NCBI RefSeq assembly: GCF_037975245.1
Contig: NC_092576.1
Location: forward strand, 5,752,001 to 5,816,000
DNA from: Apostichopus japonicus
Lineage: Eukaryota > Echinodermata > Holothuroidea > Aspidochirotida > Stichopodidae
DNA: 64,000 nt
Direction of reading: 5' to 3'
In this document: positions 1-64,000 of the stretch, in pieces
How the letters are laid out: every line of letters starts with the position of its first letter
Numbering within the stretch: the first letter of the stretch is position 1
The notes under the pieces: model-generated
The model's database searches: none
Told to the model about the DNA's origin: nothing
The model's input: the letters and a program-made list of their open reading frames with translations, nothing else
Program-made: the position numbers and the translations under genes

Positions 1-299
1 TCTTATTCATTGCTGCAAATGTTTCTGTTGCAGCGATAGAAAGCAAGTGTAAATAAATGACACATGTTGACGCCAGAAATGTGTTCCACGTTCATTTCTA
101 TTGAAAATTTTCTATTGTAGATAATGTTATTGAACTCTGAATTCAAACATGGAAACGTTTTACAAACATTTACCTCAAAATTAGTGGAACAATGCCACGA
201 AGATTAATATATAGAATGAAAAACAACTTGTAGGTAGGGCCTATTGCTTACCGGCTAGATACAGACGTAACGATTAAAATGAACATATACAACGTGTAC

Positions 300-900
300 T
301 GCACGCAGCCGCGTACACTATACACACGCATATATACATATGATCCGTATTGTGCCACGCTTAGGGAATTGTGCCCACGCTTGGGAAAGTATGATTGAAA
401 TATATTAGGCTAGTTGTCATAAAACCTGTTCTTAAATTTAACAATTTGGAAGGCATTACACCATGTACAAACGAGAAGGCCCCATGAAAAAAATGCAAGT
501 GAGACAAAAGCCTATACATCATATACTTTCTTATATTCTCTTTCAAACACTCCGACCCCCTCCCCCCCCTCTCACCCGTTTAATTTTCGAAGGTGTTTAC
601 GTTGCTACGGGAGAAGTTTGGGTGTCCAGTTAGGTTCAAACTTGTTATATGCAACTAATATAGGTTATGTAGAAGGATTAAAGTATGCTGTATTGGCCCA
701 TATATGCCATATATTCAAAAATGGTCACCTCACCCCTGGTCAATATTCTTAAACGGTTATATTACCTCGTTGGAAGAAAAATTACCTCACTAGACATTCA
801 GTCATCTTTTGTGTTCTTTAAGAATGTCTGAGAACAATTTGGAGAGCGAAGACCTCCAAGGAAAGTATTTTTTTGAACATTCCTAGCAATTATTGCAAGT
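300..900. repeat. Diverged copy of the 5' repeat family, with a duplicated flank
   Basis: Around 330-410 this stretch carries the same paired GTGCCCACGCTT motif as the array at 1020-2250. Its part at about 570-900 (the AAGTTTGGGTGTCCAGTTAG segment and what follows) recurs at about 2262-2640. The array therefore looks bracketed by two diverged copies of one flanking segment. No coding potential was seen. Confidence 0.6.
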
Positions 901-1019
901 TGCTTAATTTGCGGCCAATACAGTCCACAGATACAGTCTCAGATACAGACATATGTACGATTAACATATATACATAGACAACATATGTATAATGTACGCA
1001 GCCGCATACACTACACATA

Positions 1020-2250
1020 TACATATTGGTTAACATGCATGTGTGATAGTAACTTTATTGTGCCCACGCTTTGCACTATTAAAGAAGCCATTATATTAGA
1101 ATCCTCTTTCCGACACCCGACCCACCCCCCCCCCTGACACATATACATATATATACATATTGGTTAACATGCATGTGTGACAGTAACTTCATTGTGCCCA
1201 CGCTTAGGGGAATTGTGCCCACGCTTGGGAAAGTATGACTGAAATATAATAGTCTTCACAGAAACTGTTCGAAAATTAAGCGATTTAGAAAGCATTAAAA
1301 CCCAATACAAACGAGTAGACCCTTTAGGAACTGCATTATTTAAGAAGCCTATATATTACATACTTTCTTGAATCCTATTTCCCACCCGAACCCCCCCCCC
1401 CCCCGGCACATATACATGTATACACATGTATACATATTGGTTAACATGCATGTGTGACAGTAACTTTATTGTGCCCACGCTTAGGGGAATTGTGCCCACG
1501 CTTGGGAAAGTATGACTGAAATATAGTAGTCTTCACAGAAACTGTTCGAAAATTAAGCGATTTAGAAAGCATTAAAACCCAATACAAACGAGTAGACCCT
1601 TTAGGAACTGCACTATTTAAGAATCCTATATATTACATACTTTCTTGAATCCTCTTTCCGACACCCGACCCCCCCCCCCCCCTCCGACACATATACATAT
1701 ATACACATATACATATTGGTTAACATGCATGTGTGACAGTAACTTTAGTGTGCCCACGCTTAGGAGAATTGTGCCCACGCTTAGGAGAATTGTGCCCACG
1801 CTTGGGAAAGTATGACTGAAATATAGAAGTCTTCACAGAAACTGTTCGAAAATTAAGCGATTTAGATGGCATTAAAACCCAATACAAACGAGTAGACCCT
1901 TTAGGAACTGCACTATTTAAGAAGTCTATATATTACATACTTTCTTGAATCCTCTTTCCGACCCCCGACCCCCCCCCCCCGACACATATACATATATACA
2001 CATTTTGGTTAACATGCATTTGTGACAGTAACTTTATTGTGCCCACGCTTAGGGGAATTGTGCCCACGCTTGGGAAAGTATGACTGAAATATAGTAGTCT
2101 TCACAGAACATGTTTGAAAATTAAGCGATTTAGAAGGCATTAAAATCCAATACAAACGAGTAGACCCTTTAGGAACTGCACTATTTAAGAAGCCAATATA
2201 TTACATAATTTCTTGAATCCTCTGTCCGACCCCGACCCCCCCCCCCCCCT
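1020..2250. repeat. Tandem array of about 280-bp units
   Basis: The motif GGTTAACATGCAT starts at 1028, 1162, 1439, 1718 and 2007, giving spacings of 134, 277, 279 and 289 bp. The first interval is a shortened unit. Each full unit carries two GTGCCCACGCTT boxes, a conserved AT-rich body and a terminal poly-C tract preceded by GACAC or GACC. Units are very similar, so expansion was recent. No open frame is conserved between them. Confidence 0.85.
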
Positions 2251-2640
2251 CCCGCGCCCTTTCATTTATTTTTCGAAGGTGTTACATACCGGGAAGTTTT
2301 GGTCTCCAGTTAGGTTCAAACCTTGTTATATGCAACTTCACTAGGTTAAAGCCCAATACAAACGAGTAGACCCTACACTACTAAATATTACTATCATACT
2401 AAGTATGATTTATTGGTTCCATATATGCTACATATTTAAATATGGTCACCTTATGTTAAAATTCTTAAACTGTTTTATTAACCACCTTGGAGGAAATTTA
2501 CCTCACTGGGAAATTTAGTCATCTTGTTGTGTGTGTTTATAATGTCAGCGAACAATATGGAGAGTGAACACCTTCAGGAAAGGACTTTTGTGAAAACTTA
2601 CAGCAATTACAGCATGCCGTAATGTGGGGCCATTACAGAC

Positions 2641-3290
2641 TACTTTTGATGAGTATACGTATTTGAACTCGAAGCCCCTCACCCCACAATCAATTTCCCC
2701 TCCCTAAATCTATTACGCCTGATTGACTCTGCGATCAATTTCATATATAGGTTGATGATACCTACTTACTTTTAATTTAACATAATATGTTGATTACATA
2801 TATCAACTGAAAATTATAGTGGGGGATCATAACGAGGAAGAAACTGTACCCATCAGCCCTTAGATTAAAATTGTATACGTACGCTTATGAGTACGGAATT
2901 TCCGACTGTGGCACTCTAATTTTTCCGACTGTCGCACTCTATTTTTCATAAATTCTTGCTATTTGTGAGTGACCTACAATTTTCGGTCAAACTTGACCTT
3001 TAATCAGTCATATTTACCACGTTTTCCTTGTCATATTAAGAAATTGTATCTCGCGGTTCTTATACTTCACCTTACAAAACTTCGTGTGATTTTGAATACT
3101 CTAAAAAATATGCCTAATAAACTACTGTACAACGTATACAATTAAAACGCTCAATGTTATTCTACGGAAGCTTAAAGTGGCCATCAACATAAGAAAAACT
3201 TTGCCCATAAAGTGAAATTTTTCAGTAAATTGTTAAAATAACAAGATAAAATCTTATCCAAAAAAAAAACAGAAAAATGTTGGATTGCTT
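2641..3290. other. No gene seen
   Basis: AT-rich sequence with frequent stops in all frames. I see no repeat structure, splice-bounded exon or RNA gene. Confidence 0.5.
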
Positions 3291-3294
3291 AGTT

Positions 3295-3625
3295 GCTTAA
3301 ACTGAGCAATTGAACAATTTTTGAAAAATGTTTAATTGACAACTTATCATATCTCGTGTATTGGACATTTTGCTGCAAATTGTTCACTTGTTCACTTCAT
3401 TCCATCTGAGCAATTGAAAAATTTTCTGCAAAATGTTTAATTGACAACTTATCTTATTTCGTTAATTGGACATGTTTTTGGCAAAATGTTCAATTGTTCA
3501 CTTCATCCCAATTGAGCAATTGTAAAATTTTCTGCAAAATGTTTAATTGGCAACTTATCGTATCTCGTCAACTCAACATTTTTCTGCAAAATGTTTAACT
3601 GTTCACTTCATTCCCAATGCTCAGT
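3295..3625. repeat. Short tandem repeat, about 106 bp by 3
   Basis: The phrase GAGCAATTG followed by AAAATGTTTAATTG recurs at about 3302, 3407 and 3513, each copy followed by CAACTTATC and later a TTCACTTCAT box. Copies are diverged. The region is non-coding. Confidence 0.65.
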
Positions 3626-4440
3626 TGGAATGAGGTGAACAATTTAATTTTTTTCATGTGAGTGATAAATAGCCCCCCCCCCCCCCAAGAAAATAATATT
3701 AAGCGCGCTAGGAAAAAGCACTGTATTTTGGGGTAGTTCACTATGTCGTCGAATATAATTTGTTGAAAAAGAAAAGTTTTCCCCTTTGTTACATTAACAT
3801 AGCATTTTTAGTTGGTAGTCTATGTAGCCTATCAAGCTGATTATAACTTATACTCATTGCTTACTCGCTAACCAGAGTGATTAATAAATTTGTGAAGTGA
3901 GGGCCAGTGGTACAAATGTACCAAAAAAACAAAAGTGCAGTCGCGAAAGATGGAGTGTCTGACTGACTGACACTGACTGTATCGTTGACGAGTAGGGTGT
4001 GGGGGGGGGGGGCTGCGGGTTACAAGGCAGCAGTCGGAATTTTCTGGCTCCAAATCCCTTCCAGTTGGAATTTCAGCCACTACATCTCCCCCCCCCCCCT
4101 ACCCACTCTCAATCATCAGGCCTTAGTTACGTCCCTGTGTATAATACGTAAACGACGTTCATTACTGTTTAGTTTTTACGGAAATGTCGAAAATAATTTA
4201 TATCACTTGAGAAAATAAGCATTATGCCAAAAAATTGGCATATTCACGTGTGGTGTTTGTAAAAATCACGCACCTATATGCAAATATATAATAGCTAAGA
4301 TTGTCCTGTGTCCGTTATATAATTCCATTAAAGAAATGCATACCTGAGACACGGAAGTATTATCCTGTGAGGGTACCGTAATACATTCATGCTTGAGACA
4401 CATGCAAGTCTTAAATAAACAGAATAGCAAGTCCCAAACA
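3626..4440. other. No gene seen; homopolymer tracts
   Basis: Poly-C and poly-G tracts occur near 3672, 4000 and 4088. The open frames here are short and composition-driven. Confidence 0.45.
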
Positions 4441-4446
4441 TATAGA

Positions 4447-4770
<324 letters not shown>

Positions 4771-7025
4771 AAATAGTAAATGAACATACATAAGTGCCGT
4801 ATAAAGGCAAAAATAGAGCGCCTACATTACAATACGTAGTACACACAGCGAAATCCATATGCATGTGCCGGATCAAGGTAATGGTTTTATTCTCCAATAG
4901 TTATATATATGAAACAAATTTTCCTGAAAATTATTGCAAACTACATCTCGATCAAGTAACGTTAAATACACAAGTGATATTTAATATGTTGAATGTCAAA
5001 AAATGGAATGTAGCTATATCATTACGCTGTTGATATGGAACTGAATAAAATTAAAAATTAAATACTGCCGCATTTTGAAGAGTGTCAGAATTTCAAACCT
5101 TTTAAAATGATAACTCGTGGGTCTCTGAAAAATATAGCAAGAATGTGTTTGTGATTACTGTCAAAAAGGCGTGATATACTGAATAACATGTAAATATCAA
5201 ATGCTATTGTCACTGTGACACGCTTCACATTGTTTAATTGTTTATTGTAAGATTCCAGCTTCTATATGATCACTGAGTCAAAGCATGGTTAAATGATCGA
5301 CAAATTGCTATATTCAGTTTCCTCCGACTTTAACATAAGTTCACGAGATCGTCAACAAGTTTTAGAAGCGGCAGTTCACGGCTTCCATACAGATTTGAAT
5401 TTAGCTGCCTATTGTTGCTGGACCGTAGAATTCGGAAATATCAATGTTGGATGCTAACTACGGAGCTACAGAAGCGTAGAAAGGACATTGTACCATTGTA
5501 TGATGGAGGTTTTTACCTCCATGATTGTACTAACAAATTTATGGACTAGTAGAACATAATGATAATATAATAATTGCAGTTTCCATGAACTGATGTGTGA
5601 AAAGAATCGCTTTGCGTTGAAGACTTTTCGAAGACAAGACAAAAAAAAAAAAAAAACTATGGCTTGGAGGATTCACACTGAGTACATAGCATCGCACAAT
5701 TTTTGTCACTTGAAATCCAATCGAGTTTTCCCTTTGCTGCATGTTTTCGCCAAGTTAGCTTCCGAGAACCCGCGACGTTTAAATGAGCATTTAAAATAAT
5801 TAGGGTACTTTAATTAGACCTCCTTTAACGCTATATTGGGGACCCAATGCAACCATGTGGTGCACCCCACCCACTCACCCCCCCCCCTCGTCAGGTTCCC
5901 CAATGTGTGGTAAACTTAACTGTTAATGCAAAGAATCGTTCTTAATTTTATTATGAAACTGTTTAATTGCATATGCCTTTGTTATAGAATGTAATCCGTT
6001 AATTTTAATTGGAAAGTTAGGTGATCGAGGAACACATTGACATCTCATGGATACAACATTTTCCCCTAAACTGATCCAGAATGGTCGTAGAATTCATCTA
6101 ATATTACAAATAATAAGTGTTTTGGATATTTGTGGATGTCTCCTTCTATCCAACTATATGTACCCCCTCCGAGTTTAGTCCTGAGATAGAAATTAAAATA
6201 TAATTAGCCGGTTCTTTGGTGATGCCGTTTTTACGGCTTTAGAAATGGTCGGGTCCAGAATAGCTATTTAGGGCATTTATTTAAAAACGGGGACAGGGTG
6301 GGTGGGTGGGGGGGGGGGGGGCACAAGCCTCGGAACTGGGATATCGAACAATCGGTACTCAGTGTCAGGCTTCAAAAACCTCGGCTAAACTTTGTCGGTC
6401 ATAGCGGCGCAAATCCATATTTGAGATTTAAGTAATTTTTGCTTAAATTTTGTGCGAAACTTTTTCCAACCTCCAACCTCCTACCACATGCCCCCTGCCC
6501 CGCCCCTCCCCCTTCCCCCTCCCCTCCCCCAGTTTTAAATGCTCCTCTTACGATTCCCATTGTCCATATCCTTTTTCATAGATTAGTCGAGATAGATTTC
6601 AACAGTCCGTTTTTTGCTCTGCCGATTTCTCTCAATATGCCGTCAAGTGATATTCGAAGAAGTATATTCAAGGCCTATATCATGCACGTAAAGCGATGAA
6701 ACGCACAAATACCCACCGCAATATATGTACGAAACAGAAAAGTATACTGCTCACTTACTATAAATACCATTTCCAGATAAGGAAGTGAAATTTCCGGTCA
6801 CATCACAATGATAAAGTTTACTGTCTGTCACTTTGCAGTTCACTGGTTGGCTACTCCAGTTGGTTAGTAACAATAACGTATTCAGTATAGTTAATTACGT
6901 CACAGCCTGGGCTGACTAGAAAGCGGGCAATTTGAAATCAGTAAAAGGCGGTATCACAAGTAGCAACACGTTGGTTTGATTCACACCGCACTTGATCCTC
7001 AATCGAGTTCTACATTGCAAAGAGC
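4771..7025. other. No gene seen
   Basis: AT-rich intergenic-type sequence with isolated homopolymer tracts (poly-A near 5641, poly-C near 5880, poly-G near 6309, C-rich 6477-6530). No exon with convincing splice sites or domain was recognised. Confidence 0.45.
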
Positions 7026-7032
7026 ATTCAAA

Positions 7033-8395
7033 ATGGACGATTCCGGCTTCCGTGGTTTATTGCAGAAGTAACAGAAAGCTCCGTGGAAGCAAGGTTGCCA
7101 GTTTATAAAAGTACACTTTCAATTCGATCCGTCGCTGGTTTTTAATGATGTTCCGCAGGAAAATGTCATACGTGTATTGGAAAAAGAAAAAACATTTAGA
7201 AGCAGCGACAGTTGGAACTACCGCGGCAGTATGCACATGTTGTGACAGAAAGCTCGGTGCAAACATTTGAAGGAAGAATTAAAGGCACTCCGAGCACTAC
7301 TGGCTGAGAAGGAACAACTTCTTTCGAAAAAAAAAACGAAAACGAACTTCTCTGTGCTACTGGATTGTTCGGTACGTAACACTAGGCCAAGACTTATTAA
7401 TGTAATTTTTCAATCACTAAAAGTCACCGTTATATAAACCCTAGACCTGTACAGGAATTCGCTCCTTTAAAAACGATAAATTAAAAGAGTTAAAATACGA
7501 CAGTGAGAGAAATAATATAATAATCTCCTTTTAGATATCTGTAAAATGTTTCATGCACAATTTGCCAGGGTATACTGTTATTGATACATTCACGTTCTAA
7601 CCTTGTGATGGTGAACGTCACCCGACCACGTACCCCCTACCTCCCCCAACCGATAAACAAATCTGCTTTGTAAACCGTTGAAACATACAGTGGCGTAGGA
7701 AGGTACATTTGAGTAGGGGGGTTGAAGACTGATGGCCGGCCCGGGGGAGGGGTCTAAGGGGAGTTTTTGCATTTCCAGGTGTCCTCAGTTGCAATTTGGT
7801 GCAATAAAGCACACTTCAACACCCACCCCATTTTGTAAACTTAATTTTGTATTTTCACCTGGCCTTAGATGCAATTTGGTGCTCCAAATGAGATTTTTTT
7901 TCTCATTTGGAAATGAAAAAGGGGTTTTTCTGACTTGCGAATCGGGGGGGGGGGGGGCGGAATGATACTTCCGCGCCTCCACATTTTTCACTGGGGGGGG
8001 CTGGAGATATTGACAGTTGGAGCTAGTATATATTTTTCGACAAAAGTAAACTATATGCCAACTGGTCTTTATATATGTCTAATTCATACTTATTCTTGTG
8101 TCTTTGTTTACAGAAACTTCAGTGTAGATTGAGCGCAATGAAGAACATAGACTGGTCAGAGGAGAGAAAAGACAGACTGTAAATTGATGTCAACTGAGTA
8201 TATGTCATCCGAGGAATCTGACATGGAGAGCGAACGAGCTAGGGTACCGTAGTGCAGGAGTTCACTTGGGAGTCGGAAAGACTGAACAAAATGAGGCTGG
8301 ACTCATTCTATAAGGACGTTCTCCTTAGCGAAAAGTCCAGAAAAAAGGATACCCACCGTTAGGAAAGGAGACGTATCTTTAAAATGCGTACCGAC
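7033..8395 (+). pseudogene. Decayed two-exon coding remnant, unrecognised family
   Basis: Exon 1 runs from an ATG at 7033 to 7371, followed by GTACGT. It stays in one frame for 113 codons apart from two stops (TAA at 7069, TGA at 7243). It encodes a lysine/glutamate-rich, probably coiled-coil end. Exon 2 begins after TTTACAG near 8113 and encodes a stretch reading KNIDWSEERKDRL. A stop and a one-base shift follow, then an acidic segment with EYMSSEESDMESE and, in another frame, a segment with LDSFYKDVLLSEKSRKK. The acidic SSEESD segment with the basic end resembles ORFs I associate with invertebrate transposons, but I cannot name the family. Stops and frameshifts make it a pseudogene. Some breaks could be sequencing errors in homopolymers, for example the A-run at 7327. 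Confidence 0.5.
7690..8000. mobile_element. Possible transposon fragment with G-rich ends
   Basis: The sequence opens CAGTGGCGTAGGAAGG and ends near ACTTCCGCGCCTCCA, a loose inverted match like the ends of the hAT-type elements elsewhere in the window. Internally GCAATTTGGTGC occurs twice. No target duplication was found. Confidence 0.3.
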
Positions 8396-8399
8396 TGAC

Positions 8400-10130
8400 G
8401 CCCCAACTTGGGCTGTTAATTAGGCTGAACAATAACAATGAAGGTATGACCCCCCTCCAAATGGTGAAAATGGTCATTGTTTGATGTGCCGGATTAAGCT
8501 TGTGGGAGGCCCGTGGCAAACAGTTTATTGGAGCTCCCATAGAGATACATTGGTACCGGATAACGCCGGATGTATAGCTCACAAAAGACATCTATTTGCC
8601 CACGGTGGTTATGATACGTACATTAAAACATCACAAAAAACAGTCATTGATCAACAGCGTAAAGACTGCATATCGAAGTCCATTTCGTTTGACTTCTTTG
8701 AACTTTTTGTACCATATACAACGTAGAATAATGTAACGTTATAACAATATTTCTTTGAATTTTTTACCCAACGTTTAAACTCGTGCCCCAGTTGCACGTG
8801 GATAATCCTGTACTGAGCATTTGTTGATTAATGAGGCACCAGGAACAAACAGCAAACGCCGTTGTTTCGGATACAAACAAGTTGCAGTTGACGATTTTGT
8901 ATAATAAAGAAGAGTTTTCTCTAATTTAACATTTGGTGTAATTACATGATACCTTTAAAACGAAATCCTGCCTGAGATAAATGCAACAAGGAAGAAAGAA
9001 TATGCCCATAATAATAGATGTCAGATTAATTATTATTTTCTTGTTAGTCTTTTGCTTTAATGGAAGGCTTTTTTTAAAATTTCCCTTCACAGCTAATATA
9101 TTCCATCAAGGGATTAAATGTTAAGGATTAAGTTATCCTTAAAATATTTTCAGGAAACAAAAGCCAAGAAAAAAGCATGATTCTATTAATTGTTAATGAA
9201 TCATTTAGTAAATCATATTTTAAAATAAGACATAGCTATAGAGCATAGGCCTAATAACTTGTCGTCGAAATGTTGTTGTACTTGTACGTTTGTCTTTCAT
9301 TATTCATGCATGGTTAATTCCAGACTTTCAGGGTAAAATAATTAGAGATCTTGTTTGGGCTATCATTGCATTTTATATCAATATATATGTTAATTACAAT
9401 AAAATTTAAAGCAGCAACAAAATATTAAGCGTGCTACGAAATGAGGCAGGAAGTGGTGTTCTGTGTCAAGTTCGTTCCACATAAAAGAGGCTGGTACCGT
9501 TTCCGAGCCTGGGTGGAGGGGGGGGGGGTCGAGGGGCCGATAACCATCATGGAAGAAGTGCCTAGGCGTTTATATCATCTGAGGATAAACACACCGAATT
9601 TTAAACATAAATTTGTTTGGTTCAATTTAACTGCTGATATGTTAAGTTACTTCAAGTGGGTAGCTGGTTTTCAGAGGTTTTGATTTGCAAACTAGTAACT
9701 AAAAATAGAAACATTCCATATTTACTTGTTTTTCCTTCTTTCACCTGGCATTAAAATCGTTGCATGTGTATATAATTGCCACAATGTAAGTAGAGTAATA
9801 TTTGGGCATCAAAAAACATTCTCCGGACAATAATGCATGTTTTGAAATTTGAAAAGGAAAATGGCTGCTCGAGGTTTAAACTTTGTATTCAAAAAGCTGA
9901 ATATTCAACACTATGATGTAAAGCAATATTGAGTTGCATTTAGATGTATTTACACATTAGAAGTGGTATTTCGTTCATTTACATAATTTTTGTATAAGTG
10001 TAAAAATAACAAATAAACGTTTACGATGCGATATGAGGTGCAAATATATAAATAAAAAAGTGGAAAATCAAACGAGTATGATTTTATGTTTATTATTTTT
10101 AATTTTCTTTGAATCAAATGTAATATTTGA
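8400..10130. other. No gene seen
   Basis: AT-rich non-coding sequence. Open frames are short, lack splice-bounded structure and show no recognisable domain. Confidence 0.45.
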
Positions 10131-10650
10131 TAGAGGTGGTCCGTGAATTTCTCAGCCTAATCAACCCGATTAAGACTCCCTAAACGTGGCGAATAAGCCC
10201 AGCCCCTGTATTGGTCGTAAGTAATGTGTTTACGATGACCACGTTTCTCCGTATATATTGGTGTAATCATGGCGTTTACGATGATCACTGCGAGAAGTTT
10301 ACTGCTGGATTCAAACGTAAACTCCAGATTAACGGTCATGTTTAAGGTAGCGAATCTGTTGTAATTGTGACCGGAAACGTAAAGATTACCCTTCCCTGAA
10401 ACCGCACGATTAAGTGAGCTTCACCGTATTTGGATGACACTTGGCGTTTACGGTCACCGCGTACTCGGTAAATAAGTCATCGCGAACGCGGAAAACTCAC
10501 GCGTTTAAGTTGGGTCGTAAGCTTACCTTAATCACTAGTTTCAGGAGTGGAAACGTAACGGAAACAGGCTGGAACTCGGAATTTACGTCGCAATTACAGA
10601 CCGAAAACGGCGATTTAAACGCGTGTTTTTTTCCCGTGATTCACACAGAG
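10130..10650. other. CpG-rich island with repeated CGTTTACG/CGTAAAC motifs
   Basis: Compared with its AT-rich surroundings this block is rich in CpG. GTTTACG or its complement appears many times on both strands (for example near 10208, 10264, 10313, 10375 and 10444). It may be a promoter-associated CpG island upstream of the candidate small-exon gene, or the body of an unrecognised MITE whose motif repeats would be subterminal. A long open frame through it lacks any recognisable domain. Confidence 0.35.
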
Positions 10651-10651
10651 T

Positions 10652-13600
10652 ATGGCACTCGGTCCTCTGGACGACATTGTATATACACGGCTTGTAAGTA
10701 TACATAACAGTAAAATATATTTCAATCCAGTGCAAAAAAAAGGATGTGAACAGTTGAAGTTAACAACACTTGTTTCCGTTCAACGACTCTCACATATTTT
10801 TCAGGAGTGGCGCAATTACGTTTTACTTCTAGTTACGGGGAGGAGGAAGTCGTTGCGCCACCGTCGCCACGGCTTTTTAGAAGATATTTGAGACTGAAAA
10901 GCAATGACCTGGATGTTTCAGGATATTGTTAAGAAGTAGAATTAATTGCCTATTCTTTGGTATTTATTAATGAAACGGCTTAAAATATGTGTAGAATTTA
11001 TTTAATAGTATATCAATATATTATAATTAGGCCAAGTCTACTAAAGAAACCACGAATGTAGTGTTAGAATTACCTTATGCCAAGAAGATCGGTGTATTAC
11101 ACTGAATATTCATCAATATAGACAGGAAATGGTGATTTGCAGCTGTATCATGAGTAGAAGGAACGAATAAAGGGTTCTGTTATTTGAGGAAAAGTTACAT
11201 TGCCTTTACATTTCCACTTCCGGTCACTGCATGTCTGGTATATTAGCTGGTATGCTTGCCTACTAATTATGCTAACTGTAGACTAAGTTAGATATGAACA
11301 GGGGAATGGATATTTAACAAACAGGACAATGTTTGCATTTCTAAAACAAAGAGCGTTTAATTCCCATTATATTAATTGTATAACCATTGTGCAATTAAGC
11401 AGTAATTGGTGTATCATATTATGTACAATTTGTATATTTAACTTAGTGACAATATTAAACTGTCGACTGTTTCACATCTTGTTTTTTAGTGTACGAAGTT
11501 TGAGGGTTTTTTTGTTTTGCCATGCTGTAATAACTCTCCACAGAGTAATAATTATGAACAAACCCAAAGTATAGAGAACCCTTATAAACACATTACGTTT
11601 TAAGTTCTGTATTACACTACTGAAATTAGCTTCGTTACAAGAAACAAACTGTAATAAAGTAAATAAATACACAGATAAAGGTCACTTCCAATTTAAGGAG
11701 AAAATATTTCATTTCACGTTTTCTTTCCGTGTTAGTTATGCATGTTTTGTTTATGTGCGTGATAATACTGAACCTAATGTCATACACTTGTATTGCAGAA
11801 AACGAAGGCAAATGAAGAAGTGGTAAGTAAACTGGTAAATTTAGTATCCCATTATAAGTAGAAATTATGCCTGTACTTTTCATCAGATTAAATTATCAAA
11901 TTATTCTACGAGAATTATATAGATTTTGTGGTAAATCTGGTGAAATATTAAAGACAACATTGTACTTACGAGTAAAATGTAAGGATTTGTATGTGTTTAT
12001 ACAATTATGTGGCCCATATTATTTGGGTGGGACAAAATATGGGTTTTTAGTGTATTAATGAATACAAGCTTTCCGCTCTCTCGCTTTTTCTTTCCCTAAA
12101 ATCTCATTAGGTTAGGACAACTATTTACCACGATGACCCCAAAGACGGCAGGGCCTGGTGAGGTCAGGGCCGTCTTAACGCATGGGCCCACTGGGCCCTG
12201 GCCCAGGGCCCCGCGATGCCAGGGGCCCCGCAATCGTAGTAACCCCATGTCTTAATCTGGGAGGAAAACTTATTGAATAGGCCATAATGCCTGATTGAAT
12301 TCGATACTTGACAACTTGTGACGAGAGTTGGTGAAACACTTGAGAGTTTGACATTAAATATTCGAATCTGAGTTGGCAACCCTGAAATATACAATGCCCG
12401 AAGGCTTACAACACCAATTGGTCATAGCTGGTCATAAGAACCTACGCTAGTCTCTCCTACTATTAACAGTACACTCAATTCACCTAATTGGTGCAATTAT
12501 GTTTCACCATGAGGAGCATGCTATAAGTTCATGTTCCTCGGGCCCTCCCTTAAAAATACTTCAGGTTCTTGGCGACTACGTTGCGTTAGATAATGTAAAA
12601 CCGCCTACACCCCCCCCCCCCTTCATTTCCATGCATGATGGTTACAAATTGTACTTGGGAACGTTCATTTTCAAGGTTAAAACAAATCAAGAATAATCCC
12701 CGGAACAGAATGGGGCAACGGCAATTTAATAGGCTCTGTCTCGTGTGCATAGAAAGCGACATCCTCAAAAAGATTGACTTTCAGCCAATCATACAACAGT
12801 TTACGATCAAGAAATGCCGCAAGTTCCGTTAGTTTCCCCAGTTGAAAGACTCAACACAAGGTTGTTACAAATGTTGAGTCCAGTATTGTAAGGGAAGGGA
12901 TGGAGGGCAACTGGAAGATTACTCTTCTTTAATGTATTTCAGCTTTTAGAAATATCACGTATGTTATTCAGCTAAAGTTTTATGCTTTATGCGCGACATA
13001 GGGAGGGGTGGTAAATGCAGGCATGTCTATGCTTGAGCGATTGTCAAGGATGTCAAGTTTTCACGCAACTATTTTCGAACTCACTTGATTGAGGGGCCCG
13101 CTCCATTGCCGGGCCCAGGGCCCGGTGATCTCTTAAGACGGCCCTGGGTGAGGTGGTCTGGTCGTGGGCTTAATTCTCCACCCCACTTTTTGGCTAGTAC
13201 TGAAACCTGTATTTGACAAAACAAAACAAAGATCGAAAATAATCTGCATAAATTAAAAACAAATGAAGTCGAAGTTTTGAGATTAAATGACGTCAGTTTG
13301 AGGGGATGGTTGAAAGTTTGAGGTATATTAGTCGAAATTTGCAAGGTAAACAAGCCAAAAGTTAGAGAATATAGGAATATAGAATAAGGAAAATAAAAAA
13401 GGCGAAATTTTTTATGAACCCCTTCGAAATATTTTCTTATTCTATGGAAATAATTAAGCAAAGAGGGTACAAAGGTCGAAAGGATCGACATTTTGAGATA
13501 AGAAACAAAAATGTAGGTATTACAACTTCGAGAAGAAAGTGGAATTGATATAAACAAAAGCGAGGTTCAGATGGTGAAGCAGTCAAAATTTCGAGATACA

Positions 13601-15660
13601 ATGTTGAAGTTTACCTAACGAAGCATAAAAAAGTAAAATTCGTCTAGCAAAGTTACCCAAACTGACCACCGGTTATTATTTTCCCTTCCCATCCCACTCC
13701 CCATCCTCCCTACGTACCTCACTGCCCGTTGCTGTTGAGTTTGCCTTAGACGTCACAGAGGACAAAGTTCGATCAATCTTATAGTCAACGTCCCCCATTT
13801 TAAGATGGTATCCACCGTTCTTGGACTGCCGTGTAAGAAGAAGTAAATATGTGATGCCTTAACTGGTTGTTGGCTATGTGTCACATGATTCCATGAACAT
13901 CACCTGTACTTATTGCAACAAATTAATTTGTTACCGCAAGGGACTCTAAACATGGACATTAATAAAATATAAACGTACACGGGAAAGGAGGAGGAGCCGA
14001 CTGGGGGACCAAGAGTAAACATGATTTGGGATGCCGTCATTGCCCTCCCCAACCCTCATGTCTTCCCCGCACCTTGGTTCCGCTACTACGGTGTCATGAT
14101 TTTACTGTGTTCACAACAAGAAAGTTTGGTTGCGGTTGCCATGGTGAATTTCTTGTGATAACATGGTAGCACATAGTTTATGAAGTCATGCAATCGCAAC
14201 AATGTTAAACTGAAAGATCTTTAAGCTAAATGATTTTGGAATTCATTGTATAGGTGTACTTTGAATGCAAAGTGAATGATGTAAACAACTGAATAATATA
14301 ATAACTGGAATCAGATCACTATTCACAGTTTCAATTTGTTTAACCTTGTGTTTGCTACATAAAACATGCTAAATGTCTTTTCTTTTTGTTGATCAGATTT
14401 CATATGTTAATGTTGTATGTGATAATATTCTTACCCATTTGTTGCTTTCAGACCGACCAAACGGAAGGGTAAGTCTTTAAATTGCGATTCCTTATCTGAA
14501 CTGATAAACCGTGATCTAGATTCATAAGTAACATAATAATATATTATGTGTTGTAAAAACTACGGTACTAATGCCATCATTTGTGTACAATCAATAAGCT
14601 ACAGTACTTATGACGTCATTTGTGTACAATCAGTAAGATATAAACAGTACAAAGGTATCGTTTGTGTACAACCACCTAGCTAAAGTGCTAATGTCATCAT
14701 TTCTGAGCAATCAATAAGCTACAGTACTAATGCCGTCATTTGTTTACAATCAGTAAGGCATAAACAGTACAAAGGTATCGTTTGTGTACAACCATCTAGC
14801 TAAAGTACTAATGTCATCATTTCTGAGCAATCAATAAGCTACAGTACTAATATCGCCATATGTGCACAGTCAATAAGCTACAGTACTAATGCCGTCATTT
14901 GTTTACAATCAGTAAGGCATAAACAGTACAAAGGTATCGTTTGTGTACAACCACCTAGCTAAAGTGCTAATGTCATCATTTCTGAGCAATCAATAAGCTA
15001 CAGTACTAATGCCGTCATTTGTTTACAATCAGTAAGGCATAAACAGTACAAAGGTATCGTTTGTGTACAACCATCTAGCTAAAGTACTAATGTCATCATT
15101 TCTGAGCAATCAATAAGCTACAGTACTAATATCGCCATATGTGCACAGTCAATAAGCTACAGTACTAACGTCTTACTTTGTGTACAATCTCTAAGCCACT
15201 GTACCCTTGTCATCATTTGTGTACAATCTCTAAGCTACAGGACAAATGTCGTTATTTCTGCACAATCAATAAGATACTGTACTCTTGTCTTACATTGTGT
15301 ACAAGCCCTAAGGTACAGTACAAATGTCTTACCTTATGTACAATCAATAAGCTACAGTACTTATGTCTTACTTTGTGTACAAGCCCTAAGGTACAGTATT
15401 AATATCGTCATTTGTGTACAATAAGTAAAATGCACTACACATGTCGTCCTTTGCCTTCCTTTACGCACACTCACTAAGCTAATGTACAATGTGTAAAGTT
15501 ATTACTAATCACTGAGATAGGATACTATGATTTAATGAGTATGCAAACATGCACCTATTCTGCTTGTGTATATTCATATATTTGTATATTTCAATTAATT
15601 AGAGCAAAACTTTTGGAAGACTCGGATCATAAACAATCGCCATTCGATGTGAAAGTTTGA
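10652..15660 (+). CDS. Tentative gene made of very small exons
   Basis: Candidate exons with consensus splice sites and compatible phases are: 10652-10693 (ATG start, followed by GTAAGT); 11799-11822 (24 nt, after TTGCAG, before GTAAGT); 14452-14468 (17 nt, after TTTCAG, before GTAAGT); 15603-15660 (after AATTAG, ending TGA). Joined, they stay open and give about 46 residues with an acidic, lysine-containing end. An alternative second exon after TTTTTCAG near 10804 reaches a stop. A peptide this small has no recognisable domain, and the set could be coincidence or part of a larger gene. Transcript reads would decide. Confidence 0.22.
12165..13146. mobile_element. Non-autonomous hAT-type transposon with intact TSD
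   Basis: The element begins CAGGGCCGTCTTAA and ends with the inverted match TTAAGACGGCCCTG. It is flanked on both sides by the 8-bp duplication GGTGAGGT (12157-12164 and 13147-13154). CAGGG-type termini with 8-bp duplications are characteristic of the hAT superfamily. The 982-bp interior has no long open frame, so it would depend on a transposase encoded elsewhere. GGGCCC-rich palindromic sequence follows each terminus. Confidence 0.88.
13200..13650. other. Low-complexity sequence with TCGAAAT-like phrases
   Basis: Purine-rich plus strand with recurring TCGAAATTT and TTTTGAGAT phrases. A long minus-strand open frame crosses it and the end of the hAT element, but it looks like a product of this composition. 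Confidence 0.35.
14540..15480. repeat. 40-bp minisatellite with higher-order structure
   Basis: The basic monomer is about 40 bp: AGCTACAGTACTAATG, then a GTCATC box, then a GTACAATCAATA box. The variant AAACAGTACAAAGG starts at 14642, 14762, 14921 and 15041, spacings of 120, 159 and 120 bp. The block at about 14641-14880 recurs almost unchanged at about 14921-15160, a seven-monomer (about 280 bp) higher-order unit. Monomers become more diverged to the right. Confidence 0.82.
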
Positions 15661-15799
15661 AATTTGAAAGGCAGTTGGACGACGTCAGTATGATGCAACT
15701 GAATCATCTCTGGTTTTAACAGACAGAAGAAAGACTAAGGAATATTAGGGACAATGCAACTTTGCTCGTAAACACAAAGATAATCTTCAATAAATTCAA

Positions 15800-16070
15800 T
15801 ACCCCATAATGAGTACAAAGAGGCTATTGTTTTTGAGAATGTTAAAGGTCATTTGAGGTCACTGGAGCTCAAAATGTGTAATCATAATAAACACAATATC
15901 TCAAGAGGGGAATCTCCACGGGATCTTATACTTTGCATATGGATGTATTATATTGAGAAGAAGGTGCCTATTATTTTCTGAGGAGGTAAAATGTTATTTT
16001 GGGTCACCAAAAGGTCAAACTTTAAAATGAAAACTTGGTTTGAGGACCAATGTAGATCTACGCAAAAGTA
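15800..16070. repeat. Member of a dispersed AGGTCA-containing repeat family
   Basis: It contains AATGAGTACAAAGAGGCTATTG followed by AGGTCA-TTTG-AGGTCA. Related phrases recur near 50915-51005 and 57950-58140, and weaker relatives near 44650 and 47600-47830. Non-coding; element class unknown. Confidence 0.5.
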
Positions 16071-19000
16071 ACGGAGTGTATGTATAACACCTCATACGAA
16101 TTGTCTGTGTTTCAATTTATAATATGCCTACTAAGTTTGGAACTATTTACTTAATTCTTAGCATTTTGTTCAAGATTGTTTATTACTACGTTTAGGGTTC
16201 TATTTTTTATCGTTTAGTATTGAGTGTTTATTACTATCTGTTTTATGCTTTTACAATTAATGAACTATAGTTTCTCATACTTATTCATATTTAATTATTG
16301 ACTATTCTATATTTTTTTGGTTTAAAGTATTGGTTACATTAAATAATCTAGTATTTTTGTCATACCATTCTTCTTGCAAATATAATACTCAACATTTAAA
16401 TGGTCATGTAATTTTCAACAGATATTCACGTCTTATCCTACTGCCAATTAACTTATAAACATTAAATTTTATATTCACGTCTATGTCTTAAAGGCAATGA
16501 GTACTTGTCATGGTGACCAAATAAAGGTAGAATGAAGTAATAAAAAGGTGTAGTCGTTTCGTCATACCATTTACTTGCAATTATAGTATTCAAAATCTTA
16601 CTGGAAATGTGGATTTAATAAAAAAAAAAGAAAAAAAAACGTCCGAATGGTTTTAATTCCCTTTGCAAATATAACATTTGACATAGAAAATGAATAATAG
16701 GATGGGAGATATCCATGAAATGAACCATTCCGTATGCAAATTTGAGTAACCTCAGACCACAATGTATAACATGCATAGAATCACTGAAAAGCAGAAATGG
16801 AAGTATCTTCTTTCTAGTTGCAAACGGTTTAGAAAGGGCCGTATCGGTAAGTTTCATTTCAAGAAGAATTTACACCAAGTCTTAGGCTATGAAAAACAGA
16901 TAATTGAAAGACTGAACTTTTTAATATGCGCACAGCCATATAAGGCAATAGAAACTGTTGTTTAAAATAAATTTCACTTCCTATAGTTCATCTCACCCTA
17001 GTAAATAATCAATTCGGAACAAGCCAAGCAAATATGTCTGAGAAAATATTACAAAAATAGTTTTGAACCTGTTATTATCAAAGTTATCCATAATAGTAGG
17101 AATACAAGTAACATTTAAATTAAAGTGGAGAAAATGCTCGTGTGGATATAAAATGCTGTTACCTATAAAGTTCGTTTTTTCTGTGCATAACCCCAGATCT
17201 TATGCATGGCTGTCGGTTTCAGTGACAAACCCCTTTTTTTAATCAAATTCTTAATTCTCCCATTGGCAGTACTAAATAGATTTGGCCGCTATCTAAATCA
17301 GTCGAGCGAATGTTGTCATTTGAATCCATTTCCTCTCCACACCTTTGATATGCACGACACTGTGTATCAGTTACAAAATCAACTTTTCATTCCGTACATT
17401 GAAATGAGGCTACTTTCTAAATCAGTTTAGGAAAGTAAGAGCTCATGCATGCAAACAATTCTCGTGTCTGTTACATCGGACGTTGAAATTAGTTGTTTAA
17501 TGTAAGCAATAGTTTCACTTTTTATAAGAGACGTACCACAAATGCCACGATTAGCCGAAGTTAAGTGACTGTTACTTTCAGTTCACGCTTTGAAATATCA
17601 TTATTGCTTGTTTTTTTCCCATGTATCTTTTTTAACACAGAAGTTTCATTTTGAAAATATAAGAACAAATGAAAATTTGACTCTCTTCATGTTATGATAA
17701 AGGGTATACTTTCACTCTTAAAATATCGCTCAACCATTTCCTATCCAGTATCACTAACCAAAGATGCTAGGATCAATCGTTTTGTCTTGATTTTTGCATA
17801 CTTCTCTGTCCTTTGGGACGAGGGAGCGTTGTTCGCCACGTAGTCCGACTGGTAATTCATCAGCAGGAAGTCTCGCACTGATCCACAATCAACATACTCT
17901 TGGCATATATAGTATGTGACTAAACATTATAAAGAAAAGCAAAATTTCGATTTATCGTTTAATTAAAACGATAAACAAATACCAAATATTGTCTTCCTTT
18001 TGTAAAGATGGTCGGTTCCAGGTTTTTAAAGAAGTCTGGGTGAAGTGGGGTGAGGAGGTCATATCGTTGAAGAGAACATTACATTAAAGACTTAACAATA
18101 TCAATTCTGGGGGCGTTAAAGCTTTCACTAGGTCTATAAGTACGTAAATATGTCTCTAACCAATGTTGTGTTTATACCTACTTTTCAATTCCGACTCGCA
18201 AATACCAACGACCCGAGAAAACGAATCTCGATAAGCGGTGAAAATCCGCCTCAGTTTGACGTTGCCATGGTAAAACGAGACAGTATTATACTTAATTTAA
18301 GTAGCATAGTTCTTAAACCATTCATTACGTTGTATAAATTGTCCAACATTAACTAAGCAATGCTTCATTCATTTGCAGAGACATCACCATTTCTTTGCTA
18401 GGCAGAGTAATGTGACATCTCTAATCGTGCACCTGGCTTTTTGTTCTCTGAGCTGAGTTCCCGGTCTCCGGAAGTCATGTGACGCAACCCCGTACTGAAT
18501 TAGTGCTTTTTCATGTTTGTGATTCCTGCGCCACCCATGTTAGGCAAGTAGGTTTATTTTTAATTTTGTTTTTATAAAAAAAAACTAATGCATGATCGGT
18601 AAGTTCAGTGCGAAAGTTTATATAAGTAAAATCTCTTCGTACTACCTATAGTCTACAGTACATTAATGTATTGTATTGCTATAGCACGTAACATTATAAT
18701 TAGAGGATTACGCCTATATAACGTTGTTGTTGTTGGTCTACTGCTAATTTTTGCAGTATTAATTGACATTGATCAATTGCGCCGTGGACTTTGCAAACAT
18801 ATTTTCTTACAAAAGGTATATTGTATAATAAACCTAACAGAAGTAAACTTCTCTTCATGTAGTGTGAATCACAAATTGTTACAACTGAATATCACTCAAC
18901 GGTTTTTTAGCTAAGAAATGACATTACATATAGTGACACCCATGAATATCAGGAAGACATTAATGAAACATCTATTCGAAACGTTAGATAAGCAATGTTC

Positions 19001-19515
19001 ATGATGATTGTAACAGAAGTGCGCATTTCGAATCATGAAAATATGCCCATACTTATACAAAAATACAAATTTTAAGTGTGATGTTCGACGCACCTAACAT
19101 TTTCCATTTCTCCACCTGTTTTAGGATTGGGATGTTAATATGTATTGTAAACTTTGCAGCGTGCGTTATAAGGAAACGAACTCTTGAAATGTAGTTTCCA
19201 ACGTTTGTTTTCTGTTGTACTAATCGAAACTTGTTTGACCTACTCTGCTTTTAAGGGATTCATGTAAAGGACAAATCACACAATTTTATTTGTTGTGGAT
19301 ACGGCCGTGCTAGCTCTTCAGAAAACGCAACTGAATAACAAGTCCAGGTTTATATAAATTACTTTCCCTCAATTCACCATGTTTAAGCAAAAGTGAAAGT
19401 AACAAGGAAGAAAGCATCAGAACAGTAGAGTGTCACATAATTACCCGGCAGGATAATAACTCACTAGACGCTGTGCTTACTTGACTTGAGGAAGAAGTAC
19501 ATTGTACAACGTAGC
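16071..19515. other. No gene seen
   Basis: AT-rich (poly-A near 16621). Open frames are short and low in complexity. No domain, RNA gene or terminal repeat was recognised. Confidence 0.45.
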
Positions 19516-19519
19516 CAGA

Positions 19520-20110
19520 TTTTCCTAGTGTGAAGTGTATTGCAGTTATAACTAATTAAACACCAAGTGTATATACAGCGTGTGTTAGTATATTGTAGTT
19601 ATATCTAATGAACTTCTAAGTGTATATGCTGTGTGTCATAGTGTATTTTAGTTATATAACTAATTAATCTAGGGAAAATAGTGTGCGGTATAGTGTATTG
19701 TAGCTATAACTCAATTAACCTTGAAGTGTATGTGATGTGTGCTCTAGTGTGTTGTAGTTATATCTTATGAACTACTTAGTGTATATGGTGTGTGTCATAG
19801 TTTATTGTAGTTATAACTAAGTAACCATCTAGTGTATATAGTATGCGGTATAGTGTATTGCAGCTATAACTACCTTAATCTTCAAGTGTATATGATGTGT
19901 GCTCAATTGTATTGTAGTTATAACTAAGTAACTATCAAGTGTATATGATGTATGTTTAAGTGCGTTTCAGTTATACCTAATTAGCCTTCAAGTGTATATG
20001 ATGTATGTTCTTATGGATTGTAATTATAACTAACTGTGTGTTATAGTGATTTGTTGTTATAACTAAGTAACCATAGAGTATATATGGTGTGTATTATAGT
20101 GTATTGCAGA
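19520..20110. repeat. Imperfect tandem repeat, about 60 bp unit
   Basis: About nine diverged copies of a unit reading roughly GTGTATTGTAGTTATAACTA, then an AATTAACCTT-like box, then AAGTGTATATGATGTGTG. The array ends just before the IgSF tail exon at 20175, so it lies in the intron or flank of that gene. Confidence 0.7.
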
Positions 20111-20174
20111 ACAAAGAACGACGTTGGCACCATGACCAGGTTACCTCTGAAATCACGTTCACTTGCTTTTTCAG

Positions 20175-20332
20175 ACGTGAAACGAATCATTCTATTTTTG
20201 TTAATTGGCAGGAATAATTCACGATGCTCGAGCACAGACATTTCCACGATCATCAATGGAATGCAATCACCGGGTCCATCGGCTCAAACAACTGAATATC
20301 CCAAAGCCATCACAGAGCGCCTGCAATATTAG
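20175..20332 (+). CDS. Last exon of an IgSF-type receptor (copy A), partial gene
   Basis: The exon follows TTTTTCAG, starts in phase 1 and ends at TAG 20330-20332. It encodes a short hydrophobic run (IILFLLIG) followed by a Ser/Thr-rich tail with NNSRCSSTDISTI. The exon and its upstream intron sequence are paralogous to 26364-26665, whose tail is longer. A hydrophobic end followed by a polar tail suits the membrane/cytoplasmic end of a type I receptor, but the upstream exons of this copy are not visible. It may be a fragment left by tandem duplication. Confidence 0.5.
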
Positions 20333-20477
20333 AATTTATAATCCTTAATTTATTAGATCTGTGAAGGATCTAAAAGTTTAGCATCATCTTATTTTGTCGA
20401 TCCTAAAGGATTAGCAAAGCACTAACGATCGTTGATGGTTTACTGAAAGAGAGAGCAGAAGCTGCTTGTGTTTCAAT

Positions 20478-20796
20478 ATGGAGAGTATTTGGTTCACATT
20501 CTTATTGATTTTCTTCGTTTCTGGTTCACGTGGATCTAAAGACCCAATAGTTGTCAGACTTGTTGAAAGAGATTCGGTGATCTTGAAATGTAATGGATCT
20601 GCGACAAGAGGAAACAAATGGTTTATTGACGATCGAGTCATCTTTGCAAATGAAATAAGTTTTGATTCTTTAGCGGGTGTCAGCTTATCGAATGACTACT
20701 CATTATCAATATCAGACGTTACATTCAATCACCAAGGATTGTATAAATGCTATCGTAACAATATCCATGTTGTGAGCTACCAAGTGACAACAGTAG
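20478..20796 (+). CDS. First exon of an IgSF receptor: signal peptide plus V-like Ig domain (copy B)
   Basis: The ATG at 20478 opens a hydrophobic signal peptide (about residues 1-19). One immunoglobulin-like domain follows, with the canonical Cys38, Trp48 and the GLYKC motif ending at Cys91. The exon ends in phase 1 at a GTAAGT donor (20797), the usual phase for Ig-domain exons. In phase it would continue into the Ig exon that starts at 23470, and then into the tail exon at 26364. The product would be a small secreted or type I membrane Ig protein. I cannot name an orthologue. An in-frame TTG lies upstream, but the ATG is the natural start because the signal peptide begins there. Confidence 0.68.
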
Positions 20797-20831
20797 GTAA
20801 GTAATGTAACAATATTTGTACTGCTATGTTT

Positions 20832-21127
<296 letters not shown>

Positions 21128-21289
21128 GGTCGTAATTCCACTGTAGGCGTTTGTCACATGTATCGAACAATACTAGTTCTGTTTTTGGTGACATATTTTG
21201 CCTTACCCTAGAGATCAAACATGATGCTGACCAACTCGAAATCATTTGTGATTCCTAAAGCGGGATCTCGGGAGATACTTTGAACAATT

Positions 21290-21292
<3 letters not shown>

Positions 21293-21335
<43 letters not shown>
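21293..21335. repeat. (AT)n microsatellite
   Basis: AT dinucleotide tract bordering the inverted Penelope-like copy. Confidence 0.85.
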
Positions 21336-21338
<3 letters not shown>

Positions 21339-21347
21339 CAATGTTCT

Positions 21348-22226
21348 GCGTAGCACTGAGAATTCTAGTAGAAAAATAGTAAAGTTTGCTAGTGCTAATG
21401 ATAAAGAAAAGAAACACGACGTTTCGGGTATAAATCCTTTAACAAAGTGAGCAAAAAGACTACTAAAACTGTAAACAGCGAACGAAGAAAGATAAAATGG
21501 TCTAATGCACACACATGAAAGAAGCGAAAAGTAGCAGGGTAAAAGGACTTACAACAAATCGAATTTAGAGTTTAAACCATAAGGGGATAAGGTGCCAAGT
21601 CGGAAAATTAGTTTATTTTCGGATTTAAGGCGATCGATATCAGTGCCTCTGGGGGACAGAGCACACGTAACTGAAAAGTCAGTCGCTTGAAGACTGGCAG
21701 ATCGTAAAAACTCTTTTATAATTAAACATCACTTTTCTTGTATTTCCACTAATGTAATTTATGTTATCATATGTAAACGTTGTAATTTACTTTACATAGG
21801 TGAAACCAAGCGTAGACTGGCAGATCGTATTACCGAACACTTACGCTCCATCAAATCCAAGTTTCCTGGTTACCCTGTCGCCTCTCACTTCAATTCCCCC
21901 TCCCCCTGTAAGATCAATGACTTTTCTGTTACGTGTGCTCTGTCTTCCAGAGGCACTGATATCGATCGTCTTAAATCCGAAAATAGACTAATTTTCCGAC
22001 TTGGCACCTTATCCCCTTATGGTTTAAACTCTAAATTCGATTTGTTGTAAGTCCTTTTACCCTGCTACTTTTCGCTTCTTTCATGTGTGTGCATTGGACC
22101 ATTTTATCTTTCTTCGTTCGCTGTTTACAGTTTTAGTAGTCTTTTTGCTCACTTTGTTAAAGGGTTTATACCCGAAACGTCGTGTTAGTTTTCTTTATCA
22201 TTAGCACTAGCAAACTTTACTATTTT
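21348..22226 (+). mobile_element. Penelope-like retroelement 3' fragment with an inverted partial copy
   Basis: The right half (about 21714-22226, plus strand) encodes the end of a GIY-YIG endonuclease: an NVIYVIICKRC segment and YIGETKRRLADRITEHL, ending at TAA near 22050. GIY-YIG domains at the C-terminus are the hallmark of Penelope-like elements. The left half (about 21348-21690) is a reverse-complement copy of the last 300 bp, so the two form a head-to-head inverted repeat. The reverse-transcriptase part is absent, so the copy is 5'-truncated. Both arms hold a small hairpin, for example GGGTTTATACCCGAAACGTC at about 22162-22181. Confidence 0.75.
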
Positions 22227-22228
22227 TC

Positions 22229-22232
<4 letters not shown>

Positions 22233-22314
<82 letters not shown>

Positions 22315-22471
22315 ATACTAGTTGAGACTAGGGGAACACTAGTAGTTGTAACTCGGGGTTTCACGCGTTAGAGCGATCGTCAGACAACTTGTTGTCTGAC
22401 GAACATATATTCCGCTCTGTCCACCGGACATAGAGCACTCTGCGCCAAGATAGACGCCTACCAACCAACTC

Positions 22472-22508
<37 letters not shown>

Positions 22509-22551
22509 TTATATATATATATTTATATATATATTTATATATATATATATG

Positions 22552-22600
<49 letters not shown>
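22233..22600. repeat. (AT)n tracts around a 160-bp unique segment
   Basis: AT tracts at 22233-22310 and 22473-22600 flank a segment containing the perfect palindrome CGTCAGACAACT/AGTTGTCTGACG-like hairpin near 22379-22402. The unique part may be a tail of the neighbouring retroelement. Confidence 0.55.
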
Positions 22601-22604
<4 letters not shown>

Positions 22605-22930
22605 GTTTTTGTAGTATTAGGCTATATTATCTGTGTTGCAATAATTCAAAATAAACATAAACCATGGTGTGAAGTAAGATTTCTTAAGAGATCTATTTCA
22701 AATAGATCCAAATAATGTAACTCATGGCGTGACGATTTTAAAGCATGTACCCTACAATTACATGACATTAGAACGAAGCTGCAATTGGAGAGCAAATGTA
22801 TCAATAAAATTGCGGCCATTTATCACAGTATTTGTGGTTATCTTACAATTTATTGAGAATTATAGAGCTGTATAAACAAGAAATACAAATAATAGACCAC
22901 ACTTCAGTCTTGCTTTCATGTTAGAATTAT
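22601..22930. other. No gene seen
   Basis: AT-rich intronic-type sequence. Confidence 0.4.
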
Positions 22931-22931
22931 C

Positions 22932-23140
22932 TTGTATGTATGTATGTATGTATGTATGTATTTTAGATCCTCATGCAAGCAGGAACTCGCGAAGAAGCCT
23001 TATTGGCCTATTAAAGCCACAAGCTGACCAAAGTCAGTCTCTTACATTCATGTTTAACGTCCATGATTATGAATGTCGAGAGTCAACAACTCTGTAACTA
23101 GACGTCATACATTAATCTTGGAGCGAATCGAACCGGGGAC
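22932..23140 (-). mobile_element. Probable tRNA-derived SINE with (TACA)n tail
   Basis: On the minus strand a B-box-like GGTTCGATTCGC near 23115-23130 is followed by a body and a tail of ATAC repeats (22935-22961). The A box is poor, so the 5' end is truncated or diverged. Confidence 0.5.
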
Positions 23141-24112
23141 CTGTAATTGTGTAATTATTCATTACTGTGTGTTGTATGTTGTGTTCATATTTTGTCATAA
23201 GTAAGTACTTATTACCTGATTTATTGATTGAGTGCGCGTAAATGTTCCTATTTAATTTATAGATCACTAACATATCTCTTTCAAAGTTCTCGCTACCACT
23301 CCCCTCCCTCGCGAAGGGCTAAGTAACTTAGTGTTAATATAATCTTTTGAGGGCAGGGCAAATGAAAGTTCCTGAACAGATGTATTTAACATGATGTCCG
23401 ACTATTTATAATAGTTGAAACAAATATTATTGCAGTCTTAAAATATCTTACATTATTATCTTTCTCCAGTGATTCCAGAGCTTATATTGTCATTTGATCA
23501 ACGCACGGACGGCAAACCGACACGTTTATATGATTACTTATGCAGCATTTACACTAGGCCACGTTCTCCACGATTCCCACAATTTGAGAGAATCGTGAGG
23601 AGCGTGGGAGGTCGTGTGACAGAATCGTGGTGGTCTTGAGGGAACTTCGTTGAATCGTTCAGATCGTCATGAACGTGACAAAATTTTTGACAATCAAAAA
23701 GTTTCCCACAATTGTCCCCATCTGAGACCAAACCGTGAAAGCGCGTGAAAGAACGTGGGAATCGTAGTACAGCTGAACTGAGCATAACAGAGCGAAACAG
23801 ACCTTGGTGCACTATCGCAGGGGATCTTGCTGGATTTTGAAACACGATTTCCTCAAGTTTCACTACGATCCACTTCGTGAGAAACACGCTCTACTACGAT
23901 TCGTCAAGATGCTTTGAGAAGCGTGAGTAATTTATTCACGCTCTGTTACGATCTGCTGCGGTCGCCGCGTTTGGCTCCCACGATCTGACACGTTAGGTTA
24001 GGTCCCCGCACGATTCCGATTTTGCATATGAAAGGGCCCCCACGCTCTCCAAGATTCATTGCCATTTGAGCGCTTCACACGAAAACATCTGACCTTTGAG
24101 ACCAGCTATAGC

Positions 24113-25482
24113 CTAGTTTCTTTTATTTGTCTTGTGTTTTAGGACCCAGGTTGTGTTAAGAAGTTGAGAATGGTGCCCCAACTGGTTCCTTCTTTCTGCA
24201 CTTAACCCAGTGGCGGCGGAACCGGGGGGGGGGGGCTTGGGGGGGGGGCTCAGCCCCCAGTGAAAAAGTTGAGGGGGCAAATGCATGATAAGCCCCCCCA
24301 ATATTTACCAAGGCTCCGAAACGTGCATCTGCCCATTTTTCAATGCATACTTGTCGATCTGTCCGATGCACACGTATAATATATAGGTGTTATAATTTTA
24401 GTAATTGCTGGGGGACCCTCGGCCCGTCCCCTGGCTATAGACCACATTGTCACCCCAACCGCGTCTTCACGCCCCGTGAAAAGTGGAAGCAGTGAGGGTG
24501 AGTACCGGTAAGCGTAACACAACTTCGTCTTAGGCCAATGACTTGCCTCATTTCAGCCAGTTCTCCAACATCCCCTTCCTTAGTGGCGGAGCGTCCATAT
24601 ATACAGTCAGGGGCGGATGCCCCCCCCCCCCCTGACGGACTCAAATGGACTGCAGGCGCCCTTTTCAGCTTTTCACTACTTTTTACTTATTCGCGATTTT
24701 TGACCATTTTATTGCGCACTCATATACCTATTGACATTTGTCATATTCTGTTGGTGTAATTTTCCGACAAAATGGCGACGACACCTATTTATTCTCCGTT
24801 TATCTGCAAATTAGCATGGCCCGGAAAGGGTCATTTCCTGCAATCTAGGGAGTATCTTTACTCAAAAAATTTCTGTACGCTCCGTGCCAACCTGTGGTGA
24901 CGCTCCGCTTAGATAGTGTCCAAAGCGCCCCTACAGACCATTCTTGCCCCCCCCCCCCCGACCAATACCCCTAGCTCCGCCACTGCCCTTACTACACTCA
25001 AAAACGTCTTTGCGAGTACACTACGAGTAATAGCTACTCTCTTAAAACACCATCGAATATACAAATTACAATGTTTTTACAGACTTTTACGTGCACTCTG
25101 AGAAATTTCAGGCTTGAGACCCATATTTTAGGGCTAGGTATTCGCAGCATAGAGCACTCGGGAAGTGCCGTTTCCGGCCATCTGGGGGTTTGAAAAAACC
25201 CAAAATTTTCTTGTACGCTCCGCGCCAGCCGCTGGTGGCGCTCCGCTTAGATAGTCTCCACACATTAGCCCCCCCAATAATTTTTCCGTTCCGCCGCGCC
25301 TGACTTAACCACCGTCTCACCCACCACCTTCTAGGTCTTCTCCTTGGCCTCCTCAGCCTTCCACTCTTTTCCACCCTGCTCCGTTCTGCCTCTTCTTCTT
25401 GCCGCTGCCTTCTTTTTTTAGCGACAATATAAGCATAAACCAGAATTGCCAATTCAATATCTTCTTCATCTCTTGGAAGCAT
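24113..25482 (-). pseudogene. Harbinger transposase N-terminal fragment interrupted by a hAT element
   Basis: The ATG at 25480-25482 (minus strand) begins an acidic/basic N-terminus with an Arg-rich stretch and the motif RRWWVRRWLS, typical of the N-terminal end of PIF/Harbinger nucleases (family pattern WWV-x-PWL). The frame reaches the 8-bp target site (25303-25310), is broken by the hAT element, and continues in frame from 24199 with AERRNQLGHHSQLL to a TAG at 24113. Skipping the hAT and one target copy gives 88 codons. The catalytic DDE region is absent, so this was already a deletion derivative. Confidence 0.6.
24208..25302. mobile_element. Non-autonomous hAT-type element, copy 1 (nested)
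   Basis: It begins CAGTGGCGGCGGAAC and ends GTTCCGCCGCGCCTG, nearly inverted. The 8-bp duplication ACTTAACC lies at 24200-24207 and 25303-25310. G-rich sequence follows the left end and C-rich sequence precedes the right. The interior shares over 1 kb with copies at 30412-31503 and 38656-39356 and has no long open frame. Confidence 0.88.
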
Positions 25483-26363
25483 GCTTCCTCATTGTTTCTC
25501 TGGAACGAATGAGAGAGTGGCCCGGCCTCCTCTTTAAACCCCAATCGGGATTCAAGCGTGGTAATTTTAGTCAAATCGTGAACATAAATCTTAGGAGATC
25601 TTAACAGAACTTGATGAACCTGAGGGACCTCAACAGAACTTAGCAGAACATGGCAGAACGCGAGAGCTTATCGTGGTGATCGTAAGATAACTTGAGGGAA
25701 CGTAATGAAAATCGTCGCAGGCCTTGACCGGAAGGCACTGGTTTCCTAGCAAAGCGTTATAAGTCGTAACAAAACGTTTGAAAGGGTCTGAAAGCGTGGA
25801 AAAAAGAAGAAAAAAAACATTAATATATCGTGGAGCTCCACGCTTTTTGAAAAATCGTGGCGATCGTGGGAATCGTGGTCTAGTGTAAATGCAGCATGAG
25901 TACAGGATCGAAGCAACGCTCTAAAGGTTAGATGTATTGCTATAAGTTCAAGACCTCCTTCTAGCCTAACGTGGGTTGTGAATGGTGAAGATGTAGAGGC
26001 ATTCAATGTACACAATGTACTATACAAACCAAACAAGGAGGGGATAAGCACCACAGACTCACAATCTACATTACATCTACCACCAACTGGAACTCACGTC
26101 AAAATTTTATGTCACAAATTTTTGTCACTAACTTTTTTCTAATAGGGTTGTGAATGAGTGGTGTGAATGGGATTAAGAATGATTTGGACAAGCACTTGAA
26201 GCATTGTAATCGGGTCTGAGTGTTTGTTTTATTTTATATGAAGACTTCAGTGTCCCTCCTGATCCTTTTTTTCTACTAAACTAAACTATCTCACACAGAA
26301 CGAAGAACGGCGTTGCACCATTACCGAGGTGGCCTGTAAAATAATCTTTTCTAGCTTTTTCAG

Positions 26364-26665
26364 ACGTGATATTAATAATGATATTATTATTACTTCGCAG
26401 AAATACTTCACGATGCTCGAGTACAGACGTTTCCACGATCAACCATGAACCGCAATCATTGAGTCCATCAGCTGAAATGATGACAACTGAATATCACAAA
26501 GACGTAACACATGGTTATTTTAGAGATCATGTGACAGCACCTAACGACATTCCCGAGTATCAGGAGATTGAACAGCCCAATGAAAACTACAACAAGCAGA
26601 TATACAGAGAGAATCAGATATTACAAAAAGATTTCATCAAAACCAAGATAATCAATTACATATGA
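26364..26665 (+). CDS. Last exon of IgSF receptor copy B: membrane end and cytoplasmic tail
   Basis: The exon starts after TTTTTCAG in phase 1 and ends at TGA 26663-26665. It opens with a hydrophobic run (VILIMILLLL) followed by basic residues, as in a stop-transfer end. A roughly 85-residue polar tail with RNTSRCSSTDVSTI and a tyrosine-rich distal part (PEYQEI, ENYNKQIYREN) follows. YQEI fits a Y-x-x-I SH2-docking pattern, but the residue two before the Tyr is Pro, so it is not a canonical ITIM. It is paralogous to 20175-20332, where the tail stops about 48 residues earlier. A second acceptor (CTTCGCAG, exon from 26401) is possible. Confidence 0.5.
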
Positions 26666-27075
26666 AAAAATAAGAATATAAACTTTTGTTGTAGCAATTT
26701 GATACTATTTCCCAATGTGTCATGACATAGCTGATATGTTGAAACCATCTTCAGACAATACAGTTTGGAATAAGATAAACATAAAACTTCCATTCCTTGT
26801 CATGCATGTGTCTAAGCTGTGTAAACATGTTCGTTTCAATATAAATCAGCTTAGATATTTGTTAGCTGACAGTGTTTTGTTTTTGGAATTGAGGAAAAGA
26901 AAGCGTAACTACAGAACATAAAAAAAAACAGAGAAATGACCCCATAGAAATGAAAAAGCTAACTGAAAACTAAGGAAAGAAGACGAATAGAAACAAAAAC
27001 AGAACTGTATATATTCTATAAGAGCATGACACTTGTGGAACAATGGATAATTACTGAACACTTCAACAAAAGTCA

Positions 27076-27185
27076 TATATATATATATATATATATACAT
27101 ATATGTATATATATATATATGTATATATACATATATGTATATATATATATGTATATATATATACATATATATATATACATATATG

Positions 27186-27218
<33 letters not shown>

Positions 27219-27268
27219 GTGTATATATATATGTATATATACATACATATATATATATATATATATAA
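27076..27268. repeat. (AT)n/(GTATAT)n microsatellite
   Basis: AT dinucleotides interspersed with GTATAC steps. Open frames in it are artefacts. Confidence 0.9.
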
Positions 27269-27299
27269 TTTTATAAATACTCAGTAATATAATACTTTA

Positions 27300-27795
27300 A
27301 ATTATTGTACATCTATTTATCGTTAATCTTAGTCACTGTTTATATTTCAATTTCATTACCTATCTAGTCTAGTGATAAAGTTCAGCTCTACATTAATTAG
27401 ATTCCTCGTTCTTTTGCGTTCTAGATAGAGTACTACCGTATATTGTATGAAAATTCAACTTGGGCTGATTCTCATTAATGGGCATCGTTCAATTGTGATT
27501 ACTTGATCTGACAATAGCTGGCCAAGACACAGCATGCCTTGCTGCAGGTATGTAGCGTTCGTTATTCAAAATTCATGCAATGAAATTAAAGCAACTGTAA
27601 GCGCAGTACTGATATGACATCTCGACATGACATCTCGACTATTAATCCAGCCAAGGATTTATCTCCCAGGAACTAAGTATCCTAATTTTATTTTGATTGT
27701 CAGCAGTATGATATGCTTATTTATTAACTTTTGTCAGTCTAGCAAGCCATTACATGGTATGATTGTGTTAAGAGCTTGGTGCACATATGCATATC
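27300..27795. other. No gene seen
   Basis: AT-rich sequence without recognisable features. Confidence 0.4.
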
Positions 27796-27798
27796 AAT

Positions 27799-28115
27799 TT
27801 CCCTTAGAGCGTTGTGGTCAAGTGGTTAAGGCAGTGGACTTGTAATCTAAGGATTGCAGGTTCGAGGCTTGACCAGATCATTGCGTCGTGTTCTTGGGCA
27901 AGGCACTTTATCTCCATTGCCTCTCTTCACCCAGGTGTATAAATGGGTACCTGTGAGATAAACTGTCAACTGGGCGCTGTTTAGCTGGTGCCATGTGGAG
28001 GGATTGTCTCTATATGTTTGACAGGTTATCGTTGACCAGGGTAATATTGTGATGCGCCTTGAGCACCGAAGTTATCGGTGGATATGTCTTCGCTTTATAA
28101 ATCTACAATATTATT
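27799..28115 (+). mobile_element. tRNA-derived SINE with conserved central domain
   Basis: The head has A-box-like GTGGTCAAGTGG and an intact B box GGTTCGAGGC. The body contains GGCAAGGCACTTTATCTCC and GTATAAATGGGTACCTG, resembling the conserved central domain of widespread metazoan SINEs (Nin-DC-like, from memory). A 3' tail ends in (ATT)n at about 28108-28122. It looks full length. No clean target duplication was identified. Confidence 0.78.
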
Positions 28116-28122
28116 ATTATTA

Positions 28123-29070
28123 TATTTGTGTACAACCATTACTAGCGAATCACGGAAATAATGTTCGAACTTGAAGAAATATGTCGCATTAACATTGCAT
28201 TGGAAAATGAAACCAAGTGAATTTTCAAAACGGCCTTCAACTATTCTTAAATCATCGCGGAACTCGTTGCTAATGATTAAAGCGTCTATAAATTATATCG
28301 ATCAAAAAACAAAAAAACAAAACGACAGTGAATAACCGATTTGCTATGTTAAAGGGAAGGAACTGCAGCATTCCAGACAATTATGAGAAAGTTCAGGAGC
28401 AGAACATGACTTAACATTAAAGGTTACGGGGAGAGGAATAAATTCCAGCACCATTGCACCACCATTGATCCTCTGTAAAAAGAAACTTATGACAAATGTG
28501 AATTAAATCTAATAAAGCCATACATCATCATACTATTATTAGCCAGGCGATTGTGAAAGGCTGGACATGGTTCTGAGAGCCTTCGATTTAGTTGTATTAA
28601 TTTAAGTTCATATACTCCGATAATTTTAGCGCTCGACCAGTTCGGTATTTTTAGGTACTTTTGCATATTATGCCACATTCTCTAACACTCGAAGCCATGG
28701 TAACGGTACCGTTATGGATGTTCCTTTACCCAACTTGAACAGTTTATTCTTGAATTCTATGCGCTAAATTGTTGGAACATATGAACTTTATATTAATGGA
28801 GAAAGTCAAGCGCGTAGCCAGGATTTCATCGTAGTAATATATTTTAACGCGCCGTCCTCGTTGGTGTGCGCAAGGAAGAGTGGAAATGCGGGAACACAGG
28901 AATGAGGCTGTCGACAGGAGATATTAAAGTTTACCCGTTTATTTACGATCTATATACATGTCAAGATGGTGCACAGTGGTCGTGCATTACAGAGGCAAGT
29001 ATTAAATACGAAACAAGGTTTTAACACATGCTCAGAAGTCGATGAAGTTAAATACAACACAGTGCATTAC
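28123..29070. other. No gene seen
   Basis: Unremarkable non-coding sequence. Confidence 0.4.
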
Positions 29071-29072
29071 TA

Positions 29073-29399
29073 ATGGCGGGTCTCGGCGAGAAGGGCAGAA
29101 AGATAGACGTCGGCGCTGAAGATTGGGCTATGGGGAACGGCGACGCAGTTGGCGGAATGGTGAATGGCGGCTCAGTTGGCGGAATGGTGGACGGCGGCGC
29201 TGATGGCGGGATTGTGAACGGCGGCGCAGTTGGCGGAATGGTGAACGGCGACGAAGTTGGCGGAATGGTGAACGGCGGCGCAGATGAACAGAAGGAATGT
29301 AGAACCTGGTCTTCTAGGTTATTTTACTCGTCGTCCGATCCGACCTCCTGCGCTGGCCCACCGCTGTTTGCGCCAATAGATGACCCGTTCGTCTCCTAA
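29073..29399 (+). CDS. Candidate small ORF with 9-residue Gly-rich repeats
   Basis: A 108-codon frame opens with MAGLGEKGRK. It contains about five tandem copies of a 27-bp unit encoding variants of AVGGMVNGG, then a non-repetitive C-terminal third. There is no signal peptide or known domain, and no splice site or promoter I can support. The GC content is much higher than the surroundings. It may be a minisatellite that happens to be open, or a fragment of a retroelement gene. Confidence 0.22.
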   Translation: MAGLGEKGRKIDVGAEDWAMGNGDAVGGMVNGGSVGGMVDGGADGGIVNGGAVGGMVNGDEVGGMVNGGADEQKECRTWSSRLFYSSSDPTSCAGPPLFAPIDDPFVS

Positions 29400-29465
29400 C
29401 TCATGGTCAGAATCGTTCTCCCCGTCCTAGTCCGAGCAGGAAACCAACCCCCTGGTACGAGCCCG

Positions 29466-31584
29466 CACTGGCGGATCCAAGGGGGGCCAAGGGGGGCCAT
29501 GGCCCCCCCAAAGGTGAGCCAAAAGTGTTTCCGAACATCCGCTAAGTCATATGCTTGGAGATTAAAAAAATCGAGAGGAATAGCAGTGGTAGACTAGTCT
29601 AAACCTTTTCGTTTTCTGGTTTAAAATTAAATGCAGAGCTTCCAACTGACCCGCAATTCGCGGGATTTAGACCCGCATTCTGACACCCAAACCCGCTGAC
29701 CCGCACAAGCGTCCGAAAAAACCGCATTGTAATTGTCTAGTATACATAAAAAAAATTTGCAACAAATTTTGAATTAGCAACCATCATATCTTTAGCATTT
29801 AGCATAATAGAGTATAAAACCTCCTTTACAGCATCATTTGAACCTCAAATTAGCCTATGTTTCTTTTCATTGGGGCGAGCAGCGAACATTTTCATGCCAC
29901 GGGAAAGAATGAATTATCACCTACTATTCAATTTATTTATGTTACACACAGAAAAATGCATATTTCTCAGAAAATATTGGGTGACAAAAGCCTTTCTAAG
30001 TGCCACCATTTTACATGTAGGCATCACCAGGATTCCAAAAAAAGTCAAAAGGGGAGTGGGACACCCCCTCCCCTTATACCCCTCCCCAGGACAGCGATTC
30101 GTGGCATGGACCAGCATTTGCCTTCTCAAGAGTTGGGAGCTATGTAAATGTATGAGCATGAGGATTTACAGTTTAACACCATTTTGCAGTTACAGGCTTG
30201 TTGTAAGAAATTTATAACCTATGAGAAATAAAATTTCTTGAGAAAGATGATCCCAACTTTGTTTCATAAATATTTTAGAAAATTATACCTGGGAAACATT
30301 TTTTTTAGAAGTAAATTAACATCACCATTGTACACTTTTGTCGCACCAAATTGCATCTGAGGGCATTCAGCAATAGAAAATTTTCCAACGGGGAGGGGGG
30401 CACCCCCTCCCCAGTGGCGGTGGAACCGGGGGGACTTGGGGGGCTCAACCCCCCAATGAAGAAGTTGAGGGGGCAAATGCATTATAAGCCCCCCCCCTCC
30501 CCCCAATACTTACCAAGGTTCCGAAACGTGCATCTGCCCATTTTTCAATGCATACTTGTCGATCTGTCCGATGCACACGTATACTATATAGGTGTAATAA
30601 TTTTAGTAATTGCTGGGGGACCCTCGGCCCGTCCCCTGGCTATAGACCTCATTGTCACCCCAACCGCGTCTTCACGCCCCGTGAAAAGTGGAAGTAGTTA
30701 GTGTGAGTACCGGTAAGCGTAACACAACTTCGTCTTAGGCCAATGACTTGCCTCATTTCAGCCAGTTCTCCAACATCCCGTTACTTAGTGGCGGAGCGTC
30801 CATATATACAGTCAGGGGCAGATGCCCCCCGACGGACTGAAATGGACTGCTGGCGCCCTTTTCAGCTTTTCACTACTTTTTTACTTATTCGCGATTATTG
30901 ACTATTTTATTGCGCTCTCATATACCTATTGACATTTGTCATATTCTGTTGGTGTAATTTTCCGACAAAATGGCGACGACACCTATTTATTCTCCGTTTA
31001 TCTGCAAATTAGTAAGTCCCGAAAGGGTGATTTCCTGCAATCTAGGGAGTGTCTTTACTAAAAAATTTTCTGACCGCTCCGCGCCAACCTGTGGTGGCGC
31101 TCCGCTTAGATAGTGTCGAAAGCGCCCCTACAGACTATTCTTGCCCCCCCCCCCCCGACCAATACCCCTAGCTCCGCCACTGCCCTTACTACATTCAAAA
31201 ACGTCTTTGCAAGTACACTTCGAGTAATAGCTACTCTCTTATTAAAACACCATCGAATATACAAATTACAATGTTTTTACAGACTTTCGTGCAATCTGAG
31301 AAATTGCAGGCTTGAGACCCATATTCTAGGGGTAGGTATTCGAAGCATAAAACACTCGGGAAGTGCCGTTTCCGGCCATCTGGGGGTTTGAAAAAAACCC
31401 GAATTTTCTTGTACGCTCCGCGCCAACCGATGGTGGCGCTCCGCTTAGATAGTGTCCACACATTACCCCCCCCCCCAATAATTTTTCCGTTCCGCCGCGC
31501 CTGCCCCTCCCCTTAGACCCCTCCCCCATATCACTCTAATTCCACTTTGGCCCCTCCCAAACAAAGGCCCTGGATTCGCCAGTG
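29466..31584. mobile_element. Outer hAT-type element with intact TSD
   Basis: It begins CACTGGCGGATCCAAGG and ends with the inverted match GGATTCGCCAGTG. The 8-bp duplication CGAGCCCG flanks it at 29458-29465 and 31585-31592. A second hAT element is nested at 30412-31503, so the original was about 1.0 kb. No transposase frame remains. Confidence 0.85.
30412..31503. mobile_element. Non-autonomous hAT-type element, copy 2 (nested)
   Basis: Same family as 24208-25302, with similar length and order. It is flanked by the 8-bp duplication CCCCTCCC at 30404-30411 and 31504-31511. Near-identity to copy 1 along most of its length suggests recent activity. Confidence 0.85.
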
Positions 31585-31599
31585 CGAGCCCGCAGTTGC

Positions 31600-32860
31600 T
31601 TTTAAACAGAAACTACTTCCGATAACTACAATGTGTGAACCTACACTTAACTCTATTAGAAACATAAACCACGCCCAGTCTACAACCGCCAACCAATAAA
31701 ACACGATAAAATACGACATGCGTGCTGGTTAAGATTTACCCAGACCTAACAGTTTTGGCCCCTGGAAAACCTGACCTAGACGTCCTACTCAGTGACCTCC
31801 AAAATCGGGCAACACGACAGAGTTCCCCCTTAACGATGTTCATAACTCAAGCAAGTAACACCCCTTATAAGATTTTATCTAACAAACAATTCCCGTAAAG
31901 CGTCTAATATAATGTAAAGAATCAACCCAACATTCGATTGGAGAAAATACTTGTTAACGCTAACGACAAACAAGGAGCTTTGACGTGTCGTTACATCATC
32001 GTATTGTATTATAGCAACAATAGTACCCGCGCATATGCTATATCCTATTGATAGTTAGGAAAGTAAACTTCAACTCAAGTAACGGTGATAACAATGTTGT
32101 TGTGACTGAGATGAAAGTCTGCTCTTGCTGTTTGCACATATAGTCCTATAACCGCTATTTAAGAAGATTGAGATGCAACACGACAGAGGCCTTGTTGCAA
32201 ATGACGTAGTGAATAAATGTTTGGGGTAAAAATATGTATCCTTGTTGAGGTTATGAAGTGATAAATTGTATTTCATGACAAACTTAAAGTATGTACGTGT
32301 GAGTCATCATACATTACCGAAGGCATCTGGGAGTTACAAAAAATGGAGATTCCTTTAAAAATTAAAACAATATAATATAATCGAAGAAAAAACAGACTAC
32401 TTGTAAGTAAACAACAATGTACTGCAACAGACTGTTCAAATTGCTGCAATACTTTTATATGCCTACGTCTATGATTGTGGCTTGTTCCATATGAACTTCA
32501 ATGTTCTTTAGTAATGCATTCACATTGTAAAAAAAAAAGATAGAAACAGCATGTCAATTATTTTAAGTGAAATATCTGTTGTTTTAAAGCATAATCATTT
32601 TATTGAGGGGAGTGGGGTTGTAATATAATTCCAAGAGTTATCTATTTCTTCTTTCAAGTTGATTTTTATTTTGCGATTATGAATATATTTGGACGAATTT
32701 AAGAGAAAATTGAAGGGTTGCGGAGGTGCGATTGTGCACGTTTCGCACGTGTACAATACACATACTAATAATATGTGGTAAAGTGATCAGGTAGACCAGG
32801 CCGAGCTTACACACCCACTACAGTTAACTGTGGTATAGTATTTTAAAGAACGTATTTTAG
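31600..32860. other. No gene seen
   Basis: AT-rich non-coding sequence without recognisable repeats. Confidence 0.4.
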
Positions 32861-32865
32861 TTGGT

Positions 32866-32950
32866 TTCCGTTTTACACAGGTGAAAATTCAAGTCAATCC
32901 GATATTAGGAAAGGCTGAAAAAAATTCCTAAACTCATTGATTTTTTAAAC
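32866..32950 (+). repeat. Dispersed repeat, copy 1
   Basis: The segment GTGAAAATTCAAGTCAATCC through a GATTTTTTAAACAA box recurs at about 37315-37388 with few changes. Class unknown. Confidence 0.6.
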
Positions 32951-33269
32951 AACCAGAATGCAAAATGCATTGAGGTTTCGATGACTTTAATGCACTAGAC
33001 TTCTGCTTGTTAGTATAACCAGAACTAGCTGTTACAATAACACTATGACATGCTAACACAGGTCAGTCTACTGTACGTGGTTATACACACCTCCATCAAA
33101 AGCAATAGGGTTCTTGAACTCAATGTTATGAATCCACACACCAAGTATTACAAAACCAAACCAAATCTCTTAATAACTTTGCACATTAGGGTTGCAGAGG
33201 AGTCCACTTATGGACAAGTTAGATTGGAATATGCCCACGAAACTTCAAAGAATCAACTTGAAAGAAGCT

Positions 33270-36200
33270 AAATACAGGTCACTGGAGGTCAACCTGAGGT
33301 CAAAGGTCACCCAAATGCAGTTCGAACATTGTATAACAATAGCGTAACTCAACCCTGTCAGTGGTAGTTTCACAAGTTATCGGGAAAAAACACATTTTGA
33401 CCCATAAATGACCTTTGGTGACCTTGGATCACATCACGGTTATTTTGGAAAATGTGTCCCTACTTCATTCACAACTTGTCCTAATATACCAGCCATGTCA
33501 GACTTCGTGACTAGAAGTTGTTGCAAAAATTAGCATAAGTTGGGAGTTTTTGGCACATAATCAACCTTGAATGACCTTGGATGACCTAATGGTTTTTATC
33601 AAAAATGTTTCTCTTGATGATGTGCACTCTGTCCTAAAATCCCAACCTTGATGGACATTTGGTTCTAACGTTATGGCAAAAATACTAGTTTTTGACCCCT
33701 AATTGACCTTTGTTGACCTTGGACCATATTACCGTTATGTTTTGAAATGATCCCTTACCCCATTCACAACTAGTCCCAAAATATCAACCATGTCGGACCT
33801 GTCAATGGTAGTTTCACAAGTTATTGAGGGTAAAAAACACATTTTGACCCATAAATGACCTTTGGTGACCTTGGATCACATCACGGTTATTTTGGAAAAT
33901 GTGTCCCTACTTCATTCAAAACTTGTCCTAATATACCAGCCATGTCAGACTTTGTGACTAGAAGTTGTTGCAAAAATTAGCATAAGTTGGGAGTTTTTGG
34001 CACATAATCAACCTTGAATGACCTTGGATGACCTAATGGTTTTTATCAAAAATGTTTCTCTTGATGATGTGCACTCTGTCCTAAAATCCCAACCTTGATG
34101 GACATTTGGTTCTAACGTTATTGCAAAAATACTAGTTTTTGACCCCTAATTGACCTTTGTTGACCTTGGACCATATTACCGTTATGTTTTGAAATGATCC
34201 CTTACCCCATTCACAACTAGTCCCAAAATATCAACCATGTCGGACCCGTCAATGGTAGTTTCACAAGTTATTGAGGGTAAAAAACACATTTTGACCCATA
34301 AATGACCTTTGGTGACCTTGGATCACATCACGGTTATTTTGGAAAATGTGTCCCTACTCCATTCACAACTTGTCCTAATATACCAGCCATGTCAGACTTC
34401 GTGACTAGAAGTTGTTGCAAAAATTAGCATAAGTTGGGAGGTTTTTGCACATACTCAACCTTGAATGACCTTGAATGACTTAATGGTTTTTATCAAAAAA
34501 TTTCCCTTGATGATGTGCACTCTGTCCTAAAATCCCAACCTTGAGGGACATTTGGTTCTAACGTTATTGCAAAAATACTAAGTTTGACCCCTAATTGACC
34601 TTTGTTGACCTTGGACCATATTACCGTTATGTTTTGAAATGATCCCTTACCCCATTCACAACTAGTCCCAAAATATCGACCATGTCGGACCTGTCAATGG
34701 TAGTTTCACAAGTTATTGAGGGTAAAAAACACATTTTGACCCATAAATGACCTTTGGTGACCTTGGATCACATCACGGTTATTTTGGAAAATGTGTCCCT
34801 ACTTCATTCAAAACTTGTCCTAATATACCAGCCATGTCAGACTTTGTGACTAGAAGTTGTTGCAAAAATTAGCATAAGTTGGGAGTTTTTGGCACATAAT
34901 CAACCTTGAATGACCTTGGATGACCTAATGGTTTTTATCAAAAATGTTTCTCTTGATGATGTGCACTCTGTCCTAAAATCCCAACCTTGATGGACATTTG
35001 GTTCTAACGTTATTGCAAAAATACTAGTTTTTGACCCCTAATTGACCTTTGTTGACCTTGGACCATATTACCGTTATGTTTTGAAATGATCCCTTACCCC
35101 ATTCACAACTAGTCCCAAAATATCAACCATGTCGGACCCGTCAATGGTAGTTTCACAAGTTATTGAGGGTAAAAAACACATTTTGACCCATAAATGACCT
35201 TTGGTGACCTTGGATCACATCACGGTTATTTTGGAAAATGTGTCCCTACTCCATTCACAACTTGTCCTAATATACCAGCCATGTCAGACTTCGTGACTAG
35301 AAGTTGTTGCAAAAATTAGCATAAGTTGGGAGGTTTTTGCACATACTCAACCTTGAATGACTTAATGGTTTTTATCAAAAAATTTCCCTTGATGATGTGC
35401 ACTCTGTCCTAAAATCCCAACCTTGAGGGACATTTGGTTCTAACGTTATTGCAAAAATACTAAGTTTTACCCCTAATTGACCTTTGTTGACCTTGGATCA
35501 TATTACCGTTATGTTTTGAAATGATCCCTTACCCCATTCACAACTAGTCCCAAAATATCAACCATGTTGGACCCTGTCAGTGGTAGTTTCACAAGTTATT
35601 GAGGGTAAAAAACACATTTTGACCCATAAATGACCTTTGGTGACCTTGGATCACATCACGGTTATTTTGGAAAATGTGTCCCTACTCCATTCACAACTTG
35701 TCCTAATATACCAGCCATGTCAGACTTTGTGACTAGAAGTTGTTGCAAAAATTAGCATAAGTTGGGAGTTTTTTGCACATAATCAACCTTGAATGACCTT
35801 GGATGACCTGATGGTTTTTATCAAAAATGTTTCTCTTGATGAGGTGCACTCTGTCCTAAAATTTGTTTGGCCTACAAGGTACACACATAATGTTATTGCT
35901 AGAAATGTATCAAAACCAACCTTTGGCCCCTCATAACTTGAGAACTGGGTGTCCGATTGAAGCGGGAGTTGGTTTGCTATATTCAGCACAAAAAGCTCTA
36001 TCATATGTCAACAATTTTTTAAACTTATCTTTGTTCTATTTTGTTTTGCCCCGTATCTCCTAAAATGAGCATATTTTTTAAGATTTGACCTTTGACCTTT
36101 TGACCTAGCAGTCAGATGTAGTTTGACACGCTGATTCCAAAAAGCAACATGACAAGTCTGTGCGACCATTCTAACTGTACTTATTAAAAAACAAAAACAT

Positions 36201-36600
36201 TGACCTCTGATAACTTCGCACACGAAGGTCGCACAGGGGTCAACTATGGACCATTTTGATCGGAAGGTACCTTTGAGATCCGATTATGGCCACGAAACTT
36301 CAAATAACCCAAAAAACTGATAAAGGTCACCGGAGGTCAACCTGAGGTCAAAGGTCACCTAGATGCGGGTCGACTCCCTGATTACAATAGCGCAACTCCC
36401 AACCTTCACGGACATTTGGTTCTCAAGTTATTGCAAAAATACTAGTTTTTGACCCCTGATTGACCTTTGTTGACCTTGGATCACATGACCGTTATGTTTT
36501 GAAATGATCCCTTACCCCATTCACAACTGGTCCCAAAATATCAATCATGTCGGATCCTGTCAATGGGAGTTATTGCTTGTTTTAATATTTTGGTTTTTGG
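33270..36600. repeat. Satellite: 445-bp unit, 892-bp higher-order repeat
   Basis: The marker GTAGTTTCACAAGTTAT starts at 33364, 33808, 34255, 34700, 35147 and 35583, spacings of 444, 447, 445, 447 and 436 bp. Variants alternate: CCTGTCAATGG at 33801 and 34691, CCCGTCAATGG near 34248 and 35139; GGAGTTTTTGGCAC in one class and GGAGGTTTTTGCAC in the other. The true period is therefore about 892 bp. Each 445-bp unit is a diverged dimer of about 220-bp halves, each with TGACCTTTG and TGACCTTGGA. Less regular relatives extend to about 36600. Confidence 0.88.
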
Positions 36601-36734
36601 CCTCTAACTGACCTTTGGTGACCTTCACAGGCAACACAAAAAATAGGGCACATCTACTCAATGTGGTACTCATATACACCAAATATTAGATTGGTCCAAG
36701 CTTCCCTACTTGAGATACCGTGTTTACAAGCCAG

Positions 36735-36830
36735 GCGTCACACACACACACACACGCATACACACATACATACATACATACATACATACATACATACATA
36801 CATACATACATACACACATACACACACTCT
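36735..36830. repeat. (CA)n/(CATA)n microsatellite
   Basis: CACACA followed by repeated ACATACAT steps. Simple sequence. Confidence 0.9.
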
Positions 36831-36877
36831 CCGCCTGCATGAATGCATAGGTTACGATTTCATCGAAACCAAAAATT

Positions 36878-37560
36878 GGGCTTTTCGCGAAAAGCGATAT
36901 GATGATCACGTGATCTACAGTGACCTGTGACGTGATTATGATGATAACAAAGTGAGCTCGGCGTAGTGTAGGCTACTTCAGCTGTGTGCACTGAGTGTGT
37001 AAGTTTAGTTGCAACCTACTCTCTATTGGACTCGACAAACAAAACATCATGTGTTACTTACGGTAGCGCACAGTTACTAATATTTGCACAGTGTGAAAGT
37101 ACCGTTTGCGGACCTACGTGAGGTTGGGCTAGAATATGATTCCTCCTGAAGCCCACGAGGCATGCATGTGAATAAACGCAATAGGCATTGCATGTAGTGA
37201 GAACATTGTTAGAGCATAGACTAACGGTTTAAAGATGAACGATAGTGATTTTTCATCATCGACGAAAAAATACGATTTTATTCAAGAGTATTCTAGTTGG
37301 TTTCCATATTACACATGTGAAAATTCAAGTCAATCCGATGTTGGGAAAGGCTTAAAAAAAAATCCTAAACTCGTTGATTTTTTAAACAAAAATTGGGCTT
37401 TTCGCGAAAAGCAATATGATGATCACGTGATCTACAGTGACATGTGACGTCATTATGATGATAACAAAGTGATGGCTCGGCGTAGTGTACTTCAGCAGTG
37501 TGCACTTAGTGTGTAAGTTTAGTTGCAACCTACTCTATATTGGACTCGACAAACAACCTA
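36878..37560. repeat. Direct repeat pair upstream of the THAP remnant
   Basis: The block from TTTTCGCGAAAAGC through TACTCT (about 36881-37025) recurs at 37397-37545. The intervening part contains a third block (about 37068-37230) that matches 39460-39610. These blocks lie just 5' of a THAP coding start and may be the 5' region of a mobile THAP/P-like element. Confidence 0.6.
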
Positions 37561-37573
37561 AACCACTAGCAAA

Positions 37574-37951
37574 ATGCCAAGAAATTGCGTTGTAGGGGGA
37601 TGCAATAGAACGAATGTGGACTCTACACTAAGTTTTTTTTTTCAATTTTCCAAGCGGAAAAAGTAGTGAGAGATATCGGAAACTCTGGATACGATTTGTG
37701 AGGCCAGAACCAGGAAAGACTTCATCGCACCAGGAGTTTCTCATGGCAAGAATGTGAAAGTTTTTTCTGCCCACTTCACAGAAGATGATTGGGACCCTAA
37801 ATATTTGATGCAGAAAAAGTTGAATGTGTCAGGAAAATTCAGACCGCTGTTAAAGACCACTGCAGTGCCAACAAAGCTGGCGAAGAAAAACACGGATTCG
37901 CCTATGAAGAAAAGACGTCGTCTTTCCATCATTGTGTGGCAAGGTCACTAA
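37574..37951 (+). pseudogene. THAP-type zinc-finger gene remnant
   Basis: The ATG at 37574 starts MPRNCVVGGC, the conserved first residues and C-x4-C of a THAP domain. In the first frame a TAG follows a run of nine T (about 37630). In a shifted frame the FP and W anchors (FNFPSGK, RYRKLWIR) appear. The original frame then resumes with KVFSAHFTEDDW, the THAP C-terminal box, and a Lys-rich tail to TAA 37949-37951. The position normally holding the third zinc-binding Cys is Phe. Two frameshifts plus a lost ligand make it non-functional. THAP domains occur in P-element transposases and in domesticated host genes; which this was is unclear. Confidence 0.65.
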
Positions 37952-38048
37952 AGTAAAAAAAATTTGAAAGATTGATGCTTTTATGCTGCATTATTTATAT
38001 ATATCCCGATAAATGCAACAGTAAGTGTTGGAACTGGAAGACATGTCA

Positions 38049-38504
38049 GACGTGTATGGCAAGCCATGTGGGACAAACACTGTATAATATATCCGCGTAT
38101 TAATTGGAATTTATACGCGTATTAATTGGAATATATACGCGTATATATTATTAGCCAATCATATGGCTTAAATATATCCGCGTATTAATTCGAATATATA
38201 CACGTATTAATTCGAATATATACACGTATTAATTCGAATATATACACGTATTAAATAAAATACATATGGGGATTAAATCCAATATATGCACGGATGAATT
38301 AGAATATACACGAAAAAACATTTCCGCTCTTGCTGTGTACATATACCAACGATAAATGTTTTTGCGGGCTCGCTAGATCGCTTCAAAAAGCGAAACTTTA
38401 TACATGTACAACACATGTATATTTGAATTAATACGCGTATATATTCGAATTAATACGCGGATATATTATGCGGTGTTTGTCCCACATGGCTTGCCATAGA
38501 CGTG
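38049..38504. mobile_element. 444-bp MITE with TATGGCAAGCC termini and 6-bp TSD
   Basis: The element proper is 38055-38498. Left end TATGGCAAGCCATGTGGGAC and the complement of the right end are identical over about 26 bp. The flanks are the perfect 6-bp duplication GACGTG (38049-38054, 38499-38504). Subterminal parts are tandem copies of an ACGCGTATTAATT/GAATATATAC motif in inverted arrangement. The terminal TATGGCAAGCC and 6-bp duplication equal those of the 21-kb transposon at 40413, so this is a non-autonomous member of the same superfamily. Confidence 0.85.
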
Positions 38505-38655
38505 AACAACCTAATGACTATGTGAGGAGATAATCCACGTGCAAATTTCAATTGGGGCATGGACGTCGCTTAGGCAGAGTTTTGTTTTGGGCAGAGATGT
38601 GTTCATACCCTCCAAACCACTTTAAATGTAATACGAATAGGAAATGTGTGTATGC

Positions 38656-39356
38656 CAGTGGCGGCGGAACCGGGGGGGGTGGGCTTGGGGGGGGGGGCTC
38701 AGCCCCCAATGAAAAAGTTGAGGGGCAAATGCTTGATAAGCCCCCAAATATTTACCAAGGCTCCGAAACGTGCATCTGCCCATTTTTCAATGCATACTTG
38801 TCGATCTGTCCGATGCACACGTATACTATATGGTGTAATAATTTAAGTAAAAGCTGGGGGGGGGGGGACCCTCGGCCCGTCCCCTGGCTATAGACCACAT
38901 AGTCAGCCCAACCGTGTCTTCACGCCCCGTGAAAAGTTGAAGCAGTGAGTGTGAGTACCGGTAAGCGCAACACAATTTCGTCTTAAGCCAATGACTTGCC
39001 TCATTTCAGCCAGTTCTCCAACATCCCCTTATACTACACTAAAGAACGTCTTTGCGAGTACACTACGAGTAATAGCTACTCTCTTAAAACACCATCGAAT
39101 ATACAAATTACAATGTTTTTACAGACTTTTGCGTGCAATCTGAGAAATTGCAGGCTTGAGACCAATATTTTAGGGCTAGTTATTCGCAGCATAAAACACT
39201 CGGGAAGTGCCGTTTTCCAGCCACCGGGGGGGTTGAAAAACCCAAAATTTTATTGTAAGCTCCGCGCCAACCCATGGTGGCGCTCCGCTTAGATAGTCTC
39301 CACATATTAGCCCCCCCCCCTCCCCCAATAATGTTTCCGTTCCGCCGCGCCTAGTG
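38656..39356. mobile_element. hAT-type element, copy 3, internally deleted and without TSD
   Basis: Same left (CAGTGGCGGCGGAACC) and right (CCGTTCCGCCGCGCCT) ends as copies 1 and 2, but about 400 bp of interior is missing. The last G of the terminus is replaced by the junction with a palindrome. No 8-bp duplication: the left flank is GTGTATGC and the right flank AGTGACAG. A rearrangement at the right end explains both. Confidence 0.75.
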
Positions 39357-39477
39357 ACAGTGTGCGCTATCGTAAGTAATACTTACACGATGTTTTGTTT
39401 CGCTCGAGCATGCATGCATGCTCGAGCGAAACAAAACATCGTGTAAGTATTACTTACGATAGCGCACACTGTCACTA
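39352..39477. repeat. Perfect 126-bp palindrome
   Basis: The two 63-bp arms are exact reverse complements with no spacer; the centre lies between 39414 and 39415 in TGCATGCATGCA. The right arm is continuous with a dispersed repeat (39460-39625) that also occurs at 37068-37230, so the left arm is the inverted duplicate, joined to the end of hAT copy 3. Confidence 0.9.
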
Positions 39478-39479
39478 AT

Positions 39480-39868
39480 GTTTGCACAGTGGGAAAGTAC
39501 CGTTTGCGGACCTACGTGAAGTTGTGCTAGATACGACTCCGCCTGAAGCCCAAACCACGAGGCATGCATGTGAATAAGCGCAATAGGTATTGCATATAGT
39601 GAGAAAATTGTTCGAGCTAGACTAACTACTCGATTGAGTTCAAATGCGGTTGTATTTCAAGCTCGATGAAACCTTTCTGTTGGATTTAATGACGCACGGA
39701 ACAAGGAACGTTTGTTTTACAGTAGGCCTAGCGCATACAAGCGAATCTACTTTGTTTGGAACTTTGGATTTTCTTTCGGATGTTATACTAATCTACGTTT
39801 GAGACTATCATCACTATTGTTATTGTGCCAGTTTGACTGGTAAGTGAGCACATTCATACATCACTCTG
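39480..39868 (+). repeat. Dispersed repeat, shared with 37 kb and the right end of the window
   Basis: The part to about 39610 matches 37085-37215. The part from CTCGATTGAGTTCAAATGCG (39632) matches 63768-64000 in the same orientation at high identity, ending in GTAAGTGAGCACATTCATAC. Class unknown; it might be pieces of one larger element. Confidence 0.7.
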
Positions 39869-40406
39869 TATAAAATCCGCCAAAAACGTGATCTTGAGAT
39901 TTACGTTACTTTGGGTCAGCTTGCGAGTTACCTCTTCAGATATTGGAAAATCGTTGCGAAATTGCCGCACATTTCGTAAAAAAAACTTGTAAACACGTGG
40001 TGAAGAAATCAAGAAACACCATGATATTCATTATCTATTTATGTCTTGAACATTACGCCGGAAAATTTAACTAAAATAACAGTTATGCTGACACGAAATG
40101 CACGCACAGCTCCGTACTGAACAGTGCACAAACAGAAAAGATCATCACAGTGACGTCATTCACTGACATAGGGCTGTTCAAGGTCGTTGCAGTGTTTGCA
40201 AATTCCTAAATTACGGAGACGAAAAAACGATGTTATAATTCCCTTTTTTATATCTTTCCGGTGTGCTATTTGAAAAATTAAAAAATATGTTGCTTGGTAA
40301 CATATAAACTACATTATATATGAAAATGAGAGATTTTTTTCTGTCACTATCGTTCTACTTTAAGTCTCCTGTAAATAAATTTAAGTTCCAGGGCTGGAAA
40401 ACCTTG
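39869..40406. other. Unique flank left of the large transposon
   Basis: No gene seen. It supplies the left copy of the 6-bp target duplication. Confidence 0.4.
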
Positions 40407-40412
40407 CGAACC
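40407..40412. repeat. Left target-site duplication of the 21.4-kb transposon
   Basis: CGAACC, identical to 61832-61837. Confidence 0.92.
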
Positions 40413-40935
40413 TATGGCAAGCCGTTTTAACATTTACCTCTCTATTCTACTTAAGTAGAATTAATTCTACTTAAGTAGAATACAATTAAGCTTAAGTGAA
40501 ATGAATTGCACTTAAGTAGAATTGCATTTTACTTAAGCTTAATTGTATTCCACTTAAGTGGAATTCATATTAGCTAAAGTTTAAACGGTTCTTGTCTACA
40601 TCGTATTTAACTTAAGTAAAATACAATTCTACTTAAGTAAAATACAATTCTGCTTAAGTAAAATTCAATTCTACTTAAGTAAAATGCAATTCTGCTTAAG
40701 TAAAATTCAATTCTACTTAAGTAAAATGCTATTCTACTTAAGCAAAATGGCTTTTCAATTTCACTTAAGCTAAATTGCATTTTACTTAAGTGAAATAGAA
40801 TTAAGCTTAAGTGAAATGTGATTGGTCAATCTATTTCACTTAAGTGAAATAGAATTAAGCTTAAGTGAAATGTGATTGGTCAATCTATTTCACTTAAGTG
40901 AAATAGAATTAAGCTTAAGTGAAATGTGATTGGCC
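40413..40935. repeat. Left terminal repeat with CTTAAG array
   Basis: A 32-bp unique head is followed by about 20 CTTAAG palindromes (counted by eye), each within an ATTCTACTTAAGTAGAAT-like or AATTAAGCTTAAGTGAAAT-like box spaced about 20-25 bp. The last part has three near-identical copies of a 58-60 bp unit with TGTGATTGGTCAAT. That unit holds ATTGG, a CCAAT box in complement, so the array may double as the promoter of the gene starting at 41181. Confidence 0.85.
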
Positions 40936-41180
40936 AATCAGTATGCTACTCATTGCGTCACTGTACTTGCCGCGAAGTTCACTTTGTATACTCATATCAA
41001 AGATATTTCACCTCCGAAGGTGAGTCACGCTCAAGACGTACTAGTTACGTAACTATTTGCGGCCATGCGCCACACTGCCATACTTATCCAGCTTTCGTTG
41101 TGTATGTACGAACATAACACCATACTTACCCTAAGCAAATGAAGCAAAGCTATTGAGTCTGAACGTTAGACATTCGGAAA

Positions 41181-44100
41181 ATGCAGCCAGCCAATCAATC
41201 GTTGCAAACTGTTGCTGATGCAGTTGGAAGGGCACTTTCGAGGGCAAGGGAGCGACTTCAACACGACATACCATCAAGCAGTGGAACTAGTACCACAAGG
41301 CATGGTACCCATGTAAACATTGCCCCCAGACCAACCACTTCTCCGCTCGACGATGACGTTGGTGTTGTCGAAACAACCGAGTCCACACGTTAGTATGCCT
41401 ATTTAACACTTCAAGTTACTGAGAATCATGCCTATAGCCTAATTGGCTAGGCCCACAAAGGCATATTAAGGGACTAGGCTAGGCCTATATGTTTTTCGAA
41501 ACACTAAATACTAATTAGGACCATGGCACTATGCCTAGGCATGAGAGGCAGACAGGCAAACACAATATTTTTTGGAAGGGGGGGGGGGTGGGAGGGGAAA
41601 GATCAAGGCAGGCGAACAAGGACATCGCATGGGTGTTAGATTTGCCTCATCTTTCTTTTTCATACATGTGTAATTTAATTAATACTGCATGCTTTCTCCT
41701 AATTATTACTATGACAGTGTTTCTTTCTCTCTTATCACAACACTACAGATGACTCTGGTTCAGACTTTGCACCAGATGCTGAATCGTTGGTTGAGGGTGT
41801 GAGGAGAAGGTTTCGAAGGAAACGTGTTGGTGGTGATTCACAGGGTAAGAAAACTTGTAGCCAGTGATGGCACCAAAATATGATGATGAGCCTATCACAT
41901 GGGAGGGGGAAGTTGGGAACAAAGAATACAATTTATGAAGTTATGCATGCCTATGTTTACCTAGATTAAACATTTTAAGATGTGTAGCCTACTGTTTTCA
42001 GGGGGCAAGAAATTTAATGTCCCCTCCTGTCAGCTTTTAATTTTTGCTTTAGTTGTGTGGTGTGTGGAAGTTGAATAAATTTGTGAATTACCCATAATTT
42101 TGAAGAAAAACAGTCAGAAAAAACAAAATCCAGTGAAGGTATTCTGTACGACTGTGAAACAACAACTCACAAAAAGTCATATTGGCAAGCAGGTTGTCAT
42201 TCAGCTACATATAATAGATCCATCCACGGATCTTTCACGTATTAGAAACCAACAGAGAGATCAAGGGAGTGATATTACTTTTTACCTGTGGTTAGGAATG
42301 ATGCCCATTATAGTTAACTCATTAAAACTTACAACATCTTAGAAATGGGTTGGTTTATTGTATAAACTTTCTTTTCGATACAACAGCTTACCAACGACAG
42401 CAAGTTTATGTTTTTGCAAATAAATATGATCCCTTTGAATGAAAGAGAATGTGGAACTTTACCCATCTTAGCATTCATTGGTGCAGCACTCTTGCAGCTA
42501 TGATCTTTGCAATGTGGTCTTTTGTGTTCCAGTTGTATCAATAAATGTGTATATGTTTTCTCTTTGGTACAAAGGAGTATCTTCAAAGAAAGGGAGGAAG
42601 AAGAGACTGGAGTGGAAGACCAAACTTTATCTTCTACAGAAGGCAAATTCCAGACGGACTCCAACATGTATGGAACAAGAACGTTTGGAAGTGAATGGAC
42701 TAGGTATAAATTTTAAGGTTTTTTAACACAATTGTATCTATATCATTCACAATGGTGTATATATGGGTGTTTATGTAGGTTGATATGTGATGTAGATGAA
42801 TACAACAAGGGAACATAGAGGGGAGGGGGGTGGGTGATTTTCCCCTTTTGCAAATAAAAAGTGTCCCTTTATAAGAAAAGGGTTCCTTTTAGCACTGCAA
42901 AATAGACTGGAGTAGCAGGGCAATTTATAATTCTAGAAGGGACACTTTCTATGTCCCCCTCCCCTTACTTTACAAATGTTTCTATCTAAACGGTTCAATA
43001 GAAACCTAATTAATAGAAATCATTATATCTTGTAGATTCCTTTCATAATCTTCCAACTCCAAATGATTGTATATTTTCTTTACCAGGTTCTCCTCTGCAT
43101 GAGCGACCAACTCTGAATGGTGGACGGAGAAAGTCGGTGCTGAAAAGGCACTGGACTGTCCAACAATTAGATTCTTTCATCCAGCAAAGCTATCCAAATA
43201 TTCCATTTGGTTTTTTGGGTTTTGAGTATGCTTTTGCCAACAAATCTCGACAGATTACCAAAATTGAACGCCATGAAATTCACAGCGTAGCTGATGTGGA
43301 AGCATGTGTCGGCCAGGGAAAATTTTACATCATCCCAAATGAAGATATTAGGGTTAGTTTCTTTTGTATTTTAAATTTATAAAGTGTTGGTTCCTCAGTC
43401 AGCTGTCTTCTAAACTGATGTAAATAACAATTGACAGGTATAGTCTGCAGCTTGTTAATGTCAAGTTGGCCTTAAATTAATGTATACCACATGTGATCAG
43501 CCAATACATACTTTGGACTTAGGTTATGTATTTTAAGTTGATCACATATCAACCCGAAAGATCGTTCTTCATATTTGTCTTTCTTCTCTTATCCTTCATA
43601 TTTTTTCCAATATTCAACTATAATATTATGTTATTAGACAACCAAGTGGTGTTTTGCTTGTTAAGTGTAACATATATTGTTCTTTATAATGGACACTTCA
43701 GATTTTGTTTCTCCTATATATAGTCAAATAGTGAAAGAGTCCCGCAGCCATCCATTCAATTGCAGCCTCAAATAAATGAAGAAGTAAGTGATGTATTTAT
43801 TATGATAATAAATATTACAAGTGCCAAGCTGTGGCTAATAGTGGATCTATTCTTTTGTAGTTCTACTTGCAATTGCAATGATAATCGATTACAGTGGTGA
43901 GCTTGTGTCATCCCTGCTGTCATTCATACATTGAAATACACACTAAGGATATCTTTCATGTTTGAGCAAAAGTCTTGGGGTAAGATGTGATTGATTTTGT
44001 AGAAAAATTGTCTTTAGATGAAGTCAACCTGTGGTATGTGGTCATTGTTGTTCAAAATTAATGTTAAATTTCATCCTGAAATTATCCTCAATTCCATTCA

Positions 44101-47100
44101 CTGATTCCAAGTTTACTTATATGAGAAGATTTGATTGATTGAACTGTACAAATATAAAATTTCCATTTGTATGTGATGACTAATCACTTCTATTGGAAGG
44201 GTTATTATTTATCTGAGGTTGTAGTGCTGCATTTTGTATTAGTTGAGTGTTCATTTTTTACGAAATGATACTAGTTTTTTGGGTAAAATTTCTATCAGCA
44301 TTTGCAAAGATCTTCTATTTGCTGTGGTTTCATTGTGCTAACCAACTTGGTCAACTATAAGGGTGTCTTTAATACAGAAGCCCATTCATGGCTTGGAGCA
44401 AGTTTGAAACCAAAAGCTGATTTAATTGCTCTCCAGATCTGCTGACAGTGGGCTGCAGATGTAACAGTATTAACCTCATGCAGGTGATATATTCAATGTG
44501 CCTCCAATTAGGACCTTTTCTAGTTACTAACCTTAGGCAGGCTAGTAATATCTATACAGTCAGATTGGCATTGTATGTGTGTGTGTTGTACTATGCTTTA
44601 GATTGTAAACACAATATCCCAAGTTAGGTTACTTCAAGGAACCTAATGTTTGTTACCTGTATGTGGCTTCCCCATAGTAAATACATGAACCCTGATGGAG
44701 TTCAAAGATCACTTGGAGTTAGCACTTGGTAGAGGTCAAAATGTAAAGATATCAAAACTAGTGTATTTCTAGACATTGAACATCAAGATACATATTGGGT
44801 AGCATCATGAATTGCACAGTTCTGATGAAAGTTGTTGTAGTTCAGGGGTTAATTAATTATCAGCTCAGAACGAAACTTTGAAACACAATATCTGTAGAAA
44901 GGAAACTATCAGTTGTCATATTTGGTTTGTGGCTACCTATATCGAGGGAAAGAACACAACTGTTTTTGTTGGAGGAGACCCTCGAACAATGGGTAACATG
45001 GCACATTTTACACATTGGAAAAAACACAGTATGTCTTAGATGATGAAACCTTGTCTTGAGCATGTAATAGGAGGGTATGTGCTCTTATTTTTGCTTTAAT
45101 CTTTGCAGATAGGTATGGAAGAACTCCCTGGTCCATCTGAAGATGTCCCACTTAATCAGTCAGTAACTCAAGGCAGGCCAGAAGTAAGTAAATAAAATTT
45201 GTTACGGAAATCAGCAATTTGTTGACTATATATGTAGACTATTATATTTGTTGCATGCATGCCAAAGACAAAAATGTAATGTATGCAATGGAAATGTGTT
45301 ATGTGTGTGCATATATCGGTTAGGGGTGCTTTTCATGTAAACCTATAGTATGGTGCATAAATGCATATTCTCCTACAAAAAGTCATATGCTGTAGCTTGC
45401 ACTTGCCAAATTTGTATAACTATTATGGAACATACTCACTGGGTATTAGTTTTGTGAACTACATTATGGCAGTTGCAGGCTATCAAAATAGACTAGTCAT
45501 CTACAGTGACTCAATATTGAAAGGGGCTTCAGTATCACACACTTTTTATGCCACCCCAGGACAACACCAACTTCTGTGTTTGGTTTCTTGTAAAATTTGA
45601 TCGCCTGTATTATTTTGTTTATTAATACAACTGTTATTAAGCACACAATATAAATTGGCCCTCTTTTCATTGGGTATATCATTTATCTCAAAATTAGTAT
45701 TGTTAATTGTATTAAAGAACATCAGGGCCACACCGAGATAAAAAGTTCATATCTGTATTTCTTTTTTTGTCTCTGCCCTACTTTTTTTTATTTCTTCAAT
45801 TTTTAATTTTTTTAATTTCTGTGACTTGTATTTCTTCGAACTCTTTTCCATTCTGCATTCTGCATTTTTTTGCCTGACAGTTTTTGTTGCACTATACCGT
45901 AGGTGTTTATTTGTTGATGTCATTTCTCAATTTGGTAGGTTATTTTTTACTGTATAAAATAGATATTCCCCTTTACGTATTTTATATTATTACATTGTCC
46001 TCCTGTTTATTCTTACTGCATGAAGAATCTACAAATCAGATAGATGAGGTAATGCATCTGATGAACATATTTTGCAATATTTAGGTGGGTTTTGTAACAG
46101 CATACATCCATAAGCCATGATAATTGTGATTATCACCAACCAAAACACAATTTTGTGCAAATAAATGTACAATCATAATAAAAAGGGGAAAATATGTAGG
46201 CCAAATATACAATCACCAACTTTAATCAACAGGTAAGCTATGATGTTTACCTTGTGGTATCATATGTAACCTGTACATGATTAAAGATTAAATTGATAAT
46301 TTCATGTGCGTTCAATTATGTTATAGGGTGAATAAATGAAATCAGTATACATGAAGCTACATTGGTGTGATAAAGAAAGTTGACACATTGTGTACTGGAT
46401 ATTTGATATTTGTTTAGACACCTGCTAGTCAAGTTGCCCAGAACGAAGATGAACAACCAAACCAACGTGAAGATCAAAACGTAAGTTCATAACTAATATG
46501 TATTCCAGGAACATTGACAAACTCAAGAGGCATAATATTAACTAATTAGAAATGGTTACCCTTGAAGATTATAAGCCACCCTGTAATGTTTCCTTACTGA
46601 CAATGTTGTACTGATGCTTGCAACCAGCTACCTCCTAAAATATTGAAACCAACTGACCATTCTTTACAAATGGTATTTTTGGGCAGGAAACTGGTAGCTT
46701 TTCAAAAGTAGATTTTCACAGAATTTCAATGCTGAAATAGGACGACTTGGACATAGTAAGGAAGGAGGAAAATATGAACTACCAGGAAAAGTTACCGAAT
46801 GTTCCACCATTTAATTCTTTTTAAGTTTGCTATTTTTTATGTGTATAACCATTTTGCAGGCACGCATATTGCTGATAGAAGAGCAAAACCAAGCCTTTGA
46901 AGAAAGCCTGCGGAACGATGCCCAACGGGTATAACACTCTGCTTTCTTAATGAAATGTGTATGTCTGTCTGTCTGTCATGTGTGTTTAACACAAAAATAC
47001 GATATCAAAAGAAGAATCGTATCAAGAGATCTGATACTTTAAGGCAAATGCTTGGTTCAGTGGTTAGAGTGTCCGCCTCACATACCTTGGGTTCCTGGTT

Positions 47101-50100
47101 CAAAATTCTGGAAAAGCCAGATTCTCTTAACATATTCAAAAATTGTTACAGTAGTATTTCTCGTTTATGAATTGGAATAAGGGGTTTGTTGCTGTTCGTC
47201 ACTTGATTTGGAAACAACTTAGTGATGTCGAATGCATTACCCATCACAGTGTTTGAGAAAGTGGTCAGCTGCTGGGGTTGCCCTCTTGTCCGTCTGGGAG
47301 GAAAGTGTAACCCCAGCATCTTACCATGCTAAATGACTGTCCCAGGATTGGGAACAAGTTCATCCACTGCATCATTATTCTCTGAACACTTGTCCAAAAG
47401 GGAATTTGTACCGGAATTAAGCTGGTGTTCATCCATGATCATGACAGAGAAAGGATATGATCTCAACTTCAAGGTGGAAAGGCCTTTTGATTTTAGTGGT
47501 TGTCAAAAGTCATGTGAGGTATACAGCAATCAGCGGTAAATTTCAAGATGGGACCGTGTTGTAAATACTTTGTACCATGTGGGTGAACCATAAATAGTGC
47601 AAACTAGATAGTGCTTGGTCAGCAGAGGTCAAATGTGAACACCTTTAATAAACAATTTTCTTAAGAAGTGAAACTGAAAAATATCATTATTAGTATGTAA
47701 ATGCTAATTGAGTGTAAAATATTTATAGGTTTTGGTGACAATTGAGGGGCACTTGAGGTCAGTCAATTGAGGTAAACATTACAAAAAAGTTACACTTGAG
47801 TCCTCATACTTTGTATGTGTTTTTCTTGGCAACCATATTGGTTTTATTCTAGTTTGATTCATCTCAAGTTCATGCAATTACCTTAAATGTGATTTGAAAA
47901 GAAACCCTCAAATCTTACAATTCTTGTAATATGCCACTAAAAAGTGATATATTGACATCATTGGAAATCTCATTGCACTTTGAAATTGTGTTCTATTGTA
48001 ATATTTAGTGGGAAATGTTTAATGCCTTTAGTTTAATACTGTGTATCGTCTTCATTTTAACAGGATGTAATACAAGAGGCAGTAGCAGAGGCAGAGAGAC
48101 GACGATTACAGGTCTGCTTTATGTTTAATTTAAGAGTCAGAATTATATGATAACCATTACAGGGATGCACTGCATTCAATGTTTGTTATCCAACATGAAA
48201 TCCGACCTGATAAAGAATACACTAAATTAATTTCTTTGGTTTAATATTGTAGCAATTAGTCACACTAATAGTTACTACAGATGGTTACTACAGATCAAAA
48301 TATGCAAAGAAAAGATATTTACTGTGCAACTTTTGTTAACCTCTGAATACTTAAGGCTGTCAAAAATGTTTCCCCTTACATCACTGCAGTTGAGCCTTCT
48401 ACAAAAAGACTTTCAATTTGACTGCACTGTATGCAATTATAAGCAGTATGCACTAACAATTTGTGACACCTTATAAATTATACAGAAAATACTTTGTAAA
48501 CTGTGTTTTTAATAATTGTTACAAAGACATCGCTAGAACTTACATTTATGTCAGATTTCAACTTGATTTCATTTGAGATCCAGAACCATAAAATCTGGCC
48601 GGACCATGTATCAGATACATCCCTACCTGAAACCATGTATTTGTGCAGTTTCAATTGATTAATGATGTAGCTAAAGCTATCTGTCTTTCCTGTATTCATT
48701 TCTTGTAAGTTCACATTGTTATTTACATTTTTAGACTATTCAAGATCGTAGGAGTCATTTGGATGAGGAATTGGCTTCTGATAGTTTACTCCAGATATGT
48801 TTTCCTGACGGGAGAAGAGAAAGAAGGAGATTTGATCTGTCTGGTTCCATTCAGGTAATAAGGAAATTTAGATTGGGAATTAAGATTCATGTATGAAATT
48901 ACTGGCCTGGAAAATTTGGGCTCAAGCAACTCTGAGGTTTACACGGGCCGGTTATGGTTCATAATTTGGTATATATCTAATTAACTGTACCACCCATTTC
49001 GAACGGTATATATATTGACTAGGTTAATGTTATTTTTCTTTACTTCTACAAAGTATTTTAATTATGAACATGAAAAGGAAGTGGCTAGCATCTTCTGGTA
49101 ACATATTTCTTACATTGGCAGGCTATCTTCAACTTCGTAGGAACATTTGACAGTGCAACAGAGAACTTCACTGTCCACATAGCAGGGAGTAATACCTCTA
49201 TCCCTAGTTCTGCAGTTGGAACATGTTCATCTCATGGGGTGAATGATCGCAGCTCTTTGTTGGTCACATGGTTGGAAGAATTTCAGGTAGGCCTACTCTC
49301 AATTAGTTTTGTAATAGTCTTGAGACAGAGACCAGCAGTCTGCATGCAATCATCTCAATCTCAGTATGTACACTAAAGACGGTAACAAGTTGGTTAACCA
49401 AATGAGTACAATTGTTCATAGGTTGTGAATAAAATAACTTTAAGTGAAATATTTTGATGCAAACAAGTCATAAAATATACTATCAGGTGAGTAAATTGTG
49501 GTACTGCAGTCTGTTCACAACCATAGTGTACAAACTGTAACTGGTTGCTTTACTATTAAGCTTATCCATTTGTCTATAGACACATGAGAAATCATGTATC
49601 TTCAGTCAATGGGTAATTAATTTAATTACTGTTGTCATGAGGAACAAACTCCTGTGCCTTTTAAGAAAGATTATATCTTTGTTGGTTTAACAAATAGCAT
49701 ATCAATCAATGAACCATGGAATAGATGATCATGATAATCACTGCAAGTAACAGTTTCTACTTTGCATTTTGGTTTCACACAGCCCACTGATTCAACTCCT
49801 GATTTTGTACCAGCTGCAACTACTGTTCATCATGTTTCAAGTGAAAGTGAAAATGAATTACCAGAAGTTATGTTGTCTGGTACTCCATCTGTGAGTATGG
49901 CTGATATTGCAATTTATTTTTGATGTTAGCCTACTTAATTGCTTCATATCAAACATTTCATCGCATCAACTCTAGTGATAATAGCTGTTTGATTGGTTAG
50001 TAGAAGCAGTCCTTACAGATAACAGGATGGTATACTTCTCTAATAGCTTACAGGTATTGTGGCTAGTGTAATTACCTGAAGATGTTCTATAAGAATAAAC

Positions 50101-53006
50101 ATATGATGTGCAACTAGGAAAAGAAAATCTTGGGAAAAATTAATAAATTAATGCTACGCTTATAAAACGATTCAGCTTATTGGATCATTAAAACCTCTGG
50201 TACACTATATACAGAAACAATATACCCCACTGATGTGTGGTGACAAGTTGGGGATACAATTTACTTTAGAGCTCATTTGATACCATGGACCCTTGAATGA
50301 TAATTGTGCAGAATTATGTCTTTCCCAACATAAAATGATCACAGCCTGTCATAGATGCATTTATTTAAAGACCTGTAAAGTTTCATTTCTTTATATTTTG
50401 TTTTATTTGTCATGTTTGCCAATTAATCTATTGGGGCCAACAATTTATTTGTGTTGATGGGTATAGGAGTGATGTTACTGTAGCATGATCTGCCTTGATT
50501 TAGCCTCTACCTGTAGCAATCAACCTGATTGTGCAATTTTTGCAAATTTACCCCAACTGTATTTATGTTTGAATTTTCTGTGTTTCTTTGATAGGTGACA
50601 TTCCTTTCTTCTGACAATTTAAATAGTCAAATGAACACTGACATTGATGAAGGTGAGTTCATTGTATAGCTAATGAAAATATTGACAACACTTTAATAAA
50701 TAAATAGACAAAGGGGTTGGATAGTTTAACTGCACTAGAATTTTGTCAAGGATATTGTTATTGGTATACCCATCATTTCCCCCCCCCCCTCCCCCGCCCA
50801 TTTGAATGGTTGACCTTTGCTATCATTATTGCATGTGTTTGTTTGTGCAAGTGTGTTTGTGTATATGTATGGTGTTATGTCTAGCTTGTATGTAGGATAT
50901 TTCAAGAAATTAATGTTTGGACTGATCTCATATTTGGTATGTAGGTGTACCAAAATGAGTACAAGAAGCCTATTGTTTTTGGTTATAAGGCAGCAGAGGT
51001 CAAATTAAGAACCTTGTAACCACTATTTCTCCTGAAGGGAATCCATGACAGATATTGTATGTAAGTCGGTGTAACACAATGAAAAGAAGGGATAGGGAGT
51101 AGGGAGATGTATTGGGGTGGTGGGGGGTTGGAAACATGGAATCTTAAACATGTATATGGTGCAAGTAGCAAACATGTACATCCCCCCCCCCCCAACAACA
51201 CTGTGTTCTGCCAGTTTCAAATGGTGTGAGTGATGCCCTATTCTGCATCTTAGTAAGAGTTACTATTTTTGAACTAATAGCTTAAAAATGGCTCATCTAT
51301 GCATGTAAAAAACTGTATATACTTGTTTATGTTTTAGCAGATTTCAATGACAGTTAAATTCAACATGTGAAATTTTCCAGCAGTCTCAGTCTGTATTTAA
51401 ATTTACAAATTGTTAACATATATTTATGGTTGTTTACTCTTATGATGGGCACTGAATCTGCCCAGGTTGGTGGTCATCAGGGTCATTCAACTCGGTAATT
51501 CAGCAAAAAGGACAGCAAAAGTGAAATTATGAACATGTTATTGAAAAAGTTTCAGCCTGCTTTTATGGTAAACTGCACTAATTACAGCCCATAGAAGCTC
51601 TGTGATTTTAGAACTTTTTTAAGCAGTCAATTTAACCACTGGGGAAAAGCAAATCAAATTAAACTGGGGGCACCGCCTGGACAAAAATGGGCTGGCCAGA
51701 ACCCTGGGCTAGTGTAAACGTTGTTTACCTAGGGTCTGAGAATTCTGCAACCTGCACACTTTTATTTTCATAGTGTTGTAAAACATATAACAATATTTTT
51801 TTGGCATATCAGCACAACACCTCAAAATCCTTTGCTTTTAAAATGCATCACAGAGCTACATGGAAATGCCAGAGTATTTTATGTACAGTTAAAGACAAAA
51901 CATTTGTAACACACTAGTTTGTACTTATTTATTCAGCAGATGTTTCCACTCTCTTTGCAGCTTTCAATGCTCTGGACCAATGTCTCTCTGATGAGACCAT
52001 AGATGTCGCAGTCAGGAGAAATCATGTACTGGTAGATGTCATGAATATTTACAAAGAAAATAAGGAGATAACATCAAAAAGGCTGAACGTTAAGTTTGAA
52101 GGTGAGGAAGGAGCAGACTTTGGAGGTCTGACCAGAGATATGTTCTCTATGTTTTGGACAGAAGCTGGGAGACTGTACTTTGCGGGTGAGGGAGCCATGG
52201 TTCCACGGGTGCCTCTCCACAAGCATCGTGCAATGAAGGGAGACTATATCACTCTGGGTGCAATTCTCAGCCATACTGCAGCATTGACCCATGTGGTCCC
52301 ATCAAGGCTTTCACGGACCTTTCTGACATTAGTTGTGTTTGAGGATCCTCCATCTGAAGACTATCTTCTAAAAGATTTCTTAGATTTCATTACAGTGTCC
52401 GAAAGAGCTCTTCTGAAACGGGCATTAAGAAATTTTGATGCTTTAACTCCAGCAGACAAGACCAAGCTGATTGATGTTTACTCAATGTATGAGATGTACG
52501 AAACACCAAGTCAGTCAAACATCAACCAACAGCTCGTTGCAATTGCTGAGTCAGCTCTTATCTACAAAAGTAAACCATTTGTGGAGGAAATGAGAAAGGG
52601 TATGCCTCCTAGCCATATGGCTGCCTTCTGGAGCAAGCTTTCTCTACAAATGATAGATTTCATATTTGTCATGCAATCTCCAACTGGCAAGAAGGTTGCT
52701 GATGTTCTTCAGAGTCAGGGAGATCTTCGCCCTCAAGAAGAAGCTGTTCTCTGGTGGCTTAAGGACTTTGTTTCTTCCCTTGATGCTGAAGATGTGGCCG
52801 ATTTTTTGAGATTTACAACTGGGTCATCAGTTATGCCACAAGATCCCATACAAGTTGAGTTCTTGTCAACTGCCAGATTCCCAACAGTAAGGACATGTGC
52901 CAACCTCATCCAGTGCCCTGTATTTTACACTTCAAGAAATGAGCTGAAGAGAGAATGGCGGGCAATCTTGAGTAATTCTGATTCATTCCAGATGAGTTTA
53001 CTCTGA
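41181..53006 (+). CDS. UBX-domain/HECT E3 ubiquitin ligase, transposon cargo
   Basis: The fourteen-exon model is 41181-41388, 41749-41844, 42575-42703, 43087-43352, 43724-43783, 45109-45183, 46418-46480, 46860-46928, 48064-48111, 48735-48854, 49122-49286, 49783-49890, 50595-50652 and 51961-53006. All introns are GT-AG and phases match, giving 836 residues. Residues 1-300 are mostly low-complexity, except a HWTVQQLDSFIQQSYPNIPF block (about 160-230). Residues 300-338 hold the EEQNQAFEESL helix seen before UBX domains of FAF-type proteins. About 357-420 is UBX-like (CFPDGRRERRRF, AIFNFVGTF), without a clear FPR p97-binding loop. About 505-836 is a full HECT domain: FEGEEGADFGGL near 534-545 and the catalytic Cys801 (codon 52896-52898) in RTCANLIQCPVF. 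HECT enzymes pass ubiquitin from an E2 via this Cys to substrate. The N-terminal exon is the least certain. Confidence 0.85.
47046..47330 (+). mobile_element. tRNA-derived SINE-like insertion in an intron
   Basis: A head with TTGGTTCAGTGGTTAGAG (A-box-like) and a damaged B box GGTTCAAAATTC is followed by a unique body. It lies in intron 8 of the UBX-HECT gene, i.e. an insertion into the large transposon. Confidence 0.45.
50915..51005 (+). repeat. Dispersed AGGTCA-type repeat in intron 13
   Basis: Contains TCATATTTGGTATGTAGGTG and AAGAAGCCTATTGTTTTTGG followed by GAGGTCAAA. Related to 15800-16070 and 57950-58140. Confidence 0.5.
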
Positions 53007-53093
53007 AGTTCTGAAATTTGGTTGAACTTCAAATTTGCCCATGTAGATAGCACTGTGTGAGTAGATGATCTTTATTGTTTAACACAGATCAAA

Positions 53094-55920
53094 TGGAGAC
53101 CATCCAAAGCCATTCCTCGAACTGTATTTGTTATTTTCTTTTACTTGTAATTTAGTATACATAGTACTGAAGTACCAGTGCTATGTAACTGTGTGTAATT
53201 TGAACCACCTTGCCAACTGTTTTCATATGATTCTTCTTTTATTCTATGCTATCATGGAGACCATCCAAAGCCATTCCTCGAACTGTATTTGGTATTTTCT
53301 TTTACTTGTAATTTAGTATACATAGTACTGAAGTACCAGTGCTATGTAACTGTGTGTAATTTGAACCACCTTGCCAACTGTTTTCATATGATTCTTCTTT
53401 TATTCTATGCTATCATGGAGACCATCCAAAGCCATTCCTCGAACTGTATTTGGTATTTCCTTTTACTTGTAATTTAGTATACATAGTACTGAAGTACCAG
53501 CGCTATGTAACTGTGTGTAATTTGAACCACCTTGCCAACTGTTTTCATATGATTCTTCTTTTATTCTATGCTATCATGGAGACCATCCAAAGCCATTCCT
53601 CGAACTGTATTTGGTATTTTCTTTTACTTGTAATTTAGTATACATAGTACTGAAGTACCAGTGCTATGTAACTGTGTGTAATTTGAACCACCTTGCCAAC
53701 TGTTTTCATATGATTCTTCTTTTATTCTATGATATCTTGGAGACCATCCAAAGCCATTCCTCGAACTGTATTTGGTATTTTCTTTTACTTGTAATTTAGT
53801 ATACATAGTACTGAAGTACCAGTGCTATGTAACTGTGTGTAATTTGAACCACCTTGCCAACTGTTTTCATATGATTCTTCTTTTATTCTATGTTATCATG
53901 GAGACCATCCAAAGCCATTCCTCGAACTGTATTTGGTATTTTCTTTTACTTGTAATTTAGTATACATAGTACTGAAGTACCAGTGCTATGTAACTGTGTG
54001 TAATTTGAACCACCTTGCCAACTGTTTTCATATGATTCTTCTTTTATTCTATGCTATCATGGAGACCATCCAAAGCCATTCCTCGAACTGTATTTGGTAT
54101 TTCCTTTTACTTGTAATTTAGTATACATAGTACTGAAGTACCAGCGCTATGTAACTGTGTGTAATTTGAACCACCTTGCCAACTGTTTTCATATGATTCT
54201 TCTTTTATTCTATGCTATCATGGAGACCATCCAAAGCCATTCCTCGAACTGTATTTGGTATTTTCTTTTACTTGTAATTTAGTATACATAGTACTGAAGT
54301 ACCAGTGCTATGTAACTGTGTGTAATTTGAACCACCTTGCCAACTGTTTTCATATGATTCTTCTTTTATTCTATGCTATCTTGGAGACCATCCAAAGCCA
54401 TTCCTCGAACTGTATTTGGTATTTTCTTTTACTTGTAATTTAGTATACATAGTACTGAAGTACCAGTGCTATGTAACTGTGTGTAATTTGAACCACCTTG
54501 CCAACTGTTTTCATATGATTCTTCTTTTATTCTATGTTATCATGGAGACCATCCAAAGCCATTCCTCGAACTGTATTTGGTATTTTCTTTTACTTGTAAT
54601 TTAGTATACATAGTACTGAAGTACCAGTGCTATGTAACTGTGTGTAATTTGAACCACCTTGCCAACTGTTTTCATATGATTCTTCTTTTATTCTATGCTA
54701 TCATGGAGACCATCCAAAGCCATTCCTCGAACTGTATTTGGTATTTTCTTTTACTTGTAATTTAGTATACATAGTACTGAAGTACCAGTGCTATGTAACT
54801 GTGTGTAATTTGAACCACCTTGCCAACTGTTTTCATATGATTCTTCTTTTATTCTATGTTATCATGGAGACCATCCAAAGCCATTCCTCGAACTGTTTTT
54901 GGTATTTTCTTTTACTTGTAATTTAGTATACATAGTACTGAAGTACCAGTGCTATGTAACTGTGTGTAATTTGAACCACCTTGCCAACTGTTTTCATATG
55001 ATTCTTCTTTTATTCTTTGCTATCATGGAGACCATCCAAAGCCATTCCTCGAACTGTATTTGGTATTTTCTTTTACTTGTAATTTAGTATACATAGTACT
55101 GAAGTACCAGTGCTATGTAACTGTGTGTAATTTGAACCACCTTGCCAACTGTTTTCATATGATTCTTCTTTTATTCTATGCTATCATGGAGACCATCCAA
55201 GCCATTCCTCGAACTGTATTTGGTATTTTCTTTTACTTGTAATTTAGTATACATAGTACTGAAGTACCAGTGCTATGTAACTGTGTGTAATTTGAACCAC
55301 CTTGCCAACTGTTTTCATATGATTCTTCTTTTATTCTATGTTATCATGGAGACCATCCAAAGCCATTCCTCGAACTGTATTTGGTATTTTCTTTTACTTG
55401 TAATTTAGTATACATAGTACTGAAGTACCAGTGCTATGTAACTGTGTGTAATTTGAACCACCTTGCCAACTGTTTTCATATGATTCTTCTTTTATTCTAT
55501 GCTATCATGGAGACCATCCAAGCCATTCCTCGAACTGTATTTGGTATTTTCTTTTACTTGTAATTTAGTATACATAGTACTGAAGTACCAGTGCTATGTA
55601 ACTGTGTGTAATTTGAACCACCTTGCCAACTGTTTTCATATGATTCTTCTTTTATTCTATGTTATCATGGAGACCATCCAAAGCCATTCCTCGAACTGTA
55701 TTTGGTATTTTCTTTTACTTGTAATTTAGTATACGTAGTACCGAAGTACCAGTGCTATGTAACTGTGTGTAATTTGAACCACCTTGCCAACTGTTTTCAT
55801 ATGATTCTTCTTTTATTCTGTTATCATGGAGACAATCCAAAGTCATTCCTCTTAATTTATTTGGTATTTTCGTTTATTTCTCAGTTAGTATACACAGTAC
55901 TGAAGGAACCAGCGCTATAA
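53094..55920. repeat. 161-bp minisatellite, about 17 copies, inside the transposon
   Basis: The unit starts ATGGAGACCATCCAAAGCC and repeats every 161 bp from 53094. Two units, near 55186 and 55507, lack one A (160 bp), and a degraded unit ends the array near 55826-55920. Variants recur every fourth unit: TATTTCC with CAGCGCTATG near 53454 and 54098, and ATCTTGG near 53733 and 54377, implying a 644-bp higher-order unit. The array begins about 90 bp after the UBX-HECT stop, probably in its 3' UTR or just downstream. The 62-codon frames in each unit are by-products of the period. Confidence 0.93.
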
Positions 55921-57018
55921 AACTGTATGTAAGGAAAGTAAAACAGTGGTTGAAAAAAGTGTTTAACCATCTTGCTGGCTGTTGCAAAGCAATCCAAAAC
56001 TGGAGAGAATTATGCATTTTTTCAGTATAGGTAAATGTTACAGATTCTTTGAAGAGAGCAGTCAACAACAGAGTAAAGAAGGACAGAGAGCGTATATGTG
56101 TTTCAATGTACGATTTAATGATGAACAACAACATACTTAATGTCAGTTACATAGAATCTTCATTCTACTGTATATATTCTTTTTGAAGTTTTTATTTTCA
56201 GTCTGTGTATAATATATATGGTTTGTTATTATATTCAGTCGCATCTTCACTCAGTTTTTAATTCACTTTCCTATGGTTCTTAGTTTAATATTCTCTTTCT
56301 TCCTTGTTCAGCTTGAATATTGTTTCATCCCTGCCTCATTTTGGCATCTACAAAGGTACCAAAACACCCAATTAATTCTTATCTCAATGAATATGGAAAT
56401 GGGTGGATACACTGATTCCGTTTCTTTGAATGAAAATTCTGACTAACATTTCATAATTAAACAAGAGCAACTTACGATTTTACTGGTTTTTGGTTCAAGC
56501 CCAAGACAGAGAAGAGAGAGCATGTGTCTATACTGTTCTACTTATAATCCCTCATACCAACGGAATTATGATACTCTTTAACAATACATGATTATGCAAT
56601 GCTAAGGATGCACAAAACCATGGCAAAATAATTGGCATTGAATTAACTCAACATGTAACACAACATCGATAAAATACTATAAGAATAATATAAGAACGAG
56701 TTGTGACACTAAGTTTTCTTTGATACTAAGAGAAATTGTGAACTGCCTTCCATCCATTATCAGTACACAATAAATCGATTTTTTAAAACAATTTAAATGT
56801 GATTCAGTCTTTATCTATTTGATTGTTTTTTGATATGTTTGAAAAAGTGTCTCGAAACTGAGATGGTAACAGAAGCAAGACAGCCCATATGTGCATTTGA
56901 AACTATAATTTGTTAGCAGTGTGCAAAACTTTATGACTATGTTAAGTGTGTTGCACTTCTGGTTTAAAACTGTTTGGTCTCAGAAAGAGAAGCAGGCATC
57001 AATACAATCAAGATCAAG
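55921..57018. other. Convergent intergenic region inside the transposon
   Basis: AT-rich and non-coding. A plus-strand AATAAA at 56769-56774 could serve the UBX-HECT transcript if it runs through the minisatellite. No third gene was seen. Confidence 0.4.
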
Positions 57019-60000
57019 CTATATTTGATTTAGCTCCATGTGAAAAAACTCTTTCAATTGAAGGTATCTTTCTTTCAAGTTTGGTGCAGTACACTGTTGA
57101 ACTAACTCCCTAATCCTCTCACTGCTGATGTTTACCATCGGTGGTGTGACAGACAAGCCCCCATGAGCAGCAACCTGGAGCTCATCATGGCTGCCTAATA
57201 AATCTGGAGACAAGCCATAGTGTCGTAGGCTTTGTGTTAGATCTGCTGCCAGGTCTCTGTTGCCAAAGATGTTACCAACTGCACTACAATTGGTATTCAT
57301 GTTGTTCAGTACACCTGAAAGCCATAATTGGTTTGGTGTTGAATGCTGAGCAGTTCTGAGTGAATGTCTGTTCCATGCTTGCTGGAAAAAAGTCAACCTC
57401 CTGTTTATTTCAGGGAGATAGACTTGATGTAGTGCCTCTAAATCAGCTGGATCATCTGAGTTTAGCTGGCCATCATCTTCCATATGGTAAAACAGCTCAT
57501 AGAAATAGGATATGACCTGGAAAAACACATCTCGCCATAGCCTCTCAATTCTCTGATTATGTTTTGATTCACCGGTAATGTGACTGGCACGGTTTGAACC
57601 CTGAACAAGCTCCATGAATAGGGCAACAAAGAAATTTTCCCCTCCATGATCTGACCTAGTGCGAGATGGTATTCCATATCCGAGTGTTGCCTCCACAAAC
57701 AATGTTAACACTGTAAGTGCATAGTTATCACTTCCACATTTCAGGTATGTAATACACCGGGAAAACCCATCAATACATCCATGAGTCACTAGCTTCCATC
57801 TACAGAAAGAGAAATAAAAAAAAGAGTCTCTTTAGTCATGTTATATACAGTTACAATATTCCACTCAATCATCTCTCATTATTTTAGGACTCAAGTCCTG
57901 TCTCAAGTCAAAATGTGACTACATTGTAAAAACACTGAGTGGTAAAGAAGGGAAGCTTGGACAGATCTCATTTATTATGTAGGTGTACAACCTAAAGTAG
58001 AAGAAGACTATTGTTTTAGGTGAAGGTCAAAAATCATGGGCCATGATGTTCAAGAGATTGGAAAGACCTCACATTTGGTATGTAGGTGTGCAACATTGAG
58101 TGGAAGAAGCCTGTTCTTTATGATGAAGGTATTAAAAAATATTAAAATGATGAAAGAAAATTTATTGTTGACAAATATATGTAACTTTTTCACTTTTACA
58201 AGACAAGCACATGTGACAACTTCAGCTTGACATGTTTAAACTCAATTTCTTGTTTTCACTCTGTTTGTCGTTCTAGAACCAATACAGGGTGCATGCAGTG
58301 AACATTTAAATTTTTTGTAATGTGTACATATATACAGTACTGCTAAAAGCAAGAGCACAGCACTTTATACATACGTAGCATTGCATTATTATCAATGGGG
58401 ATGAAGCCAAAAGACTGTTTAGTATTGAAATATAGTTTCATTCATGGTATAAACATAACTGTCCACAAGAATAGTGTATTTCATGGCTAGGTAACCAGCT
58501 ATTTTATGTCACTATAATCAGCACTTTAATTGAGATCCAAGGTATTTAATTCCGCTTAAATATAACAATAGTGCTGATAATTCAGCATCATCAAGTCTGA
58601 TGCAAGGGGCAAATAATGGACAAAGAGTAATCATGACTTCAAAACTGAAATTTGGCAATATTAGGATAATCTTAGAAATATCCTATTGTGTATGTTTTTT
58701 GAACCACGTACCTAACTAGTTTCATGTGTCCATCCATGTGCCACAGGCTGTTCGGTGTTGGAACATGGTACGTCCTTCTCTTAACTGTCTTACTCCAACG
58801 CTTTGCAGCAGAATGGGGATCCACACGTCTGAGTGAATCTCTGACACGTGATCTTTGCACCACAGAACCATCTACTTCTAGATATGCTTTCATCATCTAA
58901 TAATTGTTAAATGAAAGAATGTAGAGTTATTATGTGTGGCTTATTTAAGAAATGTGGAACAAAAGTAACAATTAAAGACCAGAACAACCAGTTCATTGTG
59001 TGCGGTACTTGAATCATCCATAACTCATGAAAATGTTATCGTTACTTAACAACCATAAATAACTGTACCCTAACTCTACAAGCCAACTATAATATTCGTG
59101 AACGAATATCACATTTGAATCTCACATTGCTCAGAGAAAATTATATATAAATTAGATATTCCATACAGTTTTGCCATTGATATTCCACTTAACGTTGAAT
59201 GATAAAGAGCTACGGTATATAACAAAGACATTTTACACAGGGGTTCACAGTATATTAAGCACAATACTCCTTTATCACTATTAACTGTGTGGTACACATA
59301 CCCTTATAATTTAGTTTTTCACTGGTCAGGTAATATGCAAATTTGCCTTTCATGATGTTTCAATCCCCTTGTGACTTTTACACAACTATAAAATTGCTTG
59401 AAGGTAGGCCTACAGTCGGCTTCGGCCGCAAACTCTGCCAGTATAGAAGTTTTCAAAAAGTTCCTGGAGGTCTTTACTTTCCAAATTGTTCTCAGACATT
59501 CTAATTGAACACACAAGATGACTGAATGTCCCAGCGAAGTAAATTTCCTCCACGGTGGTAATAAAATCAGTTAAAGAATTTTGACCAAAGGATGACTATT
59601 TTTTGAATATCTGGCATATTTGGTGCCAATACAGATTGCCCATAAGAAAAGAAGAAAACAAAGATCTATACAACATGACAGGAGTTGTTCCAGAAAAAAA
59701 AATGATACCTTACTGACTTTAAGGCTGGGTGCACATGACAGGCACAAATCATTATCATACATGAGTATGGCAGTGGAGCAGCCATTTGATCATCCCAATT
59801 ACTTAATGTATAGGCACAACATTCTCAGCAAAGTTACCTGTTGACCAGAGTTTGGATAGTCAGCATGTAGCTTAGAAACTTTCATGTCAAGCTCTTCATC
59901 AGTCATTGTGCTGTACATCTTCCTGACATTTAAACCAAATGCAGCTAGTTTCTTGTACACAAAAGATGGAGAACAAGATAGATGACATGCCATGTCTTTG

Positions 60001-61288
60001 GACGTATATCCCTCTTTAAGCAACATTTTAAGCTGTTCTTTTGTCACATCAAGTTTGGGTCTTCCCCCTTTAGAACCTATGAAAGAAACATGTGGAGAGA
60101 TACATCTTTATGAACTAAATACAATAAATAAGTTTAAGATGAATATACATTAAAAATTGGAAACATAAAACAGACAGTCTTGAACATTGGGAAATACATG
60201 GTCACACAGCTAGTTATGCCTTTATACCTTTATGCAGGTTTTACATTTAATTAACTACTACTGAGTGTACTGTACATACAGAACATACTATCTGCAACAT
60301 AATTCTAAAAAAATGTCATATGTTGTTGGCCACACCCTACTGTATGACATGGGGCTATATTGGTCCGAAACTGGACCCAACTTGACACTTTGGGCCTGAT
60401 TTTTTCAAAGTTAAGCATATGAGTTATGGCTGTAGAAAATCAGAAACTGTCAGCCGGACAATTGAGCATGACTTTAACACATGATGCCAGCATGACATCA
60501 ATTGAACTGACAATTTGAGCCAGACATTTCAATCGTGGCTGACGTTGAGCCTGAAAAGATGTTTCAACTACAATAAGGTTGATATGTATGCATGAGAACA
60601 ATATACATCGTAGATGATGACAAAGGAACAGAATATCATTTTTAGAGGCTGGTAAATTAAATAACATGTAAATGAGGCTGGTATCACTTAGAAACTTGTG
60701 TTCTGAGACCCACAATGATTTATTTTGTTTCTCTTCAACATACAGATTTACAGAAATAGTAACTAACATTAAATGTAAATACAATGAGGAAGTGGCCTAG
60801 CTCCTACATAAAAAGGCTGAACACTAATATACTTCTAATACGGGCCTTGAACTTAGAACGCAGGCATTCTGACTAGTGTAGCTTCGATTTCTAACTTTTA
60901 CTCGAACTGTACCTTTTTCTGGTCGAATGCGAGCAGCTTCGTAGTTGACAATAGCTCCTCTCTGCTGAATTTCCAGAGGTGGTACTCCATGGTTGCTGCG
61001 GTTATATGTAGCATGCAATTGAATCTGTTCAATATGATTTACTAGGCTACCAATGGATTCATTCACCTCTTGTGTACTTGTTACATGCAACCTATCGCTG
61101 ATGCTGTCGAGGTTTTCTTGACATGACCGAAGTCTATTTATTAGGTCCTGGAAGCGATTGTTCCCTTGCGTTAACTGCAAGACCACATTTCGCACTGTGT
61201 TTGTGATACTTGAGAGAATTTGGTCACATTGTAAACCAGAAAGAACACTAGAACTAGAAGCGCCAGCCATGTTGTAATACTGCAGCAT
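57019..61288 (-). CDS. Integrase-type (DD34E) transposase of the 21.4-kb transposon
   Basis: Four exons on the minus strand: 61288-60913, 60076-59838, 58896-58712 and 57799-57019, all GT-AG with matching phases, giving 526 residues (520 from the second Met at 61270). Residues 1-125 are a helical, coiled-coil-like N-terminus. A basic linker GSKGGRPK and a helix-turn-helix (about 131-175; DMACHLSCSPSFVYKKLAAFG) follow, presumably for DNA binding. The RNase H-like catalytic core has Asp260 in WHMDGH, Asp317 in RSDHGGEN and Glu352 in NQRIERLWRDVF, with 34 residues between the last two. This is the rve fold of retroviral/IS3-type integrases. Exon 1 starts about 20 bp inside the right CTTAAG array. 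All catalytic residues are present, so activity is plausible. Confidence 0.9.
57950..58140 (+). repeat. Dispersed AGGTCA-type repeat, two partial copies
   Basis: Two adjacent partial copies (about 57957-58035 and 58060-58135) of the family at 50915-51005, in intron 3 of the transposase gene. Since copies also occur outside the transposon, they were probably gained by insertion. Confidence 0.45.
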
Positions 61289-61295
61289 GACGACC

Positions 61296-61831
61296 GATCC
61301 TTCAATTCCACTTAAGCTAAATTGTATTTTACTTAAGTAGAATTGAATTTTACTTAAGTAAAATGCAATTGTATTCTACTTAAGTAGAATACAATTCTAC
61401 TTAAGTAGAATACAATTTAGCTTAAGTTAAATTCAATTTCACTTAAGCTTAATTGTATTCTACTTAAGTAAAATACAATTCTACTTAAGTAGAATACAAT
61501 TTAGCTTAAGTGAAAAAGAATGACACTTTTACTTAAGCTAAATTGTATTCTACTTAAGTAGAATTGTATTTTACTTAAGTAGAATACAATTAAGCTTAAG
61601 TGAAATTGAATTTTACTTAAGCTTAATAGAAAGTGGTAATTTTACTTAAGTGGAATACAATTAAACTTAAGTAAAATGCAATTCTACTTAAGTGCAATTC
61701 ATTTTACTTAAGCTTAATTGTATTCTACTTAAGTGCAATTCATTTCACTTAAGCTTAATTGTATTCTACTTAAGTGGAATTCATTCTACTTAAGTAGAAT
61801 AGAGAGGTAAATGTTAAAACGGCTTGCCATA
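61296..61831. repeat. Right terminal repeat with CTTAAG array
   Basis: About 23 CTTAAG palindromes (by eye) in ACTTAAGT boxes, ending in the inverted 32-bp head. The outermost 110 bp mirror the left terminus. The inner edge abuts the transposase start codon, so this array is also its upstream region. Confidence 0.88.
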
Positions 61832-61837
61832 CGAACC
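61832..61837. repeat. Right target-site duplication of the 21.4-kb transposon
   Basis: CGAACC, identical to 40407-40412. Confidence 0.92.
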
Positions 61838-63595
61838 GTCCGAACCAGGTTCGCGAGAAATCCGCGATGCTCGCGGGAAATCCAGCACGGCTGGCGAAAA
61901 TTAAAATCGGACAAAAAAAATAGGAAAAAACGGGACAAAAAATTTAAAAAAAAACACAAAGGACAAAAAAAGTACATCTGTAAATAAAAGGAGTAAAATT
62001 TCACATGAAAAGTTTCAGAAACATAAGGAACATGTTCAGAGAGCGTGCTCGCAATTTTAGCCACAATACCAACGAGTAATGATGTGTTCCCAACCCACTT
62101 ACAATGGCTGTTTCGCAAGCTTCAGGGTATACGTGTCACACGGACACCCACGGCTCAGCGCGGGAAGGTTGCTGTAATAAATCAGCCTCGCGGGAAATTT
62201 TTTGAACAATATTGCCATTCCACATTTGTTTATATTTGTATTGTAAGCTGGTTAGCAAACGTTTCTTCCGTATTCTTCGTATTTCTTTCTTTCGTATGAT
62301 TCGTAATTCTTTCGTATGAATTTGACTTCAGTTCAGTGTTCCCACTAAGGTGAGGGATTCCCTTCAACTGACTCAGTAACCCCCGCAAAGAAAACATTTG
62401 TCTGCTGGAAATCCCCGCATCGTTTTTATGCATTCGCGATGAGTTTATACTCAATGTACAACTTATTCACTTGACTGTATAGAGAAAAAAACTGAAAATC
62501 AATTGTGTACCAATTGTGTACGGAAAGTAAGTTAGTAGGCTGCACCTTCCAAATTTTACGAAAGATCGAGCACTTTCGAAAAATTCACGCAAAACTGGCA
62601 TATCGTACTAAATGCAACTAATGTCATGTAAACAAGCCTCTAGTCATCCATTTATGAATATACCGTAATACCACATCTGGTGTTAAGCGGGGGGGGGGGG
62701 GGGGAGAGAAAGTATTTTCTAGAATTTCCAAAAATACCGAAAAAATAATATTCTACCATAGTTAAGTGTATAGCAAATAGCCTAACCACCTCGGCAGTTA
62801 CGGATCTCACGTAACTACAAAATCACATCTAATTGTATTTTGCGGAGTTGACGTTTTCTACAAGAACATGGAAACAATATTTAGCATTGAGTTAATCATG
62901 CCAAGTGGCCTAAAACATGTGATTGCAAGGATAACTTTCATAAAGATGGCCATGATATCGTGCTATGCGTGTATGGTATGTACTGTGTCTCGTGTTTCAT
63001 GGGGTGTGCATGCGGAGGAGTCAGTTGGCTTAAAGTGTGTTTTACTGACCTATATAAATGTTACGGGGATATTTTAACCTACTTTTCTTGAACGTCTAAG
63101 ATATCATTTCGCATAACTTTACCGACCCTTTACTGACTGACCTAATTAATTTTAGATTGGGACGAAAAAAGTGGGCCATGAAAAGTTCCCTGGCAACGTG
63201 CCAAAAAATGTTAACAAACAGGTGTTAGACAGGGGATGAGCTCAGTTGTTTGGCAAGGTACCTGGGAAAATTCGCAGCACATGTACCGTGGTAGTTGGGT
63301 AGGGTTAAACACTGCAGTTGTACACTTGTACGCATAGTGCACGCTATTCATTGTTAGGCAGTCTAGAAACAGGGCTTTGCCGAACGTTGTTTATTTTATA
63401 ATAACGGAAGTTCTGTAAGTTGCACTTTTAATAGATTGAAAGACAGATTATATCTCTTTTCATATTATCACATAATATAGCTACTCTAACTTGTCATTTT
63501 AAAATTTTCATCAGTTTTGTGACAATTTAAATTAAAAAAGTTGTCAGTATTTTGCATCCTCAACTGCGAATTCTTCATCACCAGACACGCCAAAA
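61838..63595. other. No gene seen
   Basis: Flank of the transposon with short CGCGAGAAATCC/GCGGGAAATCC repeats near 61850-61880, a poly-A-rich stretch and a poly-G tract near 62690. No domain-bearing frame. Confidence 0.45.
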
Positions 63596-63599
63596 TACC

Positions 63600-63745
63600 A
63601 AATTTTTTTCGGGGGCTTTCGCCCCCAGGGTCCCCGCAAGGGGTTCTACCCCTTGACCCCACCAGGGCCCTAAGGCGGCCCCTGCACCCGATGCGCGAAC
63701 ACCGGCGGGAATTCGGCAGTGTGTTCGCGGGAAATTGAACAAGGT
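63600..63745. repeat. GC-rich hairpin-forming repeat fragment
   Basis: GGGGGCTTTCGCCCCC and AAGGGGTTCTACCCCTT are two consecutive perfect hairpins in a GC-rich island within AT-rich DNA. The style is that of a dispersed repeat or transposon end, but no inverted terminus was found here. Confidence 0.45.
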
Positions 63746-63765
63746 TTTCCAACACTCACTTACCA

Positions 63766-64000
63766 CTCGATTGAGTTTAAATGCGGTTGTATTTCAAGCT
63801 CAATGGAACCTTTCTGTTGGATTTAATGACGTACGGAACAAGAAACGTTTATGTTTTACGGTAGGCCGAGTGCATACAAGCGATTGTACTCTGTTTAGAA
63901 CTTGTGATTTTCTTTCGGATGTTATACTAATCTACGTTCGAGACTATCATCACTATTAGTATTGTGCCAGTTTGACAGGTAAGTGAGCACATTCATACAG
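63766..64000 (+). repeat. Dispersed repeat, second copy of 39628-39868
   Basis: From CTCGATTGAGTTTAAATGCG to the window end it matches the segment 0.5 kb left of the large transposon, in direct orientation with scattered substitutions. It runs off the window. Confidence 0.75.

Follow-up and report, generated by a model that had tools for sequence, protein, structure and literature searches.

A structurally complete IS3EU/GingerRoot-like transposon of Apostichopus japonicus with a HECT-type passenger gene

A 64,000-nucleotide stretch of the sea cucumber Apostichopus japonicus (the window; G000:C16:5752001-5816000) holds what a first-pass annotation took for a large cut-and-paste transposon with a ubiquitin ligase gene beside its transposase gene. 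Does this second gene serve the transposon, is it baggage, or is it kept for the host? Here we examined the element, its copies and its relatives. Genome searches covered the 671.6-Mb assembly with its 35 contigs.

Ends and genes of the element

The element has 21,419 bp (window 40413-61831) and ends in TATGG..CCATA. Its outermost 49 bp, starting TATGGCAAGCCGTTTTAACA, are an exact inverted match, which bears out the claim of exact terminal inverted repeats (TIRs); across the first 125 bp inverted similarity of the ends is 94%. The HECT ligase gene (plus strand) and the transposase gene (minus strand) are arranged tail to tail. In this copy the structural parts are in place: ends, duplications and two intact genes. 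The tandem repeat between the genes is variable, with 13 exact anchors in the window copy vs 3 in the second full copy described below.

Table 1. Coordinates of the features of the element in the window.
Feature	Position	Strand	Remarks
Left target duplication CGAACC	40407..40412	.	6 bp
Left TIR	40413..40461	+	49 bp exact; 94% to about 125 bp
Left array, 20 palindromes ATTNNRCTTAAGYNNAAT	40450..40919	.	limits set by CTTAAG cores
HECT ligase gene	41181..53006	+	14 exons, CDS 2,511 bp
Ligase exons 1-7	41181-41388, 41749-41844, 42575-42703, 43087-43352, 43724-43783, 45109-45183, 46418-46480	+	
Ligase exons 8-14	46860-46928, 48064-48111, 48735-48854, 49122-49286, 49783-49890, 50595-50652, 51961-53006	+	
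UBX-like stretch, two exons, P0127 353-394	48735..49286	+	Pfam UBX
Last ligase exon, nearly whole HECT domain and predicted catalytic cysteine	51961..53006	+	Pfam HECT; HUWE1/NEDD4 folds by Foldseek
Tandem repeat between the two genes	53093..55932	.	161-bp unit, 17.7 copies
Transposase gene	57019..61288	-	exons 61288-60913, 60076-59838, 58896-58712, 57799-57019
Right array, 23 palindromes ATTNNRCTTAAGYNNAAT	61311..61794	.	limits set by CTTAAG cores
Right TIR	61783..61831	-	49 bp exact
Right target duplication CGAACC	61832..61837	.	6 bp

The transposase gene consists of four exons joined by GT-AG introns (526 codons). The protein matched the Pfam 'Integrase core domain' rva_4 with 301 bits; a helix-turn-helix match of 18.5 bits was under the Pfam cut-off. 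It is 99% identical to P0007, A. japonicus BSL78_09042. At E <= 1e-10 a total of 437 proteins matched, and among the 120 matches listed relatives were from fish, molluscs, beetles, corals and a sponge. All 21 sequences chosen for comparison share the catalytic triad without exception, and 34 residues separate its second D from the E (DD34E). Inspection of the 526-aa translation by eye revealed no C-x2-C and hence no HHCC zinc-binding motif. The AlphaFold model (mean pLDDT 80) matched the folds of the Rous sarcoma and MMTV intasomes, TnsB and IstA (best E 1.2e-5) at TM-scores by query length of at most 0.29 among the best. A PDB sequence search with one transposase exon gave no match, and neither did a search of viral contigs. 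Among prokaryote contigs three were retrieved; they are assigned to the MAG of a sponge symbiont and are probably sponge DNA. On a contig assigned in this way (L001 693-722) an end-like TATGGCAAGCGGTTTGTAACA is located near an rva_4 transposase, but the gene is outside that end rather than inward of it.

The translation of the ligase CDS, assembled across 13 GT-AG introns, is A. japonicus P0127 (836 aa) letter for letter; a protein search with a partial 692-aa model had returned P0127 as its one match. Thus, the element does have the two intact multi-exon genes attributed to it. That the second is of the HECT type was confirmed by a Pfam HECT match of 42.3 bits vs a cut-off of 23.9. The mean pLDDT of the ligase model was 55.5, with most 10-residue blocks of the HECT region at 67-93. 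Foldseek aligned the model with HUWE1 (5e-13) and NEDD4 (6e-13), and the cysteine of its TC-motif aligns with that of HUWE1, which we take to be the catalytic one of HECT. The protein would be a working E3 ubiquitin ligase. An additional, weak UBX match (23.4 bits vs a cut-off of 21) covers profile positions 5-47 of 82, i.e. half of the profile, in a part of low model confidence. UBX domains usually carry an FPR loop; by eye none was evident in this stretch. We assign UBX only tentatively. In both full copies the element's ends enclose the HECT gene, which rules out a host gene next to the element.

Next to the TIRs, arrays of the palindrome ATTNNRCTTAAGYNNAAT, nearly invariant outside N, occupy about 0.5 kb per end. 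Spacing was 20 or 21 bp in 34 of 41 intervals, both ends together, corresponding to about two turns of B-DNA. Sites 1-5 are equidistant from either end and site 6 is so within 1 bp. Elsewhere CTTAAG occurs three more times inside the element; the 40.4 kb on its left contain three and the rest of the window on its right none.

The remainder of the window contains an open frame whose GIY-YIG domain passes the Pfam cut-off (21691-22047) and which may be the terminal part of a Penelope-like retroelement, an open frame with an immunoglobulin-like match slightly under cut-off (20436-20801), possibly a host gene exon, a THAP-like fragment under cut-off (37670-37948) and a tandem repeat with a 447-bp unit, 5.6 copies and 95% matches (33354-35862).

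Class of the element and published relatives

The first-pass annotation had likened the element to IS3EU. IS3EU families are described with TA..TA ends and usually 6-bp duplications, and they group with GingerRoot (PMC10045372). All features that we tested agreed with this reading: 6-bp duplications, TA..TA ends, a DD34E core and absence of HHCC. With IS3EU/GingerRoot the element thus shares ends, duplications, a DDE transposase and the lacking HHCC motif; it differs in its HECT/UBX passenger, of which the parts of that description available to us make no mention (PMC10045372). An assignment to IS481EU was rejected: those elements end in TG..CA and duplicate about 4, 15 or 25 bp of their target (PMC10045372), as against TA..TA and 6 bp here. 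The IS3EU/GingerRoot-like assignment is supported by ends, duplications and DDE core as set against published descriptions.

Parallels in architecture are known from fungi. Rust IS3EU end in TAYGG..CCRTA, and in IS3EU with TET/JBP genes there is also an alpha-kinase gene, oriented against the transposase (PMC12730594). According to the parts of this source used here, the rust and Tuber elements resemble the window element in the TAYGG..CCRTA ends, inverted repeats of >30 bp, 6-bp duplications (rust families) and a second gene opposite the transposase, yet their hosts are fungi and the passengers a dioxygenase and a kinase. Styx of Zymoseptoria is held to descend from an IS3EU ancestor coding for two proteins (PMC10853768). 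It likewise combines an IS3EU-related transposase with further genes and has 36-bp inverted repeats; however, in the sections consulted it is given as 7.9 kb long, and its other genes have GATA, CCHC and DUF3577 domains (PMC10853768). Ubiquitin-related passengers are known from Ginger1, Mutator and Helitron elements, which carry OTU or Ulp1 proteases, and a role of ubiquitin in transposition was proposed (PMC2836005). The common trait is a DNA transposon with an enzyme of the ubiquitin or SUMO pathway; as far as the source was available, those enzymes are proteases which remove ubiquitin or SUMO, not ligases, in Ginger1 the protease is a transposase fusion, and the elements are from other superfamilies.

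The open-access literature that we searched yielded no DNA transposon reported to carry a HECT gene. G2E3-like HECT expansions exist in fish and corals. Perhaps related is a case from Cottus fish, in which a repeat of no known class had a match to G2E3, a ligase (PMC5638112, as far as available).

Copies in the genome and HECT genes beside other transposases

The 20-base end was found with at most two mismatches 595 times in forward and 608 times in reverse orientation (about 1,200 in all); the reversed control yielded 0 and 1. Twenty single ends among the first 100 places listed were extended 10 kb inward and one, L033, held both genes. This copy 2 (G000:C1:12260970-12283636) has 22,667 bp, near-identical coding exons of both genes, one mismatch in the left end and its own CGGCCG duplication on both sides. 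A chance inverted repeat is ruled out by the second full copy and the end matches. Only two full copies of the family were found, the window element and copy 2; transposase matches of >90% identity were limited to these two among the 83 exon-level matches scored (298 candidates). In copy 2 the transposase exon 1 is interrupted by a 1,551-bp insert (L033 7768-9318, ends CAGTGTTCGA..TCGAACACT), which we take to be hAT-like, and the HECT frame is open.

Does selection act on the two genes? For HECT, comparison of 833 codons between the copies revealed nine synonymous changes, three nonsynonymous ones and no stop (pS 0.0161, pN 0.0016; p = 1.6e-4 vs neutral). These are the codons lying whole within exons; intron-split codons, the stop and one unaligned codon at the end of exon 8 were excluded. 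In exon 1 there is one 15-bp length difference. Because of this excess of synonymous changes we conclude, from the sequence comparison, that the ligase gene is under purifying selection. The transposase had 6 synonymous and 10 nonsynonymous changes, no departure from neutral (p = 0.12). The contrast between the genes (Fisher p = 0.067) is only suggestive of a stronger constraint on HECT than on the transposase.

As a sample we took 20 short copies of 565-2,659 bp, recognised by closely paired ends, from the first 100 places listed. Exact 6-bp duplications flanked 16 of them; two similar copies, L014 and L015, had one mismatch, L012 had 5 bp by eye and L029 none. The duplication CGAACC on both flanks of the window element, as originally claimed, has 6-bp counterparts in copy 2 and in these 16 copies. 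Both genes together with a 6-bp duplication, the combination that the first-pass annotation proposed to look for, are present in copy 2, though its transposase is interrupted. Eighteen of the 20 contained 35-53 CTTAAG cores, L014 and L015 having 3 and 4. With tblastn, remnants of HECT exon 1 (44-80% identity) were detected in 11 short copies and not seen in the other nine; transposase N-terminal remnants (37%) were detected in three. The HECT exon-1 remnants make it probable that HECT-bearing elements were ancestral to many short copies. It is plausible that the window element is an enzyme source for many short copies with the same ends.

The 16 exact duplications among L012-L031 are G+C-rich (68 of 96 bases), and CGGCCA and GGGCCG appear three times each, which could be target preference or segmental duplication. 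Short copies are clustered, nested or in tandem, at G000:C1:11141082-11147575, where the end sequence has eight exact matches in 6.5 kb.

From the many transposase matches in the genome we took two diverged families with open transposase frames and examined the DNA on the downstream side of each. The P0021 transposase is 48.6% identical to that of the window (local alignment), and 2.8 kb away a convergent open HECT frame has 38.6% identity to the window HECT over 345 aa. For P0038 the corresponding values are 43.6%, about 3.1 kb and 38.8% over 345 aa. Hence, a convergent HECT with the cysteine motif kept was present in two of two families, and by its position it would be inside the element ends in both. 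A fourth pair is indicated by the consecutive locus tags BSL78_10752 (P0004, a HECT start) and BSL78_10753 (P0008, a transposase, 69-70% identical), whose contigs are also of equal length. The notion of a regular passenger is therefore supported by both full copies and the P0021 and P0038 families, with a fourth family by locus tags. A single recent HECT capture is ruled out by HECT genes beside diverged families. Between P0021 and P0038, HECT is 57.6% and the transposases are 48.8% identical. To the window transposase, both are at a similar distance (48.6% and 43.6%), whereas each HECT is just 39% identical to that of the window. Strict co-descent is thus not demonstrated, and the identity pattern would also fit an exchange of passengers between families.

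Baggage, host gene or aid to the transposon

The window element is a new family within a known kind of transposon, and its second gene is unexpected, recurrent and selected. Because related transposons in the same genome adjoin the same kind of gene, the data suggest that the ligase helps the transposon rather than being baggage. We give a probability of roughly three in four to the whole explanation, a structurally complete IS3EU/GingerRoot-like DNA transposon with a HECT ligase kept for the element's benefit. The transposase would bind the element ends, the evenly spaced palindromes would act as its docking array, and the ends would be joined to cuts with a 6-bp stagger. Most likely the HECT protein would tag its target for removal, either a host factor that acts in silencing or repair or the transposition complex; to judge by its UBX-like stretch, it may contact the p97/Cdc48 unfoldase.

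Could the ligase be a host gene captured by chance, passive cargo without a role for the element? Captured genes do occur in DNA transposons and just two full copies of the family were found, yet purifying selection between these copies, recurrence of HECT in the same layout beside diverged families (a fourth by locus tags) and the remnants of exon 1 detected in 11 of the 20 sampled short copies make this rather improbable. Even less credible is a domesticated ligase kept for the benefit of the host while still in a transposon. The gene is intact in both copies, stands in the public set as an ordinary sea-cucumber protein and has an open frame in copy 2 while the transposase there is interrupted; but two independent insertions, each flanked by a target duplication, contain it, and HECT genes turn up again next to diverged transposases. 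A separate matter is the route of movement. Copying rather than cut-and-paste would agree with the about 1,200 end matches and with the fact that we saw no excision footprint, and in bacteria IS3 elements are copied out in circular form. Cut-and-paste followed by repair, however, also gives high copy numbers, and for Styx, described as derived from IS3EU, in the sections available, excision and then restoration via homologous recombination are discussed (PMC10853768). We consider a copying route unlikely.

Beyond a ligase kept for the element's benefit, an animal IS3EU-like lineage may have had a fixed HECT gene since before its families diverged to <50% identity, needing it for mobility and directing the host's ubiquitin machinery, possibly together with p97, against silencing factors or the transposition complex. 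This is tentative and we put it somewhat short of even odds. If true, the ligase acts opposite to the passengers described so far, which remove ubiquitin or SUMO. Both genes of the element stand in public sets as ordinary sea-cucumber proteins, a warning for annotation. With its full copies, its short copies as substrates and its regular end arrays, the family lends itself to a two-component mobility test. With a recurrent ligase under purifying selection, the proposal of a role of ubiquitin in transposition, as far as set out in the parts of PMC2836005 used here, becomes testable from the opposite side.
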